Positions 1-64,000 of a stretch of 64,000 bases of DNA are shown here, in pieces. Made by a program: the position numbers and the translations under genes. Origin of the DNA: Methanococcoides orientis (lineage in GTDB: Archaea; Halobacteriota; Methanosarcinia; Methanosarcinales; Methanosarcinaceae); assembly GCF_021184045.1 (NCBI RefSeq), contig NZ_CP073710.1:1374685-1438684 (forward strand). Reading direction: 5' to 3'. The notes below the pieces were generated by a model. That model was not told the origin of the DNA and ran no database searches. It was given only the letters and a program-made list of their open reading frames with translations. Positions within the stretch are counted from its first letter, which is position 1. Each line of letters starts with the position of its first letter.

Positions 1-261
1 CATAGCTGTAAGATCGGAGACAATGTTCTCATAGGCATGAACTCCACAGTGCTTGACGGTGTCGAGATCGGAGAGAATTCCATCGTTGGTGCCAATGCAC
101 TTGTTCCACCAGGCAAGAAATTCCCGCCTAACAGCGTTATCACAGGAGTTCCCGGGAAAGTAAGAAGGGAAGCCACACCTGAGGATGCTGTAATGATAAG
201 GGAAAATGCAGCAGAATATGTGAAGCTGGCAGCGGAATATAGGAAGCAGAAGAAGAACTGA
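1..261 (+). CDS. Gamma carbonic anhydrase-like hexapeptide protein (3' part)
   Basis: The reading frame is open from the first base, so the gene starts before the window. The visible 86 residues begin His-Ser-Cys-Lys and show left-handed beta-helix hexapeptide turns (IGDNVLIG, VEIGENSIVG) followed by the I-T-G-V-P-G-K-V-R turn and a C-terminal helix, the usual end of the YrdA/CaiE/gamma carbonic anhydrase family. These trimers bind metal between subunits through histidines; one candidate ligand, His at the window edge, is visible. Whether it hydrates CO2 or is an acyltransferase relative cannot be judged without the N-terminal half. Confidence 0.85.
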   Translation, partial: HSCKIGDNVLIGMNSTVLDGVEIGENSIVGANALVPPGKKFPPNSVITGVPGKVRREATPEDAVMIRENAAEYVKLAAEYRKQKKN

Positions 262-306
262 TCGATCATCACATCTCCATTAATTGATTAAAAGGATTGA
301 GGTTAC

Positions 307-1113
307 ATGGAAAAACAACAATTGAAAGAAGTCCTTCTGGAAAAATGCAGGGAAATGGAGATCCCGCTGGTCGGGGTGGCCAATGTTGAGCGCTGGGAAA
401 AGCCCCTGTTCCATCCATGGATACCTGAAGAATTCCATCCTCAGTCCATCTACCCTGAAGCAAGATCTGCGATAGTCATAGGACTACCAGTGACACTCCC
501 GGTGCTGGAGACATCTCCATCGATATACTACCGCGAGCTCTACAAGACAGTGAACAGCCTGCTGGACCAGTACACCTACCGACTGTCAAACTTCCTTACT
601 GAGAAAGGCTATTCTTCTATCTTCGTTCCAAGGGATGGATACGGCTCTATCAAGGTACTTCTGGATAATCCCGTTGCTTTCTTTTCACACCGACATGCTG
701 CAGTCCTTGCAGGTCTTGGAAACTTCGGAGTCAACAATACCATCCTGACTCCAGAATACGGCCCCAGGATACGATTCGGTACTATTTTCACCACTGCTGA
801 ACTTGAACCGGACAACATCATGGAAAAGCAGCTATGCAACCATTGCATGCGTTGTGTCAGGATGTGTCCGTCAAATGCACTTGCGGAAAAGAACTATCCC
901 GAAGGGATCACTGACAAGAAAGCATGTGCATCCTTTAGCGATGAGCTGAATAAACGAGAGATTTCACCTTGCGGGATATGTATAAAGGTCTGTCCGATCG
1001 GAGAGGATCGCAAAACCTACGGAAGGGAAAATGCTTCAATGTATAAAAAGAAGGATGAGTTCAAGAAGTATCACAATGCATGGGAACATGTACGTTCTTA
1101 TGGTGGAAAATAA
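307..1113 (+). CDS. QueG-like 4Fe-4S cluster protein
   Basis: This 268-residue soluble protein ends in two cysteine clusters: C-x2-C-x2-C-x3-C (CNHCMRCVRMCP, about residue 178) and a second set closing with CGICIKVCPIG (about residue 220). The N-terminal 170 residues match the layout of epoxyqueuosine reductase (QueG) relatives, with the A-V-L-A-G-L-G-x-F-G-x-N stretch before the clusters. Family members use a cobamide or Fe-S clusters for reductive chemistry. Here the substrate is unknown; many methanogens carry such stand-alone paralogues, so a role in queuosine or archaeosine metabolism should not be assumed. The ATG follows a GAGG ribosome site about 6 bases upstream. Confidence 0.75.
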   Translation: MEKQQLKEVLLEKCREMEIPLVGVANVERWEKPLFHPWIPEEFHPQSIYPEARSAIVIGLPVTLPVLETSPSIYYRELYKTVNSLLDQYTYRLSNFLTEKGYSSIFVPRDGYGSIKVLLDNPVAFFSHRHAAVLAGLGNFGVNNTILTPEYGPRIRFGTIFTTAELEPDNIMEKQLCNHCMRCVRMCPSNALAEKNYPEGITDKKACASFSDELNKREISPCGICIKVCPIGEDRKTYGRENASMYKKKDEFKKYHNAWEHVRSYGGK

Positions 1114-1192
1114 CCGGCAACATGTGCTCCGGGTGAGAAACAAAACATAAAAAAATAGAAGTTAAAAGTTAAAAATCAAAAGCTAAAAAGGA

Positions 1193-1492
1193 TTAAAGGA
1201 CGTCCTTTAAAGCATTTGCAGCGGTATAGACACTTCCCACACCGCAGATGTAATGGGTGATCTTTACTGCCTGCATAACCTCTTCTTTTGTAGCTCCTGC
1301 TTCCATTGCCTGTACTGCAAGGGATGTTACGCCGTTCACAGCGCCTTTTGATGCATCAAGTGCCATTGCCATAAGGAGCTTGTATTTTAATGGGATGCCA
1401 TCTTCTTCAAAAGAAGTTATACGTGTATCCTCAAGAAGCTGGAAAAAGTCTGCATCGGAATCTATTATGACCTGAAGTGGATTTTCTGACAT
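1193..1492 (-). CDS. AhpD/carboxymuconolactone decarboxylase-like protein without the CxxC pair
   Basis: A 99-residue single-domain protein of the carboxymuconolactone decarboxylase/AhpD superfamily, recognised by the helical pattern around A-L-D-A-S-K-G-A-V-N-G and the G-A-T-K-E-E-V-M-Q-A turn. AhpD peroxidase partners have a catalytic CxxC at the Ser-Lys-Gly-Ala position; this protein has none, and its only cysteine sits near the C terminus (YICGVG). AhpD-type disulfide reductase activity is therefore unlikely. It stands alone, convergent with the gene to its left and divergent from the M23-like gene to its right. Its function is not known. Confidence 0.75.
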   Translation of the reverse strand: MSENPLQVIIDSDADFFQLLEDTRITSFEEDGIPLKYKLLMAMALDASKGAVNGVTSLAVQAMEAGATKEEVMQAVKITHYICGVGSVYTAANALKDVL

Positions 1493-1556
1493 TTTATGAT
1501 CACCTTCATTTTAAGACTGACAGGAATATATATGAATTTGTTCATAATCAAAATGG

Positions 1557-2099
1557 ATGAAAAAGTTTCCCTTTACTGAAAAGACGGAGAACATCCACCG
1601 GAATAACGGAGAAAGCGGTTCCTTCTGGGAGGATAGGAAAGACCGTCACCATTGCGGTATCGACATTTATGCACCTGAAGGTGAACCTGTTATTGCTATT
1701 GAGAGTGGGGAAGTAATTGACGTCGGTATAATGACATCACCCGAAAGGATATCTTACTGGAATGAAACACATTACATCATCATCAGAAACCATTCCGGAC
1801 TTTTCTGCAAATATGGAGAACTTGGTTCTTCGAACGTAAAGGTAGGAGATACTGTTGAAGCCGGGCAGCTGATCGGATATGTCGGTACTGTGCTGAACAG
1901 TGACAAAATTGACGGGAATGCTCCCGAATACATTCAGAAGCTAAAAGATAAAAATCCCAGCATGCTCCACTTTGAGCTGTGGGAAAATGATCCTGTCGTT
2001 GAAGACAAGGATTATCTAGGAGGTAACTGGTTCGGAGACGAACGGCCAAAAAAGCTTCTCGACCCTACTGAATACCTTAGGTCTATTGAAAGCCATTAA
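1557..2099 (+). CDS. M23 (LytM) peptidase-like protein lacking one active-site histidine
   Basis: A 180-residue protein with a single M23/LytM metallopeptidase-like domain: the H-x3-D zinc motif (HHCGID, near residue 38), the A-P-E-G-x-P-V core turn, V-G-D-x-V-x-x-G-Q-x-I-G, and the closing x-L-H-F-E-L-W. M23 enzymes normally have His-x-His at the end; here the first histidine (the general base) is Met (MLHFEL), whereas the zinc-binding histidine remains. No signal peptide or membrane span is seen, which is odd for an M23 protein, and methanogens of this group have no murein. A metal-binding, possibly non-peptidase, role is the cautious call. Confidence 0.7.
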   Translation: MKKFPFTEKTENIHRNNGESGSFWEDRKDRHHCGIDIYAPEGEPVIAIESGEVIDVGIMTSPERISYWNETHYIIIRNHSGLFCKYGELGSSNVKVGDTVEAGQLIGYVGTVLNSDKIDGNAPEYIQKLKDKNPSMLHFELWENDPVVEDKDYLGGNWFGDERPKKLLDPTEYLRSIESH

Positions 2100-2131
2100 A
2101 ATATAAAATAAGGTGAAATCTCAATAAATGA

Positions 2132-3670
2132 TCACAGAACCCTGACCGTAAGGTCAAGGGTCTGCTCATATCCTGTAAGGTTCACTTCTGGTTGCATGTA
2201 TATGGCAGAAATATTCTGATCACCAGCTGCAATGGCCTCTATTTCCCATTCATGCTGTCCATAAAGGGAACCTTCAGATTGCGGGATGAACTCATCCCCT
2301 CTTACCTGGAGACCGTCCGTCAAGGTCATGTTCCAAGCATATGTGTCTGCTGTTGATTCGAACAGCCTGATAAGCATCCATTCGCCTTCTTTTATCTCGA
2401 TCGCATCTCCGAAATAGTAGCCATCCACGATGAAGGACGGATAAAGTTCATTATCCCCTTGCACGATCAGGGTCATCTCGAAATTATCCGGAACATCAGA
2501 CTCACCACTCCAGGAATTGTATTCGGCCATGATGGATTTCTCACCAATGGACAATGTCTCAAGGGTCCATCCATATGTAGAATCATCATCTACAGGACTG
2601 TATGTTGATGAGTATCCATATCCTTCTTCCATTATGGAGAGGTCATCACGATCTGAAAGAGACCAGTAGCCTTCCGATGGTGCATCAACATCAATGCGTA
2701 CTATACTTCCAGCTTTGACAGATACTGTAGTGCCATTGTCCTCTTCTGTGAAAACATAGTCCGCCGGTATTTTCTCGACCTCAGGGAAAATGAATTGGCC
2801 ATCCTCTGCCGGAGCCATTCCCACAGAAAGTGCAGCTATCACCACTCCAACGAGCATTATTGGTAGAAGATAGCGTTTTACAGACCTCTTAGTAGAACTG
2901 CTGGCATTGTCATAGTAGCGTCCTTTTATTACCATCAGCAGGACAGCAAAAAGACATCCCAGGAAAAACCAGAGACCGATATTATCAGAGAAGTTCGAGA
3001 AGAACGCATGAACGCTGTCCATGAGCTGGGGAGCAGCTTCTTCAGGAACTGCTTTTGCAACTTCTCCTACAGCCTCATCAGCAGCAAGCTGAGGGGCCAT
3101 GTCCATAGGTGCTTCACGCAGGACTTCCTCTTCCATATCATAAGCCATCATGGCAGGTGCTGAAAGCATCTCCCCATTCTCGATAGCAACAGGCCTTGAC
3201 AGGTACTGAAGCCCTGCAGCACCAAGGAATGCAGCACCGATAACACCGATATACTGCTGTAGCATGCTGATTATGGAAGCTCTGTTGACGTTCATGTTCC
3301 CGGGAGCCACTACGATCAGTTTCTGCACAGGCTCGTAGATCTTGACCTCACGACCTTTCTCACTCCATTTGATCCTGTGAACTTTGATAAGATCAGCTTC
3401 CAGCAAGCTGTCAATGTTGTACTTGATAGTGGTAATTGAAAGACCGAGCTTTTTAGAGATATCCGTTGCAGACATCGGCTCTTCGGAAAGAAGGTCCAGA
3501 ATCTTCAGGGACTTCTCATTGGAAAGCGTCTGTGTTATCTTCTTTGAATCCTCGTTGAGCGGAAGTACAACTACATTGTCCGAACTTTCCTGATTTGGAT
3601 CTTCATTTTCAGCCATGTTCTTATTTTCAACGTCTTTAGTGACCATGTTCGCACCAGAGATTGAACTCAT
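2132..3670 (-). CDS. Membrane-anchored winged-helix protein with chagasin-like outer domains
   Basis: A 512-residue protein with an unusual architecture. About residues 45-115 form an ArsR-type winged helix (sequence around T-D-I-S-K-K-L-G-L-S). Two hydrophobic segments follow (about 132-150 and 232-248) with an acidic, Ala/Pro-rich stretch between, then a third (about 272-290). The C-terminal 220 residues look like two repeats of a beta domain of the I42 chagasin inhibitor type: G-T-T-V-S-V-K-A-G, P-S-E-G-Y-W, then Y-G-W-T-L-E-T-L-S-I-G, repeated as T-Y-A-W-N-M and H-E-W-E-I-E-A-I-A-A-G. This suggests a one-component sensor joining outside ligands to DNA. Its ATG overlaps the stop of the upstream HTH gene (ATGA), so the two are probably translationally coupled. 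The I42 match is by eye. Confidence 0.6.
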   Translation of the reverse strand: MSSISGANMVTKDVENKNMAENEDPNQESSDNVVVLPLNEDSKKITQTLSNEKSLKILDLLSEEPMSATDISKKLGLSITTIKYNIDSLLEADLIKVHRIKWSEKGREVKIYEPVQKLIVVAPGNMNVNRASIISMLQQYIGVIGAAFLGAAGLQYLSRPVAIENGEMLSAPAMMAYDMEEEVLREAPMDMAPQLAADEAVGEVAKAVPEEAAPQLMDSVHAFFSNFSDNIGLWFFLGCLFAVLLMVIKGRYYDNASSSTKRSVKRYLLPIMLVGVVIAALSVGMAPAEDGQFIFPEVEKIPADYVFTEEDNGTTVSVKAGSIVRIDVDAPSEGYWSLSDRDDLSIMEEGYGYSSTYSPVDDDSTYGWTLETLSIGEKSIMAEYNSWSGESDVPDNFEMTLIVQGDNELYPSFIVDGYYFGDAIEIKEGEWMLIRLFESTADTYAWNMTLTDGLQVRGDEFIPQSEGSLYGQHEWEIEAIAAGDQNISAIYMQPEVNLTGYEQTLDLTVRVL

Positions 3671-3996
3671 ACAACCATGCTTTTGTCTTCAGAAGAGAAT
3701 GCTACAAATCTATTAGCAGGTCCGTAGATATCTTCTTTCCCCTCCTGACCGGAGGATGTGTTCTTTACCTCTACAAGATCGGACTCCATCAGGGCCATGA
3801 CCTTAGCTTCAACATCCACAAAGGGAAGACCGGTCTTCCGGGAAATTTCCCTGACAGAAAGCAAATCTTCAGAAAGCACTTCCAATATCCTGAAAGAGCC
3901 TTCTCTTGAAAGCACTTCAGTTACGGTTCTTGACCCTTCAGAAATAGGAAGGATCAGGAATTTATCAACGTTTACAGGATTTGATACACAGTCCAT
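3667..3996 (-). CDS. Small winged-helix regulator, partner of the membrane HTH protein
   Basis: A 109-residue soluble protein that is almost entirely one winged helix: helix-turn-helix around V-R-E-I-S-R-K-T-G-L-P, followed by a recognition helix and wing. It resembles the N-terminal domain of the following 512-residue membrane protein (shared L-P-I-S-E/L-P-L-N-E and V-T-E-V-L-S-x-E-x-S-x-R-I-L-E-V-L-S-E pattern), so the pair probably arose by duplication, and the products may form a heterodimer; this is inference. Stop and next start overlap by four bases. A GGGG ribosome site precedes the ATG. Confidence 0.7.
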   Translation of the reverse strand: MDCVSNPVNVDKFLILPISEGSRTVTEVLSREGSFRILEVLSEDLLSVREISRKTGLPFVDVEAKVMALMESDLVEVKNTSSGQEGKEDIYGPANRFVAFSSEDKSMVV

Positions 3997-4030
3997 AACG
4001 ATAGTCCCCTTTTTTCTTTAGACGTTATTA

Positions 4031-4546
4031 TCAGATCATTTCCACATGAACATCCAGATCATGTACTCCGGGATCTGTAGGTACAGGGTTGTGCCAGGTG
4101 CTATAATAGTCACCATTTGAAAGTCTTTCATCTCCATCCACATCCACATGTACTGAAAGTGAATAGGTCATTCTTTCCTCAAGATCAGGATGATTTATCA
4201 TGTATGGCACTGGCTCAATGTTACCAGCATCCATGGAAACATCATCAATGGTATCTTCTGAAATAACAACTGATGCAACATCCTGAAGACTTACATCCTC
4301 GACCTTCAGGTAGATAGTCGCATTAGAGAATGACTCAACAGGTTCGTCAAATATGATCATTCCCTGAACACCATTTTCTTCTGAAACCTGATCATCAGTA
4401 TCTTCACCTGCTTCATGATCTGCTCCTTCATCAGTTTCACTAACGTCATCTGCTGGCCCATCTGAACCGGTTTCCGTGCAGCCCATTGAAAATGCAGCGG
4501 CCATTACCAACAAAAGCGTCAGCCCTAATACGAATTTTTTTTTCAT
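4031..4546 (-). CDS. YbaY/YscW-type lipoprotein
   Basis: A 171-residue exported lipoprotein: an M-K-K-K-F-V-L-G start, a hydrophobic core and lipobox M-G-C-T-E, then an Asp/Glu-rich linker of about 45 residues typical of surface lipoproteins in this group. The C-terminal 110 residues match the YbaY/YscW beta-sandwich pattern (A-T-I-Y-L-K-V-E-D-V-S-L-Q-D, then V-V-I-S-E-D-T-I). I place the start at the second ATG because the GTGAGG ribosome site lies one base from the first ATG but about 10 from the second. It follows the HTH pair on the same strand and could be their target; the function is otherwise unknown. Confidence 0.7.
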   Translation of the reverse strand: MKKKFVLGLTLLLVMAAAFSMGCTETGSDGPADDVSETDEGADHEAGEDTDDQVSEENGVQGMIIFDEPVESFSNATIYLKVEDVSLQDVASVVISEDTIDDVSMDAGNIEPVPYMINHPDLEERMTYSLSVHVDVDGDERLSNGDYYSTWHNPVPTDPGVHDLDVHVEMI

Positions 4547-4704
4547 GTTGATCATTCCTCACTAGTAACTAAATGAACAAATGATCCGTAGATATAAATC
4601 ATTTATTTAAGCTACAAAATAATTCGTAGTCTTCTAAGCCAGATAAATTAGTAGAAAAAGGAAGCCAATGGAAGAAGAAAAAAGAAAGGAAAATGCAAAC
4701 CAGA

Positions 4705-5502
4705 TCAGGCACGTGTTGACTTGAAAACATCTTCTTTAAGGATACCATAATCATCGAAACTTGAACGCATGGTCATAAATATACCAATGGCAACCGTCAT
4801 CACGGTAGAAACATAGATCCCAATCATTATGGCCATCTGATATTTGATAGCGAGGATCGGACTGGAACCTGCTATTATCTGACCGGTCATCATCCCCGGC
4901 AGTGAGACGATACCAATTGTGGACATGCTTGCGATCGAGGGCTTCAATGCAAGGTTAAGACTTTTTCTGGCATAGGGAAGAATAGCTTCATGTTTTTTCG
5001 CACCCAGAGACAGACTGTACAGATAACGATTCTCATTCCTCCGTATCGCATCATAGAAGTTGCTGATGCTTACGATATTTCCTCTCAGGGAATTTCCAAG
5101 GAACATGCCGAATATTGGTATCAGGTACCGGGCATCAAAGAGATTCTCAAGATCTACAACAAACGCATTGAAGTAAACGATTATCAGGAAGTTTCCTACT
5201 ACAAATGAAGCAAGTGTCGGCAGTAGCAATTTCTTCAGGTCAAGATCAACATCATTTATGGTGGAATGGGTTGCTGCAAGGACCATTAACATTAGCCACA
5301 AAAAATTCACGACTGAATTGTTCAGGTCAAAAAGTACTGTAAGGAAAAAACCCACAAAAGCAAGTTGTAAGACCATTCTTGAAGCCGAAACAACTGTGTC
5401 AGGGATTATCCCGAGCTTAAGATAATGACTTACAAACAGAGGAATTGCAAGTAAAAGGAAACATGCTATGAGGGATAGATAGCTAATATCAACAGCTTCC
5501 AT
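4705..5502 (-). CDS. fetB: FetB/UPF0014-type ABC transporter permease
   Basis: A 265-residue integral membrane protein with about six to seven hydrophobic segments and the UPF0014/FetB signature stretch (F-G-M-F-L-G-N-S, and A-T-x-x-x-E-A-type text seen as L-G-A-K-K-H-E-A-I-L-P). Homologues such as E. coli FetB (YbbM) form an exporter with a small ATPase and lower cell iron under stress. Its ATG follows directly after the stop of the ATPase gene with no spacing, so they form one operon. The metal substrate is inferred from family knowledge only. Confidence 0.8.
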   Translation of the reverse strand: MEAVDISYLSLIACFLLLAIPLFVSHYLKLGIIPDTVVSASRMVLQLAFVGFFLTVLFDLNNSVVNFLWLMLMVLAATHSTINDVDLDLKKLLLPTLASFVVGNFLIIVYFNAFVVDLENLFDARYLIPIFGMFLGNSLRGNIVSISNFYDAIRRNENRYLYSLSLGAKKHEAILPYARKSLNLALKPSIASMSTIGIVSLPGMMTGQIIAGSSPILAIKYQMAIMIGIYVSTVMTVAIGIFMTMRSSFDDYGILKEDVFKSTRA

Positions 5503-6132
5503 TCAAACACCCACCGGTACTATTCTTACATTTTCTTTTTCCCAGACATCATCATGGGAAATCACTACAAGTGTCCATTCTTTGCGTTCCAGGAAATAAT
5601 TAGCGACCTTTTCCTTCAGTGCAGCATCAAGAGAAGAGGTGATCTCATCGAGCAGGTAGACATCCTTTCCAATCAGCACTGACATGATTATGCCTATTCT
5701 CTGCTTCTCGCCCCCGGATAGATCCTCGAAATCCATTTCAAGAACGTCTTTCTCAAATCCCAGATAAACAAGAAGCCTTCTGAGCTTGGTCCTGTCCAGT
5801 TTTCCTTCATTAAAAGAGTAGGAAAACACTTCCTCGATAAATTCGTTCACCGAACCTTCGTAGATATCAAGGTCCTGTGAAACATAAGCGATCCTTTTCC
5901 TTGCATCCCATACAGTATTGCTATCAAGCAGCCGGTTGTTAAAATAGAGGCTTCCGCTTGTAGGATGGGCAAAGCCCATTGGCATCTTTAAAAGTGTAGA
6001 CTTACCTGAACCGGACCTGCCTTTCAGCAGAATACGATCCCCTTTCTTAATATCAAGGTTGAAGTGAGATAATACTTCCTTCTCACCATAACGGATAGAG
6101 ATATCCTTATACTTCAAAAGTTCCGGACTCAT
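5503..6132 (-). CDS. fetA: FetA-type ABC transporter ATPase
   Basis: A 209-residue ABC ATPase with Walker A GRSGSGKST (about residue 38), signature LSGGEKQR (about 139) and Walker B VYLLDEITSSLD, with the switch histidine in VISHDD. It is short for an ABC ATPase, as is normal for FetA/YbbL. It drives the adjacent seven-span FetB-like permease, with which it is directly joined end to start. An AGGTGA ribosome site lies 10 bases before the ATG. Confidence 0.85.
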   Translation of the reverse strand: MSPELLKYKDISIRYGEKEVLSHFNLDIKKGDRILLKGRSGSGKSTLLKMPMGFAHPTSGSLYFNNRLLDSNTVWDARKRIAYVSQDLDIYEGSVNEFIEEVFSYSFNEGKLDRTKLRRLLVYLGFEKDVLEMDFEDLSGGEKQRIGIIMSVLIGKDVYLLDEITSSLDAALKEKVANYFLERKEWTLVVISHDDVWEKENVRIVPVGV

Positions 6133-6489
6133 TAGCTTTTGTTCACCTTATCATTTGGAGATTTATATTAGAATCCATAGTACTCAACAGAGTAACATAT
6201 GACTCGCTGTTGGCAAAGGACTTAAAAGTTAGTGCACATGAATCTTATATGAAAGTATTTATCCAAAAATTGCTCTTTTTACACATCCATTAATACATAT
6301 TTCGCATTTCATGTTATTTTAGTTAAATCAGGATTATAGTAACAACATTAGCTCATCAGCTTGTTATTTGACAGAAATGAAGAACAATGACCTTATCCAA
6401 ATCCTGCTGAAAGATAAATTTATCAGTATTTTTGAAATGAATTTACCCTGACGTTACTTATATATCCCATCTTCCCAATACTTTTTACT
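6133..6489. other. Intergenic region between divergent fetA and tfoX-like genes
   Basis: This 357-base AT-rich gap separates divergent genes and must hold both promoters. I see no open reading frame with a ribosome site and no clear hairpin or repeat. The only element I can call is the TATA box for the rightward gene at 6457-6464. Confidence 0.6.
6457..6464 (+). promoter_or_regulatory. TATA box implying a leaderless transcript
   Basis: CTTATATA lies with its centre 29 bases before the ATG at 6490. Archaeal transcription starts about 25-28 bases after the box, so the mRNA should begin at or next to the start codon. There is no Shine-Dalgarno sequence before that ATG, which agrees. Confidence 0.55.
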
Positions 6490-6888
6490 ATGACAGCGTG
6501 GAAGAAAGCTTCAGAGGAACTTGGGGAATTGATGGGAGAAGCCGTTTCTGAATATGATGTTGAATTCCGGAAGATGTTCGGCAGCCCTGTCTACTTCGTG
6601 AACGGAAACATGTTCATCGGAGTTCATGGTGACGGGATCATGCTGCGCCTGCAGGAGGAAGACCAGCAGAAGCTCTACGAAGAATACGACGAAGCAGCAC
6701 CTTTTACACCAAACGGCAGGCGCATGAGAGAATATGCCCTTATCCCACCGGCAGTATACGATGATGAGATTGAGTTCCGGAAATGGCTGGACATATCATA
6801 TAGCTATGTAAGCTCCCTTCCGAAGAAAGAGAAAAAGGAAAAGAAGAAAAAAACAGCTGCCGGGAAAGCAAAAAAGAGTGAGAAATGA
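6490..6888 (+). CDS. TfoX N-terminal domain protein
   Basis: A 132-residue protein whose first 105 residues fit the TfoX_N domain: R-K-M-F-G-S-P-V-Y-F-V-N-G-N-M-F-I-G-V-H-G, L-R-L-x-E-E-D, and R-R-M-R-E-Y-A-L-I-P-P. TfoX/Sxy is a competence regulator in Gammaproteobacteria, but stand-alone TfoX_N proteins are widespread and of unknown role. The C-terminal 25 residues are a Lys/Glu then Lys/Ala tail (about 15 lysines), suggesting nucleic acid or membrane surface contact. The gene is probably leaderless. Confidence 0.8.
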   Translation: MTAWKKASEELGELMGEAVSEYDVEFRKMFGSPVYFVNGNMFIGVHGDGIMLRLQEEDQQKLYEEYDEAAPFTPNGRRMREYALIPPAVYDDEIEFRKWLDISYSYVSSLPKKEKKEKKKKTAAGKAKKSEK

Positions 6889-6926
6889 TGCTATGATCAC
6901 ATCTTTTCTTTTTTAGGTGATGTGAG

Positions 6927-7631
6927 ATGTTTCAATCTCTGAGAAGTAGTAAGAAATTATCTATACTTGTTTTGATGTCCCTGTTAGCTATTTCCATCTA
7001 TGTAGTATCCACATATCTGATAATTGGCCCGGGATTACCTCCTGCTGAGATCATGAAAGAATGGTATCTACCTGATAGAGCAAGTGATAAGGAAGCAGAT
7101 CTTTCTTTATTCCCAACTATTTCTGAATACTCAGCGGCCGGAAGCTACTCAAATTCCACGATCATGTGTGTGTGGTATTTTGAAAAGAAATCTTCTTTTC
7201 TGGAAGGGGAGCTAAAATTGTCAGAATACTTAAAGAAATCTGGACAGTTCAAGATTGTCGAAATTAATATCACAAACGAGCTGGACGCAGTCATCAATGA
7301 TCGCGGTAAAAATTGGCAACCTACCAACGGACCAAGGGTATTTAATGCGACCAGATACCAAGGAACAGAAACATCAGGTTACTTCATCGTCTATAGAACC
7401 CCGTTCCTTGAAACGAGCGAGGATTATTTCATAACATATTACGGTACAAAAGACACGACCAATTTCACTGGTAAGCAAAATGATATTTTGTATCTGATAG
7501 CACGATCATATTATCTCGGAGAAGGAAATGTAACATCTCTGGATATCGAAAATAGTCAGGACAGGAAGAACTCCCTCCTGTCCTCTTTAAAAGGCTTTAT
7601 TGGCTGGTACTATTGTCCTATTGCAGTCTAA
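6927..7631 (+). CDS. Single-span exported protein, unknown function
   Basis: A 234-residue protein with a basic N terminus (SLRSSKK), one transmembrane helix at about residues 13-32, and a large outside domain with several N-x-S/T sites (NST, NIT, NAT, NFT, NVT), consistent with an N-glycosylated archaeal surface protein. No known domain is recognised. A strong AGGTGATG ribosome site precedes the ATG. It is convergent with the large FAD/Fe-S gene, with only 12 bases between the stop codons. Confidence 0.6.
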   Translation: MFQSLRSSKKLSILVLMSLLAISIYVVSTYLIIGPGLPPAEIMKEWYLPDRASDKEADLSLFPTISEYSAAGSYSNSTIMCVWYFEKKSSFLEGELKLSEYLKKSGQFKIVEINITNELDAVINDRGKNWQPTNGPRVFNATRYQGTETSGYFIVYRTPFLETSEDYFITYYGTKDTTNFTGKQNDILYLIARSYYLGEGNVTSLDIENSQDRKNSLLSSLKGFIGWYYCPIAV

Positions 7632-7643
7632 CCTTGTTTTGTA

Positions 7644-10600
7644 TCACATATCTTCCTTGATGTACTTGATCATCCTCGGCGTCAGCAGTGGAATGATCTG
7701 CGGAAGCATGTTAGGCATCAGGTTCTCCATTGACTGTGGCATGAGATCAGGCATCTGTTCCTTCATGTCATCGGACATCTGCACACGTTTCTCCACAGCC
7801 TTGAGCATGTCAGGCATGACCTTTGGCATTATGCCTGGCAGGAGCATTGGCATCATGACCGGCATCATTGGCTTCATCATGAGGTCCATACCAGGTACGT
7901 ACTTGACCATCTTCATCATACCACGCAGTGGAGCAGGCATTGCAGCCATCATCTGTGGGAGGAGTTCCACCATCAGGTCGGTCATGTTCTCAGGTTTGAG
8001 GAGCGCGATCATCTGATCGAATGTAACCCATGCTGTGAGTGCAGTGTTCGTTGTATCAGGAATATCATATCCCATACTGCGAGCAACTGTTGCTGAAAGG
8101 TCCTGTACATCCACCGGACTGCCGCTCTTCTCTGCAGCGATCCTCAACTGTACCTGACAACATGGACAGGCAGCGACCATTATGTCAGCACCGATATCCT
8201 CAGCTTCCTTCAACCTCATGTTACCGACGACGTTAGCGATAGCCGGGTCAGCGACCAGTGTAAGGACTGAACCACAGCAGTGACCTTCTGCTCTGTTGTG
8301 CTCCATTTCACGCAGCTCAACGCCCGGAACTGACTTGATAAGGTCCCTTGGTGGCTCATAGATACCACCGGCACGGCCCATGTGACATGCATCGTGTACT
8401 GTGACAACCTTGTCAAGAGGTGTGACGAACTTCTCGGAAAGTACATCGAGCTTGTCCTGAAGCACCTGTGAGTAGTGCTTTGCCTCGAAATCGTATTCAA
8501 TACCGAGTTTCTCCGCCCACTGGCGATAGAAGGTGTCCCATACCAACCAGCATGCAGGACAGGATGTGATAACGGTCTTTACACCCTTCTTCCTCATGTT
8601 CTCGATGTTCATCCTCATGATCTTCTCGAAAACATCCCACTTACCGGCAGCAAGCATCGGGATACCACAGCAGGATTCTTCCTTGCCAAGGTAGGTGATC
8701 TCCATTCCGGCATCTGTCAGCAGACGGACCGAGGCTTCAGCGATGTCCTTCTCGACAAATGATGCAGTACAGCCTGCAAAGTAAGCATACTCAGCCTTGT
8801 CCTTGATCTTGGGCTTGAGATCCTCAGGGATCCATTCTTCCCTGTTCTTGAGGTATTCTCCCCAGATGTTCCTTTCCTTGAGCAGGCTGGAAGCCATGAT
8901 CTCGAACGGCGGGATTGTCATCATACCACGCTCAACCACCAGTTCATTCCTCATGGTCATCCAGGAATCGTTGATCGGAAGGTCAAGCTGGCATCTGTGG
9001 TCACAGAGCTCGCAGGTCGTACAGGCAAGGAAAGTATCCACTTGCTCCTGTGTCATCTTGTCCCTGCCGGCAAGGTATTCCTTAATAAAGAACCACTTAC
9101 CTCTCGGGGACTGGGATTCCCATCCACGACCGTAGTACTGGTCACACTCTTCCACACAGTAACCACACTGTGCACAGGTGTATGCATGGGATACGATGTC
9201 TGCCGGGATGTCCTTCTGCTTTTTGAAGGTCTCTTCACCGACACCACTTCTGTTTCCGACGAATCTCATGATCGGCTCAAATGCCTTGGACATTGAGATA
9301 CCTGCTTTTAGGATACCTTTACCTGAGATGGTCTCAGGGTTCATGATGTCATCCGGATCGACCTGTTGCTTCAGTGCAACCATCTTCTTCAGTCGGTCGC
9401 CATAGACCTTCTCTGCCTCCTTGGCAAAGTAGAGACCTGAAGCATAGATCCTGCCGCCATTCTCCTCGGCGATCTTGATGATGCTGATACCGAGTGTGAA
9501 TGCAAGGTTGAACTTGAATGATCTCTCGGAGTGAGGAATAAAACAAAGAAGTATCACATTGCCATTCTTCTCCACCATACCTTCTATTAGTACAGGAAGA
9601 TCGATCTTGGCTTTGATCTCATTGAAGACCTTGCCAACCTTGTCCACAGGGACGATGATCTCCGCAGGGATGAACGAAGGACCAAGCCTCTTGACCTTCA
9701 TGGAGCGGAACCACTCACCAGCTTCATGTTTGGATATATCTTCAGAAAGAACCTTGCCACCATTGCTGGTTATGATATTTTCAAGAGCACTAACATCCCT
9801 TGATTCAGGATAAATAAAGTTACAAATATATGACTTCGGCAATTCCGGCCTGTCCTCGACAACCGTTTCGCCATGATGGGTTGAAAATGGCATTTCATTC
9901 TTCATGCCTGCCCAATCGGGATTTATAAATGATATTGACCAGAGTGGCACTTTTTCTGCAGCTACTGCCTGAAGGGCCTTCTGCATGGATTCTGAATCAG
10001 CAAATTCTGCTGAAATGGATGCTGTGTTTTCCAGGTTGCGGATCTTCAGGGTGATCTGTGTAATGATACCGACAGTACCCATACTTCCGATAAGGCTGTC
10101 CATTTCATCGCCTGTGAAATCCCTGACCTCACCGTTTGGCAATACTGCTCTTGCAGAGACCATGGTGTCCTGGGACCAGCCATATTCATAGCTGCCGTAA
10201 CCAATACCGTTCTGTGCAAGCCAGCCACCTACTGTTGCTGCGGGGGCACTTGAAGGCATGGCACAAACAGAAAGGTCCTTTTCATTGAGCTTTTTCTCAA
10301 GGCGCTCCCATACAATACCTGCTCCGACAGTAACGGTCATGTTATCTGCATCGATGGAGATTATCTCGTTCAACAGGTTGACATCTGCAATGATACCGCC
10401 CTTTGTAGGAATTACACCACCGTAACCGGATGATGCTCCAGCGCGAGGAACAACAGGAATGGAATGTTTACGGGCAAAGCCCATTAGCTTGACAATGTCT
10501 TCCTCTGTGCGAAGTTTTACTATCGCTGCAGGGTCGGTGTTTCCTAACATCATCTTTGCCATTGACGGAAGTGCACCGACATCATGACAGTAGAAGTGTC

Positions 10601-10691
10601 TTTCTCGTTTGCTGAAATTCACGCGGTCGCCAAATATGCCACCGAGTTCTTCCTCCTGAGAGGAGGTGAGGTTTGCTGTGTTTTTTGCCAT
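7644..10691 (-). CDS. FAD-linked, Fe-S (HdrD/GlcD-like) oxidoreductase with Met-rich tail
   Basis: A 1015-residue fusion. About residues 45-230 are a PP-loop FAD-binding domain (P-R-A-G-A-S-S-G-Y-G-G), followed by a FAD-oxidase C-terminal domain to about 460. Two ferredoxin-type clusters follow (CAQCGYCVEEC and CTTCELCDHRC), then two CCG domains (Y-F-A-G-C ... E-S-C-C-G-I-P, and D-A-C-H ... H-C-C-G-S ... C-P-C-C-Q). The order is that of D-lactate/glycolate dehydrogenases fused to an HdrD-like cluster subunit. The last 113 residues hold 28 methionines in M-P and M-M-P repeats. The usual longest reading would start 36 bases earlier, but a TATA box at 10726-10733 and the GGGGGA ribosome site fit only the ATG at 10691. 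A polyferredoxin and HTH gene lie upstream on the same strand; electron donor and acceptor are unknown. Confidence 0.8.
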   Translation of the reverse strand: MAKNTANLTSSQEEELGGIFGDRVNFSKRERHFYCHDVGALPSMAKMMLGNTDPAAIVKLRTEEDIVKLMGFARKHSIPVVPRAGASSGYGGVIPTKGGIIADVNLLNEIISIDADNMTVTVGAGIVWERLEKKLNEKDLSVCAMPSSAPAATVGGWLAQNGIGYGSYEYGWSQDTMVSARAVLPNGEVRDFTGDEMDSLIGSMGTVGIITQITLKIRNLENTASISAEFADSESMQKALQAVAAEKVPLWSISFINPDWAGMKNEMPFSTHHGETVVEDRPELPKSYICNFIYPESRDVSALENIITSNGGKVLSEDISKHEAGEWFRSMKVKRLGPSFIPAEIIVPVDKVGKVFNEIKAKIDLPVLIEGMVEKNGNVILLCFIPHSERSFKFNLAFTLGISIIKIAEENGGRIYASGLYFAKEAEKVYGDRLKKMVALKQQVDPDDIMNPETISGKGILKAGISMSKAFEPIMRFVGNRSGVGEETFKKQKDIPADIVSHAYTCAQCGYCVEECDQYYGRGWESQSPRGKWFFIKEYLAGRDKMTQEQVDTFLACTTCELCDHRCQLDLPINDSWMTMRNELVVERGMMTIPPFEIMASSLLKERNIWGEYLKNREEWIPEDLKPKIKDKAEYAYFAGCTASFVEKDIAEASVRLLTDAGMEITYLGKEESCCGIPMLAAGKWDVFEKIMRMNIENMRKKGVKTVITSCPACWLVWDTFYRQWAEKLGIEYDFEAKHYSQVLQDKLDVLSEKFVTPLDKVVTVHDACHMGRAGGIYEPPRDLIKSVPGVELREMEHNRAEGHCCGSVLTLVADPAIANVVGNMRLKEAEDIGADIMVAACPCCQVQLRIAAEKSGSPVDVQDLSATVARSMGYDIPDTTNTALTAWVTFDQMIALLKPENMTDLMVELLPQMMAAMPAPLRGMMKMVKYVPGMDLMMKPMMPVMMPMLLPGIMPKVMPDMLKAVEKRVQMSDDMKEQMPDLMPQSMENLMPNMLPQIIPLLTPRMIKYIKEDM

Positions 10692-10725
10692 ACGTTCTTC
10701 CCCCTTATATTGTGGGTCGTTTTTC

Positions 10726-10733
10726 AATATAAA
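10726..10733 (-). promoter_or_regulatory. TATA box of the FAD/Fe-S oxidoreductase gene
   Basis: On the minus strand TTTATATT sits about 39 bases before the ATG at 10691. A start point about 26 bases downstream gives a leader near 12 bases containing the GGGGGA ribosome site. An ATG at 10727 would lie inside the box, so it cannot be the start from this promoter. Confidence 0.6.
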
Positions 10734-10801
10734 CTTATTACATTAATTGTGAGATTTATCCAATTTAAAAAAAGAAAAAATTGGAAAACATGTTCTTCAT
10801 T

Positions 10802-11440
10802 TTAGAATGAAAGTGAATCCTTTGGACATTTGTCAACACATCTTCCGCATTTGATACAATCCGGGTTGTTGCCGATATCACGAACCTTGAGTTCCATCGG
10901 GCAGACCTTCTCACAGAGCTTGCAGTCAACACATGTATCGTGATCCATCTTGAGCTGGTACTTGTTGCCGCCGATGATCCTCTGCATTGTTCCCATTGGA
11001 CAGAAGTTACACCAGGACCTTGTGTTGAAATGGCCACCAAGGATTGTGCCGATGATTGTCGTCATAAGACATACCGAGACAAAGATGGTACCGATAAGAT
11101 CAAAGGTATTCTGTGCAGCAAATGTGACCGAGATACGGTACATCATCAAAGTGATCATTGCTGTGAATACAGGGATTCTGAGCCACATGCTTGACAGGAT
11201 CTTCGGGATCTTCCTTTTCTTCGATATCTTGATTATGCCATAATCGAAGTAGCTTCCACGTGGACAGAGATTACCACAGAACCAACGCCCTCTGAAGAGG
11301 CTGGTGATGAACAGTGTACCCATGACAACGACCATGAAGTAACCAAGGATCGGATACCAGAGACCTCCAAGGGAGACAATGATGACCAGTGAACCAAGAT
11401 AAGGCCTGATCTTATCGAGATATGTTTTTGTGTTAAACAT
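10802..11440 (-). CDS. NapH-like membrane polyferredoxin
   Basis: A 212-residue membrane protein with about four hydrophobic segments, two short cysteine motifs facing the membrane domain (CGNLCPRG near residue 55 and CNFCPMG near 145), and two C-terminal ferredoxin clusters (CVDCKLCEKVCP, CIKCGRCVDKCP). This is the NapH/NosR/RdxA-type architecture used to pass electrons between membrane and soluble carriers. The HTH gene upstream ends exactly where it begins. It could feed the large FAD/Fe-S enzyme downstream; that pairing is inferred from position only, and a separate promoter is seen for the latter. Confidence 0.8.
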   Translation of the reverse strand: MFNTKTYLDKIRPYLGSLVIIVSLGGLWYPILGYFMVVVMGTLFITSLFRGRWFCGNLCPRGSYFDYGIIKISKKRKIPKILSSMWLRIPVFTAMITLMMYRISVTFAAQNTFDLIGTIFVSVCLMTTIIGTILGGHFNTRSWCNFCPMGTMQRIIGGNKYQLKMDHDTCVDCKLCEKVCPMELKVRDIGNNPDCIKCGRCVDKCPKDSLSF

Positions 11441-11788
11441 TTACCAGTCCTCCAGTTCCTGTTCGACCTTCGCTACCCATTTGCTGACAATGCCCATGAT
11501 CAGCTCTTTTATCTCTGCTTTGTTGTTTATCCTGTAAATGAATGAATATCCGCCTCCATCAAGGTTGTTTTGTGATTTTGTGAGTATGCCTTTTTCATGC
11601 AGCTTCTTGACAGACCTCTGGACGGTTGAAAGGTCGAGTTCTGTCAGGGTTGCAATCTGTTCCGTTTTGCTCCAAATATCAGGCTCTTCAAAGAAGTACT
11701 CCAGCACTTTCATGTCAGCCCGTGTCAGGTTCAGAGCACATTTTATCACATCTTTAATTTTGAATTCTTTACATGCGAAATCGATCAT
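11441..11788 (-). CDS. MarR/TrmB-like winged-helix regulator
   Basis: A 115-residue winged-helix protein: HTH around E-Q-I-A-T-L-T-E-L-D-L-S-T-V-Q-R-S-V-K-K-L and wing around G-G-G-Y-S-F-I-Y-R. The fold resembles MarR or TrmB N-terminal domains with a short C-terminal dimer helix. Its stop codon is adjacent to the ATG of the polyferredoxin gene, so it is the first gene of a two-gene operon and likely controls redox genes next to it (inference). Confidence 0.75.
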   Translation of the reverse strand: MIDFACKEFKIKDVIKCALNLTRADMKVLEYFFEEPDIWSKTEQIATLTELDLSTVQRSVKKLHEKGILTKSQNNLDGGGYSFIYRINNKAEIKELIMGIVSKWVAKVEQELEDW

Positions 11789-12190
11789 TGAATCACCTTC
11801 ATTATTTGTCAGTACTGCTACATTATTGCAGTTGTATATAAACGTGGTTAAGTACTGAAGGAAGATGCAAGGTTTTGGCAGTACCGTGGATAACTGTGTG
11901 GATATGGCAGTAATATAGTGTAGGAACTAAAACCCACAAATATTATTTTAGAAATATTCAATTGCAGATTTTTTAATTTAATTATAACTATCAAATTCTG
12001 TTGGGTTAAATTCGAAATGTCACCCTTGAGGCAATCAGTTTCAAAATGGATATCGCACATATCTCCTAAATTCGACCATCGTTTTGTGAAAAAAGAATCT
12101 AAATATTATGATCATGTAGTCAACAAGTTCTTTTTCAGTTCGATGATATGGACAGAAAATATTAATACTGTGTCTTAGTTAGAATATAAT

Positions 12191-12281
12191 GCAACATCGC
12201 AAAGATGTTAGCGGGGTTCAGCCAGTCTTGACGGAATAACTGAAACCCCAAACCAAAAGGCAAGGTTAGCTTTTGAAGTTT
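12191..12281 (+). ncRNA. Candidate structured RNA (three tandem hairpins)
   Basis: Hairpin 1 pairs AACATC (12193-12198) with GATGTT (12204-12209) over a GCAAA loop. Hairpin 2 pairs GGGGTTCAG (12213-12221) with CTGAAACCCC (12240-12249), with one bulged A. Hairpin 3 pairs CAAAAGGC with GCTTTTG (about 12254-12276) with one bulged G. A TATA-like GAATATAA at 12182-12189 could start transcription near hairpin 2, and an earlier AT-rich box near 12154 could include hairpin 1. It lies upstream of a gene with its own TATA box, so it may be a separate small RNA rather than a riboswitch. No known family is assigned; strand is assumed from the promoter. Confidence 0.35.
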
Positions 12282-12284
12282 ACA

Positions 12285-12292
12285 CTATATAA
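12285..12292 (+). promoter_or_regulatory. TATA box of the split C39 peptidase gene
   Basis: CTATATAA lies about 46 bases before the ATG at 12335. The predicted start point near 12314 gives a leader of about 20 bases with GAGGT at 12322-12326 as the ribosome site. Confidence 0.55.
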
Positions 12293-12685
12293 GCATAGCT
12301 TTGCCTCTGGATTACTGAAATGAGGTATAAGTAAATGTATAAATTGAAAAGAAATGCTATTTTTACGATAATGCTACTGATGTTAGTATCGTTTATTCCA
12401 ATGGTAAGTGCCCAGATAGAAATATCGTCTGATAGCTCAAATGCTGAACAAGTTACCATAGAACTAAATCAAAAAGATGGAGTTCTGATAATTCCTACAG
12501 ATGAGAAATATATTGCTGATTTAAGCAGAACCGCTACAACTGAAAAATTAGCAGGTGCATATTTCTCAGGTACTATCGATGAGAACAATCTTGTAACTCT
12601 TGAAGGCGTAATTACGATTGATGGAAATAAAGAGAAAGTTCAATTATCCGGTGAAGCAACCCAAGTGTTCATAGGATGGGATGTA

Positions 12686-12694
12686 CCAGAAGGA
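12686..12694. repeat. Left copy of 9-bp target duplication
   Basis: CCAGAAGGA immediately precedes the left terminal inverted repeat and is identical to 18064-18072. In the peptidase frame it encodes Pro-Glu-Gly. Confidence 0.85.
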
Positions 12695-12715
12695 GGGCTT
12701 GCCCATAAAGTCCTC
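12695..12715. repeat. Left terminal inverted repeat of the 5.4-kb element
   Basis: It matches the reverse complement of 18043-18063 at 20 of 21 positions. The inner part (CCCATAAAGTCC) resembles the iteron core, so the terminal repeat may itself be an extra binding site. Confidence 0.85.
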
Positions 12716-12768
12716 TTGACTACAAACTACGCAATTTGACTACAAAGTGTTACACTTGACCATAAACT
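12716..12768 (+). repeat. Left iteron cluster (three 20-bp units)
   Basis: TTGACTACAAACT, TTGACTACAAAGT and TTGACCATAAACT start at 12716, 12736 and 12756. Two further copies, one part of the palindrome TTTGAC-CATAAA-GTCAAA, occur at 12896-12926. Regular helical spacing points to protein binding, probably by the transposase. Confidence 0.7.
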
Positions 12769-13211
12769 CAAGAAATCAGCAACTTGCAATGCCCTTGTTT
12801 TTCTGAAAATGGTATCAATTTCAAAAATTCTTCGACAAGGAACACAGCATCCGTGTTTATATAAAATTTTAAAGAAGAATTGTAGCTTCTGATTTTTTGA
12901 CCATAAAGTCAAATTTTGACTATAAATTCTCTCTGTCATATGTGCGGCAACAGTTTATGGATTGAACTATTCATTTTGTCTGAAAAATGATTCAAATAAA
13001 TGCAAAGCTATTGATGTTTTCCCATGGATATGACCAAACCAGGATCACATCCAGTTGACAAAGGTCGGTTAGCTCCCACTCTTATATTCTACATTTTTTA
13101 AGCAAATGCGCTATTGGTTCAACATCTATATTCACACAGTTAACATATTTGTCCGATGTATTCATATACTTCCAACTAAAATATATTGCCAATGTTGGGG
13201 AGTTGTTATAG
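12769..13211. other. Left non-coding part of the 5.4-kb element
   Basis: No gene is seen here. It contains the extra iteron palindrome (12896-12926) and, from about 12971 to the ATG, the first of three copies of a conserved upstream module that also precedes genes at 14609 and 51450. Confidence 0.6.
12971..13211 (+). repeat. Conserved upstream module, copy 1
   Basis: About 240 bases highly similar to 14370-14608 and 51213-51449. Shared landmarks are GATTCAAATAnATGCAA, a CCAGTTGA block, GTTAGCTCCCAC, CACAGTTAACA, and AAATATATTGCC before TTGGGGAGTTG and the ATG. The last TATA-like box puts the start point about 15 bases before the ATG, so most of the module is upstream control DNA, unless a second box (TTATATTC about 105 bases earlier) is used. 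Confidence 0.75.
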
Positions 13212-13634
13212 ATGCAAATGAGAATTAAGCAAGTTATATTAGTTTGTTCAATAACTGTTTTGGTATTAGTAGCAATCTTATCCCAAGTGCCGTTTTATTC
13301 TGAAAACAATGATGAGTCAGCGTCAGTGGAAGAACCCATGGATGAAGTCCATACAGATGAACCCGTGGGAGAGGAGCCAAGGGACGAAAATTTGTTTGAA
13401 ACTGATATCGCAGTGACACAAGGGAATTGTGTCAGTGCGTTGTATCCCTTACGGAATGGGGATATTCTCAAGCTTTCGGACAATTATGAACTCACAGCAA
13501 GGCACATCGATGGGGTAAACAAAGAGATTGGTATAGAGTTCTCGGAAAACGGTGTAGTGGTCAACGATGAGAATCTAACAACATCGAACAGTGATGAGAC
13601 TTGGGATATTTGTTTCTTCCAAGAAAATGAATAG
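13212..13634 (+). CDS. Exported or single-span acidic protein, unknown
   Basis: A 140-residue product starting M-Q-M-R like the NosD-like paralogues behind the same upstream module. A hydrophobic segment at about residues 7-25 is a signal or anchor, followed by an acidic linker (E-E-P-M-D-E repeats) and an 85-residue beta-rich domain with a cysteine pair (NCVSALYP and WDICFF). Its family is not recognised. It is the first cargo gene of the 5.4-kb element. Confidence 0.55.
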   Translation: MQMRIKQVILVCSITVLVLVAILSQVPFYSENNDESASVEEPMDEVHTDEPVGEEPRDENLFETDIAVTQGNCVSALYPLRNGDILKLSDNYELTARHIDGVNKEIGIEFSENGVVVNDENLTTSNSDETWDICFFQENE

Positions 13635-13691
13635 CTGGTGTATAAAGTCAATTTAAAGTATATATACCAACATCAAGAGGGTGATGTAGCC

Positions 13692-13817
13692 ATGGTTCAC
13701 ATTAATTTTCCATCCCCGATTCCAGAAGAAGAAATACCAATATTGGAATCGAACGTAAAGGGTATACCAGGAATTGATTATCCTGAATATGGTATTATCA
13801 TGTATATGGAAGGGTAA
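13692..13817 (+). CDS. Small protein of 41 residues, unknown
   Basis: A short open frame (M-V-H-I-N-F-P-S-P-I-P-E-E-E) preceded by an AGAGGGTGAT ribosome site and ending two bases before the ATG of the next gene. The tight spacing and ribosome site support translation, probably coupled to the membrane gene at 13820. It is Pro/Ile/Glu-rich with no membrane span and no known family. Confidence 0.45.
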   Translation: MVHINFPSPIPEEEIPILESNVKGIPGIDYPEYGIIMYMEG

Positions 13818-13819
13818 GC

Positions 13820-14323
13820 ATGGAAATATTTGGTATCGAAAGCAAGTGGATTGTGTTCTTTTGTATAGGCATCTTCACATTTTTCTTGAGCGGATATATT
13901 CTAAGAGGCATACATCCACCCACAAATGCCTTTTTGATGTTGCTTGTATACTGGGTGTTATTTGGTACTGGGATACTGGCCTATAAGGAAAGATCGGCTG
14001 GATTTGTAGCAAAGGCGTTTGTCATTTCATTCATGGCGTTGCTTCTGATCTCTGTAGGTTTTTTTGCGTGGAGTGCACACCGTCATACGTATTCAACAGA
14101 GATTGATGCTGATCGTTTAGACTTTGTGCCCGAAGAATTTGTTGTTGTGACCGAAGAAGAGTTGAACGATTACCCTGCTCTGAAGGAAGCCATTGAGACC
14201 CAAACGTATGTGAAAGCAAATCCTGGCGAATGGACACGGACCATTGAATTCCTCGATTCAAAGGGATCTAGTGTTATTAAAGTGGGAGATGCGTACTATC
14301 AGATTGGTTTTACAACAGCATGA
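13820..14323 (+). CDS. Membrane protein with C-terminal cytoplasmic or outer domain
   Basis: A 167-residue product with three hydrophobic helices (about residues 9-27, 35-52, 63-83) and a soluble C-terminal domain of about 75 residues (E-E-L-N-D-Y-P-A-L-K-E-A-I-E, then V-K-A-N-P-G-E-W). The same E-L-x-x-Y-P-x-L-x-x-A-I style appears in several uncharacterised archaeal membrane proteins; I cannot name the domain. It lies two bases after the 41-residue gene in the mobile element cargo. Confidence 0.55.
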   Translation: MEIFGIESKWIVFFCIGIFTFFLSGYILRGIHPPTNAFLMLLVYWVLFGTGILAYKERSAGFVAKAFVISFMALLLISVGFFAWSAHRHTYSTEIDADRLDFVPEEFVVVTEEELNDYPALKEAIETQTYVKANPGEWTRTIEFLDSKGSSVIKVGDAYYQIGFTTA

Positions 14324-14369
14324 AAAAAGTCTGCTGTGTACGAAAAATCGATTTGTCCGATAATTCACA

Positions 14370-14608
14370 TTTTTGTCCGAAAAATGATTCAAATAGATGC
14401 AAAGTTGTTGACGTTTTCCCATGGAAATTACCTAGCCAGAATCACAGCCAGTTGACAAAGGTCTGTTAGCTCCCACTCTTATATTCTACATTTTTAAGCA
14501 AATACGGATATTGGTTCACCATCTATATTCACACAGTTAACATTTTTGCCCGATGTATTTATCTACTTCTAATTGAAATATATTGCCGATGTTGGGGAGT
14601 TGTAATAG
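14370..14608 (+). repeat. Conserved upstream module, copy 2
   Basis: Second copy of the module described at 12971, directly before the 569-residue NosD-like gene. Just before it (14340-14385) lie short TTTGTCCGA repeats that can form small hairpins. Confidence 0.75.
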
Positions 14609-16318
14609 ATGCAAATGAAATCATGCTACATATTTTACATTGCGATGGCAATTGGTTTTTTAACTATGGTCACAGGTGGTGCTGCGGCAGATACAATTAC
14701 TGTCGATGATAATGGGAGTGCAAACTATACTAACATACAGGCAGCAATTGACGCTGCAAACAATGGTGATACTATCCTTGTTTATCCTGGAATATATTCA
14801 GAATACGTTGATGTGAACAAGGAGTTAACGATAGTTGCAAAATCAGGAAATCTAGGAGACACCATTGTTCAAGCCATAGATTCAAGTGATTATGTATTTC
14901 ATATAACTGCAGACGAAGTAAAGATCAGTGGATTTTATGTGAAGGACGGCGTTGAACGTTACTGGGAGGATTCCGTACCTGGAATCTATCTCGATGGAGT
15001 TCATAATTGTGTCATTAACAACAACCAATTCTCCAATGTTTTTTATGGACTCGTTCTTGAAGCATCCAGCAACAACACATTGAGTAACAATATTGCAACA
15101 TACAACATTGGCGGCATCCATCTTATCGATTCAAACTACAACATACTAGACAACAACGCCGCGTTGAACAACTCTGAGAATGGGATCCTTCTGGAACATT
15201 CTACATACAATAATCTGAATAAGAATAATGCCTTTAACAGCATTCATGGAATCCGCCTTACCAATTCCGAGAACAACTTCCTGAGTTATAATACCGTATC
15301 AAACACTACTTGTGGAATCTATTTTGAGGCATCCGATAACAACACCTTAGACAATAATATCGCATTGAATAACTTTATTGGGATACGTCTTATTGGATCA
15401 AGCTACTGCACATTGAAAAATAACACTGCATCAAATAATAAAGATGGTATCTACTTGGAGAGTTACTGCAACGATAATATTCTCATCAATAACAATGTAT
15501 CGAATAATCATGCTGGTATCTCTTTGAGAGGGTATAATAAAAATAACACTTTGGAATATAACAAGGTAAATTCAAATGAAAAATATGGAATAGTTCTCTT
15601 TTCTTCTAACAATAATAAGCTTAGAGATAACACTGCATCAAACAACGACATAGGCATCTTCCTTAAGTTTTCTCATTGGAATCTTCTGGAAAATAATGAT
15701 GGCTCGAACGAGAGGTACGGTATATATCACAGTGCTTCCAAGTACAATACTTTGAGTAATAACAATATCAAAGGCGAAGTTTTTTTGAAGGCATTAGCGT
15801 TTGTGTTCTTGCTAATACTAATTATGCTTAGTACCTCATATTTGCTCAAAGATAAAATTGGCAAGAAGAAATCGATTATCTCTGTTTCAATGATTTTGTT
15901 ACTTCCACTTCTACCTGCATTGATTGGAGTTATATATGAACTACATTTGCTGGAAACAATAATTTCTATTCTCCTGTGGAATTACTTGTTTATAAGATTC
16001 CTGGAATTCGGCCTGCCTGCAGCAGTCATAATTTTTTATGGATATACAACGGAAGATAAGCTTTTTTCAACGCTTTCAGGGGTATTTCTAATCCCTCTTT
16101 TCTTCATATATGCAGATATTCTTTTGGGAATGCTCGATCCCCAATCTATAATGAATCTTGGATATTGGTTGCAATGGAATGCAATTGTTGATGTATCTCC
16201 ATTTATGGTACTTTATGGATTAATTGGTTATTTTGGAGCAAGAAGAACAAAACTATCCCTTATAATTTCAATTTGTATTGCTATATTCATTCTCGTTATA
16301 ATCAGCGGAATCGATTGA
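14609..16318 (+). CDS. NosD-like beta-helix protein with C-terminal membrane domain
   Basis: A 569-residue protein: signal peptide (to about residue 27), the NosD-type opening (I-T-V-D-D-N-G-S-A-N-Y-T-N-I-Q-A-A-I-D), then about 13 right-handed beta-helix turns of 22-24 residues rich in N-N and ending G-I-x-L (residues 70-385). The last 180 residues are about five transmembrane helices, which is unusual because the paralogues at 16334 and 51450 end in a single anchor. It is probably displayed on the cell surface, binding carbohydrate or another surface polymer; ligand unknown. It starts M-Q-M-K like its paralogues and is cargo of the 5.4-kb element. Confidence 0.75.
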   Translation: MQMKSCYIFYIAMAIGFLTMVTGGAAADTITVDDNGSANYTNIQAAIDAANNGDTILVYPGIYSEYVDVNKELTIVAKSGNLGDTIVQAIDSSDYVFHITADEVKISGFYVKDGVERYWEDSVPGIYLDGVHNCVINNNQFSNVFYGLVLEASSNNTLSNNIATYNIGGIHLIDSNYNILDNNAALNNSENGILLEHSTYNNLNKNNAFNSIHGIRLTNSENNFLSYNTVSNTTCGIYFEASDNNTLDNNIALNNFIGIRLIGSSYCTLKNNTASNNKDGIYLESYCNDNILINNNVSNNHAGISLRGYNKNNTLEYNKVNSNEKYGIVLFSSNNNKLRDNTASNNDIGIFLKFSHWNLLENNDGSNERYGIYHSASKYNTLSNNNIKGEVFLKALAFVFLLILIMLSTSYLLKDKIGKKKSIISVSMILLLPLLPALIGVIYELHLLETIISILLWNYLFIRFLEFGLPAAVIIFYGYTTEDKLFSTLSGVFLIPLFFIYADILLGMLDPQSIMNLGYWLQWNAIVDVSPFMVLYGLIGYFGARRTKLSLIISICIAIFILVIISGID

Positions 16319-16333
16319 AAGGAGTGTAAGTAG

Positions 16334-17767
16334 ATGCAAATGAAATCAAGTAACGCAATCTATATTGCGATAACAATTGTCTTTTTGATAATAACATCGA
16401 GTAACGTGACAGCGGATACAATTATCGTCAACGATAATGGAAATGCAGATTATACTACCATTCAGGCAGCCGTCAACGCATCAACCAATGGTGATACAAT
16501 CCTTGTTCATCCAGGGAAGTATTCAGAAAACATTGATGTGGACAAGGAGTTAGCGATAGTCTCTGAATCTGGAAATCCAGATGATACGGCTGTTCAAGCA
16601 GCAGACTCAAATGATTCTGTATTTCATGTGACTGCGAATAACGTAACAATCAGCGGATTTAACATAACAGGTGCCAATAGCACTGAAAAAAACAGTCCTG
16701 CCTATGGAATATATCTTGATGGAGTTCCTGTATTTGTTCCCGTAAAGGATACTGAGGTCCAAGGTTGTATTATTACTAACAATCGATTGTTCAACAATAG
16801 CATAGGTGTCTTTTTGGAGGGATCCAGCAATAATGTACTGAGTAATAATACTGCATCAGGCAACCGTATCGCCATCTTTTTGTCGAGTTCCAACAACAGC
16901 GAACTGAGTAATAATGCTGTACTGAACAATGAAGGAGGCATCCTTATGTATGGAGGCTCTAATAACACATTTAACAATAACAACATTTCGAACAACGGGA
17001 TTGCTATTGTTTTGCACTTTTATAGCAACGACAATACGTTTATCAATAACAGAGTTTCGGACAACGAACATGGTATCTACATTAGAGAAGCCTCAAATCT
17101 CACACTTATAAATAACACTGCAAACTTCAACAAACGTGACGGTATCTACCTTGATTCTTCTCATTACAACGTGCTGGAAGGCAACACAGCAAATTCAAAC
17201 GGTGAACATGGAATCTATCTTAATGATTTTTCCTGGGGCAATTATCTGGGAAACAACACTGCTTCGAATAATGAGCACGGAATCCTGTTGTATTATTACA
17301 GCGACCATAACTCATTGATCAACAATACTGCAAATTCGAACGAACAATATGGTATATATCTGAATGAAATCAGTAACAACAGTATCGAGGGAAACACTGC
17401 AAACTCGAACAAAGTACATGGGATATACCTTAAGTCTTCCACCTTCAACACGATTATTAACAATACTGCAAACTTGAACGACTATCACGGTATCAACCTC
17501 AATCAATCCAATAATAAAAGAGTGAATACCGATATCGTGACACATGATTTCAAATATTGCAAGTTCCTTGAAGATTCCAGCAATAACAACACCGTAAGTG
17601 GAAATCATCTATTCGACAATGGCAAAGGTCTCGTTGCAAATGTTTCTGAAAATAACATTGGTATCAACTACATCAACGATAGGGGAATTACCGAGATGCC
17701 TTTTATCGGTTCCGTGTTGACATTGATCATGTTGGGAATCGCATTTATGTTTATGCGAAGAAAATGA
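16334..17767 (+). CDS. NosD-like beta-helix surface protein
   Basis: A 477-residue protein with a signal peptide, N-terminal NosD motif (A-D-Y-T-T-I-Q-A-A-V), about 13 beta-helix repeats with the N-N-T-A-N-x-N-x-x-x-G-I-Y-L unit, and a C-terminal E-M-P-F-I-G-S followed by a hydrophobic helix and M-R-R-K. That end resembles PEF/PGF-CTERM sorting tails cut by archaeosortases, though the exact motif differs. It is nearly identical in length and sequence to the gene at 51450. It follows the 569-residue paralogue by 15 bases with an AAAGGAG ribosome site, so both are in one operon. Confidence 0.8.
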   Translation: MQMKSSNAIYIAITIVFLIITSSNVTADTIIVNDNGNADYTTIQAAVNASTNGDTILVHPGKYSENIDVDKELAIVSESGNPDDTAVQAADSNDSVFHVTANNVTISGFNITGANSTEKNSPAYGIYLDGVPVFVPVKDTEVQGCIITNNRLFNNSIGVFLEGSSNNVLSNNTASGNRIAIFLSSSNNSELSNNAVLNNEGGILMYGGSNNTFNNNNISNNGIAIVLHFYSNDNTFINNRVSDNEHGIYIREASNLTLINNTANFNKRDGIYLDSSHYNVLEGNTANSNGEHGIYLNDFSWGNYLGNNTASNNEHGILLYYYSDHNSLINNTANSNEQYGIYLNEISNNSIEGNTANSNKVHGIYLKSSTFNTIINNTANLNDYHGINLNQSNNKRVNTDIVTHDFKYCKFLEDSSNNNTVSGNHLFDNGKGLVANVSENNIGINYINDRGITEMPFIGSVLTLIMLGIAFMFMRRK

Positions 17768-18042
17768 GATGCAACAGGATTAATTAAGAAACTGTTGATG
17801 GGTGGCAGTTAAAGCGAGGGGATTTAATGTATTTTATTTTTTGTCCAAAAATTGATGTTGTTGTCCAATAAGTGTCCTATTTTTCGGACAAAGTGGCAAT
17901 ATTGATGAAATTTTAATATTGTACATTTACAACCAAATGATGATTTTCTGTCCTTGTAATAGTCGGAAATAGTTTGCCGATATGCGATTTGACCATAAAG
18001 TGGGCTATTTGACTATAAAGTGGGGCATTTGACCACAATGTA
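17768..18042. other. Right non-coding part of the 5.4-kb element
   Basis: No gene is seen. The first 70 bases are conserved with those after the 51450 paralogue (GAGATGCAACAGG, then AAAGCGAGGG). TTTGTCC and GGACAAA arms around 17845-17890 can pair into a hairpin. The three right iterons begin at 17989. Confidence 0.6.
17989..18041 (+). repeat. Right iteron cluster (three 20-bp units)
   Basis: TTGACCATAAAGT, TTGACTATAAAGT and TTGACCACAATGT start at 17989, 18009 and 18029, with the same exact 20-base spacing and the same orientation on the plus strand as the left cluster. Confidence 0.7.
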
Positions 18043-18063
18043 GGGGACTTTATGGGCAAGCCC
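18043..18063. repeat. Right terminal inverted repeat of the 5.4-kb element
   Basis: Reverse complement of 12695-12715 with one mismatch. It supplies the ATG at 18052 from which the downstream peptidase fragment could be read. Confidence 0.85.
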
Positions 18064-18861
18064 CCAGAAGGAGCAAAACCCATTTACACCAAAGTCGGCA
18101 ACAGGACAATGACCCGCTATGAAGGAGCAACAGAAATGTATGCAACATATGTTGATCTTCAAGATAAAGAAGGAATCTATAATCTGCATGGAGAATTCTA
18201 TGAAGATGGTCATGGTGGATTTGTTGGGACTACCATAATCGATGGAAGAGAATGCCAGATTGGGCTTCGTGGCGACTCAATCAGTATGTATGAAAATGTA
18301 CAGCCAGCTGTAACAACTAAAAGCACTAGTAAATTTTTGACTGTCCCTCAGAGGAGTCAATGGGAAATCTACTATAATCAGAATGATTTAGATGCTGCTG
18401 GCCAAGCATGTGGTGAAACATCTGCTGCAATGCTTGATGAGTACTGGACCGGCATCCATCCATCGATATGGAGTATCTGGGTTTTTAATGGTTGTGATCC
18501 AATGAATGCCAATGAAGCACAAGATTATTTGGATTACCAAGGAGTATATTTGACCAGAGGACTAAAAACAGGATCATTTTATGATACAATTGATGAAATA
18601 GAAAGCATGATTGATGATGGAAGACCTTTCTATCTTACAGAAGAAAGTAGATGGGGAACTTGTCATGCAGTAGTTCTTAGAGGATACTATGATTCAACCC
18701 TGAATCCATACTTCAAGTTAAATGATCCAAACACTGTAAATGGGGAAAATACAATGTATTGGCTCAATACAGATGATACTACCTTCAATTATGAAGAAAA
18801 TGTCTATGAATACACAGGATCAACTGATACTTCATCAACTGGGTATTCATATTTGGGTTAA
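18052..18861 (+). pseudogene. 3' fragment of the split C39-type peptidase gene (catalytic domain)
   Basis: Codons from 18073 belong to the original gene; the first seven codons come from the element's terminal repeat and the duplication. The product has a beta-rich segment and then a papain-like C39_2 domain: F-L-T-V-P-Q-R-S-Q-W, catalytic-type Cys in G-Q-A-C-G-E-T-S, His in C-H-A-V-V-L-R-G-Y and Asp/Asn in K-L-N-D-P-N. The domain itself looks undamaged, but its signal peptide is 5.4 kb away and no ribosome site is evident before 18052. If translated, the product would stay in the cytoplasm. Confidence 0.75.
18064..18072. repeat. Right copy of 9-bp target duplication
   Basis: CCAGAAGGA, identical to 12686-12694, directly follows the right terminal repeat. 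Confidence 0.85.
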
Positions 18862-18934
18862 GAGCACGGTAAAAATTAGAAAGTGAAACATTGTTTCACT
18901 TTTATCTTTATCAATGCAAATATAGGATGTAGTC

Positions 18935-19468
18935 ATGAAACTTAGAAGCATAAATTTCCCGCTGAAAAGAACCCTTATTGGTTTAGGCATTCTGACAGTA
19001 ATGTCTTTGATCGTGATCGTCGCCTGGTACTTCCCGTTTGAGTCTGATCTACCTGGAAGCAATGTTTACATTGAAAACACAGAGACTAATGCTATTAAAA
19101 TAAACGAAACGCATTCAAGAGTTACTCTGTCAATGGATCTCACTTACTTGTACAAGGACTCCTTTCTTCACACCAATAAAGGTGATATGACAGATAGCTT
19201 ACCTGTTATTATCCAGATAAAATCCTCGTCTCCAATTAATGGAACATATATTGATAGAAATGCTCATCTGGAATTCGAAGAAGAGACCGTTTTACACTAT
19301 CAGGAAACTGACTCATATGAATGTACCTTCGATCTGGAATCTGGAAAGGATTATTACATATCGATCGATGTATTGATTAAAGAAGAATTTGACAATCCAC
19401 ATCCATATTATGGAGAATCCAGATTGGATTTGTTAGGTGGCCTCCTGATTGAAACTGACTTAAAGTGA
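18935..19468 (+). CDS. Single-span exported protein, unknown
   Basis: A 177-residue product with a basic N terminus, a transmembrane helix at about residues 12-32, and a 140-residue outside domain of beta character (short alternating strands, D-S-Y-E-C-T-F-D-L-E-S-G-K-D-Y-Y-I-S-I). No family is recognised. An AGGATG ribosome site precedes the ATG. It lies just after the split peptidase gene. Confidence 0.55.
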   Translation: MKLRSINFPLKRTLIGLGILTVMSLIVIVAWYFPFESDLPGSNVYIENTETNAIKINETHSRVTLSMDLTYLYKDSFLHTNKGDMTDSLPVIIQIKSSSPINGTYIDRNAHLEFEEETVLHYQETDSYECTFDLESGKDYYISIDVLIKEEFDNPHPYYGESRLDLLGGLLIETDLK

Positions 19469-19655
19469 TAAGCAAGATCGATTATGTTAATTGATGGTTG
19501 GAAAATCGGATCATGAAGAAGCTGAACAATCGCGAGAATAGCCAATACCCATACACCAACGTACAACAACCAACAATCTAAAAAACAATCACCTGCCGGA
19601 TTTTACCTACATATTTATCAATGATGGACTATTATCAAAACGGCAGGAGATTAAC

Positions 19656-21461
19656 ATGAGCACACGCGAGTATATGCTTGGAAACGTGGCGATCGCACGC
19701 GGTATTGTGGAAGGAGGAGGTAAAGTTATCTCCGGGTATCCCGGTACGCCTTCTTCTGAGATCGTTGATACGTTATCTGCAATGAAAGAACGTGATTTTT
19801 ACGTTGAATGGTCAGTTAATGAAAAAGTTGCTATGGAGGTTGCTGCAGGAGCTGCCATGACAGGTGTGCGTTCTGTGGTGACAATGAAACACGTCGGTCT
19901 AAACGTTGCAGCAGACCCTCTTATGACACTTGCCTACATGGGCGTCAAGGGTGGAATGATCATCATTGTCGCTGATGATCCTGCATGTCATTCATCACAG
20001 AATGAACAGGACACACGCAAGTATTCCGAATTCTCACTTATGCCATGTCTTGACCCTTCCACACCACAGGAAGCAAAGGACATGATCCCATACGCATTCG
20101 AGCTTTCCGAGAAGTTCGAGATCCCTGTGATCTTCAGGCCAACAACAAGGATATCACACGGCAAATCCGAGATCGAGCTCGGAACAATAACCGACCACAA
20201 GGTAGAGGCAAAGTTCGAGAAGGACACCTCACGCTGGGTAATGGTACCAAGCAATGCAGTAATTCGTCACCCACACCTTCTTGGAATACAGGAAGGTATC
20301 ATGGAAGAGCTTGAGAGCTCACCATGGAACGAACTTACTATCAACAAGGATTCAAAGATCGGTGTCATCGCATCAGGTCTGGCCTCAGTATATGCTAAGG
20401 AAGCAATGGAGAACCTCGGTCTGGAAGCATCCTTCCTGAAGATCGGAGCATATCCTGTTCCTGAAGGTCTTATCAAGAAGATGTACGAGCAGTGTGATAC
20501 AGTGCTTGTGATCGAAGAGCTTGAACCAATAGTCGAAGACCGCTGCAAGGTCCTCGCAAAGGACATCGAAAGCCCTGTGAAGATCCTCGGCAAGACAGGC
20601 GGATACGTCCCAAGGGTCAGCGAGCTCAACACCGATGCCTGCGTAAGGGCAATTGGAAAAGCATTCGGCATCGAAGTCGATGTTCCGGAGATCGCTGAAG
20701 CAGAACTTGAACTTCCACCAAGGCCACCAGCACTCTGTGCGGGATGTTCACACCGTGCTACCTACCATGCAATGCTAAAGGTCTTCGGCAAGAGAGCTGT
20801 GTTCCCAAGTGACATCGGTTGTTACACACTCGGTGTACAGAACGGAACCGTCGATACAACACTCTGTATGGGTGGCAGTATCACCGTTGCATCAGGCATC
20901 TACAATGCAGGCGAGAAGCAGCCTATCTGCTGCTCCATTGGAGATTCCACATTCTTCCATACAGGTATCAACGGACTGCTCAATGCTGTCTACAACAAGT
21001 CCAACATCACAATAGCCATCCTTGACAACCGTATCACCGCAATGACAGGACACCAGCCAAACCCTGGCATGGGACTCACATCCACAGGCGAGCCTACAAA
21101 GGAGATCGACATGGAACTCCTCTGCCGTGGACTCGGTGCCGAGTTCGTGGAAACCGTTGACCCATACGATGTCAAGGCAACCGAAGAAGTGTTCAAGCGT
21201 GCAAAGGACTTCGAAGGTCCTTCCGTGGTCATCACCAGACAGGCATGTGTCATCCACGCTCGCAGAGCAGGTGTCAGACGTGTACCTTTCAAGGTAGATA
21301 CGGAGAAATGTATCGGATGCAGAATGTGCGTCAACCTCGGATGTCCTGCAATCGAGTTCGATAAGGAAACAAAGAAAGCACATATCAATGCAATGTGCAC
21401 AGGCTGTGGACTCTGCAGTGTGACCTGCAAGTTCGATGCTATCGTGGAGGTGCAGAAATGA
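19656..21461 (+). CDS. iorA: Indolepyruvate ferredoxin oxidoreductase, alpha subunit
   Basis: A 601-residue TPP enzyme subunit converting arylpyruvates plus CoA to aryl-CoA, CO2 and reduced ferredoxin (reversible in methanogens for aromatic amino acid synthesis). It has the N-terminal pyrimidine-binding domain (G-Y-P-G-T-P-S-S-E, N-E-K-V-A-M-E), the TPP domain (C-A-G-C-S-H-R, G-D-S-T-F-F-H-T-G, then L-D-N-R-I-T-A-M-T-G) and C-terminal clusters (CIGCRMCVNLGCP, CTGCGLCSVTC). The ATG has an AGGAG site. Its stop overlaps the iorB start as ATGA. Confidence 0.93.
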   Translation: MSTREYMLGNVAIARGIVEGGGKVISGYPGTPSSEIVDTLSAMKERDFYVEWSVNEKVAMEVAAGAAMTGVRSVVTMKHVGLNVAADPLMTLAYMGVKGGMIIIVADDPACHSSQNEQDTRKYSEFSLMPCLDPSTPQEAKDMIPYAFELSEKFEIPVIFRPTTRISHGKSEIELGTITDHKVEAKFEKDTSRWVMVPSNAVIRHPHLLGIQEGIMEELESSPWNELTINKDSKIGVIASGLASVYAKEAMENLGLEASFLKIGAYPVPEGLIKKMYEQCDTVLVIEELEPIVEDRCKVLAKDIESPVKILGKTGGYVPRVSELNTDACVRAIGKAFGIEVDVPEIAEAELELPPRPPALCAGCSHRATYHAMLKVFGKRAVFPSDIGCYTLGVQNGTVDTTLCMGGSITVASGIYNAGEKQPICCSIGDSTFFHTGINGLLNAVYNKSNITIAILDNRITAMTGHQPNPGMGLTSTGEPTKEIDMELLCRGLGAEFVETVDPYDVKATEEVFKRAKDFEGPSVVITRQACVIHARRAGVRRVPFKVDTEKCIGCRMCVNLGCPAIEFDKETKKAHINAMCTGCGLCSVTCKFDAIVEVQK

Positions 21462-22048
21462 GCAGCAAAGCTTCTGAATTCGATCTTGTGATCTCAGGTG
21501 TCGGTGGTCAGGGAACCATCCTTGCATCAGACATCATCGGAAGATCAGCAGTCCTTGAAGGAAAAGGCGTAAGAGCAGCAGAGACCCACGGAATGGCACA
21601 GCGTGGCGGTTCAGTTGTCAACCACGTCCGTATCGGATGCGAACTTGGTTCCATGATCCCACTCAAGGGTGCAGATTGCCTCCTCGCACTTGAGCCGGTG
21701 GAAGCCCTCCGTTACATCGAGTACCTCGCAGACGACGGTGTCATTATCATGAACACCGAATCAGTCTACCCGGTCACTGTCACAACAGGAAAGGCAACCT
21801 ATCCATCCGTTGACAGCATCGTGGAAAAGCTGAAGGAAACACATCGTGTCATCGCTTTCAACGCTACCGAAATGGCAGCAGAGGCCGGAAGCAGGCAGGC
21901 AATGAACGTCGTGCTTGTCGGAGCAGTCTCCAACTTCCTGCCGATTAAGACAGAAACTCTGCTTGATCGCGTTAAGGAAATGGTCCCTCCAAAGACCATT
22001 GACACGAACGTAAAGGCTTTTGAAACGGGAAGAAGCATGGTCAAGTAA
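21458..22048 (+). CDS. iorB: Indolepyruvate ferredoxin oxidoreductase, beta subunit
   Basis: A 196-residue gamma-type domain subunit with the G-V-G-G-Q-G-T nucleotide/CoA loop (about residue 14), the E-T-H-G-M-A-Q-R-G-G-S-V motif and A-L-E-P-V-E-A-L-R. I choose the ATG at 21458 because it overlaps the iorA stop and follows GAGGTG; the longer frame would start inside the ferredoxin domain of iorA. It completes the IorAB complex. Confidence 0.93.
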   Translation: MSSKASEFDLVISGVGGQGTILASDIIGRSAVLEGKGVRAAETHGMAQRGGSVVNHVRIGCELGSMIPLKGADCLLALEPVEALRYIEYLADDGVIIMNTESVYPVTVTTGKATYPSVDSIVEKLKETHRVIAFNATEMAAEAGSRQAMNVVLVGAVSNFLPIKTETLLDRVKEMVPPKTIDTNVKAFETGRSMVK

Positions 22049-22086
22049 GACCATACTTCAATTTCTTTTTGTTTTTAAGACCAGAG

Positions 22087-22926
22087 ATGTACACCATCAG
22101 GACAGAGGACTTCAACCTGGATTATACGCTTGACTGCGGCCAGGTATTCCGCTGGGACAAGAACGGAGACTGGTGGACAGGCGTGGTCAACGGTGCAGTT
22201 GCCCGCATAAACCAGGACCCCAAGACAGGTGAACTTCTGGTCGATTCATCCCTTGATGAAGATTTCTTTTATCATTACTTCAGGCTCGACGACGACCTGC
22301 CCGCGATATTCGAGCAGATCAACAAGGACGAGCACATGGACATCGCGATCAACAAGTATCGCGGATTGCGCCTGATTCGCCAGGACCCGTGGGAATGCCT
22401 GATCTCCTACATGCTTGCCACCGCTTCGAACATCCCGAGGATAAAGAAGAACATATCCATGCTTTCAGCAATGTTCGGAGAAGAACTGGAAGACGGACTC
22501 TACAGCTTCCCAAAACCAGAAGACCTTGCAGCAACCTGCTATGATGATCTTTGTGAATGCAAGATGGGATTCAGGACAGCCAGAATAATCAAAGCAGCAA
22601 ATGTTGTTGTCACCGGGGATATCGTTCTTGATAACCTCTTCAGACTTGACTATCATGATGCGAAGAAGGAACTGATGTCACTGGAGGGTATCGGCGAGAA
22701 GGTAGCTGACTGTATCGTGCTATTCGCCTTTGACAAGATGGAAGGTTTCCCTGTGGATACACATGTGGAAAAGATTGTCAGGACCTACTATGGCGACGAC
22801 CCGTTCTTTGAAGGCAAGGCCACCAAGACAAAGATCGGGAACTGGGGAAGACACTATTTCGGGAAATACTGCGGCTATGCCCAGCAATATTTGTTTTACC
22901 AGAAGCGTCTCGAGGGGCTTATCTGA
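22087..22926 (+). CDS. ogg: 8-oxoguanine DNA glycosylase (Ogg1-type)
   Basis: A 279-residue HhH-GPD DNA glycosylase/lyase of base excision repair. The N-terminal domain has the Ogg pattern (L-D-C-G-Q-V-F-R-W). The helix-hairpin-helix L-E-G-I-G-E-K-V-A-D-C carries the Schiff-base lysine, followed by the catalytic aspartate in F-P-V-D-T-H-V. The start is the ATG at 22087; the frame upstream only offers TTG. It follows iorB by 38 bases and may be read through from it. Confidence 0.88.
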   Translation: MYTIRTEDFNLDYTLDCGQVFRWDKNGDWWTGVVNGAVARINQDPKTGELLVDSSLDEDFFYHYFRLDDDLPAIFEQINKDEHMDIAINKYRGLRLIRQDPWECLISYMLATASNIPRIKKNISMLSAMFGEELEDGLYSFPKPEDLAATCYDDLCECKMGFRTARIIKAANVVVTGDIVLDNLFRLDYHDAKKELMSLEGIGEKVADCIVLFAFDKMEGFPVDTHVEKIVRTYYGDDPFFEGKATKTKIGNWGRHYFGKYCGYAQQYLFYQKRLEGLI

Positions 22927-23004
22927 TCCTACTCAGTATATTCCCACGCTGTTCAAATAATTTGGTTAAAATTACCCCGATTGTTAAACCATAGTTGCTG
23001 CCCT

Positions 23005-23041
23005 ATACAAAAGTGAGATGGTTCGAATCCAACCCCTCGCA
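23005..23041 (+). pseudogene. tRNA-Leu-like 3' fragment at the casposon target
   Basis: GGTTCGAATCC at 23020-23030 is a perfect B-box/T-loop consensus and CCCCTCGCA at 23033-23041 is a typical archaeal tRNA-Leu 3' acceptor end. The T stem has one mismatch (GATGG with CCAAC) and no matching GCGAGGGG 5' acceptor or D arm is present upstream, so this is a 3' remnant rather than a functional tRNA. The casposon target duplication starts within its last four bases. Confidence 0.6.
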
Positions 23042-23051
23042 GAATACTTCG
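23038..23051. repeat. Left copy of casposon 14-bp target duplication
   Basis: CGCAGAATACTTCG is identical to 39930-39943. A 14-base duplication is the usual size for casposons. Confidence 0.9.
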
Positions 23052-23083
23052 GGGATATATATAACGCGAAAAAAGTGTACGCT
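23052..23083. repeat. Left terminal inverted repeat of the casposon
   Basis: GGGATATATATAACG, then C, then GAAAAAAGTGTACGCT. It matches the reverse complement of 39898-39929 at 31 of 32 positions, with weaker AT-rich similarity continuing a few bases further. Confidence 0.92.
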
Positions 23084-23190
23084 TAAAATTTATCGAACAT
23101 TGAATTTTACATTATTTATTCATTGTGTGTATTTGACCAAGATTTTGATATAAACCATTGACTTATTATATTAAGTTCCATAGTTACTGT

Positions 23191-24234
23191 ATGGAAAATT
23201 CTATAGAACAAAAAGATAAAATTAAAAATGATGATGATGACTTTATGGATGATTATCTAAAAGACGTTTTTTTTGATGTCATATTTTTTGAAGAAATGGA
23301 ATCTTGGTTTTCAACAAACTTTTTTTTATGCGATAATTGTATTAATGAATTCAAGAAAAAATACAAGGGCATTCATTTAGCGGACGGCACACTTGAACTG
23401 AATATGATACCGTTAGATTGTTTTTATCACGGAACTTTGTTATTAAAATATTATACGTCTGACGAATTTAAAAAATATTTGAAGGGCATTTGCTGTCCTT
23501 TTTGTTTTCATTCATTAGAATACAGTATTTATCCTTATGACGAATTTGTGCTTGATACTGAGAAGTACCAAGATGATATTGAAAAAATATCGATAATAGC
23601 TGCATCCACCCCATTTTTACTGATGACAAATTCCTTGGCAAAAAGCACTTTGAATTTAATTAAGAAACTTGCAGATCTTTCCACTGCCACAAAAATGAAC
23701 ACTAATGTTTACAGGGGTAGAGTTACTGAGAACCCAGATATCCTGTTAAATCCTGATGAAATGGAAGCTGTACCAGATTCCAAAGCTTTTGAAGGTAGGT
23801 TTAATCACTTAGCCCATGGACACTTATATGTTGCAACATCAAAAGAAATCTGTAGCAAAGAAATTGATCCCACTCAAACGAAATCAAAATGTATTGCGAC
23901 AATTAAGCTGTTAAATCCATTAAAAATACTAGATTTAACAGACTTTCATGGGTCTTATATTTACAATAAAGGATTAGATGAGGATTTGTATAAGGCAATC
24001 CTTACTTCTGCTCTTATATATAATTCTCCTTCTGAAAACTCTTGGGAAAAACCAGAGTATGTATTTACGCGTTTTGTTGCTGATTGTGCCATCTTTGCAG
24101 GTTTTGATGGAATCAAATATAAGAGTAGATATGATTTTGAAGGAGCTAACTATGTAATATTTAAGGATAAATCCAAAGAAGACTTTAATTGGGATTTTAT
24201 TTACTTAATCGAAAAAGTGGAGTCAATGAACTAA
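23191..24234 (+). CDS. RES-domain toxin-like protein with N-terminal zinc-finger region
   Basis: A 347-residue protein. The C-terminal half (about 175-335) is a RES domain: V-Y-R-G-R, G-R-F-N-H-L-A-H-G-H-L-Y-V-A, S-K-E-I-C-S-K-E, V-F-T-R-F-V-A-D and G-I-K-Y-K-S. RES toxins of toxin-antitoxin systems degrade NAD; the key Arg, Glu and Ser positions appear present. The N-terminal half has paired cysteines (CDNC and CCPFC), as in longer HEPN/RES-type proteins. The start is the ATG at 23191; the frame upstream offers only a TTG lying at a probable TATA box (TGATATAAA near 23147). It is followed by an unknown gene 17 bases later and sits at the casposon's left end as probable defence cargo. Confidence 0.65.
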   Translation: MENSIEQKDKIKNDDDDFMDDYLKDVFFDVIFFEEMESWFSTNFFLCDNCINEFKKKYKGIHLADGTLELNMIPLDCFYHGTLLLKYYTSDEFKKYLKGICCPFCFHSLEYSIYPYDEFVLDTEKYQDDIEKISIIAASTPFLLMTNSLAKSTLNLIKKLADLSTATKMNTNVYRGRVTENPDILLNPDEMEAVPDSKAFEGRFNHLAHGHLYVATSKEICSKEIDPTQTKSKCIATIKLLNPLKILDLTDFHGSYIYNKGLDEDLYKAILTSALIYNSPSENSWEKPEYVFTRFVADCAIFAGFDGIKYKSRYDFEGANYVIFKDKSKEDFNWDFIYLIEKVESMN

Positions 24235-24251
24235 TTTAAGGATTGAGTAGT

Positions 24252-25082
24252 ATGGATGAAGAGGTAAAAAGAAATGATATTGGAAATATGCTTTTTGCAT
24301 CAGGTTATATTTCAGAATATAGGTACTTAAAACAAGTGTTGCTTGAAAAAGAACATGATGATATTCAAGATGTTTTTTCCAACCTCAAACAATCGCAACA
24401 TGAAAATCTAAGGCAAATGATTGAAATTGAAATGATTATAAATGCCGTTCAATATTGTGGGGAATTAGCGGCTTTTGCAATTTGTGTAAAAAATAAGAAT
24501 CTATTAAACTTTATGAAAATAATATCTTCATTGCCAGAAGCATCAATAAAAGATTTTTTTGACAAAGTAATGAATGCCGATGAAAAACTGCTTTTTAGGT
24601 ATATGGGCTACCATGAAATAGACATAAAATACGAAGATATAGGTCGATATATTCGTAGTTGTAAACGTTATCAAGAAGATATTTTGATATTATCTGAATT
24701 TTATAATCGTTGGTACAATCTCTATACTGCTTATAAGCATGGTCTTAGGATTATCCCCTCTTTTAATGAAAAGAATGGGAAAAAAATAATTATGGAAGCT
24801 TGCAAAGACAATACGATGACCATTTATGAAATTCCAGAAATGTGGTGGCTCAAATCGATAGAAATAACAGAAACAATAAAAAAAATCTATGCAAAATTAT
24901 ATGTTCCTTTGATTAAACTAAAACTAAGTGATTTCCTGAATATTTCTCTTGATAATGATTCTATTTCAACATCAATAGAATCTACTGAACTTCCTGATCC
25001 AAACAGACCAATATCTTTCTCATCCACTATATCTTTACCATGGTGGATTCATGAACCGAGAACACCAAATCCATTTTACTAA
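24252..25082 (+). CDS. Unknown protein partnered with the RES gene
   Basis: A 276-residue, mostly helical, soluble protein. The central segment R-W-Y-N-L-Y-T-A-Y-K-H-G-L-R resembles the Y-K-H-G helix end of several HEPN-like or abortive-infection proteins, but this is only suggestive. The C terminus is Pro/Ser-rich (L-P-D-P-N-R-P-I, P-R-T-P-N-P-F-Y). Tight linkage behind the RES gene suggests an antitoxin, immunity or sensor partner. The ATG at 24252 is preferred to the TTG nine bases earlier, with AAGGA upstream. Codon use is AT-rich like the rest of the casposon. Confidence 0.5.
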   Translation: MDEEVKRNDIGNMLFASGYISEYRYLKQVLLEKEHDDIQDVFSNLKQSQHENLRQMIEIEMIINAVQYCGELAAFAICVKNKNLLNFMKIISSLPEASIKDFFDKVMNADEKLLFRYMGYHEIDIKYEDIGRYIRSCKRYQEDILILSEFYNRWYNLYTAYKHGLRIIPSFNEKNGKKIIMEACKDNTMTIYEIPEMWWLKSIEITETIKKIYAKLYVPLIKLKLSDFLNISLDNDSISTSIESTELPDPNRPISFSSTISLPWWIHEPRTPNPFY

Positions 25083-25148
25083 AAAAGAAAAACTTCATAA
25101 AAATAATAAATGTTGGGTATAACCCTCAACATTTCTAGAGATTCTTAT

Positions 25149-25259
25149 TCAACTGAAATCTGCATGCGGACATTCTTCAGGGTTATGGTCCCATTCACAA
25201 TTGAAATAATGTTCACAACCTTCACATATGCTTTCCAAAAATTCTAGAGTTTCTCCCAT
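25149..25259 (-). CDS. 36-residue cysteine-rich protein
   Basis: A short frame downstream of polB on the same strand, with AAGTGAT before the ATG. It has four cysteines and three histidines in 36 residues (C-E-G-C, C-E-W-D-H, C-P-H), a layout that suggests a small zinc-binding fold. No family is recognised. Spacing to polB (104 bases) allows co-transcription. Confidence 0.45.
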   Translation of the reverse strand: MGETLEFLESICEGCEHYFNCEWDHNPEECPHADFS

Positions 25260-25363
25260 TTTAATCACTTCATATTTTTGTAAGTAGTGCTAATTATACC
25301 TTGCTTTTTATATATTCATTTCTGAATGCAGATCTTGGTTCCAAAATGGGTAATATGGAAACT

Positions 25364-28054
25364 TCACTGGTACATTGCTTCTAAAACCTTTTTCATCTCC
25401 TTCGTATTCGTTTTAAAAATCCCTTCCATTACCCTATCTTTCAGTTTTTTCAACGTACTCCTGTATTTGATCCCAATACACCTAGCTTCAGCAGGAGTAA
25501 GCCCTAGAATGAATTTTCTAATCATTTCAAAATCATGATATATCTCAACGTGATTGCTCTCAAGCTCCTGCATTTCGACCTTATTAGCTTCCTTGCCAAT
25601 ATATACACACCCAGTAGTCTTTAAGTGCCTTCTTTGCAGCACACCAACATCTCCTTCAAACTTAGCTTCAGGATGATTGATGTAATCCAGGAACACATCA
25701 CTTAGTAGCTTCCAGTATTGCCTTCCTTGAAGTGTATCTCCTGTATTGTAGTCAATAAACTCTTTCTCAATTGCAACCTGTGGATTCTTGTTGAAAGGAG
25801 CAAGAGGCTTTACCTTCTCACCACCCTCATTGATAGATGCACCATTACCAACAAGCATAAAGTTGAAAGGCTTGATTCTTTTATCAAATGGTTTCCCTTC
25901 ATTCGTTTTTTTGAACCGTCTCAGGACTGTTCCCGTTGAAACTGCAAGTTTTGAGATAACTGCATAGTTCTCATATTTCTCCAATATATCAGGTAGTTCT
26001 TCAGGACGGAAATGATGCCTGAGAATGTCTTCCCACAATCTCTTATGCCATTGGTCTCCTTCCTGCAATTCCCTCTTGAATGGGTTTGTAATATGTCCTA
26101 AACCATGTAGTTTGTAGAACAGTTTCTTCCCTTCAGGAATGATGATCTTATCTCCAACTTTGTGGAACAAGCAATATCTCTTGGAACTGATTCCATAGAA
26201 CCAGATATCTTCCATCCCATCCTCTATTTCTAGAATCGGCTTATCAAAATCATAAGGATTTAATGAATCAAATAGATGGCTTAATTCTTCTGCGAGATAA
26301 GGGGGAACAAAGATTGAATCTGTATCCATGTAAGCGTGAACTTCTCCTTTGTCCAGCACAAACCTTTCAGCAATCGCAATTAATAACCTTGCTCCTGCTG
26401 TAATGTTTGCTCCGATTATAGGATTAAAGAATTTACCTGGCTGTTCATATTTGCCTTCAGACTCAAATTCAACATTACTGTACACATCCAGTTTTTCTCC
26501 ATCCTTTGGATGCATCTCAATATAAATTCCGTATGTAGTAGAATTATTGAGGATTTTCAAAGCTCTCTGCTGAGCGTCCAGTACATCATATTCATGAGAG
26601 TCCTTGGACACTTTCTTCATTTCCCTTTTGATCTCCTGCCTGCGTTCAACAAGGACTTTGATAAGATTATCTTCCTTTGGGTTTACATGAACCCCATAGA
26701 CCTCCGATTCTTTGAGATCTTCCTGTATACCTTCGGGAATGAACCTGATAGCTCTCTTAATTTTAGGAGACTTGCCTGTAAGCAGCTTTGATGCTAAAAT
26801 ATCAGGGAGGAAGTAGTACATCGAATCATTCGACGTTAAGTAATTAATGCCGATATTGAACGTTCCATCCTCCCCGCCATACTTCGTCCTAACGGGGAAA
26901 ATATCGCCATCAGGCTCGATTTCAACAACGACGTTCAATTGCTCCCACATATCGCCGTCGAGTGCATCATCAAAGGTGAATGTCTCGATTAATCGCCGAA
27001 CGTTCTCTGTATCGTCGGCGTAATGAATCTTGTCTGCTATGACAAATTTCCAGAGATCAAGAAGGAGTGTTACTGTTGGATACATACTGAAGAAGTCCAA
27101 AACTGTGGCTTTTGTAGGCGTTTTCCTTATCCTACATTCGCATCTCCCTCCATAGTAGGCACTCATCAGATTTCCGAGAATTTCAGAAGGAAACTCTGGA
27201 TTTTGTTGCATAAAAGGAGTTATATTGAATTGATTAAGTGCCTGTTTTCCAAGAGATGCAGCAGAGTAAATATCAGTCATTGGAATGTCCAACTGATACC
27301 TTTCATACTCCTGCCTTACTTTTTTGAATAGCTCGTAAGTGGACTTTACGTCTTTTATGTTGTAATCAATGTACTTTGGAGTGATTTTTCCATGCTCAGC
27401 TGTTGCTTTTTTCTTAATTGGAGTATCAAATATCTCACAGGCTTTTTCAAGTGTAAGTGACTTGTTGTCAGTCAAAGTACAAGCTAAGTTACTTATATCT
27501 AGAAAATGTCCTTTGAAAGTTTTTTCCTTTCTGTACTTTCCCTTTGCCCTGGTAAACTCAACATTGTATGATCTCCCAGTCAGATGCTTTATGCGTAGTC
27601 TTGGGTAAGTCGTATCTTCACTAAGTACGAGGGAAAAACCATCCTTGCCCGAATATCTACCATGACCATAATCAAGAATAATCCGTGATAGATCAAAGTT
27701 GATATTATAACCAATACAGAGCGTTTTCTTTTCATAGACTTCCAAATAAAAGAGTTTGATGAACTCTTTAAGGGAGAATAAACGTATGTTGTACTTTTCT
27801 GCATACATCTTCAGTACTTTATACTCTTTTTCTGAAATGTGCCTCTTGTCCCAGAACAATCCTGCATATTGATATATATCATTCTCATGTACCATGAATG
27901 AGCCAAATTTCAAGTTAAGGAATTCATCTGCTGTTGTTTCTGTATCAAAAGTGAGAACTCTGGAAAAATCAGGAGTTTCCTGCTTATGCGTGGAAAAGGA
28001 TCGTTTCTTCTCATCTTTTTTGGTTGAGAAAGTCCTCAATGCAGCATTATTCAT
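25364..28054 (-). CDS. polB: Casposon family B DNA polymerase
   Basis: An 896-residue DNA polymerase of the protein-primed-like casposon branch. Exonuclease motifs: F-D-T-E-T (Exo I, near residue 35), Y-N-I-N-F-D (Exo II) and Y-I-D-Y-N-I-K-D (Exo III). Polymerase motifs: A in V-L-D-F-F-S-M-Y-P-T, B in L-K-I-L-N-N-S-T-T-Y-G and C in A-Y-M-D-T-D-S. All appear intact, so replication and proofreading activity is expected. It probably fills gaps or copies the element during transposition. Its start overlaps the HNH gene by eight bases, making an RHH-HTH-HNH-polB operon with the genes to its right. Confidence 0.93.
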   Translation of the reverse strand: MNNAALRTFSTKKDEKKRSFSTHKQETPDFSRVLTFDTETTADEFLNLKFGSFMVHENDIYQYAGLFWDKRHISEKEYKVLKMYAEKYNIRLFSLKEFIKLFYLEVYEKKTLCIGYNINFDLSRIILDYGHGRYSGKDGFSLVLSEDTTYPRLRIKHLTGRSYNVEFTRAKGKYRKEKTFKGHFLDISNLACTLTDNKSLTLEKACEIFDTPIKKKATAEHGKITPKYIDYNIKDVKSTYELFKKVRQEYERYQLDIPMTDIYSAASLGKQALNQFNITPFMQQNPEFPSEILGNLMSAYYGGRCECRIRKTPTKATVLDFFSMYPTVTLLLDLWKFVIADKIHYADDTENVRRLIETFTFDDALDGDMWEQLNVVVEIEPDGDIFPVRTKYGGEDGTFNIGINYLTSNDSMYYFLPDILASKLLTGKSPKIKRAIRFIPEGIQEDLKESEVYGVHVNPKEDNLIKVLVERRQEIKREMKKVSKDSHEYDVLDAQQRALKILNNSTTYGIYIEMHPKDGEKLDVYSNVEFESEGKYEQPGKFFNPIIGANITAGARLLIAIAERFVLDKGEVHAYMDTDSIFVPPYLAEELSHLFDSLNPYDFDKPILEIEDGMEDIWFYGISSKRYCLFHKVGDKIIIPEGKKLFYKLHGLGHITNPFKRELQEGDQWHKRLWEDILRHHFRPEELPDILEKYENYAVISKLAVSTGTVLRRFKKTNEGKPFDKRIKPFNFMLVGNGASINEGGEKVKPLAPFNKNPQVAIEKEFIDYNTGDTLQGRQYWKLLSDVFLDYINHPEAKFEGDVGVLQRRHLKTTGCVYIGKEANKVEMQELESNHVEIYHDFEMIRKFILGLTPAEARCIGIKYRSTLKKLKDRVMEGIFKTNTKEMKKVLEAMYQ

Positions 28055-28403
28055 TTTTTAGCCCCTCATATCTTTTATTTATTAGATCAATTTCAATCTC
28101 AGCCATCCGTTTACTTAATGCTGCATGCGAAAGTCGAACATAGTCTAGTCTCTCCTCTAACGGTAATTGTTTTGATCTGAATTTTGGAGGAAGTTCATTT
28201 TGAAAATGCGTGACAGCAGCGTGACAGTTCAGACAAAGAACTCTAGTTTCATCCGAAAAACCTCTTGTGGAAATGTGATGATTTTCATAAATCTTCAAAG
28301 CATAAGGATTGGTTTCTCCACAAATTTCACAGATGCCGTTTTTAACAAGCTGTTCAGTCTTAGCCTGTTGTTTTATCTGTGAAATAAAATCCTCGTTGGA
28401 CAA
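28047..28403 (-). CDS. HNH endonuclease of the casposon
   Basis: A 118-residue nuclease with zinc-binding C-E-I-C-G near residue 24, the H-H pair in Y-E-N-H-H-I-S and C-L-N-C-H-A-A-V. HNH proteins of this size are standard in casposons next to polB and may nick DNA in excision or act against rivals. The start is a TTG with a good GGGAG site five bases upstream. The 3' end overlaps polB. Confidence 0.85.
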   Translation of the reverse strand: MSNEDFISQIKQQAKTEQLVKNGICEICGETNPYALKIYENHHISTRGFSDETRVLCLNCHAAVTHFQNELPPKFRSKQLPLEERLDYVRLSHAALSKRMAEIEIDLINKRYEGLKNE

Positions 28404-28430
28404 ACCGCTCCCTCTTTGAACTAGAGCTGT

Positions 28431-29075
28431 TTAGCTTCTGTCGTCGTATATTGGTAAAAGCTCAGGATTTTCGATCTGCAGTTTCAACTCATACAACTTT
28501 TCAAGATCGGTTTCAAATGGGTAATCTTTTCCATCTGCTCCCTTTATTGTGACACCTTTGAACGCTTCAAGTTTTTTTGCAGGTCCTGTTATTACAGCAA
28601 TCCTGACAGCATTGAGATACTTGCTGATAAGAGATGCATCTCTTGAGCTTTTGATTACAACACTAATCCTTTTACCATTGGAGTAGAACCATCTCCCCCT
28701 CTCAATGCTGTCTGTTTTTGTTGCAATCCAACGACCATTCTTTTTATAAACGGCTTTTCCAAGATGCTTTAGAGCATCCTGCACATTGATTCCTTGTTCC
28801 TTTGCTGCTGATGTGAGGGATTTACCTTTCCTCATGTCATTCAATGTGTAGAGTGCCCTTGTTCTCATTTCTCGCTGTTCAGGAGAAAGCTTGTTAAAAG
28901 GACTAAAAGCAGGTGCAATATCAGATACCCTCATTTTACGGAGGGTAGTGAGCGTAGCTGATGGGTTCAGGGTATGTTTCCTGATGATCTCTTTTGCATA
29001 CCTGGTATCTCTTGGTTGAGCCTTTAGCCATTCGCCATAGGTCCGATACTTTTCAGAAAATTGCATTCGGCTCAT
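28431..29075 (-). CDS. Casposon-associated HTH-like protein
   Basis: A 214-residue basic protein. The middle (about residues 62-125) resembles a helix-turn-helix: M-R-K-G-K-S-L-T-S-A-A-K-E-Q-G-I-N-V-Q-D-A-L-K-H-L-G, followed by Y-K-K-N-G-R-W. The C-terminal part is beta/alpha of unknown fold. Similar genes sit between RHH and HNH genes in Methanosarcina casposons as far as I recall. The stop of the RHH gene overlaps its ATG, so the two are coupled. Confidence 0.6.
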   Translation of the reverse strand: MSRMQFSEKYRTYGEWLKAQPRDTRYAKEIIRKHTLNPSATLTTLRKMRVSDIAPAFSPFNKLSPEQREMRTRALYTLNDMRKGKSLTSAAKEQGINVQDALKHLGKAVYKKNGRWIATKTDSIERGRWFYSNGKRISVVIKSSRDASLISKYLNAVRIAVITGPAKKLEAFKGVTIKGADGKDYPFETDLEKLYELKLQIENPELLPIYDDRS

Positions 29076-29212
29076 TTTTCAGCCTCCAAGAGCCTAATAA
29101 ACGATGTCCTAAGGACCTCGGCCTGAGAGCATCCATATTCTTTTGCTTTCTGTTCTAGCTTCTCCTTGAGATAAGGAGACATTGTTGTTAGAATTCTTAT
29201 TGTGTTTGTCAT
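29072..29212 (-). CDS. Ribbon-helix-helix regulator, 46 residues
   Basis: A short protein with the RHH layout: an N-terminal strand (T-I-R-I-L-T-T-M-S), helix A (L-K-E-K-L-E-Q-K-A-K-E-Y-G-C) and helix B (S-Q-A-E-V-L-R-T-S-F-I-R-L-L-E). It is like the CopG/Arc family and probably represses its own operon. It is the first gene of the leftward polB operon and ends in an ATGA overlap with the next gene. Confidence 0.75.
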   Translation of the reverse strand: MTNTIRILTTMSPYLKEKLEQKAKEYGCSQAEVLRTSFIRLLEAEK

Positions 29213-29289
29213 CAGGCTATAGTAAGTGACACTTAAACTTAACTACTATGATATCATATTTGATATTGATATTAGGGTATGATGATATT
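29213..29289. promoter_or_regulatory. Divergent control region of the casposon core operons
   Basis: This 77-base gap separates the leftward RHH-polB operon and the rightward HTH-cas1 operon. It contains ATGATATCAT at 29248-29257 and repeated TTGATATTGATATT (about 29259-29272), a likely operator for the RHH or HTH protein. Confidence 0.45.
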
Positions 29290-30198
29290 ATGAATGAATA
29301 TAATGATTTGAAATATCTACAAAATGATATTGACTTTGAAGAAGAAGTCATTCAATATTTATCAGAACATGGGTACGCACGAAGAGAATTGCTGATAGCC
29401 ACCCTTATGAAAAGTCACACTAAACCAGATTCAAATGGTTATGAGAGAATTGAAGCTGGCTATAGCAAACCAACAATTAATCGAAAACTAACTCGAATGG
29501 TCAAGGAAAAAACAATCTTAAGCCTCGATTATAATGAATTGCAGAGATATCGTTTTCCAGAAACTGATAAGCGTTCATCTTGTCTAATTTTACCTAAAAC
29601 GTTGAAATTAAAGCAACATCTAGATTCGCTTTTTACTGGACTAGAATCTAAGAATGACCTCTATAAAAAGATGGTATTAAAAGATTTAGATCGCTATGGG
29701 GATCAATATATTTTAGATTCTAATCAACTGGATTCCCTATTAAATATTTTTGATTCAAAGGATGATGAACTTGTAGATCGATTGTTGAATTTATTATACC
29801 AATATGTAATAGACAAAGAAATAAAACCACTTGATGAAGACAATTTTTTGTTTGCATTGAAGTCTTTATTAAAAAGATATCCTATAACTCCAAATGGATA
29901 TTCAATGCTTAGAAGACGTATTCTTCAGCTACTAGCATATTATAAAGACAAAACTATAATCGATCAGCTTGTCGAAGATACGAAGGATGATGACGTATTC
30001 AATTCTGTTAAAGACGGATATAATCATGAATTGATTTACCCAATCATTGAAGAATTCAATACACAACTTTTCAATCTTGAATTTGAATTGAGAAGTGAAG
30101 GCAAAAAAGATCAAGCCAAATTCATTTCTGAACTTCGAGATAAAGCTCTGAATTTCATAGATGATAAAACTGAAACACAACCAAGGGGGCTTGCTTGA
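29290..30198 (+). CDS. Winged-helix-type protein upstream of cas1
   Basis: A 302-residue product, with a possible HTH near residues 30-80 (R-E-L-L-I-A-T-L-M ... S-K-P-T-I-N-R-K-L-T-R-M-V-K-E-K), and a long helical C-terminal part without recognised motifs. I prefer the ATG at 29290 to the one at 29248, because the latter lies in the palindrome ATGATATCAT that is probably operator or promoter DNA. It ends one base before the Cas1 start, so the two are one operon, divergent from the polB operon. Confidence 0.55.
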   Translation: MNEYNDLKYLQNDIDFEEEVIQYLSEHGYARRELLIATLMKSHTKPDSNGYERIEAGYSKPTINRKLTRMVKEKTILSLDYNELQRYRFPETDKRSSCLILPKTLKLKQHLDSLFTGLESKNDLYKKMVLKDLDRYGDQYILDSNQLDSLLNIFDSKDDELVDRLLNLLYQYVIDKEIKPLDEDNFLFALKSLLKRYPITPNGYSMLRRRILQLLAYYKDKTIIDQLVEDTKDDDVFNSVKDGYNHELIYPIIEEFNTQLFNLEFELRSEGKKDQAKFISELRDKALNFIDDKTETQPRGLA

Positions 30199-30199
30199 T

Positions 30200-31414
30200 A
30201 TGAAGCTTCTACTTTTAAATGGTCACGGAATCAACATGCGTGTTGATGGTGCTAAACTTCACATTAAGGATGGAAGATTCTCAACCACTGAAGAACCGGA
30301 GGAGTATGTATTCTCTCCAAAGAGGATTGATGTTGATAGCATAGTAGTCTATGGACAGACGGGTAATATCACGTTGGATGCTATCAGATGGTTGATTAAG
30401 CACAATGTCCAAATTTCAATTCTCAATTGGGACGGAAAACTGTTGACAACAATGCTTCCTCCTGAAAGTACCAATATAAAAACCAAGTTTGCTCAATATC
30501 ATGCATTTGAGAATCAAGAAAGTAGAATTAAGATAGCAAGAGGCTTTGTTGAGGCGAAAGTTGATAAATCAACAGTTGTCCTTGATTTCCTAAATCAACG
30601 ATATCCTACGGTTGATTTTAATTTTTCAGAGGATATTGATAAACTAAACAACATCAACTCAATCAGAGATATTTTGGGTGTTGAGGGTGGTGTAGCTTCC
30701 AAATACTGGAATGAGTTCTTAAAAGTTATACCTGAGAAATGCGATTTTAAATCTCGACTTAACCAGAGCGGGAGGGCCATAGGGGCAGGAGATATGGTAA
30801 ATGCCATGCTTAATTATGGATACGCATTGTTAGAGGCGGAGTGCCTGAGGGCCATTAACTCTGTGGGCTTAGATCCTCACGTGGGTTTTTTGCATGAAAT
30901 GAACCCTAGCAAGAATAGTCTGGCTTATGATCTTCAGGAACTTTTCAGATTCCTTATTGACCTTGCTGTTCTTAACGTGATTGAGACGAATGGTATTGAT
31001 AAGAAAGATTTCATTAGGACAGACAATTATTCATTGAGGCTCAGGCCCAGTGGAGCTAAGAAACTGACTGAAGAGATCAATTTGTGGTTCAACAAACGAG
31101 TAAGATATCAAGATAAGATGTTAATGTGGAATTATGTTATTCTCCTGAAAGCTAGGGAATTAGCTTATTATCTAACAGGTAAACGAAAAGAGATTGACTT
31201 TTTGGAACCACAATATGAGACAAAGCGACAGGATTCAAGCGACATCCGAAAGAAGATACTTAGTATTTCATATTCTGATTGGAAAAAGCTAGGATTTTCA
31301 AAAGGGACATTGCATTATATGAAGAAAAATGCTGAGGCAGATAAGCCTTTTACGCTTAACGCTCATGTAAGAGAACGCTTGGATCAATGGGAAAAACTTG
31401 CCCCATATGCTTAA
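30200..31414 (+). CDS. cas1: Casposase (Cas1 family integrase)
   Basis: A 404-residue Cas1 homologue that integrates the casposon ends. Family motifs: S-I-V-V-Y-G near residue 47; catalytic-type Glu162 in L-G-V-E-G-G-V-A-S-K-Y-W; His232 in V-G-F-L-H; Asp244/Glu247 in L-A-Y-D-L-Q-E-L-F-R. The Glu to His to Asp spacing (70 and 12) fits Cas1. The C-terminal 80 residues add an HTH-like segment (L-G-F-S-K-G-T-L-H-Y-M), seen in casposases but not in most CRISPR Cas1. The start is the ATG at 30200 with GGGGG upstream. There is no Cas2 and no CRISPR array nearby. Confidence 0.93.
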   Translation: MKLLLLNGHGINMRVDGAKLHIKDGRFSTTEEPEEYVFSPKRIDVDSIVVYGQTGNITLDAIRWLIKHNVQISILNWDGKLLTTMLPPESTNIKTKFAQYHAFENQESRIKIARGFVEAKVDKSTVVLDFLNQRYPTVDFNFSEDIDKLNNINSIRDILGVEGGVASKYWNEFLKVIPEKCDFKSRLNQSGRAIGAGDMVNAMLNYGYALLEAECLRAINSVGLDPHVGFLHEMNPSKNSLAYDLQELFRFLIDLAVLNVIETNGIDKKDFIRTDNYSLRLRPSGAKKLTEEINLWFNKRVRYQDKMLMWNYVILLKARELAYYLTGKRKEIDFLEPQYETKRQDSSDIRKKILSISYSDWKKLGFSKGTLHYMKKNAEADKPFTLNAHVRERLDQWEKLAPYA

Positions 31415-31428
31415 TTTATGAGGGTTTG

Positions 31429-31472
31429 GTGTCTCGTTTCTATGAACATTAAACAACAATTCTAGGAGACAC
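31429..31472 (+). promoter_or_regulatory. Inverted repeat enclosing a ribosome site
   Basis: GTGTCTC (31429-31435) pairs with GAGACAC (31466-31472), perfectly over 7 bp with a 30-base loop. The right arm contains part of AGGAGA, the ribosome site for the ATG at 31473, so pairing would hide it. It could alternatively act as a 3' end for cas1 mRNA. Confidence 0.35.
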
Positions 31473-31658
31473 ATGCGACAAGTGAAAAGCGAAAGTGTAA
31501 GCGACAAAAAAAGAACAATTAAGAATCTCAAGCAATTCCTTGAGCTTCTGCAAATTCTCATTAAATTATACCTACTGATTTTAGTACGTGCTTTCAGAGA
31601 ATCTCGGGATATTGAAGGGGGGAGATTTGTGCAAACTGAACAATGTGTATCCCTTTAA
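31473..31658 (+). CDS. Possible small basic protein, 61 residues
   Basis: A short frame with a strong AGGAGA ribosome site. It is basic at the N terminus (R-Q-V-K, D-K-K-R-T-I-K) with a hydrophobic leucine-rich middle (L-L-Q-I-L-I-K-L-Y-L-L-I-L-V). No homologue is recognised. The ribosome site is the only support. Confidence 0.3.
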   Translation: MRQVKSESVSDKKRTIKNLKQFLELLQILIKLYLLILVRAFRESRDIEGGRFVQTEQCVSL

Positions 31659-31950
31659 TAGTTTTATTTTTAATGTATTCTAGATAATATTCAATGATTT
31701 GCATTCAGTATATTTTAAATTGGGAAGCAGTGTCTATTTAAAAAATGAATAAAACAAGAGAAAGAGTTAAAAATATTAAAGAATATCCTGAAAGAAAATA
31801 ATAGAGCCAAAGTGAATTAAATTCATATGTCAAGAAGGATGATTAAAATCATTCCAAGGATTATTAAATGAATAAAATAATCCAAATTTAATTTATAAAA
31901 TGTATTTATTGACTAATTTTACCACAGAATAATACTAACGGATTGAGACT

Positions 31951-33588
31951 ATGGAAGAAAACGAAAAATTCTTAGAAGACCTTGACAACAAACTCTGGAC
32001 ATCCGCTGACAAGTTACGTTCCAATCTTGATGCTGCTGTCTATAAGCACGTAGTTCTTGGCCTTGTTTTTCTTAAATATGTTTCTGATGCATTCGAAGAG
32101 CGACGAAAAGAGCTTCTAGAACAATTCAAAGACCCTGAGCATGATTATTATTTAGGCGGGGATGAGGAATTAGAGACTGAAGAACTGGAAATCCGGGACT
32201 ATTATACTGAGAAAAACGTCTTCTGGGTACCGGCACTGGCTCGCTGGGACACATTGCAAAGTTGTGCCAAGCTTTCTTCTGGTGCAGAGATTAACATCAA
32301 AAATGAAAAGATTGATACTTATAAGATGGTAAGTGTGGGTCGTCTTCTTGATGATGCAATGGAGGCAATCGAAAAAGATAATCCAAAACTTAAAGGTGTG
32401 CTAACTAAGGATTATGCACGTTTGCAGATTGAATCCGGTAAGCTTGGGGAATTAATAGATCTTATTGCTACTATACCTTTTAGACACAAAACTCTGAAGG
32501 CAAAGGATATCCTTGGACATGTATACGAATATTTCCTTGGTGAATTTGCTAGCGGAGAAGGGAAAAAGGGAGGGCAGTATTACACTCCAAAATCTATAGT
32601 AACTCTTATTGTTGAAATGCTGGAACCTTTCCAGGGTAGAGTATACGACCCTGCTTGTGGTTCAGGTGGTTTCTTTGTCCAATCGGAACGTTTTGTGGAA
32701 GAACATGGTGGGCGTATTGGACAATTATCGATATACGGCCAGGAATCAAACCCTACAACTTGGCGACTTGCCTGTATGAATATGGTTATCCGAGGTATGG
32801 ATTTTGATTTTGGGAAAGAGTTTGCTGATACTTTCACTCGTGATTTGCATCCAGACCTTCGTGCAAATTACATCATGACCAATCCACCTTTTAATATGAA
32901 AGAATGGGGTGGAGAGTATTTGAAAGATGACCCTCGGTGGAAATATGGTCTGCCCCCCACTAATAATGCCAATTTTGCATGGATGCAGCATATGATTTAT
33001 CACCTTGCACCCAATGGTAGCCTGGCATTGTTGTTGTCTAATGGTTCCATGAGTTCCAATACTAATAATGAAGGAGTGATTCGTAAATCTATAATCGAAA
33101 GTGACCTAGTGGAGTGCATGATAGCATTGCCAGGGCAACTCTTCACGAATACTCAAATTCCTGCATGTATTTGGTTCCTGACTCGCAACAAGGAAGCATA
33201 TAACGAAAACCGAGCACGTAAGGGAGAGACATTGTTTATTAATGCCCGTGATCTTGGTTATATGAAGAATCGTGTTTTACGTGATTTTGATTATGATAAA
33301 GATATTCTTCGTATTGCCAACACTTTCCATGCTTGGAAAAAAGGAGATGGTTATGAAGATGAACCTGGTTTCTGCAAATCTGTAGATATAGACTACATCC
33401 GTAAGCATGAATATGTACTTACTCCTGGTCGCTACGTTGGAGTGGCCGATTTGAAAGACGACGTTGAACCTTTCGAAGAGAAAATGGAAAAGTTGACCAA
33501 GGATTTGTCCAAACAGTTTAAAGAATCAGCACAATTAGAGACTAATATCAGAGTAAACCTTCTAAATGTGGGGTATGAGATTGAATAA
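31951..33588 (+). CDS. hsdM: Type I restriction-modification methyltransferase subunit
   Basis: A 545-residue N6-adenine methyltransferase: N-terminal HsdM helical domain (L-W-x-S-A-D-K-L-R-S-N-L-D-A-A-V-Y-K-H-V-V-L-G), G-G-Q-Y-Y-T-P-K-S-I, SAM motif I D-P-A-C-G-S-G-G-F and catalytic motif IV N-P-P-F. It forms a 2M:1S complex with HsdS. The length is normal. It opens the hsdM-hsdS-SIR2-hsdR cluster and slightly overlaps hsdS. Confidence 0.95.
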   Translation: MEENEKFLEDLDNKLWTSADKLRSNLDAAVYKHVVLGLVFLKYVSDAFEERRKELLEQFKDPEHDYYLGGDEELETEELEIRDYYTEKNVFWVPALARWDTLQSCAKLSSGAEINIKNEKIDTYKMVSVGRLLDDAMEAIEKDNPKLKGVLTKDYARLQIESGKLGELIDLIATIPFRHKTLKAKDILGHVYEYFLGEFASGEGKKGGQYYTPKSIVTLIVEMLEPFQGRVYDPACGSGGFFVQSERFVEEHGGRIGQLSIYGQESNPTTWRLACMNMVIRGMDFDFGKEFADTFTRDLHPDLRANYIMTNPPFNMKEWGGEYLKDDPRWKYGLPPTNNANFAWMQHMIYHLAPNGSLALLLSNGSMSSNTNNEGVIRKSIIESDLVECMIALPGQLFTNTQIPACIWFLTRNKEAYNENRARKGETLFINARDLGYMKNRVLRDFDYDKDILRIANTFHAWKKGDGYEDEPGFCKSVDIDYIRKHEYVLTPGRYVGVADLKDDVEPFEEKMEKLTKDLSKQFKESAQLETNIRVNLLNVGYEIE

Positions 33589-34930
33589 TAATGATTCCAA
33601 ATCATATCCACTTATTCCAATTGGAGAGTTATTGGAAACAATTATTGATTATCGAGGGAAAACACCACCCAAATCTACTTCTGGCATACCGGTACTTACA
33701 GCTGCTAACGTAAGAAATGGACGAGTCATATTAGATAAGTGCTCTTACGTTTCCCAAGAAACGTATGATGAATGGACTACTAGGGGATTCCCAAAACCAG
33801 GTGATGTTCTAATAAGCACTGAAGCACCTGTAGGTGAAGTTGCTTCATTCCCAGGAGACAGAACTTATCTCATTAGTCGTCGTTTGATAGCTTTAAGAGG
33901 AAAGGAAGGAGAACTTGATAATGATTTTCTGAAATACTCCTTGCTTTATACCAGGAACAGAGATTTGCTTTTAGCTTCGACTCGTGGATCTACTGTCCCA
34001 CGTGTTCTTAAAACTGATATCACAAACTTGGTAATTCCAATTCCTCCTTACCATGAACAAAAATTGATTTCTCAAATTCTTAATACATTTGATGAAAAAA
34101 TTAAACTCAATAAGATAATGAACCAGACACTTGAAACTATGGCTCAGGCCATCTTTAAGTCTTGGTTTGTGGACTTTGACCCTGTTAAAGCCAAAGTCAA
34201 TAATGAAAACACCGAATCCATATGTCGTCGTCTCTACTTAACACCTGAAATGCTTGCTCTCTTCCCCAACAGCTTTGAAGAGACAGCAATGGGTGAAATG
34301 CCGAAGGGTTGGAGCATGAAAACTTTGGCAGATATGATTTATCTAACTCGTGGAAAATCCTACAAGAGTAGTGAATTGCAGGACTCTGATACTGCATTAG
34401 TGACTCTCAAATCATTCAAGCGTGGGGGTGGCTACCGACCAGATGGACTTAAACCATATAGTGGCCAATATAAGTCGGACCAAGTAGTTCAACCCGGGGA
34501 ATTGATTGTAGCTCAAACAGACGTAACTCAAAAAGCTGAAATAATTGGTAAACCTGCGCTTGTGCGGCAGGATCAACTCTATAGCACTTTGGTTGCATCA
34601 TTGGATACAGTAATCGTTCGGCCGATTGAAGATCGCATTAATATTCCCTTTCTGTATTGTCTTTTCAGAACAAATGCCTTTCAAGCCCACACTTATGGAC
34701 ACTCAACAGGCACCACTGTTCTTCACCTTAGCAAGCAAGCAATCCCTAGCTACGAGTTTATATGTCCGCCGAAACAATTGATGGATAAGTTTTCTATAAT
34801 TGTAGATTCTGTGATCACTAAAATTGATGCTAATGAGCAAGAAAATAAAAAACTAGCTGCTATCCGTGATCTTTTATTGCCAAAGCTTTTTTCCGGAAAA
34901 ATACGAGTGAACTCATCTGAGGTTGTTTAA
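33566..34930 (+). CDS. hsdS: Type I restriction-modification specificity subunit
   Basis: A 454-residue HsdS with two target recognition domains (about residues 10-160 starting P-L-I-P-I-G-E-L-L-E-T, and 240-390 starting M-P-K-G-W-S-M-K-T-L-A-D-M) separated and followed by conserved coiled-coil helices (E-Q-K-L-I-S-Q-I-L-N-T-F-D-E-K-I-K-L-N, and E-N-K-K-L-A-A-I-R-D-L-L-L-P-K-L-F-S-G). It defines the DNA site recognised by both methylation and restriction. The start may be at 33566 or the ATG at 33575; both overlap the end of hsdM. Confidence 0.93.
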   Translation: MWGMRLNNNDSKSYPLIPIGELLETIIDYRGKTPPKSTSGIPVLTAANVRNGRVILDKCSYVSQETYDEWTTRGFPKPGDVLISTEAPVGEVASFPGDRTYLISRRLIALRGKEGELDNDFLKYSLLYTRNRDLLLASTRGSTVPRVLKTDITNLVIPIPPYHEQKLISQILNTFDEKIKLNKIMNQTLETMAQAIFKSWFVDFDPVKAKVNNENTESICRRLYLTPEMLALFPNSFEETAMGEMPKGWSMKTLADMIYLTRGKSYKSSELQDSDTALVTLKSFKRGGGYRPDGLKPYSGQYKSDQVVQPGELIVAQTDVTQKAEIIGKPALVRQDQLYSTLVASLDTVIVRPIEDRINIPFLYCLFRTNAFQAHTYGHSTGTTVLHLSKQAIPSYEFICPPKQLMDKFSIIVDSVITKIDANEQENKKLAAIRDLLLPKLFSGKIRVNSSEVV

Positions 34931-36033
34931 TGGATAAACTGAGACAACAAGAAAGCCTTATTGAGCAAGCACTTCAGCTGTATTCTGAGAAATACAATAA
35001 TAATAAAGAATTTAATGACTATTATGACAGCTTGGTGATTTCTTTGGACCAACTGGGCTTAAAAAATAGTCTTGTGCTCTTCTGGGGGGATCTTGACTCT
35101 TACAACAACGAAATGGCTGAATGGGAAAACCAAGAAATTGAATCCCAACATGCAGATTGTAAAGAACTATTAAGTTCAGGTAATGCTGACCAGACCTTAC
35201 TATTCAAGGATGTTATCGAAGCCGTTAGACGTCGACGAATTGTTCCATTTGTTGGTGCTGGCTTTTCTAAATATATGGGCATGCCACTTTGGCATGAAGC
35301 ACTACAAGAGATACACGACAAACAACGTAACCCACAATGTGATGTGTTTGATAAGTATTTGAATGAAGGCCATTATTTGGATGCTGCACAACTTCTCGCT
35401 GACAAAGATCAAGATGTCATGAACAATTTCATAAGAACAAAATTTCGTGTCCAAAAAATAGAAGGGCCAGTCCAACTTTTACCAATGATTTGCAACGGAT
35501 GTGTTGTGACCACAAACTTCGATGATTCAATTGAAGAAGTGTTCAAGCAGGCGGACAAAGGATTCGATGCATATATGCATGGCACTCAACAACACACATT
35601 TTTTTCGCGACTTGTTAAAGGGGATCGCTGCATACTGAAAATACATGGTGATGCAGATGATAATCCAGATACGTTTGTTTTTACACAAAGCCAGTATGAA
35701 AATGCCTATGGGAACCCATTCGATTTTACAAAATCATTACCCAAAGCTTTAAGGCAAATTTTTGTAAGTAACTCCCTTCTTTTTGTTGGTTGTAGCCTTG
35801 ATCAAGATTGGACTCTGAAGTTGTTCAAGGCGGTACGGGATCAAGATGAGTATGAATTGCCAACTCATTATGCTATTCTGGAGGAACCACCTCAAGAAGA
35901 AATACTAGAAAAAGAAGCTGATCTCCTGAAATGCAATATTCACCCAATCTGGTATCCTGCAAAAGAATACGATTCTGTAGAAAAGCTACTAAACTTAATA
36001 ATTGATGCAGTGAATGGTCGGATTAATCTATAA
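34930..36033 (+). CDS. SIR2-like protein within the Type I RM operon
   Basis: A 367-residue protein with a helical N-terminal domain (about 1-90) and a SIR2-family NAD-binding domain: V-P-F-V-G-A-G-F-S-K, V-T-T-N-F-D-D-S-I, L-K-I-H-G-D and L-L-F-V-G-C-S-L-D-Q-D-W. SIR2 domains in defence genes (Thoeris ThsA, DSR, AVAST types) deplete NAD on infection. The ATG overlaps the hsdS stop by one base (TAATG) and hsdR begins 15 bases after, so it is translated with the RM genes. It may be a back-up abortive module when restriction fails (inference). Confidence 0.85.
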   Translation: MDKLRQQESLIEQALQLYSEKYNNNKEFNDYYDSLVISLDQLGLKNSLVLFWGDLDSYNNEMAEWENQEIESQHADCKELLSSGNADQTLLFKDVIEAVRRRRIVPFVGAGFSKYMGMPLWHEALQEIHDKQRNPQCDVFDKYLNEGHYLDAAQLLADKDQDVMNNFIRTKFRVQKIEGPVQLLPMICNGCVVTTNFDDSIEEVFKQADKGFDAYMHGTQQHTFFSRLVKGDRCILKIHGDADDNPDTFVFTQSQYENAYGNPFDFTKSLPKALRQIFVSNSLLFVGCSLDQDWTLKLFKAVRDQDEYELPTHYAILEEPPQEEILEKEADLLKCNIHPIWYPAKEYDSVEKLLNLIIDAVNGRINL

Positions 36034-36048
36034 GCCTGGGTGTGAGCC

Positions 36049-39000
36049 ATGATAAACGAAAATGAACTAGAAAATCTGATTCTGAATTGGTTTCAGGACG
36101 TTGGTTGGAGCTATATTCCAGGCACCAATATTGCTAACGACGGTCAAACACCCGAAAGAGAAGATTATGGTCAGGTGCTATTGAATGGTCGGATTCTCAA
36201 GGCACTACATCGCCTCAACCCGGAAGTGCCTGCACCAATATTGGAAGAGGTGTTGAACCGACTCGCTAAGCCGGAACATCCATCTCTCATACAGAACAAT
36301 CACTCTTTTCATAAGATTCTACTGGAAGGTTTTCCTGTAGTTTATGAAAAGGATGGTGAGAAACGTGGGGATAGAGTACGGCTCATTGATTTTGAGCATC
36401 GTGAGATGAATCAGTTTCTTGTTGTGAACCAGTTCACTGTACAAGGTCTGAAACAACTACGTAGACCCGACATTGTTGCCTTCATAAATGGATTTCCCAT
36501 TGCTGTAATTGAGTTAAAGAATCCAACCGTCGAGCAGGCGGATATATGGGCTGCATATCATCAATTGCAGACCTATAAGAATGAGATATCCGATCTCTTC
36601 ATGTTCAATGAAGCGATGATAATCTCAGACGGGTTCAATGCTCGTGTTGGTTCACTGACTGCATCAAAAGAATGGTTCATGCCCTGGCGTACCATCCGTG
36701 AAGAACAGGACAAACCTCTTCTAGAGTATGAACTGGAAAAAATAGTTCGTGGTTTTTTTGACCCTGATATGCTGCTTGATTATCTTAGGTACTTCATACT
36801 TTTTGAACCTACAGGCGATACGTTTGTGAAGAAAATTGCAGGTTACCATCAGTTCCATGCTGTGCGTGAAGCAGTTTATACAACTATAAGAGCTGCTGGA
36901 TTGTCGACAAATACTGAAGAAAATGGAACACTTGGGGAATATACAAACAAAGTGGAACCTGGCTCAAAGCGTGGTGGAATAGTCTGGCACACACAGGGTT
37001 CAGGCAAGAGTATCTCCATGGCCTGCTTTGCCGGTAAACTAATGCAACAATCGGAAATGCAGAATCCTACTCTTGTTGTAGTCACCGATCGCAATGATCT
37101 TAATGGTCAGTTGTATCAAACTTTTGTTAATGCAAAGATGTTGCTCAAGGAAACACCTGTAAAGGCTGAAAATCGTGATGAATTACGCGAGCTACTTGCT
37201 GGCCGCCCTTCAGGTGGAATCATTTTTACTACAATTCAGAAATTCATGCCCAGAAAAGGCGAAAACCATTACCCAAAACTCACCAATCGTAATAATGTTG
37301 TAGTGATAGTCGATGAGGCTCATCGCAGCCAATATGGGTTCCAAGCTAAATTAGATGCTGATGTAGGGGCTTTCAAATACGGCTATGCTCATCACATGCG
37401 TTCAGCATTACCCTCAGCAACGTTTGTCGGTTTTACCGGTACTCCCATTGAAAATGATGACAAAGACACTCGTAAAGTTTTTGGATCTTATGTAAGCATT
37501 TATGACATCCAAGACGCGGTAATGGATGGTGCAACTGTGCCTATTTATTACGAAAGCCGCCTCGCAAAATTGGATATAAAACAAGCTGATATCGACATAC
37601 TTAATGAGGAAGTAGAGGAAGTTTTAGAGGATGAGGAAGATCTTGCTCTGCGTGAGAAATCAAAATCCCATTGGGCAGCTTTGGAGCAACTGGTAGGAGC
37701 CGATAAGCGAATAAAAGAAGTAGCTAAGGACTTGACAATGCATTTTGATAATCGGAATGCTTCCATTGAAGGTAAAGGTATGATTGTCTGCATGAGCCGT
37801 GAGATATGTGTGAACATGTATAATGCTATCACGGAATTAAAACCACAATGGCACAGAGAAGACCCACATAATGGGACTATAAAAATTATTATGACGGGAT
37901 CTGCTTCTGATGACGAACTCCTTCAGCCCCATATCTATAACTCCCAGACAAAGAAGATGCTGGAAAAACGTTTCAAGGATCCGAATGACCCTCTTAAAAT
38001 TGTCATTGTGCGTGATATGTGGCTCACAGGATTTGATGTTCCATGCCTTCACACAATGTATGTGGACAAGCCGATGCGTGCTCATAACCTAATGCAGGCT
38101 ATAGCTCGTGTGAACCGTGTATTCCATGAAAAGCAGGGTGGTCTTGTGGTTGACTATATCGGTATTGCTTCAGAACTTCGCTTAGCTCTGAAAACATATG
38201 TTGAGAACCGAGGTAAGGGAACGCCTACTATTGATGCCTCTGAGCCTCTAGGAATACTCAAAGAAGAGATGGAAAAGGCTCGTGACATGTTCCATGGATT
38301 TAATTATGACGATTACCAGGATGATGCAGCTGAATTACTTTTACCAGCAGCGAATCACATCCTTGGTCTTGAAAATGGACGAAAACGCTATTTTGATGTG
38401 ATTGTCGCGATTTCAAAAGCATATTCATTATGCGGAACTTCAGATGATGCAATGAAAATTCGCGAAGAGATTGCATTTTTCCAGGCAGTTAAGGTAGTTA
38501 TTTCCAAAGCATCTAACAGTGATAAAAAAATAGCCGATGAAAAGAAGAACCAAATCATCAAACAAATTCTTGACAATGCTCTCTTATCAGAAGGTATCGA
38601 GGATATCTTCAAATTGGCAGGCTTAGAAAAACCAGACATTAGCATTTTGTCTGATACATTTCTCGATGAAATCAGGCATCTACCACAGAAAAATCTGGCA
38701 GTAGAGTTATTGCAAAAGCTTCTTCGGGATCAAATAAAATCACGAGTTCATAACAATGTGGTACAGGAGCACAAGTTCAGTGAGCGCTTAACTGCCTCTT
38801 TGAACAGATATCATGGTCACACTATCAAAAGCGCTGAAATTATAGATGAACTAATCGCTATGGCCAAAGAATTCCGTGAAACTGCAAAGCGTGGTGATGA
38901 GCTTGGGCTCAATGATTCAGAATTAGCTTTCTACGATGCCCTAGCAAACAATGAAAGCGCTGTTCATGAATTGGGTGATGAGACTCTTAAGATAATTGCA

Positions 39001-39204
39001 CTGGAATTGACAGAAAAGCTACGTAAAAGTACAACAGTAGACTGGCAAAAGCGAGATAGTGTACGTGCAAAACTACGTAATCTAGTTCGCATAACTCTGC
39101 GTCGCTATAAGTATCCACCTGACAAACAAAAAGAGGCCATTAAACTCGTATTACAACAAGCCGAACGTTTGTCGGATGATTGGAGCAAAGATGTTGAAAA
39201 CTAA
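36049..39204 (+). CDS. hsdR: Type I restriction-modification endonuclease/translocase subunit
   Basis: A 1051-residue HsdR. The N-terminal PD-ExK nuclease has R-P-D-I-V-A-F-I-N-G ... I-E-L-K-N. SF2 motor motifs follow: Walker A T-Q-G-S-G-K-S (near residue 322), V-D-E-A-H in motif II, F-T-G-T-P in motif III, and Q-A-I-A-R-V-N-R in motif VI. The C-terminal helical domain binds the MTase. Length and motifs are complete, so restriction should work with hsdM and hsdS. It is the last gene of the casposon. Confidence 0.95.
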   Translation: MINENELENLILNWFQDVGWSYIPGTNIANDGQTPEREDYGQVLLNGRILKALHRLNPEVPAPILEEVLNRLAKPEHPSLIQNNHSFHKILLEGFPVVYEKDGEKRGDRVRLIDFEHREMNQFLVVNQFTVQGLKQLRRPDIVAFINGFPIAVIELKNPTVEQADIWAAYHQLQTYKNEISDLFMFNEAMIISDGFNARVGSLTASKEWFMPWRTIREEQDKPLLEYELEKIVRGFFDPDMLLDYLRYFILFEPTGDTFVKKIAGYHQFHAVREAVYTTIRAAGLSTNTEENGTLGEYTNKVEPGSKRGGIVWHTQGSGKSISMACFAGKLMQQSEMQNPTLVVVTDRNDLNGQLYQTFVNAKMLLKETPVKAENRDELRELLAGRPSGGIIFTTIQKFMPRKGENHYPKLTNRNNVVVIVDEAHRSQYGFQAKLDADVGAFKYGYAHHMRSALPSATFVGFTGTPIENDDKDTRKVFGSYVSIYDIQDAVMDGATVPIYYESRLAKLDIKQADIDILNEEVEEVLEDEEDLALREKSKSHWAALEQLVGADKRIKEVAKDLTMHFDNRNASIEGKGMIVCMSREICVNMYNAITELKPQWHREDPHNGTIKIIMTGSASDDELLQPHIYNSQTKKMLEKRFKDPNDPLKIVIVRDMWLTGFDVPCLHTMYVDKPMRAHNLMQAIARVNRVFHEKQGGLVVDYIGIASELRLALKTYVENRGKGTPTIDASEPLGILKEEMEKARDMFHGFNYDDYQDDAAELLLPAANHILGLENGRKRYFDVIVAISKAYSLCGTSDDAMKIREEIAFFQAVKVVISKASNSDKKIADEKKNQIIKQILDNALLSEGIEDIFKLAGLEKPDISILSDTFLDEIRHLPQKNLAVELLQKLLRDQIKSRVHNNVVQEHKFSERLTASLNRYHGHTIKSAEIIDELIAMAKEFRETAKRGDELGLNDSELAFYDALANNESAVHELGDETLKIIALELTEKLRKSTTVDWQKRDSVRAKLRNLVRITLRRYKYPPDKQKEAIKLVLQQAERLSDDWSKDVEN

Positions 39205-39452
39205 GCAGGTTAAATAGTTCATGTTTAGAGTGATTTATTTTCCTGCATGTAGTTTTTTAACTCAAATATGAAAAAATGTGTTGGAATAAAAACATATGTT
39301 TTTTTCTTTTTCTAGGCAATAGCATAACTTTTAGCAGCTGTCTTATTTTGTTTGACTAATACAAAAACGAACTAATATCACTTATTTATAGAATTCAGTT
39401 ATTATATTATTTTTTGATTAATCCCAAGTTTGACAGTCAAAATAAATATTAG

Positions 39453-39502
39453 TGTTCTTAGTTATGTTGATTCGATCAAAAACGCAACAACAACTAAGAA
39501 CA
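39453..39502. repeat. Long inverted repeat downstream of hsdR
   Basis: TGTTCTTAGTT (39453-39463) pairs perfectly with AACTAAGAACA (39492-39502), and TGTTG (39465-39469) with CAACA (39485-39489) inside it. The result is a 16-bp hairpin with a small internal bulge and a 15-base loop. It may protect or end the hsd mRNA or be a small RNA. Confidence 0.5.
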
Positions 39503-39841
39503 TACGAAATAGTTCCTAATACCAATTATCCTTTCCAATTAGAACCATTCTTGCTGTTGAAAAATTTTATGATATCTTGAATTTTAACTCTGTTTTCAGC
39601 AAACACAAGCTAGAAACTGATTGAAACTGTTAAATTTGGGATTGATATAAATTCTAAACTATTTTGAAATAGACTTTCACTTTGTCATTAACCCCATAGA
39701 TAATTTCAAAAAATCGATTTACAAGATGTATTTTTTGATGAATAATATATATTTTTAATTTCAACTTTCCTCAATTAAAATAATAAAACACCCTAAAATT
39801 ATGAGTATCTATTTTTCAAGATACCTATTACCCCAACTTTC

Positions 39842-39863
39842 TATGCGAGGGGTAAGATTCGAA
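39842..39863 (-). other. tRNA-Leu-like 3' segment inside the casposon end
   Basis: On the minus strand GTTCGAATC is followed by TTACCCCTCGCA, closely matching the end of the target-site tRNA fragment at 23021-23041. The T stem does not pair well, so it is not a tRNA. It may be captured target DNA or a homing signal for tRNA-Leu sites. Confidence 0.4.
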
Positions 39864-39897
39864 CTCAAAAAAATCAAAATCTCAATTCAAAATTTGT

Positions 39898-39929
39898 AGC
39901 GTACACTTTTTTCACGTTATATATATCCC
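39898..39929. repeat. Right terminal inverted repeat of the casposon
   Basis: Reverse complement of the left repeat with one difference (T for C at position 16). It directly abuts the right target duplication. Confidence 0.92.
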
Positions 39930-39943
39930 CGCAGAATACTTCG
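39930..39943. repeat. Right copy of casposon 14-bp target duplication
   Basis: CGCAGAATACTTCG, identical to 23038-23051. Confidence 0.9.
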
Positions 39944-39967
39944 GGGATATAGGTAACGTGAAAAAAC
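39944..39967. repeat. Second, diverged casposon end adjoining the duplication
   Basis: GGGATATAGGTAACGTG followed by a run of A resembles the first 24 bases of the left casposon repeat, differing at three positions, and then diverges. It is placed exactly where an element end should lie relative to CGCAGAATACTTCG. It is best read as the left end of an older casposon inserted at the same site. No matching right end was found in the window. Confidence 0.65.
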
Positions 39968-40371
39968 GGAACTTTTTAAATTTTAAATTGGTATTAGTAT
40001 GCTTGGATGCTGATTCTTGCCTAAGGTTAAAATATTGAGAATCGCATAAAAATCATCAAGCTTTTCTAAGTACGAATATAAAAGTTTATAATCTAGCATA
40101 TTAATTAAATGTCATGTTAGAAAAAATTGAGTTAGATTTCTTTTTTGGGAACTATCACAAAGACCTTTTAATGTAACTCTGGCTCTGTAGAAATCCGAAT
40201 ACCTGCTTAATATTCTAAGCATGAATTAGCTTAAAAAGGAGTGCTACAAATTGATACTGTATAACATCAATAAATCTGTTAGTTACAGATTTGTATTAGT
40301 TTATAGAGGATTTCTACAGAGCCTAGGAAATATAGTGATACATCACTTATTGCCCTTCATCAAATGGAGAC
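39968..40371. other. Non-coding stretch after the second casposon end
   Basis: AT-rich with no gene. Its only recognised content is the 143-bp inverted-repeat element at 40181-40323. Confidence 0.5.
40181..40323. mobile_element. 143-bp MITE-like element
   Basis: The ends are perfect 16-bp inverted repeats: GGCTCTGTAGAAATCC (40181-40196) and its complement (40308-40323). A near-identical end (GGCTTTGTAGAAATCC) occurs alone at 40859-40874. The interior has no gene. No target duplication is clear. It probably derives from an insertion sequence whose transposase is elsewhere. Confidence 0.6.
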
Positions 40372-40794
40372 TCAGTCCTCCAAAGGCGAATATTTGGCAG
40401 CTATAACCCTTATTACACCCAATGCCAGTAGCAATGCCGATAGACTTAAAACAAATTCATATTCAACTTTGTGGGCATAAACCTCAGATGCGATTTCACG
40501 CATGACGAGTAAAATCGTAGCATCGGTTATATATGTAAGTCTGATTCGCTCATGTTCACGATAATCAACAAAAGTCTTGAAAAGGTCAATAAGAACAAAA
40601 ACTGTGAGAACACTAACTACTACATCAATAAAATCTATATGAATAAAATTGCCTTCAAGAACCTCAAATATAATTAAGCCGAGACTCACAAAAATATTTA
40701 GCACTCCCACAATTAGCGCTATTAGCAGTACATAAAGGATGGAAAAAGTGACTGAACGTATTACTGTATCAAATATTTTATCATGAGTTATCAT
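40372..40794 (-). CDS. PsiE-family membrane protein
   Basis: A 140-residue membrane protein with four hydrophobic helices. The loop V-L-T-V-F-V-L-I-D-L-F-K-T-F-V-D-Y and the T-D-A-T-I-L-L-V-M-R-E-I-A segment fit the PsiE (phosphate-starvation-inducible E) family, whose function is unknown. The frame extends upstream to 40845; I prefer the M-I-T-H-D-K start at 40794 since the extra residues overlap AT-rich DNA near an IS end. It lies between two IS-like ends. Confidence 0.65.
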   Translation of the reverse strand: MITHDKIFDTVIRSVTFSILYVLLIALIVGVLNIFVSLGLIIFEVLEGNFIHIDFIDVVVSVLTVFVLIDLFKTFVDYREHERIRLTYITDATILLVMREIASEVYAHKVEYEFVLSLSALLLALGVIRVIAAKYSPLED

Positions 40795-40841
40795 TTGTCC
40801 CACACTCGTCCAAATTAGGCTAATAGTAATTAGCATTGATA

Positions 40842-41006
40842 TCAATATATAGTTTTTCGGCTTTGTAGAAATCCTCCTGAAAACAGATGATGAAAGGTGT
40901 TCAATAGAGTGACAATCCCTCCGCCATATGCGTACATTGACATTGCTCCAACAACTGTGAGTGGTGTAAAAACGATGTACTTAAAAAATCCTGCTTCATA
41001 TAACAT
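40842..41006 (-). pseudogene. Truncated membrane protein remnant at an IS end
   Basis: A 54-residue frame (M-L-Y-E-A-G-F-F-K-Y-I-V then a hydrophobic stretch G-A-M-S-M-Y-A-Y-G-G-G) that runs into the IS-like end at 40859-40874 and stops just after it. There is no ribosome site. It looks like a fragment of a membrane protein cut by insertion; the family is not recognised. Confidence 0.25.
40859..40874. repeat. Solitary IS-like end
   Basis: GGCTTTGTAGAAATCC differs at one base from the ends of the 40181-40323 element and has the same orientation as its left end. A matching right end is not found nearby. Confidence 0.5.
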
Positions 41007-41231
41007 GAAGAACTATATTATGTTATAAAGATATGAAATTTCGAAAACAACAAGGAGAAGTCTTCGTTTTTTGTGTTAACGAGATACCAAAATACAGATG
41101 AAGGGCCTTTCCGGAAAGACCTCACGATGCCTGGTGGATGCATTGAGCGGTGCGTTCAATTATTTCAACCGGAAGAGTGTGCATGTTCCGAGGTTTAGTT
41201 CTGGATTCGGTGTGAGCGGTGGGTTGAGGGT

Positions 41232-41399
41232 TTAATATTTATTGACCTCTGTGACTTGGCGTTTAAAGATAATGCTGTTCCCACATATTGCAACGAGTTC
41301 CCAATTTGAAGATCCATGTTTATTTAGTTGTCTTTCAAAATTTGTCCCGTCTATTTCGTCGACAAGATATTCCCAGTGATTTTTTTCTTCATAAGGCAT
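41232..41399 (-). CDS. DUF4177-like small protein, 55 residues
   Basis: A short protein reading W-E-Y-L-V-D-E-I-D ... L-N-K-H-G-S-S-N-W-E-L-V-A-I-C ... I-I-F-K-R, which is the DUF4177 pattern (a strand, a helix ending in L-N-x-x-G-x-x-G-W-E-L-V, and a strand). A good GGGAG ribosome site lies nine bases before the ATG. The function is unknown. It survives within the degraded casposon region. Confidence 0.55.
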   Translation of the reverse strand: MPYEEKNHWEYLVDEIDGTNFERQLNKHGSSNWELVAICGNSIIFKRQVTEVNKY

Positions 41400-41815
41400 A
41401 TAAAACACTCCCTAAATTAATATTGCAGTAGCATTACTTTAATCTAATCCTGCATGATTGTCAACTTTCCTTTTTATATTCCCATCACTCAGCTCCACCT
41501 ATGAGCTTTATCAATCTCTTATTTTCATCCAAACCTCAACCCAAAAATTCAAATCCCGTAGATGCATTTGCCAGCTCCGACCCTACGAAACCTACGCTTC
41601 TAACTTAAAATGGATCTCTGAAACCAAAACCAAACTTCCCAATGGAACAACATTCAACATCACTTCCACAATGCACAAGGAAGCCTTCTAGGCAGATCCT
41701 CTACTGAAAGGTACCATCACACCATTCCTGAAGAATGCAGTCATTGGAACGTACCACATTGAGACTGAGGACGACAAAAAACATGAGGTATTCATCCAAG
41801 AGATCGAAGAATATC
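41400..41815. other. Degraded DNA before the cas1 C-terminal remnant
   Basis: On the plus strand, broken frames around 41590-41820 read like former coding DNA (K-W-I-S-E-T-K-T-K-L-P-N-G-T-T, a stop, then K-N-A-V-I-G-T-Y-H-I-E-T-E-D-D). I do not recognise the protein. A similar broken piece, L-S-G-K-T-S-R-C-L-V-D-A-L-S-G, lies at about 41103-41235. Confidence 0.35.
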
Positions 41816-41984
41816 TCAATTCTCCAACCTCTCCCTGACATGAGCATTGAGAGTAAACGGCTTATCACTCATAGCATTCTGCTTCATGTAGTGCAATGTG
41901 CCTTTAGAGAACCCCATCTCCTTCCACTCGGTGTAAGGCATGTCAATGATCTTCTTTCTCAACTGCTTGAATACTGCCTAAAGT
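41816..41984 (-). pseudogene. cas1 (casposase) C-terminal remnant
   Basis: The minus-strand frame reads L-R-K-K-I-I-D-M-P-Y-T-E-W-K-E, then M-G-F-S-K-G-T-L-H-Y-M-K-Q-N-A and S-D-K-P-F-T-L-N-A-H-V-R-E-R-L-E before a stop. This matches the HTH-bearing C terminus of the intact casposase at 31240-31400 almost residue for residue. The rest of the gene is missing upstream. Confidence 0.85.
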
Positions 41985-42067
41985 AAATTTCAAAAATAGT
42001 TTTGTACCTACAAGTCAGTTTAGTAAATGAAAATATAGAATCACATACCAAAATCAGGAGTAATATA

Positions 42068-42697
42068 ATGACTAAAATAGCTTATCTTTACGTTCTTAAC
42101 ACGATGGCCGACTGGGAGCCGAGTTACCTGATCGCGGAATTGAATTCCGGCCGTTATTTCAGGAAGAATGCAAGCGAATACACGGTCAGGACAGTAGGTA
42201 TTACAAAAGAGCCTGTTGTTACCATGGGTGGGTTGCGTATTGAGCCAGACATTAGCCTTGATGAATTAATGACTGACGATGCCGGAGTGCTGATCCTGCC
42301 AGGTGGCGATACCTGGCTTGAAGATATTCACACGCCAATACTGGAGAAAGCAAAGGAGTTCCTGGATGCAGGTATCACTGTTGGTGCCATATGTGGTGCA
42401 ACTCTGGGTTTTGCTAAAGCCGGCCTTCTGGATAACAGACTCCATACAAGTAACGATCTGGATTACCTGAAAACGGTCTGTCCCGATTACACCGGAGAAT
42501 CATTTTATCGTCAGGAGCCTGCTGTGACTGATGGTAACCTTATAACTGCCTCAGGGATTGCCCCTCTTGAATTCGCAAAGGAAGTTATCAGGAACCTGGA
42601 TATATTTTCGGCCCAGACCCTTGAAGCATGGTATCAGTTATATGTTACTCATAAGACGCAGTATTTCTATGCAATTATGGAGTCGCTGGAAGAGTGA
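42068..42697 (+). CDS. DJ-1/PfpI family protein
   Basis: A 209-residue class I glutamine amidotransferase-like protein of the DJ-1/PfpI group: L-I-L-P-G-G-D-T-W-L, the nucleophile elbow V-G-A-I-C-G-A-T with its reactive cysteine, and T-A-S-G-I-A-P-L-E-F-A. Members act as proteases, chaperones, deglycases or glyoxalases. The start at 42068 is supported by AGGAG; the frame upstream has no ribosome site. It appears intact although cas1 remnants flank it on both sides. Confidence 0.85.
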   Translation: MTKIAYLYVLNTMADWEPSYLIAELNSGRYFRKNASEYTVRTVGITKEPVVTMGGLRIEPDISLDELMTDDAGVLILPGGDTWLEDIHTPILEKAKEFLDAGITVGAICGATLGFAKAGLLDNRLHTSNDLDYLKTVCPDYTGESFYRQEPAVTDGNLITASGIAPLEFAKEVIRNLDIFSAQTLEAWYQLYVTHKTQYFYAIMESLEE

Positions 42698-42792
42698 GGT
42701 AAGAGTTTACAGTGTATTTTAGGTTTGGTATTCTGCTCCATGTCGTGCAAAAATGGATATATAAAAAACTAAGATATTCTTTGTTAAGGGAA

Positions 42793-43059
42793 TTAAAAGA
42801 TGGGAACAATGGAATTAGGCGCATTTTCAGTTAGTCTTAATGTAAAGGATATTGAAGCTTCAAGGTTAGGAACAGCTTTAGCATACTCATTCCAGTATTT
42901 CCAGGCAATTCCACCTTCAATACCAAGTATCTCTCTTATGGATTTAGCGTTCTCAAGTTTAGCCTTATCATCAGAGAAATCAGACTCAATCTTCTCCCCG
43001 AATTTTAGATCTTTTACTTCCTGGCTGAAAGCAGGGAATAGAAGCTCACGATATTCCAA
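42793..43059 (-). pseudogene. cas1 middle-domain remnant
   Basis: The frame contains A-K-S-I-R-E-I-L-G-I-E-G-G-I-A-W-K-Y-W-N-E-Y, matching residues 153-174 of the intact casposase and including its catalytic-type glutamate. Both ends stop matching Cas1 after about 30 residues on either side, so only the middle of a gene is left. Confidence 0.8.
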
Positions 43060-43091
43060 GAGGGATTATCAAACTTCACAACTTAGACCCT

Positions 43092-43739
43092 TCAGCTAAC
43101 ATCTGCATTGTTGCTGTAGCCCTTGCTTTCCCAGTATCCCTGGTAATCCTCGTCAGTTACTTCTATCTTCACTATCCACTTTGCCCACTTGTAACCATAT
43201 TTGCCTTCCGCAACAAGCTGCAGCGGGAATCCCTTGTCAGGAGGCAGTGTTATGTCATTTATTTTGTAGGCTGCAATTATGTTGTTACCCAGTAAATAAT
43301 CCAATTCAAGAGCTGTGGAATAGCCCTCTTTGGAATAGAAAATGACAGTCTTCGCCCTTTCCTGCAATCCGGCTTCATTGAACATGGTCTCCAATTTAAC
43401 CCCGGTCCATTTTGCATCATATCCCCAGCCTTCCCCATAATTAAGGGTTACTGCCTTTGAAACGGATGGATATGCCAGTATGTCATCATAAGTCAGGACA
43501 ATCGTCTTGTTTACCAGTCCGGTTATCTCGAGCCTGTAATCGTCAGGATCAAGATACTGTATTCCCTTGAGGGAATAGGTTTGCTGCTCGTTAATCGGGG
43601 TAAGCTTCACACCATCATATTCCAGTGTCTCGGTTTCGTTCGATGGGAATACTTCTTTCTTCTCCCCGGGAGGAAATTGGCCGGGTCCTGCTGAAAGTAA
43701 AAACGGAAGAAGTTGTAAAGCACAAAAGAAATTTTTCAT
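43092..43739 (-). CDS. Sulfite oxidase-fold (YedY-like) protein lacking the Mo cysteine
   Basis: A 215-residue exported protein with a short N-terminal hydrophobic segment and an oxidoreductase molybdopterin domain: Y-R-L-E-I-T-G-L-V, L-T-Y-D-D-I-L-A-Y-P, G-W-G-Y-D-A-K-W-T-G-V, and L-P-P-D-K-G-F-P-L-Q-L-V ... Y-G-Y-K-W-A-K-W-I. In active enzymes a Cys before E-G-W binds molybdenum; here that segment is L-N-Y-G-E-G-W with no cysteine. Cofactor binding without the thiolate, or a non-enzymatic role, is possible. The start at 43739 is preferred because GGAGTG lies upstream and it gives a signal-like N terminus. Confidence 0.7.
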   Translation of the reverse strand: MKNFFCALQLLPFLLSAGPGQFPPGEKKEVFPSNETETLEYDGVKLTPINEQQTYSLKGIQYLDPDDYRLEITGLVNKTIVLTYDDILAYPSVSKAVTLNYGEGWGYDAKWTGVKLETMFNEAGLQERAKTVIFYSKEGYSTALELDYLLGNNIIAAYKINDITLPPDKGFPLQLVAEGKYGYKWAKWIVKIEVTDEDYQGYWESKGYSNNADVS

Positions 43740-43948
43740 GTTATTTTCACACTCCGGGCATGCGAATCCTTTTGCAGGCTTATATAGCTTTTCACGATTC
43801 TTCTGCATCTTGATTGTTGATGTACTCGTTGAATTGCAGGACAGTTAATTTTGGATCTCTTGTGTTCATACCATTTCCTTAAAAGACTTGCTATGTAAAT
43901 TATGTCGTTTTAAATGAATTATGCAGTGCAAAATTACAGGTATCTAAT

Positions 43949-44290
43949 TTAGGATGAAATACACTCGACTAATTTTTCCACTGCATCCGTATTCAAATTA
44001 ATATCATTATTCGCCAGAATCCTATCCTTTATCCTCTTGAAAGTGCCTCTGTTTACACCCCATTCTTCAACCTGTGATTGAGACAATTCAAGTATATTTC
44101 TCATAATGTCCTGCTTGTCAATGAACACCTGTGAACGCTTAACATCCAATTCCTGTTCATCAATGTTGTTAGCTTCCTTTCCAATATATATTACAGAATC
44201 AACATGAACATGCTCCCTTTCAAGAACCCCAACCTCACCATCAAACTTATGCTCAGGATGTTCCACATACTGCATATTTGTCCTGCTCAA
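43949..44290 (-). pseudogene. Casposon polB C-terminal remnant
   Basis: The frame matches the last 110 residues of the intact casposon polymerase: H-P-E-H-K-F-D-G-E-V-G-V-L-E-R with H-P-E-A-K-F-E-G-D-V-G-V-L-Q-R, then V-I-Y-I-G-K-E-A-N-N with V-Y-I-G-K-E-A-N-K, then R-I-K-D-R-I near the end. Upstream polymerase motifs are absent, so this is a fragment of a second casposon. Confidence 0.85.
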
Positions 44291-44364
44291 GTCGTTGAAT
44301 TCGGATAGATTTTAATTTTGCTAAGGATCAAATTTATCTTTTTGAAGACTTAAGCAGTATAGTT

Positions 44365-44859
44365 ATGGAACAAGATCTCTCGATTCCACCAGTAATTATC
44401 CGACCTGCAACCGAAATTGACACTGCCCAAATAATGATCTTCATCAGGTCCCTTGCTGAATTCGAAAAATTAGCTCACACACTGACAGCAACCGAAGATG
44501 ACCTGAAAACTTCTTTATTCGGAAAAGAACCATGTGCCGAAGCAGTGATAGCTGAGATCAACAACAACCCCGCCGGATTAGCACTCTATTTCCACAACTT
44601 TGCTGCATATATTGGAAAACGCGGGCTCTACATTGAAGCTATATATGTCGATCCTAAATATCGCGGATTAGGGGTTGGAGAAGCACTTCTAAAACATTGT
44701 GCGAAGATTGCAAAAGAGAGAGATTGCGGGACAATGGATTGGGTAGTTCTGGACTGGAATCCTGCAAGGAAATTTTATGAGAAAATGGGTGCTAAAGCAG
44801 AAGATGAATGGGTTTTTCACACCCTAGATGCGAAGGGAATAGATGATCTTGCAGAATGA
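44365..44859 (+). CDS. GNAT acetyltransferase (diamine/thialysine-type)
   Basis: A 164-residue GNAT enzyme. It has I-R-P-A-T-E-I-D at the N terminus, L-Y-I-E-A-I-Y-V-D-P-K-Y-R-G-L-G-V-G-E-A-L-L as the acetyl-CoA pyrophosphate loop (R-G-L-G-V-G), and W-N-P-A-R-K-F-Y-E-K-M-G-A at the C-terminal motif B. The pattern L-A-E-F-E-K-L and D-L-x-x-x-L-F-G resembles spermidine/spermine and thialysine acetyltransferases. The substrate is not certain. It lies between polB and cas1 remnants. Confidence 0.85.
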   Translation: MEQDLSIPPVIIRPATEIDTAQIMIFIRSLAEFEKLAHTLTATEDDLKTSLFGKEPCAEAVIAEINNNPAGLALYFHNFAAYIGKRGLYIEAIYVDPKYRGLGVGEALLKHCAKIAKERDCGTMDWVVLDWNPARKFYEKMGAKAEDEWVFHTLDAKGIDDLAE

Positions 44860-44900
44860 ATACATTCGTGTACTTTATTTCAAATTCATTTTCATCTATT

Positions 44901-44981
44901 TGAGAGCTTCAAGGCTCAGAGATCCACTTCTGCCATACACAACAATACTATATCCCCTCAATTCTCTACTAGAGGTTGTAA
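44901..44981 (-). pseudogene. cas1 N-terminal remnant
   Basis: The frame reads R-E-L-R-G-Y-S-I-V-V-Y-G-R-S-G-S-L-S-L-E-A-L-K then stop, matching residues 42-63 of the intact casposase (D-V-D-S-I-V-V-Y-G-Q-T-G-N-I-T-L-D-A-I-R). It is short, but the V-V-Y-G core and spacing are specific for the casposase. Confidence 0.7.
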
Positions 44982-45079
44982 AGTTATTAGACATTGAGAA
45001 TAGTAAGCAGGATTGAAAATCAAAATTGATCAAAGGAAATGTAAAAAGATTTAAAAAAAATGAAAATAGAAATGTTCGG

Positions 45080-45577
45080 TCACTGGACCTTTGCCTGAAC
45101 TTCCTTTGCAAAATCCTTTGCTTTCTGAAGATGAGCTTCATCTGGCTGTCCTTTTGCAGCTGGTCCCAGCGCAGCAAATGCCTTCATCTCAGGGTCATCG
45201 GACTTTTCGAGCATATCAAGAACTTGCTGTGCAATTTCACCCTGACACTCAAATGTACCAAGTAAATTACCCTTGGCTGCGATATCCTTTAATGATCCAG
45301 TCCATGATTTAATGGCCTCAAATCCTTCAGGAACACCATGGGTCATGAAGAATGCTATGTCCTTACCGGCTACATTCTCTTTTACTATTTTTGAAACATT
45401 CTCCGGAACATTAAATTGTAATACAGGGAAACCTACGAAGACAAGGTCATAACCTTCAAAGTTGCTTAGATCCTTGATGTCTTTGATTTCCTTTTCATCA
45501 GCAATTTCATCATAAATAGCTTCTGCGATCTTCTTTGTGTTTCCTGTCTGTGACATATATGATACTAATGTTTTCAT
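45080..45577 (-). CDS. Flavodoxin
   Basis: A 165-residue flavodoxin-fold electron carrier: the FMN phosphate loop S-Q-T-G-N-T-K-K, V-F-V-G-F-P-V at the second strand and F-F-M-T-H-G-V-P at the third. The start at 45577 has a strong GGTGGGAG site; the longer frame adds an unlikely hydrophobic N terminus. About 70 bases upstream AATGTACGAACATT (45646-45659) resembles the palindrome at 46881, hinting at shared redox regulation. Confidence 0.85.
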   Translation of the reverse strand: MKTLVSYMSQTGNTKKIAEAIYDEIADEKEIKDIKDLSNFEGYDLVFVGFPVLQFNVPENVSKIVKENVAGKDIAFFMTHGVPEGFEAIKSWTGSLKDIAAKGNLLGTFECQGEIAQQVLDMLEKSDDPEMKAFAALGPAAKGQPDEAHLQKAKDFAKEVQAKVQ

Positions 45578-45732
45578 GAACTCCCACCTTATAATTGATA
45601 TAAAAAATAGGTTGTACAAATTTATAAAGATGCGGGTTGGTAAAATGTACGAACATTGAATTGGTACAGATAAATATACTATAAAAAAGGACCTTTGCAA
45701 GCTTTATCATTAACAGAAACCTTCTGCCCTCA

Positions 45733-45810
45733 TCATTCCAGCCTCTCCCTTACATGACCATTAAGCGTAAAAGGCTTATCAGCTTCAATATCGCCTCCCC
45801 TGAACTTCAT
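45733..45810 (-). pseudogene. Second cas1 C-terminal remnant
   Basis: The frame reads E-A-D-K-P-F-T-L-N-G-H-V-R-E-R-L-E and stop, almost the same as the C-terminal E-A-D-K-P-F-T-L-N-A-H-V-R-E-R-L of the intact casposase. As another C-terminal remnant lies at 41816, at least two older cas1 copies existed here. Confidence 0.75.
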
Positions 45811-45824
45811 TTCTCGTTTAATAT

Positions 45825-46217
45825 TCATAACTTTTCATGTGGGAACATCAAAGTAAAATTCCCATCCTCGAGTATTTCTATGTTCACGGTCCTCTTTTTT
45901 CCATCAGGGAACTCGACCTCACCGATATAACTCGATTCAACTGCATCCTCAAAACCATGGCTTAATGTTCTCAAAAGCAAACTACAATTCCGAATCAGGT
46001 CCAAAAAATTTGGCATATTAACCGTATCTCCGTCCTCCTCGAACATTCCAGCCTCCATAACACCCATGCTCACATAACCAAAGAACGGAGGAGCCAATCT
46101 TTTTCCACTAGGACTCAAGACCTTATCAAGGTCCATGAATTTACCATCTTTCACTGCATCCTGAATAGTATAAACCTTTTCAAACAAGTCCTCTGATCCC
46201 TCATTTTTGTCAGACAT
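45825..46217 (-). CDS. Unknown soluble protein, 130 residues
   Basis: A soluble alpha/beta protein without a recognised family. Visible traits: an acidic N terminus, L-S-P-S-G-K-R-L-A-P-P-F-F-G-Y, a helical middle, and a final beta segment S-S-Y-I-G-E-V-E-F-P-D-G-K-K-R-T-V-N-I-E-I. The ATG at 46217 follows GGAGGGAAAGGAGA; the frame extends upstream to 46337 but without such a site. Confidence 0.5.
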   Translation of the reverse strand: MSDKNEGSEDLFEKVYTIQDAVKDGKFMDLDKVLSPSGKRLAPPFFGYVSMGVMEAGMFEEDGDTVNMPNFLDLIRNCSLLLRTLSHGFEDAVESSYIGEVEFPDGKKRTVNIEILEDGNFTLMFPHEKL

Positions 46218-46373
46218 TCTCCTTTCCCTCCACACTCTTCTATCATTCTCTAAATTCATACCCATCGCATGATCTTTCAGGGTTATAGCTAACTGCCATT
46301 TTTTGTACGCTAACAATTTAGGCAATAAGAATAGCAAAATCTTAAAAAATGTAGGATGAAGTCATTTCCAGAT

Positions 46374-46470
46374 TTATTCTTTTGACTTCAGGTATTCTGC
46401 AATATTCTTACCCAGTTCTTTTGCTGCAGCGACAGCTTCGGGTTGGTCTTCGAATCTGTTTATCCCTACT
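46374..46470 (-). pseudogene. C-terminal remnant of a flavodoxin-like protein
   Basis: The minus-strand frame reads I-N-R-F-E-D-Q-P-E-A-V-A-A-A-K-E-L-G-K, then N-I-A-E-Y-L-K and a stop, the typical last helix of flavodoxin or NAD(P)H:quinone-type proteins. There is no start and nothing recognisable upstream, so it is a broken gene end. Confidence 0.5.
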
Positions 46471-46535
46471 TATCCACTCTTATTAACAATCAACTTGTAA
46501 ACATCTTAAATATTGTGTACAAAAGGGTGTGGGTA

Positions 46536-46775
46536 TCACAACCCTGCCCTTTCAACAAGAGTATCTGCAATCTGTTTCGCACTTTCGATCGGGAAGTCCT
46601 CTGATGTAAGAAGTGCACCTGCTTCTCCTGCAGTTATTTCGACATCTCCTGCTTTACATTTGGTGTCTGCACCTGCAGGCATTGCTGCAAGAAGGTCTTC
46701 AGGTGTGTTTATAGGGAATGTTGCATTTACAAGTGCTCCAACGATCTGGGAATGGATTTCTTCTTTTACGCTCAT
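46536..46775 (-). CDS. MTH865-family small protein
   Basis: A 79-residue protein matching the MTH865 family throughout: [42 protein letters not shown] and [10 protein letters not shown]. The family is a helical EF-hand-like fold found in methanogens and has no known function. An AAGGAGAG ribosome site precedes the ATG. It is divergent from the HTH gene at 46910, with the palindrome at 46881 between them. Confidence 0.9.
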
Positions 46776-46880
46776 ATTTTACTCTCCTTAATAGGTTTTT
46801 ATATGGCTGCATGTCTTCCGGAAGATTAGAACCACAATTAATAATTGAAAGGTTACCCATATATACTTGAGCGGCATTGT

Positions 46881-46897
46881 AATGTACTTAGTACATT
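46881..46897. promoter_or_regulatory. 17-bp perfect palindrome, probable operator
   Basis: AATGTACTTAGTACATT is perfectly symmetric around 46889 and ends 12 bases before the HTH gene's ATG at 46910. Bound protein there would block transcription start for that gene, so autoregulation is likely; it may also act on the divergent MTH865 gene. A related imperfect site lies before the flavodoxin gene. Confidence 0.6.
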
Positions 46898-46909
46898 CGG
46901 GTAACTCCA

Positions 46910-47719
46910 ATGACTATTATGGTTGTGCTGGAAACCTTTATAACCAATATGCAGAAAATCACTACTATGAACGAAGATTGTGAATCAGAACTCGGAGACA
47001 TCAGGGAAAAACTCGATGAGATCCACAGGGATATCAGGACATTTACCGAAGATTCCAACAGAGAACATCTCGAATCCATTCTGGCTTTTGTCCGAGATGA
47101 TTATTCCAATGTCCTGGAAAAGCACCTCGTTGACGATCTAAAAAAAGGCCTTTCAAAGAATATGGTCAAGAAATGTGACAGGCTTGACCAATGCAGACCT
47201 ATTTTCACAGATATGTTGCAGAAGAATGCAGCCCTTATCAAGCAACCTTCTGTTGACAGTGAAGTTATTGATAAAAAACGCGTAGATATCAAAAACTTAA
47301 GGAAAGAAATGCCCTACGATAAATGTGACATCTGCTTCGCCGAGGCAACCGACCTTTTTGAAAAACAGGTCAGCCTCATGCAGTCTCTGAGGATATATGA
47401 GACAAAGAAGGACAAGAAGCAGGACATATCACTTATCCCGGCACAAACTGTGATCGATGACGTGCTTGATCCCTTATGTCACACAAAACGTTTCGAAATA
47501 TTAAAAGCAGTTTCCAGCCAGTCAATGAGCTTCTCTGCCCTTTCCAAGCTTACAGGTCTTCGCGGAGGAAACCTTTTGTTTCACCTCCAGAAGCTCTCGG
47601 ATAGCGGGATGATCATCCAGCAACATGAAAGAGGCGATTATATGATCACTGCTAAAGGATTTAGGGTAATGGAAGGTGCCAGCGATATATATTTCTCCCT
47701 CGTCCCTGAAGAGAATTAA
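46910..47719 (+). CDS. Winged-helix regulator with helical N-terminal domain
   Basis: A 269-residue soluble protein. The N-terminal 180 residues are mostly helical with likely coiled coil (E-L-G-D-I-R-E-K-L-D-E-I-H-R-D-I-R), and include cysteines at C-D-R-L-D-Q-C and K-C-D-I-C that could bind metal or sense redox state. The C-terminal 85 residues form an ArsR-like winged helix (F-S-A-L-S-K-L-T-G-L-R-G-G-N-L-L-F-H-L-Q-K-L). The palindrome at its start suggests it controls itself. Starts at 46910 or a nearby internal Met are possible. Confidence 0.65.
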   Translation: MTIMVVLETFITNMQKITTMNEDCESELGDIREKLDEIHRDIRTFTEDSNREHLESILAFVRDDYSNVLEKHLVDDLKKGLSKNMVKKCDRLDQCRPIFTDMLQKNAALIKQPSVDSEVIDKKRVDIKNLRKEMPYDKCDICFAEATDLFEKQVSLMQSLRIYETKKDKKQDISLIPAQTVIDDVLDPLCHTKRFEILKAVSSQSMSFSALSKLTGLRGGNLLFHLQKLSDSGMIIQQHERGDYMITAKGFRVMEGASDIYFSLVPEEN

Positions 47720-47806
47720 GCTTTCTGGAACAACTGTAGAGAAGCAAGATCAGTGAAAACATTCAAATTTAAAAATAAGCTAAAGCAATTGACCTAACAG
47801 GTAATT

Positions 47807-47838
47807 AATAGGCGCCAGAATTAATAAAATCGCCTATT
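47807..47838. repeat. 8-bp inverted repeat between genes
   Basis: AATAGGCG (47807-47814) pairs with CGCCTATT (47831-47838) over a 16-base loop. It lies between the HTH gene and the small zinc-ribbon gene and may be a processing or 3' end structure. The rest of the 230-base gap shows only an AT-rich promoter region (GATATATATTGC near 47898). Confidence 0.4.
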
Positions 47839-47952
47839 GATATTGATTTCATACATTAAATGTGCTAACACCAACTTTTAATGTTAATAAAACCTTGATA
47901 TATATTGCATTTCATTATTTTTTTTAAAGTGTATTTCCAAGAGGTGTTATGT

Positions 47953-48105
47953 GTGTCAAAAAATATGTGTGCATGGAAAAAAGAGGACATCAGAGACAAG
48001 GGAGATGAATTCAAAGAACTTGTCACAGATGCGAAATTCTATTGCAAGAATTGTGGAAGGGCATCAAACGATATGAAGTACCTTTGCAGACCGGGGAAAC
48101 TCTAA
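47953..48105 (+). CDS. Small zinc-ribbon-like protein, 50 residues
   Basis: A 50-residue protein with C-A-W near the N terminus and C-K-N-C-G-R ... Y-L-C-R-P in the C-terminal half, a likely zinc knuckle. I prefer the GTG at 47953, eight bases after GAGG; an ATG four codons later is possible. Similar short C-x2-C proteins are common in methanogens and uncharacterised. Confidence 0.6.
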   Translation: MSKNMCAWKKEDIRDKGDEFKELVTDAKFYCKNCGRASNDMKYLCRPGKL

Positions 48106-48161
48106 ACCGGTCATGAGATTTAACTTTCCGATCATTTCCAAGAGACCGTTACAGATGACTC

Positions 48162-49508
48162 TCAGAGCCAGCCATTGAGGAAGCTTCGCAATCCCTCATC
48201 CTTCAGATCAAGGATCTGCTCACCCTCAAGAACTGTGAACCCTTCCCTTACGCTCTTAGAAATATGCTTTCCAAGGGAACATTTGCCAACTTCGGATTCC
48301 AGAAATACAACTGCATCAGTATGTTTGCGAGGAATCTCAGCAACATAGAAACCATCCTGAATTGTCAGGGAGTAAGCGTCCGGGTTGTCCACATACTTTG
48401 ACCTGAACGCCTCAGCATGAGCTCGCACCCATACAGGTGGACCCCTATGCCTTTTCACATCCGGCAGAGTCTTTGAAATAAGCTCAAGGATGACGACGGA
48501 ATCTTCGCCACTCCACTTGCCTGCCTTCAGGACAGTGAACTCGTTCTTCTCAAGCAGAGGAACGATGGAGTGCTCCATCTTGGCAAACTGGGGGTAGAAG
48601 ATGTCATCCACGACATCAGGTGTTTTGAAAACGATCGCTACCAGAGATGTGCCACGGAGGTCCATCCTGTCCAGCAGTTCAGCGTCGGATATGGGAGGTT
48701 CCTGAGAAGCGAAGAACATGGTTTCATCGGGTTTCTCAAGAAAGCTCCTGGAAGCATCGACGAACGTGCAGAACTTATCCAGTGATAGTGCAGCAGCAAC
48801 ATTCCTTCTGGGGTCAGTGGGATCAATAACAACAAGCGGATCCTCAAATTTTTGGGCACCGTGTTCCATCAGGTCAAGAAGCAGACCCGGGCGCCACTCA
48901 GATGCAGCCTCCAGCACTTTTTCGAAAGAACCGTAGTTGATCACCAGAAGCTCTGTGAGATAACCTGAGAATCCTTCGGTCTTCAGCTCGGAGCCATAGA
49001 CACCTGTGCCTTTCATGAACTGCTTGAGCAACAGCACATCATCCTCGCGACCATTGAGATGAGCTTTTATGAACTCATTATGGAAAGGTGTCCTGTCCAC
49101 TGCAGAAAGGATGCATGATGCGCTGGAAACACTGTAACATGGAACAAGATCGACATCAAAGCCACCGTATTTCATCTTCACATAAGGATGCTCTGCATAG
49201 TGCTCATCCCACTCCTGTGCCTCTTTTGCTATCTGGCGACCAACGGAGAGACCGTAGCTCTCAAGGTCCTCACGGCTTGTGGTGTCAGGGAACATGATGA
49301 ATATATCAAGGTCATGGGTTCCGGATATCCAGGTACCTCTGGCTGCTGAGCCTACAAGTTGTGTTTTCACACCGGTCAGACCGACCTTAAAAGTGATGCA
49401 ATCGATCTTGTACATCAGTTCATCGGCAACTTTGGTCAGACGTGCCCTTTCTTCATCTGATGGCTTGATCTTATCCAGAATTCTGTTTTTGATATCTTCC
49501 ATGTTCAT
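48162..49508 (-). CDS. cca: CCA-adding enzyme, archaeal class I
   Basis: A 448-residue tRNA nucleotidyltransferase that adds or repairs the 3' CCA end. The class I nucleotidyltransferase signature is seen as G-S-A-A-R-G-T-W-I-S-G-T-H-D-L-D-I-F near residue 52, with a third carboxylate in F-D-V-D-L-V-P. Length and the C-terminal tail and body domains fit archaeal Cca. It stands alone on the minus strand. Confidence 0.93.
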   Translation of the reverse strand: MNMEDIKNRILDKIKPSDEERARLTKVADELMYKIDCITFKVGLTGVKTQLVGSAARGTWISGTHDLDIFIMFPDTTSREDLESYGLSVGRQIAKEAQEWDEHYAEHPYVKMKYGGFDVDLVPCYSVSSASCILSAVDRTPFHNEFIKAHLNGREDDVLLLKQFMKGTGVYGSELKTEGFSGYLTELLVINYGSFEKVLEAASEWRPGLLLDLMEHGAQKFEDPLVVIDPTDPRRNVAAALSLDKFCTFVDASRSFLEKPDETMFFASQEPPISDAELLDRMDLRGTSLVAIVFKTPDVVDDIFYPQFAKMEHSIVPLLEKNEFTVLKAGKWSGEDSVVILELISKTLPDVKRHRGPPVWVRAHAEAFRSKYVDNPDAYSLTIQDGFYVAEIPRKHTDAVVFLESEVGKCSLGKHISKSVREGFTVLEGEQILDLKDEGLRSFLNGWL

Positions 49509-49801
49509 TCTCTCGATGATAATCCTTGTAGGTACTACTCCTCAAAGGTATAAAACCATTTGAGATGAACGACGCTTGATGCTTGATTATTCGACTTTAA
49601 TGATATTGTATTCAGATAAAAATATAGAGAGATTTTAGATGAAAACATTATAAAATTTACATAAAATAAAAGAGAAAATATTAAGTAGACGGAATCCGTA
49701 CCAGCAAAAGATTTGAGGTGTTGAAATTTTCGATGGAACTTGTGCTATTCGTAAAAGTATCATGAAGATCAAGTCGCCTAAATTTATCAATAGGTGAAAA
49801 C

Positions 49802-51148
49802 GTGAACAAAACTATAGAATCAATCAAAAGAATTAACTTGCGTCTATTCTTAGCACTTCTTTTGACCGGTTTGATACCAACGGCATACACGACTGTACGT
49901 ATATTTTTCCTTGGAAATCTCCCGAACGATTGGGGGATTAATATTGCCTCACAACTCATGTGGGTCAATCTTCTCTACGAAATATTACAGGAATCCCTGA
50001 TTTTACCACTTTATTTCATACTTGGAAAAGCAATATCGAATACTAACGAGTTCACGAACCGTCTAAAGGGTAGTTTGATAGTGGTATTCTCTATATACAC
50101 CGCCCTTTCACTGCTTATATCCATATTCGCCGAGCCGATGGTAGTGGCAATGGCACAAACCCCCAATTTGGTGACTGCTACAGTGTCATACATACGTCTG
50201 GAAACGATAGCATATATCTTCCTGACAATGTGGAAGTTCATAATGCTCGTACTTCTTCTTATAGGAAGAGACAAACTGATCTACATCGTGCTCGCAGTCC
50301 AGATGGTCCTCACAATGCTATTGGATACATTGTTCATTTCAGAACTTGATTTTTCTCTGAACCTTGGAGTAAATGGTATCGCAATAACCAACATAATAGT
50401 AAACATCATCCTCTTGGCAGTCTTTTTGGTCCTGCTCAAGAACAATGAGAATATAGACATATTCCAGAAAGACAGAGTCAGTTTTAGCTGGCTCAAACAA
50501 TGGAAGGTAATTGCAGGTTATTCCGGCCTTGAAACTTTGATAAGGAATATAGCGTTCATGTTTATGGTAGTGAGAATGGTAAACATCATCAGCGAACCGG
50601 GAACATTCTGGGTCACTAATAGCTTCATCTGGGGATGGTTACTGCTTCCGGTGCTACAACTGAGTGAATTGATAAAAAGTGATTGTTCCAAAAGCGAGGA
50701 GAATATTACCAGGAATTTCAGAGGATATATGGGGATCACAACCATAATAATTGCAGCTTGGTTGGTGACAATACCACTCTGGGAACCGTTCATTAAGAAT
50801 GTAATGAATATGGGAAATTATGATGTGATATTCCACCTTGTACTGATATCACTACCTTTCTACATCATATTCGCATACAACAACCTCATAGATTCAATAT
50901 TTTATGGAATAGGGAAAACGGAATACATGTTGTTCCAATCAGTTTTGGTGAACACCATATTCTACGGTGCTCTTTTCATTCTTTTCCAGATGGGAGTATA
51001 TAAACCCACATTGGAATTGATCACATTGATGTTCGCAGCAGGAATAGCAGCAGACTCAATGCTCACATTTGTGATGTACTGGTACTTATCGAAGAAAGGT
51101 AAGATCGTGCACAAGTACGGACTGGAGGCGTCGATGGCCACAGATTGA
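49802..51148 (+). CDS. MATE-type membrane transporter
   Basis: A 448-residue integral membrane protein with about 12 hydrophobic segments and the MATE/polysaccharide-flippase layout (A-S-Q-L-M-W-V-N-L-L-Y-E-I, D-T-L-F-I-S-E-L, G-V-N-G-I-A-I-T-N-I-I-V-N). MATE proteins export cationic drugs or metabolites in exchange for Na+ or H+. The substrate is unknown. The start is GTG at 49802 with AGGTGA upstream. The gap before it (49509-49801) shows no gene. Confidence 0.75.
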   Translation: MNKTIESIKRINLRLFLALLLTGLIPTAYTTVRIFFLGNLPNDWGINIASQLMWVNLLYEILQESLILPLYFILGKAISNTNEFTNRLKGSLIVVFSIYTALSLLISIFAEPMVVAMAQTPNLVTATVSYIRLETIAYIFLTMWKFIMLVLLLIGRDKLIYIVLAVQMVLTMLLDTLFISELDFSLNLGVNGIAITNIIVNIILLAVFLVLLKNNENIDIFQKDRVSFSWLKQWKVIAGYSGLETLIRNIAFMFMVVRMVNIISEPGTFWVTNSFIWGWLLLPVLQLSELIKSDCSKSEENITRNFRGYMGITTIIIAAWLVTIPLWEPFIKNVMNMGNYDVIFHLVLISLPFYIIFAYNNLIDSIFYGIGKTEYMLFQSVLVNTIFYGALFILFQMGVYKPTLELITLMFAAGIAADSMLTFVMYWYLSKKGKIVHKYGLEASMATD

Positions 51149-51449
51149 CTTAGACAACTCAAACCGAAATTCCTTTTTTAACCAGCATTAGCAGAGTTCA
51201 CCGAAAAATCGATTTTACCGAAAATTGATTCAAATAGATGCAATGTTGTTGACGTATTCCCCGAGAGATTACCAGGCTAGGATCACAGCCAGTTGATAAA
51301 AGTTCGTTAGCTCCCACCCTCATATTCTATATTTATCGAGTAAATGCAACTATGGTTCAGCCCCTACATTCATACAGTTAACACATTTGTGCGATGTTTT
51401 CATATACAACTTAATTGAAATATATTGGCAATGTTGGGCGTGGGAATAA
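51149..51449. other. Intergenic region with conserved upstream module, copy 3
   Basis: From about 51213 to 51449 it is the third copy of the module that also precedes 13212 and 14609. No gene is present. The TATA-like AAATATATTGGC and TTGGGCGTGGG before the ATG are at the same positions as in the other copies. Confidence 0.75.
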
Positions 51450-52883
51450 ATGCAAATGAAATCAGGTAACACCTTCTATATTGCAATAACAATTATCTTT
51501 TTGATAATAACATCGAATAGTGTAGCAGCAGCTACGATTACTGTTGATGATAGTGGGAATGCAGATTATACTACCATTCAAGCAGCCATCGACACTGCAA
51601 ACAACGGTGATACAATCCTTGTTAATCCTGGAAAGTATTCAGAAAACATTGATGTGGACAAGGAGTTAACAATAATAGCAGAATCTGGATATCCAGATGA
51701 TACGACTGTTCAAGCCGTAAACCCAGATGATCCTGTATTTCATGTAACTGTAAATAACGTGACAATCAGCGGATTTAATGTGACAGGTGCTAATGGCACT
51801 GAAAAAAACAGTCCTGCCTATGGAATATATCTTGATGGAAGACATGAATTTGTTATCGCTAATGATAGCGAAGTCCAGGGTTGTACCATTACTAACAATC
51901 AATTGTCAAACAATAGCATAGGTGTCTGTTTGGAGGACTCCAGCAATAATGTACTGAGTAATAATACTGCATCAGACAACCGTATCGCCATCTCTTTTGG
52001 GAGTTCCGACAACAGTAAGCTAAGTAATAATACTATATTGAACAATGAAAGAGGAATTCTTATGATTGGAAGCTCTAATGACACATTTAACAATAACAAT
52101 ATTTCGAACAACGGGATTGCTATTGTTTTGGTCATTTATAGCAACGACAATACGTTTAGCAATAACATAGCTTCGGACAACGAACATGGTATCTACATTA
52201 GGGACTCCTCAAATCTCACACTTATAAATAACACTGCAAACTTCAACAAACGTGACGGAATATACCTTGATCGTTCCTACTATAACGTGCTGGAAGGCAA
52301 CACAGCAAATTCAAACGGTGAACATGGAATTTATCTTAATGAATTTTCCTGGGGCAATTATCTGGGAAACAACACTGCTTCGAATAATGAGCACGGAATC
52401 ATGTTGTATTATTACAGCGACCATAACTCATTGATCAATAATACTGCAAACTCGAACGAACAATATGGTATCTATCTGAATGAAACCAGTAACAACAGTA
52501 TCGAGGAAAACACTGCAAACTCGAACAAAATGCATGGAATATACCTGAAATCCTCCACCTTCAATACGATTGTTAATAATACTGCAAACTTGAACGACCA
52601 TCACGGTATCAACCTCAATCAATCCAATAACAAAACTGTGAATACTGATATCATAACACATGATTTCAAATATTGCAAGTTCCTTGAAGATTCCAGCAAT
52701 AACAATACCGTGAGTGGAAATCATCTATTCGAGAATGGCAAAGGTCTCGTTGCAAATGTTTCTGAAAATAACATCGGCATCAACTACATCAACGATAGGG
52801 GAATTACCGAGATGCCTTTTATCGGTTCCGTGCTGACATTGATCATATTGGGAATTGCATTTATGTTTATAAGAAGAGAATGA
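51450..52883 (+). CDS. NosD-like beta-helix surface protein, paralogue of 16334
   Basis: A 477-residue protein with the same length, signal peptide (M-Q-M-K start), NosD motif, about 13 beta-helix turns and C-terminal anchor as the cargo gene at 16334, and near-identical sequence over most of its length. Differences are concentrated around residues 120-215. It lies outside any terminal-repeat element I can see, yet shares both the upstream module of 14609 and the downstream 70 bases of 16334, so it looks like a recombined copy of the element's genes or the source of them. Confidence 0.8.
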   Translation: MQMKSGNTFYIAITIIFLIITSNSVAAATITVDDSGNADYTTIQAAIDTANNGDTILVNPGKYSENIDVDKELTIIAESGYPDDTTVQAVNPDDPVFHVTVNNVTISGFNVTGANGTEKNSPAYGIYLDGRHEFVIANDSEVQGCTITNNQLSNNSIGVCLEDSSNNVLSNNTASDNRIAISFGSSDNSKLSNNTILNNERGILMIGSSNDTFNNNNISNNGIAIVLVIYSNDNTFSNNIASDNEHGIYIRDSSNLTLINNTANFNKRDGIYLDRSYYNVLEGNTANSNGEHGIYLNEFSWGNYLGNNTASNNEHGIMLYYYSDHNSLINNTANSNEQYGIYLNETSNNSIEENTANSNKMHGIYLKSSTFNTIVNNTANLNDHHGINLNQSNNKTVNTDIITHDFKYCKFLEDSSNNNTVSGNHLFENGKGLVANVSENNIGINYINDRGITEMPFIGSVLTLIILGIAFMFIRRE

Positions 52884-53005
52884 GATGCAACAGGCTTAAT
52901 TAAAAGACTGTTGAGAGGATGGGAGTCAAAGCGAGGGATAATTTATTCTATTTTTTGACCGATAAATACCCTATTTTTCAGACAAATCTGCCAAAACAGA
53001 TAACC

Positions 53006-53013
53006 ATTTATAC
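53006..53013 (+). promoter_or_regulatory. TATA box of the ferritin gene
   Basis: ATTTATAC about 135 bases before the ferritin ATG predicts a start point near 53035 and thus a leader of about 110 bases, long for this genome, which contains the hairpin at 53055-53110. Confidence 0.5.
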
Positions 53014-53054
53014 AGATTGAAACTATAATTCAATGTACTTTCAGAAGAAAAATA

Positions 53055-53110
53055 CCATTCGGAGGCTCAGGGGGAACACCGGAAATATCGGGGAGCCAGT
53101 TCCGGAATGG
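53055..53110 (+). promoter_or_regulatory. Bulged hairpin in the ferritin mRNA leader
   Basis: CCATTC (53055-53060) pairs with GAATGG (53105-53110), GGA (53061-53063) with TCC (53101-53103), and GGCTC (53064-53068) with GAGCC (53093-53097), leaving G104 and 98-100 bulged. The top loop can form a further CCG/CGG stem. It ends 34 bases before the ATG. Ribosome site GGAGGAG lies outside the stem. Control of ferritin synthesis by iron or another signal is plausible but not shown. Confidence 0.5.
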
Positions 53111-53144
53111 AAGAATAATACATCGATACGGAGGAGTCTCTAAA

Positions 53145-53675
53145 ATGATAAGTGAAAAGATGACAGATGCACTTAACACGCAGATCAACAAGGAAATGTA
53201 TTCCGCATATCTTTACATGGCAATGTCAGCTCACAGCTCTAACATCGGGCTTAACGGATTTGCGAACTGGTTCATGGTCCAGTACCAGGAAGAGATGTTG
53301 CATGCTATGAAGCTCTACAACTATGTTAACGATCAGGGAGCACCTGTCAAACTCATGCAGATCGATGAACCACCACAGGAGTTCGGCAGTGCACTGGACA
53401 TGCTCTATGCAACCCTTGAACATGAGCAGTTCATCACAAAATCCATCAATGATCTCGTGGACCTTGCCATCGAAGAGAAGGACCATGCAACCCACATCTT
53501 CCTCCAGTGGTACATCACCGAGCAGATCGAGGAAGAGGGCAATGACAATGAGATCATCGACAAGCTCAAACTTGCAGGCGAGGAAGGCAACGGCCTGTTC
53601 ATTATCGATAAGGAACTCTCTGCAAGGGTATTCAACCCGCCTGCAGCAGTAACCGACTGGACACAGATCAGGTGA
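53145..53675 (+). CDS. ftn: Ferritin
   Basis: A 176-residue non-heme ferritin forming a 24-mer iron store. The ferroxidase residues are visible: E in N-K-E-M-Y-S-A-Y-L-Y, E-E-M-L-H-A in Q-Y-Q-E-E-M-L-H, and E-H-E-Q plus E-E-K-D-H-A-T-H and Q-W-Y-I-T-E-Q-I-E-E-E in later helices. Length is normal. Its long leader has a bulged hairpin. The AhpD-like gene follows five bases after the stop, suggesting a stress-linked operon. Confidence 0.93.
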   Translation: MISEKMTDALNTQINKEMYSAYLYMAMSAHSSNIGLNGFANWFMVQYQEEMLHAMKLYNYVNDQGAPVKLMQIDEPPQEFGSALDMLYATLEHEQFITKSINDLVDLAIEEKDHATHIFLQWYITEQIEEEGNDNEIIDKLKLAGEEGNGLFIIDKELSARVFNPPAAVTDWTQIR

Positions 53676-53680
53676 TATCA

Positions 53681-54040
53681 ATGACAGGAAATACAGAAGA
53701 AATAAAGCAGGTCAAAGGCTCCATGCCAAAGGCCATCAAGATGGCAAAGGAGATGGACGATGACTTCGGACAGGGACTTGCGGGATTCTACAAGGCCATC
53801 TGGAAGGACAGGGAAGACGGACTTTCAATGAAGAACAAGCACCTGATGGTCTTTGCCATAGCATGTTCAAAGAACAATACCAACAGTGCTAAGAAGATCC
53901 TCGTGAAGCTCAAGAAGCACGGTGCTACAAGAGCAGAGGTCCTGGACGCAATGATGATGGCAGCATGGACCGGCGGCATCCAGAACTTTACTGACATTAG
54001 CACTGATGTGCTGCCAGAAATGGATAAACTTGGTTACTAA
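53681..54040 (+). CDS. Carboxymuconolactone decarboxylase-like protein after ferritin
   Basis: A 119-residue AhpD/CMD-fold protein: G-F-Y-K-A-I-W-K-D ... K-H-L-M-V-F-A-I-A-C-S-K-N-N-T-N-S-A ... L-K-K-H-G-A-T-R-A-E-V-L-D-A-M-M-M-A-A. The redox CxxC of AhpD is reduced to one cysteine. The ATG at 53681 is chosen since AGGTGAT of the ferritin stop region is its ribosome site. The tight link to ferritin suggests a peroxide or iron stress role (inference). Confidence 0.8.
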   Translation: MTGNTEEIKQVKGSMPKAIKMAKEMDDDFGQGLAGFYKAIWKDREDGLSMKNKHLMVFAIACSKNNTNSAKKILVKLKKHGATRAEVLDAMMMAAWTGGIQNFTDISTDVLPEMDKLGY

Positions 54041-54145
54041 GACCTGATCCGGGTCTTAACTTCTTTTTTTATTGAGGAGGGGGAGAGCATAACAGATCGA
54101 AAAAGGGATAGCCCTTCACTGAAAGATAATATAATCATCAGGAAC

Positions 54146-54961
54146 ATGAATAAAGAAGAGGTATCTTTTGCAATTGAAATGGCATCTTCTGAAGGCTGGA
54201 ACCCCGGAATCCATGACGGAGAGATCTTCTATGACACTGATCCTAAAGGGTTCTTTATTGCCGAAATGAACGGAGAGTTCCTTGGTAGTGCATCTGCTGT
54301 CGCTTACGATAATTCCTACGGTTTTATGGGATTTTATGTTGTACGACCTGAATGCCGGGATAAAGGAATAGGAATGTTATTGACAAATGCCTGTCTGACC
54401 CATCTTGGCCATAGAACTATCGGGCTAGATGGCGTTGTCGAGAACGAAATAAAATATCGTGATCGAATGGGATTCAGAACACTATACAGCAACTTGCGAT
54501 ATGAAGGAACGGGAGGAGGAGATATACCAGATGGGATTACCAATATCTCAGATGTCCCTTTTGATGATCTGGTCGAATATGATTCAAGAATGTTCTTCTG
54601 CAAACGCCCTTACTTCCTTCGCTCATGGGTACGACAAAACGAAAGCAATGCTTTTGCAGTGCTGGATAATGGAACTATAAAAGGATACGGCGTCATTCGA
54701 AAATGCTTTGAAGGATATAAGATGGGACCACTATTTGCAGATGATCATGAGACAGCACAAAAACTTTTCAGTGCCCTCAAAAGCAGCGCAGGGAATGAAA
54801 AGTTCTATCTTGATATACCCGAACCAAACAAGAATGCGGTCTCAATGGCAGAAGATGAGGGAATGTCAATCGTTTTCAAAACGGTAAGGATGTATAAGAA
54901 CGGAAAACCGGAACTTCCCCTAGAATCGATATACGGGGTTACATCTTTCGAACTTGGTTAA
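54146..54961 (+). CDS. GNAT acetyltransferase with YitH-type C-terminal domain
   Basis: A 271-residue protein with an N-terminal GNAT domain (W-N-P-G, G-F-Y-V-V-R-P-E-C-R-D-K-G-I-G-M-L-L as the acetyl-CoA loop) and a second GNAT-like YitH/HolE domain (F-A-V-L-D-N-G-T-I-K-G-Y-G-V-I-R, G-P-L-F-A-D). The usual first strand, I-I-I-R-N, lies just upstream of this ATG in the same frame without an ATG, GTG or TTG, so translation may begin at a rare start nearer the GGAGGGGGAG at 54076-54085. The substrate is unknown. Confidence 0.75.
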   Translation: MNKEEVSFAIEMASSEGWNPGIHDGEIFYDTDPKGFFIAEMNGEFLGSASAVAYDNSYGFMGFYVVRPECRDKGIGMLLTNACLTHLGHRTIGLDGVVENEIKYRDRMGFRTLYSNLRYEGTGGGDIPDGITNISDVPFDDLVEYDSRMFFCKRPYFLRSWVRQNESNAFAVLDNGTIKGYGVIRKCFEGYKMGPLFADDHETAQKLFSALKSSAGNEKFYLDIPEPNKNAVSMAEDEGMSIVFKTVRMYKNGKPELPLESIYGVTSFELG

Positions 54962-54998
54962 TAGAAATAATAAAAATAATAAACGAAGAGCGATAATC

Positions 54999-56201
54999 TC
55001 ACTCTTCGTCGTAATAACCGATCTCTTCTTTTGTCAGGTAACATGCAGGGTCATCTGCCCAGACATTGTCATACACAGCCTCGGCTCGTACACGGAAATT
55101 GCCATTGCAGACATCGAACCATTTGCACTTTGCACACCTGTCGGCATTTGCCTTGATGAGAGGTTTTCTGTCCTTAAGGCCTGCCATGAGCTCATCGTCA
55201 AGATCGGTCCAGATCTCGCTGAACTTCCTGTCCTTCACGTTTCCGAAGCTGTAGTGTCTCCAAAACTGATCAGGGTGTACTGAGCCGTCCCATGAAACGC
55301 AACCAAAGCCAATTCCTGTGGAATTACCGCGGTTCATCTGCAGGAGCTCGTAGACATCATCTGCACGTTCCGGGTTCTCTTTTGCCAGTCGCATGTATAT
55401 GTATGGACCATCACAGTGATTGTCCACTGTCAGTACCTCGACAGGCATTGCCTTCTCATGAAGCTGCTTTGTGCGGTCCATGATCAGGTCGACGGTCTTG
55501 CGGCTATCTTCCAGTGAAAGGTCCTCATCGATGATCTTGGTACCCCTTCCGGCATAGACCAGATGGTAGAAGCAGATACGTGGGATGTTCTCTTCCTCGA
55601 GCATGTCGAAGATCGCAGGAATATCTGCAACGTTCTGCTTGTTAATGGTAAAACGCAATCCCACCTTGATACCCTCTCTCTGGCAATTGCGAAGGCCTGC
55701 CATTGCATCATCGAAAGCTCCTTTCATGCCACGGAACTTGTCGTTGGTCTCACGCACACCATCAATGGAGATGCCCACATAGGAAAGACCGATCTTCTTG
55801 AGCGTCTTTGCCATTTCCTCGTCAATAAGAGTGCCGTTGGTGGAAATTACCGCACGCATTCCTTTGGATATCGCGTATTCGGCAAGCTCAGGAAGGTCCT
55901 TGCGCATCAGCGGTTCGCCTCCTGAGAAAAGTATCACAGGGGAGCCGAACTCTGCAAGGTCATCGATCAGTTCCCTACCCTGCTCGGTGGTAAGTTCGTC
56001 CTTGTAATCAATGTCCTTTGATTGTGCATAACAGTGAACACAGCGAAGATTGCAGCGTCTGGTCACATTCCAAACGACTACGGGCTTCTTGTCCTTTGCA
56101 AATTGCAGCAGGTGTGAAGGAAGTCGTTTTGAATCCCGCCCGTAACGAAGGGCGTCTGATGGTTCAACAGTTCCGCAATAGAGTTTTGAAATTCCTATCA
56201 T
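54999..56201 (-). CDS. ahbC: 12,18-didecarboxysiroheme deacetylase (radical SAM)
   Basis: A 400-residue radical SAM enzyme of the alternative heme pathway. It has C-N-L-R-C-V-H-C near residue 50 for the SAM cluster, G-G-E-P-L at the SAM site, and a C-terminal auxiliary cluster set (C-A-K-C-K-W-F-D-V-C). The N-terminal G-I-S-K-L-Y-C-G-T-V-E-P-S-D-A-L-R-Y-G-R is typical of methanogen AhbC, as distinct from AhbD. It removes the acetate side chains to give iron coproporphyrin III. hemD and cobA lie upstream on the same strand, supporting a tetrapyrrole role. A GGAGG site precedes the ATG. Confidence 0.85.
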   Translation of the reverse strand: MIGISKLYCGTVEPSDALRYGRDSKRLPSHLLQFAKDKKPVVVWNVTRRCNLRCVHCYAQSKDIDYKDELTTEQGRELIDDLAEFGSPVILFSGGEPLMRKDLPELAEYAISKGMRAVISTNGTLIDEEMAKTLKKIGLSYVGISIDGVRETNDKFRGMKGAFDDAMAGLRNCQREGIKVGLRFTINKQNVADIPAIFDMLEEENIPRICFYHLVYAGRGTKIIDEDLSLEDSRKTVDLIMDRTKQLHEKAMPVEVLTVDNHCDGPYIYMRLAKENPERADDVYELLQMNRGNSTGIGFGCVSWDGSVHPDQFWRHYSFGNVKDRKFSEIWTDLDDELMAGLKDRKPLIKANADRCAKCKWFDVCNGNFRVRAEAVYDNVWADDPACYLTKEEIGYYDEE

Positions 56202-56263
56202 TGTGATCCTCCTGCAATATTAGTTAATGATCAAATTTTCGTTTTTTATTTTAAATTTATAAT

Positions 56264-57067
56264 TTAGTTGTTATCAAGTGCTGCTTTTGCAACCTTGAGT
56301 ATCTCTTTGAAAGTGTATTCATCCGGTGTGACGTTCACTTCAACATCATATTCCTTCAATGTATTGGCCGTAGGAATTCCGATCGCAGCCACAAGTGAAT
56401 CGGCAAGCACTTCCCTGATCTTTTCACCTGCACCCATTGCTGCTGCCTGGTCGAAGAAACTGCGCACCATCATGGAGCTTGTGAATGCAAAGACATCGAT
56501 CTCTTTGTTGAGACTTCTGGTAATAAGCTCCTCCTGCAATGGCCCTTTGGGCATTGTCAGGGTGTAAACCTTTGTCTCAAGAACGTTCGCACCACAATCA
56601 CGAAGTCCGGTTATCAGCAGTTTTGAACCGTATGCGCTCCTTGCAGTATCTATGTTCTTACCCTTAACTTCAGGACAGAGGAATTCCACAAGTCCTTCTG
56701 AACTGTAGACACCTGGCATTCCCATTACTTCGATACCAAGGTTTTCCAGTTGCTTCCGGGTCGTTGGACCAATAGCAATAACTTTGGTGATGTTGAGCGC
56801 TTCGATGAATTCATCACGCCTGTCCACCGGGATCTTCTCCAGGGTAAAATCAATACCATTAGCACTTGTAAATATCACATAATCGGATATGCCGGAGAAT
56901 ACGTTCTCTGCGAAAGTGCCAAAGTACTCGTCTTCCATAGCCTCAAGCTCGATCATGGGAACAGCCACTACATCGAAACCAAAAGATTCCGCAAGTTTTC
57001 TGGAACCCTCAACATATCCCTGAGGCCTCATGATTGCAATAACAGGCTTACGATCAGTTGCATCCAT
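56264..57067 (-). CDS. hemD: Uroporphyrinogen-III synthase
   Basis: A 267-residue enzyme of the HemD family, converting hydroxymethylbilane to uroporphyrinogen III with inversion of ring D. Characteristic stretches are I-F-T-S-A-N-G-I near residue 62, I-A-I-G-P-T-T, and V-F-A-F-T-S-S-M-M-V-R-S-F in the second half. Sequence is diverse in this family, so context (between cobA and ahbC) adds weight. Confidence 0.88.
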   Translation of the reverse strand: MDATDRKPVIAIMRPQGYVEGSRKLAESFGFDVVAVPMIELEAMEDEYFGTFAENVFSGISDYVIFTSANGIDFTLEKIPVDRRDEFIEALNITKVIAIGPTTRKQLENLGIEVMGMPGVYSSEGLVEFLCPEVKGKNIDTARSAYGSKLLITGLRDCGANVLETKVYTLTMPKGPLQEELITRSLNKEIDVFAFTSSMMVRSFFDQAAAMGAGEKIREVLADSLVAAIGIPTANTLKEYDVEVNVTPDEYTFKEILKVAKAALDNN

Positions 57068-57130
57068 ATGAACATCTCTTAATTATCAAATATCAAATAT
57101 CAATTTACTATCAGATGGCGTTCGAGAACT

Positions 57131-57883
57131 TTAGATCTGGGAACCCAGTATCTCATGGAGCTTGACAACATCACCAATTACAGTAAGTGCCGGTGCTTTT
57201 ACATTCTGGTCCTTTGAGATCTGTGCGATTGTCTCAACTGTACCGATGGTCACGCGCTGGTCAGGACGTGTTCCCCTTTCTACCATTGCAACAGGGGTAT
57301 TTGGATCCTTACCGAATTTCATGAGCTCGTTCATGTTGCGCTCAAGCATCTTGACTCCCATGAAGATAACGATAGTGCCACCAAAAGCTGCAAGTGTCTC
57401 CCAGTCAAGAGCTGTTTCTGCTTTGGTAGGGTCCTCATGTCCGGTGATGAATGTCACCATTGAAGCATGGTCCCTGTGAGTTACAGGAATACCTGCATAA
57501 GCGGTAGCTGCCAGTGCAGATGTTATGCCGGGTACAACTTCGAACTCAATGCCTGCTTTGACAAGTTCCTCGGCCTCTTCTCCACCACGACCGAACATGT
57601 ATGGGTCGCCTCCCTTAAGACGAAGCACATTCTTGCCTTCCTTTGCCTTCTCAACGATCACATCGTTGATCTCGCTCTGAGTAAGTGTGTGATCGCCTGC
57701 ATGCTTGCCTGCATCTACCTTCTCAGCTGCCTCCGGCATGGTATCCAGGATCTGCTTTCCCGGAAGCTGGTCATATACTATGACATCAGCTGTATCCATA
57801 AGTCTGCGAGCTTTCACGGTCATCAGTTCAGGGTCGCCGGGACCTGAGCCTACAAGATATACTTTTCCGTATTTTTGAGCCAT
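57131..57883 (-). CDS. cobA: Uroporphyrin-III C-methyltransferase
   Basis: A 250-residue SAM-dependent methyltransferase forming precorrin-2, the precursor of siroheme, heme (via ahb) and cobamides or F430. It has V-G-S-G-P-G-D-P-E-L near residue 8, D-V-I-V-Y-D-Q-L, L-R-L-K-G-G-D-P-Y-M-F-G-R-G-G-E-E, and V-P-G-I-T-S-A-L-A-A. The ATG at 57883 is preferred to a TTG six codons earlier; GAGGAT is upstream. It heads the cobA-hemD-ahbC cluster. Confidence 0.95.
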   Translation of the reverse strand: MAQKYGKVYLVGSGPGDPELMTVKARRLMDTADVIVYDQLPGKQILDTMPEAAEKVDAGKHAGDHTLTQSEINDVIVEKAKEGKNVLRLKGGDPYMFGRGGEEAEELVKAGIEFEVVPGITSALAATAYAGIPVTHRDHASMVTFITGHEDPTKAETALDWETLAAFGGTIVIFMGVKMLERNMNELMKFGKDPNTPVAMVERGTRPDQRVTIGTVETIAQISKDQNVKAPALTVIGDVVKLHEILGSQI

Positions 57884-58085
57884 ATTACCAGATATCCTCA
57901 ATTTCTATTTTGCTGATGGTAAGAACCTGATATAATAAATAGATTGATATGCGTATCTTCCGGGATTACAAAGAGATGCTCAGAACAAAAGCTATCTTGA
58001 ACTGGAAAATAGCACAACGTGTACAAAAATGCCTATTGAAAAGAAAGAAGAGGTTACCCAATGAAAACTGAGTAACATGAAAAGA

Positions 58086-58484
58086 TCAGCTTTTGTCCAG
58101 AATATATAGAAGCATTTCCTTGTTCAGTTTTCCTTCACGTGAAAGCTTCGCAGCAATATCATCATTTACAATTCCTTCAGATTTCATCTCCTTGATCTTC
58201 TCAATGATCGCAGGTGAGATGCTGTAGTACTCATTGATGTCCTTCCTGTGTCCCCAGACATCGCCTTCAACAAGCTTTATCTTCTGCATTTCCAGGAACA
58301 TTTCAATCGATTTGGAAACAGTGCGGCGGTATGATGTAGGTATCTGGATAACTTCTACATCCTTGCATCTTTTTATGAGATTGAAGATATCCTCATTCGA
58401 TGGTCTGAATGCAAGATGGATCACTTTTTCACCGGTGTCAAGATTTTGAATTTCATCTCTTTTGCTTACAACTCTAATTTTCAT
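58086..58484 (-). CDS. DUF1699 family protein
   Basis: A 132-residue protein matching DUF1699, known mainly from Methanosarcinales: M-K-I-R-V-V-S-K-R-D-E-I-Q, V-I-H-L-A-F-R-P-S-N-E-D-I-F, S-Y-R-R-T-V-S-K-S-I-E-M-F-L and E-G-D-V-W-G-H-R-K-D-I-N-E-Y. The last 40 residues look like a helix-turn-helix, so DNA binding is possible. The function is unknown. Confidence 0.85.
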   Translation of the reverse strand: MKIRVVSKRDEIQNLDTGEKVIHLAFRPSNEDIFNLIKRCKDVEVIQIPTSYRRTVSKSIEMFLEMQKIKLVEGDVWGHRKDINEYYSISPAIIEKIKEMKSEGIVNDDIAAKLSREGKLNKEMLLYILDKS

Positions 58485-58589
58485 AGGAACACCTCATTAT
58501 ATTGAAACAGTTTGATATAACTTATCAAATTAATTATTAATCTGCGACCTATTAAATAATTAACGACTGAAAAATTCTTTAGAGCCCGA

Positions 58590-59870
58590 TTAATCATTGA
58601 GGCGAAGTTTTACAGAATCAGCATGCGCCTGCAACCCTTCCTTTTCAGCAAGAGAGATTATCGTATCCCCGATAGAGCTTAAGCCTTCCTTCGAGATCTT
58701 CTGTATGGTAGAATACTTCAGGAAGTGGTGGATGTTCAGACCGGAATATATCTTAGGATACCCAGCTGTCGGAAGTACGTGGTTCGTACCTGATGCATAA
58801 TCACCTGCTGCCACTGGAGCATAGTTACCTACAAAAATGGAGCCTGCATTCTCGATCTTCTCTAGTACGGAATCGTCATCCATCACCATGATCTCAAGAT
58901 GTTCAGGTGCGAAATCGTTGGAGATATCAATACACTCATCCATGGTATCGGTAACGATGATAGCTGCATTCTCAAGTGATGTGTCCACGATCTCTTTGCG
59001 GACAGCAACATCAGCCTGCTTTTTGACCTCAGCGTTCGTCTGCTCTGCAAGCTCAGAAGATGTTGTCACAAGTACTGAAACTGACTTTGGATCATGCTCT
59101 GCCTGTGCAAGGATATCGGATGCGATCATAGCAGCATCGGCAGAATCATCGGCAATAATAAGCACTTCACTTGGACCTGCAGGGAAATCGATCTCGACCT
59201 TATCGCGCACCATCATCTTGGCAACGGTAACAAAGACATTTCCGGGTCCCACGATCTTATCGATCTTCAAAACAGATTCTGTACCATAGGCCATTGCTGC
59301 GATTGCCTGAACACCGCCAAGCTTGTAAATATGATCTGCACCTGCAACCTTAGCTGCTGCAAGTGTAAGCGGATTGATCTTGCCATCCGGACCCGGTGGT
59401 GTGCACATTACAACGCTTTTGACACCTGCAACTTTTGCAGGAATGATGGTCATGAGTGCAGTTGAAGGATAGGAAGCCCTGCCACCCGGCACATAAGCAC
59501 CAACCGATGCAAGAGGAGTAGCCATCTGACCAAGCTTGATGCCGGGAGAAGGTTCGATGAACCATGTCTTCTGCGGAAGTTGTGCTGCATGGAAGTTCCT
59601 GATGTTCTCTGCTGCGATCTTGAGATGTCTGATAAGTTCGGCATCAACAAGTGCCATTGCCTCTTCGATCTCTTCAGGGGTAACTTCTATGGCCTGGATA
59701 TCTGCTTTGTCAAACTTCTTCGTGTATTCACGTAGCCCATCGTCACCTTTTTCCTGCACGTCATGAAGTATAGCTGAAACGGTTTCAGATACGTCCATCA
59801 GCTCTCCTGTGCGGTCAAGAAGCTTATCCATCTCTTCTTCGGTGACATCGGATAGGTGTTTATACAGCAT
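58590..59870 (-). CDS. hisD: Histidinol dehydrogenase
   Basis: A 426-residue zinc enzyme catalysing the last two oxidations of histidine synthesis. Conserved segments include [41 protein letters not shown] and T-N-H-V-L-P-T-A-G. It is not beside other his genes, as is usual in methanogens. Confidence 0.96.
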
Positions 59871-59952
59871 GTGATCATCTCGTCATTAAGGTTAGAAAGG
59901 ACAGAAACTGCATCACAGATCGCAGGTTTGTCCACATGAAATTATTTTAACA

Positions 59953-62172
59953 TTACTGGAAATCACTGAATGTTTTCTGGTCTTTGTCAAGTAATGTATC
60001 TAGAGTATTTGAATTTATAGGTGTGCCCTTATCCACCTGTTTCCTGACACGGACCCCGATGTTCGAAAGGATATTTGCAGCCACATTCGGACCCACCAGT
60101 TTGGATAGCACGGAATAATCGGCCTTTTTAAGTTCTGCAAGTGAAACAAATCCGGCTTTGTGGAGCTTACGTGCACGCACACGTCCAACTCCCCTGATAC
60201 CAACAAGCTCCATGAGCTCCGGGCTGGCGCCGTAATGTATCCGCTTCTCAAGTCCGCGTGCATAGGCCGAATACTTCACGCCGAGAAGTTCCGCCAGTTT
60301 TGTGGTAGCATGCATCAACCACTCTGCGGTGTCCGCAAGGGCATGGATATCCCCCTCGCCAACATTGAAGTGCTGCGTGATGTCATCTGCAGGGATCTCA
60401 CTGATCCATTCGTCCAGCAGCATTGCAGTCTTCACTTCACAAAGGAACCACTCATAATCGATTTCCTTGAACTGATTCGGAACCTCAATGAAATCATCAC
60501 TATGCGACATCACAAAATCATTGATCTTCACGTAATCACCACTGCGCATGTACAACTGCCTCATGTCAGGCGTACTGCATATCAAATGAAGAAGCGTAAG
60601 ATCAGTAACATTGACAGCCTTTTTCAGCCCGTCCACGATCTTTGCCCCTGACATCGGATCAATATAAAGCATCGAGATAAGCTTTCCGAGCTGGGTCGAG
60701 CTTAAAGAGATCGAATCCGGCATTTCATTCTTCACGATCATGTCATTGTCAGCCAGGAAATCGATACAATCGTCAATAACATCCTCAAGGCTCCAGGTAT
60801 CCTGCTGGAATGCAAAGAACGTCGCACCCATGAATTCCATCAGCTCTGCCCGGTCAGATGCAAAGCCATTCACAATGGTGGAAAGAACGTGTGTCCTCAG
60901 AGCATTTTCAGTACCAAGCTTCGACCATATATCCTCTGCATCAGCTTCCACATAATTTTCCAGCAACTGCTCGAATTCCGCATACTCCTTAGCAAGCAGC
61001 ACGGACTCCCCATAAGGATCGAGATGAGGACGTCCCGCCCTTCCGGCCATCTGCTTATATTCAAGCACAGGGATCGGTTGCATCCCGAAATTTGAATCGA
61101 ACCTGCGATAGTTCCTGATGACCACCCTTCTGGCAGGAAGGTTCAGGCCGGCTGCCAGCGTCGGAGTGCTGGATATGACCTTGATAACATTTTGTTTGAA
61201 CCCGTCTTCCACGATCTTCCTGTGGGATGAGTTAAGTCCTGCATGATGGAAAGCAACACCTTTCCTTATACAATTTGCAAGCACCTTTGCAGTATCAGTT
61301 TCCCCGGTGGATTCCACCTCTTCCGCCATCTGAGCAAGTTTCCCGCGAACATCATTGTCGAGCAATTTCACAACCTTGTTCGAAGAAGATTTTGCAAATC
61401 CCGTACAATTACGGCGACTGCTCTCAAAAACAAGGCATTGCCCACCTTCAATGATAGTATCAAGCACAAGGTTCGTGGCATTATCCTTGTCCCGCCGTTC
61501 GATCTTTTTTTGTTTCCCCAGGAAGTTGATGGCCTCACCAAAGAAAACACCCTCATGCAGATCCGTGGGCCTCCATTCGCTCAGGACAAGAGCTGCATCA
61601 AGCCAGTCTGCCATCTCCCGGGCATTGCCAACAGTGGCCGACAGCGCGATTATCTGGCAATCCGGATTCAGACGCATGAGTTTTGTTATGGTGACCTCAA
61701 GGGTCGGCCCCCTGTTCTTAGAATCCAGCAGGTGGACCTCATCAACAACGATCGTTGTGATCTCTTCCATCCATGAGGTCCCATTGCGGAGAAGAGAATC
61801 GGTCTTTTCAGAAGTTGCTACAATGATGTCATTTACACCAAGCCATTCATCCCTTGATTCAAAATCACCTGTGGATATGCCAACCTTGATACCAAAGGGT
61901 GCAAGCTCCCTGAAACGATCGAACTTCTCAGAAGCAAGAGCCCTAAGCGGAACTATGTATAGTGCTTTCCCACCATTACGGATCGCCTTGAGCATTGCAA
62001 GCTCTGCCAGAAGCGTCTTTCCTGAAGCAGTTGGTATTGCAGCAAGAAGGTTCTTTCTTTCAAGTAGACCATTATCGACAGCTTCAGCCTGTGGAGGATA
62101 AAGCTCCTTTATACCGGAATCTTCGTAGAAACGGATTATATCATCGGGAATGTCAAGCTCTCTTATCAGCAT
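59953..62172 (-). CDS. hel308: ATP-dependent DNA helicase Hel308
   Basis: A 739-residue superfamily 2 helicase acting at stalled replication forks. Motifs: Walker [10 protein letters not shown], motif II V-V-D-E-V-H, motif [10 protein letters not shown], motif [10 protein letters not shown]. The C-terminal HhH ([13 protein letters not shown]) fits domain 5 of Hel308. Length is normal. It is divergent from nth across a 115-base gap, suggesting a shared repair region. Confidence 0.95.
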
Positions 62173-62287
62173 GGGAATTTCACATCACTTTACAGCGATT
62201 GCTCCAGTATCGTATAAGTAATTTCTTAAGACCGGAAAATTAGCGCTACCACAAAAGATTAAATTACCAGGGACCTTTCACTATTTG

Positions 62288-62899
62288 ATGGACGTCGAAG
62301 AGATCATTTCCCGCCTTAAGAAATTGTATCCGAAAGGTTATTTCCACATCAACAGGGACCCTTACTACCTTCTTATTTCCACAGTATTGTCCCAGCGAAC
62401 CCGGGATGAAGTAACGATCCCAACAACCCAGAAACTCTTTTCTGTTCTCGACACTCCCCAAAAAATGGCAAGTGCCGACGTAGGTGAAATTCGGGAACTG
62501 ATAAGGGAAGTAGGATTCTATAACGTCAAGGCACAGCGTCTGATAGAGATCTCACGTGTGCTTCTGGAAGAATACGATGGCATCGTTCCGGATGACATCG
62601 ATGAGCTTGTTAAGCTCCCGGGAGTTGGCAGGAAAACAGCCAATTGTGTACTCACCTATGCTTTTGACAAAGATGCTATTGCTGTGGATACTCATGTACA
62701 TCGCATATCCAACAGGATGGGACTCGTTGAAACAGATACTCCTGAGGAAACGGAGATAGAGCTTGAAAATGTGATCGACAAGGATTCGTGGAAAGATATC
62801 AACGGGCTGATGGTACTTTTCGGAAAGAGTATTTGCCGACCCATATCGCCAAAGTGTGACAAATGTATAATGAATAATATTTGTCCGAAGCTGATCTGA
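62288..62899 (+). CDS. nth: Endonuclease III
   Basis: A 203-residue DNA glycosylase/AP lyase for oxidised pyrimidines. The Hh[11 protein letters not shown] carries the catalytic lysine, the aspartate is in A-V-D-T-H-V-H-R, and the 4Fe-4S cluster motif is C-x6-C-x2-C-x5-C at the end. The ATG at 62288 is preferred to the TTG one codon earlier. Confidence 0.95.
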
Positions 62900-62931
62900 A
62901 AATAAGAAAATTGATCAGGTGACGAAATAAA

Positions 62932-63453
62932 TTATTCAAATGTAACAGGTTCATCGTCTATCAAAAGCTGTTTTAGCACAGCTGAACAATCCGGACCAAC
63001 TGAAACTATCACTGATGTGTTTTCCATCTGCATCTGTATTGGAATACCATCCCCTTCAGGTACAAAGTAGCTTTCAATGCCCCACCTAACGTTCAGCGTA
63101 TCATCATAGCTACTTGTTACCACTCCTTTCATGCAGACATCCTCATCACTGACATCAGGTTTTCTATGGCTTACCCAATCTATCGTCCAGTATTTTTCTT
63201 TTTCAGAAAGCTTGGCGTATATTGATTCGCCCATCATAAATTCGTGATCAAAAGGAGTTTTATCAAGATCTATTGTTGATATCTCATAGTTAAGATTAAC
63301 ATAATCTCCCCGGAATACATCCCTTGGATCTACAGGTTCGGTCTTTAGTAAAATATCCTTACCCAGACTTAATGTGAACATTTTGGGCAGGAATATCAAT
63401 GAGATGATGATCAGTGAATAGACCATAAGCAAACCAAATCTTTTCGAATTCAT
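62932..63453 (-). CDS. GDYXXLXY domain protein
   Basis: A 173-residue single-span exported protein. It has an N-terminal transmembrane helix and the signature P-R-D-V-F-R-G-D-Y-V-N-L-N-Y near residue 45, followed by a beta-rich domain with W-G-I-E-S-Y-F-V-P-E-G. Family members are almost always beside a DUF2157/DUF4401-type membrane protein, as here. The start overlaps the stop of the upstream gene (ATGA). The function is unknown. Confidence 0.85.
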   Translation of the reverse strand: MNSKRFGLLMVYSLIIISLIFLPKMFTLSLGKDILLKTEPVDPRDVFRGDYVNLNYEISTIDLDKTPFDHEFMMGESIYAKLSEKEKYWTIDWVSHRKPDVSDEDVCMKGVVTSSYDDTLNVRWGIESYFVPEGDGIPIQMQMENTSVIVSVGPDCSAVLKQLLIDDEPVTFE

Positions 63454-64000
63454 AAGACGGTGCCCCCTTTGATATCGGTTATGATCGAACGCCTCTTATT
63501 CTCCATATACCAGCCAAGTATTATTAGGATCAAACCTCCGGCAATGAAAGCAAGAGACCTTGGCAACAGCTCGTAAAGAGTTGTAAAATACAGATGCAGC
63601 ACACCCAGCACAAAGAAGGACATTCCTATATTGACAAAGGCCACTGTAGCCTTATAGTATCCGACCAGGATGCTGCCAATAGATAGTACGAAGAATATCA
63701 AGTTGAAAAAAATGAATAATAATGTAGCTATTGTCGAGTCTATTCGAGTGTAGGTATAACCATATTCTGTGACCGATGTTGTCAATGAATCTATGAAGAA
63801 GGTTAGCAGCCATGCACCTATCCACCCTGAAAATGCTAGTGCAAGTACGATGAGCTCGTATTTTGTATTCTTGACCTTTCGGTACATTGAAATGTTCGAT
63901 ATCAAAAAGAGAACTGATGTTACTGCAAATAACAGGAAGAACAACTGGACCTGCCAGTTTACCGGCGTGGAACGTGTCAGGATCTCACGATAAGGTGTTT
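63450..64000 (-). CDS. DUF2157/DUF4401-like membrane protein (3' part)
   Basis: The frame stays open to the window edge, so the gene starts outside. The visible 182 residues begin T-P-Y-R-E-I-L and contain about five transmembrane helices, ending in a basic tail (E-N-K-R-R-S-I). The position directly before a GDYXXLXY gene with a 4-base overlap is the known arrangement for DUF2157/DUF4401 proteins, so I assign it by context and membrane layout. Confidence 0.7.
   Translation of the reverse strand, partial: TPYREILTRSTPVNWQVQLFFLLFAVTSVLFLISNISMYRKVKNTKYELIVLALAFSGWIGAWLLTFFIDSLTTSVTEYGYTYTRIDSTIATLLFIFFNLIFFVLSIGSILVGYYKATVAFVNIGMSFFVLGVLHLYFTTLYELLPRSLAFIAGGLILIILGWYMENKRRSIITDIKGGTVL

Follow-up and report, generated by a model that had tools for sequence, protein, structure and literature searches.

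A second casposon end directly behind an intact casposon at an orphan tRNA-Leu fragment in Methanococcoides orientis

An intact casposon between ogg and cca

The window, that is, the whole 64-kb stretch of DNA that was analysed, carries an intact family-2-like casposon between the convergent genes ogg and cca (Table 1). Casposons are jumping elements powered by Cas1 and are the proposed ancestors of CRISPR adaptation. The element, referred to below as the young casposon, has terminal inverted repeats together with a matching 14-bp target-site duplication, as family 2 requires. Its casposase matches the M. mazei casposase 6opm over residues 14-414, the C-terminal HTH extension included (E 1.7e-195), and its polB has full-length relatives in other casposons. 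The HNH and the two HTH proteins gave no Pfam match and have relatives at the same positions in other casposons. The type I restriction-modification and SIR2-like genes give the cargo a defence-like character; a RES-domain gene beside a gene of no assigned kind (23158-25082) is also carried.

It had been proposed that the young element re-used the 14-bp target of an older casposon, and the 14 bp that separate the leader from the old end have indeed been duplicated by the young element. The duplication is best read as CGCAGAATACTTCG, which is identical on both sides of the element and in this reading starts with CGCA, as in M. mazei.

Table 1. Coordinates of the features at the locus, with two casposon loci elsewhere (last two lines)
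Feature	Coordinates	Strand	Evidence or remark
ogg	22069-22926		flanking gene
Orphan leader GGTTCGAATCCAACCCCT, copy of tRNA-Leu 3' end (T-arm and acceptor tail)	23020-23037	+	landing site of the array
Left target-site duplication CGCAGAATACTTCG	23038-23051	+
Young casposon, intact, family-2-like	23052-39929	+
Left terminal inverted repeat, type A (GGGATATATATAACGCGAAAAAAGTGTACGCT)	23052-23083	+
polB (young)	25364-28054	-	PF00136, E 6.7e-8
HNH (young)	28047-28403	-
HTH gene (young)	28431-29075	-
HTH gene (young)	29248-30198	+
cas1 casposase (young)	30161-31414	+	PF01867, E 2e-66
Type I restriction-modification genes and SIR2-like gene (young)	31951-39204	+
Inner type-C end with 14-mer and leader copy, inside young right end	39801-39865	-
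Inner 14-mer CGCATAGAAAGTTG	39834-39847	-
Inner leader copy AGTTCGAATCTTACCCCT (tRNA-Leu 3' copy)	~39848-39865	-
Right terminal inverted repeat, type A	39898-39929	-	1 mismatch to left repeat (32 bp)
Right target-site duplication CGCAGAATACTTCG	39930-39943	+	between young and old elements
Older casposon end, type B (GGGATATAGGTAACGTGAAAAAACGGAACTTTTTAAATTTTAAATT)	39944-39989	+	pattern match; ends of relatives
Old casposase relic, residues 362-408	41822-41962	-	tblastn, 72% identity to young casposase
Old casposase relic, residues 151-191	42868-42990	-	tblastn, 56% identity
Start of casposon HTH gene, relic	42992-43090	+	tblastn, E 1.7e-4
polB C-terminal relic	43958-44290	-	tblastn; blastn 89% to L115
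cas1 C-terminal relic at right edge of inserted block	45736-45819	-	tblastn; edge by synteny
Separate ~125-bp insertion, degenerate leader and casposon end (46280)	46250-46375	+	absent from G005
cca	48162-49508		flanking gene
Second casposon of this genome, at true tRNA-Leu(TAA)	G000:C1:965493-985324 (L035, L036)		target-site duplication CGCACTTTTCTTTT on both sides
Three adjacent M. burtonii-type casposons, ends and four CTCATAACAAGTCG repeats	G002:C1:565944-595609 (L181-L183)

Eight of ten congeners have no insertion at the ogg/cca site: the two genes are directly adjacent in six, and only host genes lie between them in G003 and G005. Relative to G005, the window has an insertion from ~22943 to 45804, as judged by synteny; the separate insertion at 46250-46375 adjoins a host gene. 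In G004 and G009 the upstream flank is the same as in the window, but it is followed by relics with other casposon ends and other 14-mers. Since different casposon relics lie beside the same flank in these two genomes, the site has been hit repeatedly, and at least three or four casposons have used it. The 14-mer at the same orphan leader differs between species (L115, L117), with CGCAGAATACTTCG here and CGCATGGCACGTTG in G004 next to a flank of 91% identity, a difference for which duplication alone does not account. Casposons have been reported to be able to bring along a copy of their target (PMC10359463), and differing 14-mers at one leader would fit such a case.

The old end and the gene relics behind it

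Directly 3' of the right target duplication stands GGGATATAGGTAACGTGAAAAAA (39944-39966), which the first-pass annotation had taken for the end of an older, diverged casposon. Within this genome, the claim was checked with pattern and protein searches. The end pattern GGGGATATANNTAACGTGAAAAAA, which covers both end variants and was applied with at most 3 mismatches, matched three times in the window, at both ends of the young casposon and at 39944, and gave 0 matches in 100 dinucleotide shuffles. Across the 2.49-Mb genome as a whole only 2 more matches turned up, both weaker, and apart from casposon ends and weak end-like sites the 39944 motif is found nowhere in it. Aligned with the ends of relatives, the sequence from 39944 resembles casposon ends in Methanolobus (L044, L040) and Methanococcoides over ~45 bp (..CGGAACTTTTTAAATTTTAAATT).

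Three types of end occur in this genome and the named relatives: type A, GGGATATATATAACGTGAAAAAAGTGTACGCT; type B, GGGATATAGGTAACG..AAAAAACGGAACTTTT; and type C, GGGTAATAGGTATCTTGAAAAATAGATACTC. The 39944 end is of type B, in contrast to type A at both outer edges of the young casposon. It sits at the exact edge of the target duplication, where it and the right end of the young element stand back to back with nothing other than the 14-bp repeat between them; back-to-back ends with 14-bp spacing are also found elsewhere in this genome, in Methanolobus and in Methanosarcina. The same bases were also sought beside tRNA-Leu in strains free of casposons and were not found there: eight congeners have neither these bases nor the tRNA piece at the ogg/cca site, and the tRNA-Leu(CAG) gene of this genome is followed by a different sequence. 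The observation is confirmed, and 39944-39989 is a real casposon end.

Using tblastn with the proteins of the young casposon as queries, we found gene relics in casposon order behind this end, which bears out the proposal that an older, diverged casposon lies directly behind the young one. The relics follow one another as cas1 C-terminus (-), cas1 middle (-) and HTH gene start (+), that is, as a casposon that points the opposite way to the young element; the array L181 of the same genus shows this order too (casposons of G002 compared; we take G002 to be M. burtonii DSM 6242). Interspersed with these relics are genes encoding a PsiE-like protein, a DJ-1/PfpI protein and a molybdopterin-binding oxidoreductase. 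The older casposon is represented by cas1 and HTH fragments only, and the nearest polB fragment is wrongly oriented. This fragment (43958-44290) was considered as part of the 39944 element and rejected because of its orientation and because in G004 it lies behind a different end. Together with the GNAT and flavodoxin genes that follow, it is common to the window and G004, and it appears to belong to a further, still older casposon insertion.

The first-pass annotation had suggested looking for the right partner of the old end beyond the window. Synteny with a relative, however, places the edge of the inserted block near 45804, and a distal end that would match was not detected: a combined end-plus-duplication score yielded neither a second inverted end nor a further copy of the 14 bp in 40000-48160, the best distal candidates by this score were no better than shuffled sequence, and the 60 kb after the window held no matching end with at most 6 mismatches. 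The far end of the old element has been lost, for which its state as a relic may account; the element was presumably complete on arrival.

The landing site and casposon stacks elsewhere

The target proved not to be a tRNA-Leu gene, as had been assumed, but an orphan 3' fragment of one. The tRNA-like stretch extends from the leader into CGCA as far as 23041 (~22 nt in total), ARAGORN called no tRNA in the window, and the casposon has no complete tRNA gene upstream of it. The possibility that the leader is a recognisable tRNA gene was dismissed on the ARAGORN result and on the finding that nothing is conserved upstream of -19. A few other leaders, such as L262, look like decayed tRNA-Leu.

To describe the target, we compared 47 non-redundant casposon ends from Methanosarcinaceae, none of them preceded by another end. 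They share the upstream footprint GGTTCGAATC-N3-CCCCT|CGCA, with conservation confined to -18 to -9 (GGTTCGAATC), -5 to -1 (CCCCT), +1 to +4 (CGCA) and the G adjacent to the element. The leader at 23020-23037 matches this footprint, which agrees with the motif 8 bp upstream of the duplication used by the A. boonei casposase (PMC6614799) and with the requirement of the M. mazei casposase for 30 bp of tRNA-Leu plus a duplication starting with CGCA (PMC6977970). No tRNA-Leu was called by ARAGORN at 55 Methanococcoides junction loci. Leader-motif sites that ARAGORN did not call as tRNA had a casposon end 13-14 bp on in 19 of 21 cases, or 17 of 19 after removal of two double-counted sites, counts that represent a sample and not a census because the pattern allowed one mismatch and included one arbitrary base downstream. 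Among tRNA-Leu genes in the genus, 4 of 12 had a casposon end, two of these at 18 bp. A preference of the casposase for element junctions as such, also considered, is not needed, since the upstream leader motif alone explains re-use of the site; the junction side has no T-arm motif, and the order of the elements follows from entry beside the leader.

Comparable stacks occur elsewhere, also at true tRNA-Leu genes. In L040 the order is tRNA-Leu, CGCATCGCTTCTAA, casposon, CGCATCGCTTCTAA, older end; in the present genome, tRNA-Leu(TAA) is followed by CGCACTTTTCTTTT, a casposon, CGCACTTTTCTTTT and an older relic. The polB match of this second casposon is split over two frames. In G002 a leader precedes three casposons, around which the 14-mer CTCATAACAAGTCG stands in four identical copies. 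The terminal inverted repeats of the adjacent M. burtonii casposons were unidentifiable in 2014 (PMC4046053).

Preservation is better next to the leader. The leader-proximal element keeps the longer cas1 in 8/8 scored arrays (those with a leader and a back-to-back junction), among them the tRNA-Leu(TAA) casposon of this genome and that of Methanolobus vulcani B1d at a true tRNA-Leu, although the count is biased upward because arrays were partly found through an intact cas1 and some distal stretches are short. L198 shows the reverse, with a small relic beside the leader and a longer cas1 fragment beyond; its flanking 14-mers are unequal and it was left unscored, while L194, which was scored, likewise has unequal 14-mers. 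The order in the scored arrays is support for leader-proximal addition, not proof of it.

At either edge of a 3.2-kb stretch (L030:8685-11880; G000:C1:688685-691880) lie casposon ends and 14-mers that resemble each other, but the stretch gives no cas1 match; it may be a non-autonomous casposon within a stack of three elements. Methanococcoides genomes contain up to 38 casposase matches each, most of them covering only the last 40-50 residues, the HTH tail (e.g. G000:C1:1371847, 724902 and 959415). It seems that the cas1-side end of casposons preferentially persists, or that small derivatives exist.

The right end of the young casposon is itself composite. A type-C end runs leftwards from 39833, 96 bp inside the element, and is accompanied by its own 14-mer and leader copy. 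In G009 a type-C casposon is actually inserted at a sequence ~91% identical to about 86 bp of this region, and its cas1 is the nearest of those found; in L045 a casposon running from a type-A to a type-C end lies at a true tRNA-Leu between equal 14-mers. About a dozen similar stacked ends were present in the fetched loci, mainly from Methanococcoides, with a spacing of 75-96 bp, mostly 83-86. In the simplest reading, an A-to-C element would have grown outward across its target as far as a second type-A end, and the whole would afterwards have moved as a unit. We suggest, tentatively and with more doubt than confidence, that Methanococcoides casposons might have become independent of tRNA genes and might use scattered orphan tRNA-Leu 3'-end copies as landing sites, some of them carried in their own ends. 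With a leader copy inside its own end, transposition of a casposon might also spread new landing sites. If so, the young element would be composite and would have taken its former target along when it transposed by means of an outlying end.

How the stack may have formed

Two ends, a shared 14-bp repeat and gene relics of the old element are present at this locus, and the site is empty or differently occupied in relatives. We consider it very probable that an older casposon, now broken, has its leader-proximal end at 39944-39989 and that both elements were directed by the leader to one target. Casposases would recognise a short leader, consisting of the T-arm and acceptor tail of tRNA-Leu and represented here by the orphan copy, and would cut at the CGCA that follows it. 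Each insertion would duplicate the leader-adjacent 14 bp and leave the leader intact, so that each newcomer would enter on the leader side of its predecessor and push that one outward. The old and young elements would then adjoin as a result of landing at one short tRNA-like sequence. We infer a polarised leader mechanism of this kind for the clade's casposase; in vivo, a mini-casposon inserted into an occupied target site (PMC10359463).

The 39944 end might instead be a short stand-alone unit, a solo end with a leader copy (~86 bp), that never formed the edge of a full casposon. Units of this kind recur in the genus, stacked short units do exist at about a dozen places, and a ~125-bp solo-end insertion is found at 46250-46375. 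Nevertheless, there is no leader copy 50-65 bp after 39944, where one would be expected, and the cas1 and HTH relics lie 1.9-3.1 kb from 39944 in the correct casposon order, while in relatives the distance from the cas1 C-terminus to the cas1-side end ranges from ~1.1 kb (L181) to 7 kb (L187); we regard a solo end as highly improbable. That the two elements arrived jointly as a single composite, or through segmental duplication, and not by two successive insertions at one target, seems to us less probable still. Segmental duplication has been raised for the adjacent casposons of M. burtonii and M. psychrophilus (PMC4046053), and the young right end is itself composite, but a perfect 14-bp duplication flanks the young element alone, and the two elements have opposite orientations, different end types and cas1 pieces of only 56-72% identity.

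The position of the end right after a tRNA-derived stretch might suggest that ordinary DNA following a tRNA-Leu sequence begins at 39944 and that its likeness to a casposon end is accidental. This reading has practically no probability left, being already contradicted by the absence of matches in shuffled sequence, by the 8/12 tRNA-Leu genes examined in the genus that have no such end, by the absence of the end from this site in eight congeners and by the casposon gene relics behind it.

The first-pass interpretation is essentially right, and the locus is an instance of a described phenomenon, tandem casposons (PMC4046053, PMC6563490, PMC9939771, PMC10359463), whose insertion has also been obtained in vivo (PMC10359463). 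As related in PMC9939771 and PMC6563490, the Methanosarcina tandem casposons of Krupovic et al. 2016 are alike in that the elements are split only by a 14-bp duplication starting with CGCA, beside tRNA-Leu 3' sequence. As far as these accounts go, the present locus differs in that the target is an orphan tRNA-Leu 3' fragment and not a tRNA gene, and the second element is an inverted relic with more relics behind it. Adjacent casposons, some of them decayed, are known from the same or a neighbouring genus as MetBur-C1 to C3 of Methanococcoides burtonii and the second remnant of Methanolobus psychrophilus R15 (PMC4046053); whereas no terminal inverted repeats were identified for these in 2014, ends and identical 14-bp repeats are now resolved for the G002 array and the window locus. 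Nitrosopumilus adriaticus NF5 likewise received two casposons successively at one target, but these are family-1 casposons and the target, ef-2, is protein-coding (PMC6563490). Orphan leaders and a leader inside a casposon end appear less documented; for these and for a natural footprint we found no description in the literature consulted, though Krupovic et al. 2016 might contain some of it.

The locus shows unusually clearly how casposon stacks build up. A leader, a repeated 14-mer, an intact newest element and decaying older ones form a chromosomal record of leader-proximal addition, a property common to the casposon stack and CRISPR arrays. In the latter, Cas1-Cas2 insertion is also directed by a leader and accompanied by repeat duplication, with the newest unit nearest the leader, whereas the casposon stack has kilobase transposons instead of spacers, repeats of 14 bp and no Cas2 that we could see. 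With the 47-site footprint, this clade of casposases has a target consensus that can be tested, and through the orphan leaders one can ask if casposons create landing sites for themselves.

Follow-up and report, generated by a model that had tools for sequence, protein, structure and literature searches.

Casposon relics in Methanococcoides: cas1 3' stubs that appear to mark the borders of exchanged gene modules

The 3' stubs of cas1 that are left by decayed casposons appear, from sequence comparison, to coincide with the borders of gene modules exchanged between Methanococcoides species. Casposons are mobile elements related to Cas1, the protein of CRISPR. The stubs were followed from a window of 64,000 nucleotides (G000:C1:1374685-1438684) in a single-contig Methanococcoides genome of 2.49 Mb, and compared across 11 genomes of the genus, with M. 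vulcani and M. seepicolus among the named relatives. The window holds one intact casposon, called casposon A, followed by fragments of casposon genes. The best explanation of these fragments, and a reasonably probable one, is a stack of casposons in which core loss left outward-facing 3' ends and neighbouring DNA was exchanged at the stubs.

Five casposon-gene fragments, every one on the minus strand, were found at 41.8-45.8 kb by tblastn. Here, the queries were casposases and PolBs, including those of other casposons of the genus besides the window's own, and the target was 39.2-46.5 kb. The scores of 94, 83, 120, 36 and 33 bits all exceed the maximum of 27.7 bits (median 21.2) from 300 dinucleotide shuffles, the cas1 N terminus and the second cas1 C terminus by a narrow margin. 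This confirms the original prediction, which had placed pieces of cas1 and polB on the minus strand with coordinates that are correct to a few tens of bases (Table 1). It had also held that two C termini require at least two source copies of cas1. This is agreed, and a search with full-length casposase finds about a dozen cas1 relic places in this genome. The first cas1 3' stub is 91% identical in DNA to a relic at 963 kb, and the PolB 3' stub is 84-88% identical to stubs at two further loci (L177 and L106). Casposase and PolB are present at 39944-45804 as fragments only, none intact, and these remains appear to be a relic, not a family 2 casposon capable of moving.

Table 1. Features of the island, with positions in the window
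Feature	Position	Strand	Basis
Entire island, missing from sister genome G010	22943-45804		Flank matches to L096
tRNA-Leu-like 3' end, landing site of casposon A	23016-23041	+	Sequence reading, pattern search
Target-site duplication CGCAGAATACTTCG, 14 bp, left copy	23038-23051	+	Sequence reading
Intact casposon A	23052-39929		TIRs, RES-domain cargo, PolB, HNH-like gene, two further core genes, casposase, type I restriction-modification
Intact PolB of casposon A	25364-28054	-	Pfam DNA_pol_B
HNH-like gene of casposon A, 118 aa	28047-28403		Sequence reading and conservation within core
Intact casposase (Cas1) of casposon A	30161-31414	+	Pfam Cas_Cas1 2e-66
Target-site duplication CGCAGAATACTTCG, second copy, common to casposon A and older element	39930-39943	+	Sequence reading
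Terminal repeat of older casposon, back to back with right TIR of casposon A	39944-39995	+	nhmmer 4e-13
Block common to sequence beyond cas1 stubs at 2,486.7 kb (90%) and in G004 (85%)	41206-41515		Sequence comparison
cas1 3' stub, aa ~349-396	41819-41979	-	tblastn 41,962-41,819, 85-89% identity, 92-94 bits
DJ-1/PfpI gene, core of apparent exchanged module 41,979 to ~42,889	42002-42697	+	Pfam
Truncated gene 5' end	42800-42867	+	Reading of ORF 42800-43099; cut at identical place in G006
cas1 middle fragment, aa 137-178	42868-42993	-	tblastn 86%, 83 bits
Molybdopterin-binding oxidoreductase gene, divergent paralogue	43092-43808	-	Pfam
PolB 3' stub, aa ~776-886 of second PolB type	43947-44299	-	tblastn 44,299-43,967, 54%, 120 bits
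GNAT acetyltransferase gene	44365-44859	+	Pfam
cas1 N-terminal fragment, 17 aa	44899-44949	-	tblastn 82-88%, 31-33 bits
Flavodoxin gene, module 44,952-45,740	45080-45700	-	Pfam
Second cas1 3' stub, aa 368-395 (28 aa), at right border of island	45736-45819	-	tblastn 46-57%, 32-36 bits

The fragments lie in a 22.9-kb island, of which they occupy the distal 5.9 kb and casposon A the proximal part. A sister Methanococcoides genome, G010, has ~55 bp in place of the island: window 19544-22942 corresponds to L096 13179-16579 (92.5%) and window 45805-46249 to L096 16635-17081 (83%). A comparison with related genomes had been proposed in the original prediction, and it yielded this empty site as well as the same stub type in every Methanococcoides genome searched. 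Casposon A is a family-2-type casposon with TIRs that are 86% alike across 57 bp. Together with a second casposon of this genome (casposon 2), it resembles the family 2 elements MetBur-C1 to C3, MetPsy-C1 and the M. mazei casposons in its casposase, PolB, HNH-like and further core genes, and in its TIRs, short target duplications and tRNA-Leu-type 3' end targets. At the landing site of casposon A no tRNA was called by ARAGORN; the tRNA-like 3' end stands alone, the rest of the tRNA being absent. Within the cargo (window 31951-39204), the type I restriction-modification system has an extra gene matching ThsA-type defence models, which sits between the specificity and restriction subunits. On the minus strand at 39833-39865, inside the right end of casposon A, a second tRNA-Leu-like 3' end is followed by TIR-like sequence, as if from an older nested insertion. 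Elsewhere in the window, large ORFs at 12964-17851 and 51203-52965 have long common repeats that are 59-89% identical.

The terminal repeat of the older casposon begins directly after the second 14-bp duplication and is 82% identical over 51 bp to the repeat that abuts casposon 2 at 965,478. Casposon 2 is followed by the same design at 965.5 kb, and two repeats also stand back to back at 691.9 kb. As the older repeat lies directly behind casposon A, the site appears to be a tandem array in which one casposon is intact and at least one other has decayed. The right-hand terminal repeat of the older element was sought with the TIR profile and not found. Tandem casposon arrays and an adjacent decayed copy have already been reported (PMC4046053; PMC9939771). 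Taken together, the structure of casposon A, the older repeat and the empty site in G010 suggest a stack of casposons whose distal part is formed by the fragments. Casposon 2 itself (L007 10494 to L008 10424; G000:C1:965494-985319) lies at tRNA-Leu(TAA), has TIRs that are 98% identical and a polB split by a frameshift, and carries a type I-B CRISPR-Cas locus beside its own casposase. This locus comprises cas3-like, cas5, cas7, a large cas8b-like gene, cas6, a repeat array, cas1b and cas4, while its cas2 is possibly broken.

Across the 11 Methanococcoides genomes there are at least 233 casposase matches, some of which are CRISPR Cas1 or separate hits to a single place, and 14 of the matches listed are near full length. 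Matches are present in every genome searched, at 10-39 per genome with intact ones counted. The first scan used the casposase C terminus itself, so the scan was redone with full-length Cas1 on account of ascertainment. Among the matches listed, the 3' end of cas1 (aa 385 or beyond) is kept in 97 of 133 fragments, against a mean of 6.2 and a maximum of 17 under random placement. The polB fragments are likewise mainly 3'-terminal, and the cas1 3' bias is also seen in other genera of the family. Where casposons are intact, polB and cas1 usually diverge (polB<-...->cas1) and point outwards, which makes both 3' ends the edges of the core. At 1,580.6-1,581.1 kb, PolB(-) is joined directly to cas1(+), and this is the type of junction that core deletion would leave. 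Separately, same-strand PolB-Cas1 chimeras, partly in-frame, were seen in several genomes, at L009 8437-8968, L097 5949-6182, L159, L178 and L145. The known divergent core cannot give such joins by one deletion, and more steps are needed. In addition, an AT-rich sequence of ~460 bp and odd composition replaces the middle of a G001 cas1 gene (L167 886-1345). When compared with all loci, this filler matched other AT-rich stretches; AT-rich sequence is also found near other casposon pieces at L097 7363-7800 and L252 5415-5782.

The relation of stubs to module borders was examined with 107 stubs, 150-bp segments and thresholds of 80% and 80 bp. Pairs of stubs that share the near upstream segment also share the far upstream in 19/20 and the downstream in 2/20, while those sharing the near downstream segment have the far downstream in common in 12/16 and the upstream in 2/16; the pairs include relatives and are not independent, and a module shifted by a few hundred bases escapes detection. 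Within pairs that were preselected for flank sharing, the stub has diverged further than the flank shared by the pair in 12/13 and 10/11. The sequence that follows an intact cas1 in G005 is found again, at 97%, behind a stub in G007. A group II intron-like sequence was observed at L220 and L226, where it ends at the identical place in two different cas1 3' stubs. One upstream family looks like the end of an apparent group II intron, and intron insertion would then explain that pair.

Between the fragments lie DJ-1, sulfite-oxidase-fold (molybdopterin oxidoreductase), GNAT and flavodoxin genes, which are intact and, by Pfam, of the families originally assigned to them. The DJ-1 block recurs in G006 (96% over 1,064 bp) and G007 (96% over 910 bp). 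It is 99% identical to G006 as far as the stub, at which identity drops to ~80%, and it behaves likewise in G007. The block adjoins other casposon pieces in G006, and its far end meets the cas1 middle piece here versus a cas1 N-terminal and PolB piece there. The truncated gene at this end seems to resemble the glyoxalase/VOC family. The flavodoxin block occurs twice in G001 (83% and 78%), both copies starting at 44,952, the left edge that abuts the cas1 N-terminal piece. Thus, the DJ-1 and flavodoxin genes appear to recur in other species as units that end at or near casposon pieces. For the molybdopterin oxidoreductase, the only relatives found in the genus are 57-61% identical, with a further copy at 426.8 kb, and no counterpart of the GNAT gene was found among the collected casposon-fragment loci. 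The reading as exchanged modules applies to DJ-1 and flavodoxin.

These recurrences bear on a plainer account, in which a single old casposon, whose cargo was DJ-1, oxidoreductase, GNAT and flavodoxin, was broken in place by deletions and rearrangements while the genes were kept. Such decay would fit the presence of every fragment on one strand, the fitting position of the older terminal repeat and the empty site in the sister genome. It is nevertheless unlikely, as G006 and G007 have the DJ-1 block at 96-99% identity, next to further casposon pieces in G006, flanks are swapped at stubs across the genus, and the identical cut gene end adjoins a middle piece of cas1 in this window and an N-terminal one in G006. 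Already weakened by single genes that recur with unrelated neighbours across stubs, single in-place decay fits poorly with modules common to other species. The original description of the region as a casposon graveyard holds for remains of more than one cas1 copy, but it is incomplete. The pieces are more than one element decaying in place.

In the favoured explanation, that of a casposon stack with core loss and exchange at the stubs, a recent casposon inserted at the tRNA-Leu-like 3' end, before the terminal repeat of the older casposon, as the TIRs and target duplications show. The core of the older element was probably lost by deletion, and what is left is mainly cas1 and polB 3' ends that face outwards, whose position at the core edge is observed. 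Stubs of this kind are scattered through all Methanococcoides genomes searched and decay as pseudogenes, as four pairs show. The upstream and downstream modules would recombine independently at them, the stub itself often being replaced, which is the pattern seen among the stub pairs. Exchange may proceed through recombination or gene conversion, in which a stub pairs with another stub or with cas1 of a newly arriving casposon. The DJ-1 and flavodoxin genes would have reached their places between casposon pieces as exchanged modules. Four findings count against this explanation. The older element yielded no right-hand terminal repeat, and the same-strand PolB-Cas1 joins are beyond what one deletion in the known divergent core can give. 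At ~110 bp and 80% identity, the stubs offer ordinary homologous recombination a poor substrate, and several longer stubs have intact ORFs, which allows for some selection.

Homologous recombination in M. mazei has been reported to need at least 800 bp of similarity (PMC10359463), which would make it difficult for 110-bp stubs to recombine by plain homology; an active role of the casposase is considered at low probability. It is doubtful, though conceivable, that the cas1 3' end is a recombination site at which gene modules are linked by the casposase or by a host factor, in an integron-like system of Methanococcoides. The likeness to integron cassettes, a resemblance only, lies in single genes that are parted by a recurring sequence of ~100-150 bp and exchanged between genomes. 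The separators here differ in being pseudogene fragments, and no integron tyrosine integrase was found among the 41.8-47.7 kb ORFs scanned with Pfam.

A further idea is that the 3' ends were kept as small DNA-binding repressors of casposition, built on the HTH that family 2 Cas1 and PolB are published to have in common (PMC4046053; PMC9939771). This HTH is encoded by both retained ends (PMC4046053), codon position 3 is the most variable in the stubs, and several stubs have open frames. The casposase of casposon A has a C-terminal extension that is common to other casposases and resembles the PolB C terminus; no HTH model matched it. However, stops are present in 15/91 stubs, and the position-3 excess may be inherited from functional ancestors. 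Orthologous stubs with both flanks shared (four pairs) have stops or indels, frameshifts among them, and the stub is clearly more diverged than its flanks in 2/4. In these four pairs, the stubs decay as pseudogenes. Retention of the HTH by selection is improbable and is not supported by codon positions or orthologous stubs. LINE elements produce 5'-truncated copies by 3'-anchored copying. Copying of this type would give the fixed 3' edge and variable 5' truncation, but it is very improbable and was not supported, as polB behaves alike at its own 3' end, some subfamilies have common sequence past the stop codon and a core-deletion-type junction exists.

Tandem Tn7 islands, a comparison made in PMC4046053, are similar in their repeated insertion at one target with older copies inactivated. 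They differ in having another transposase, and module shuffling at transposase-gene ends is unmentioned in PMC4046053. No description of the genus-wide family of 3' stubs or of its border role was found in the literature searched, which covered few subscription papers. The stubs indicate that the trace of casposons in the host is lasting and countable and is located where flanking DNA was exchanged, and they may serve as a means of finding genes that moved along with casposons. Should the stubs act in recombination, the ends of archaeal transposase genes would play the role of integron cassette sites.
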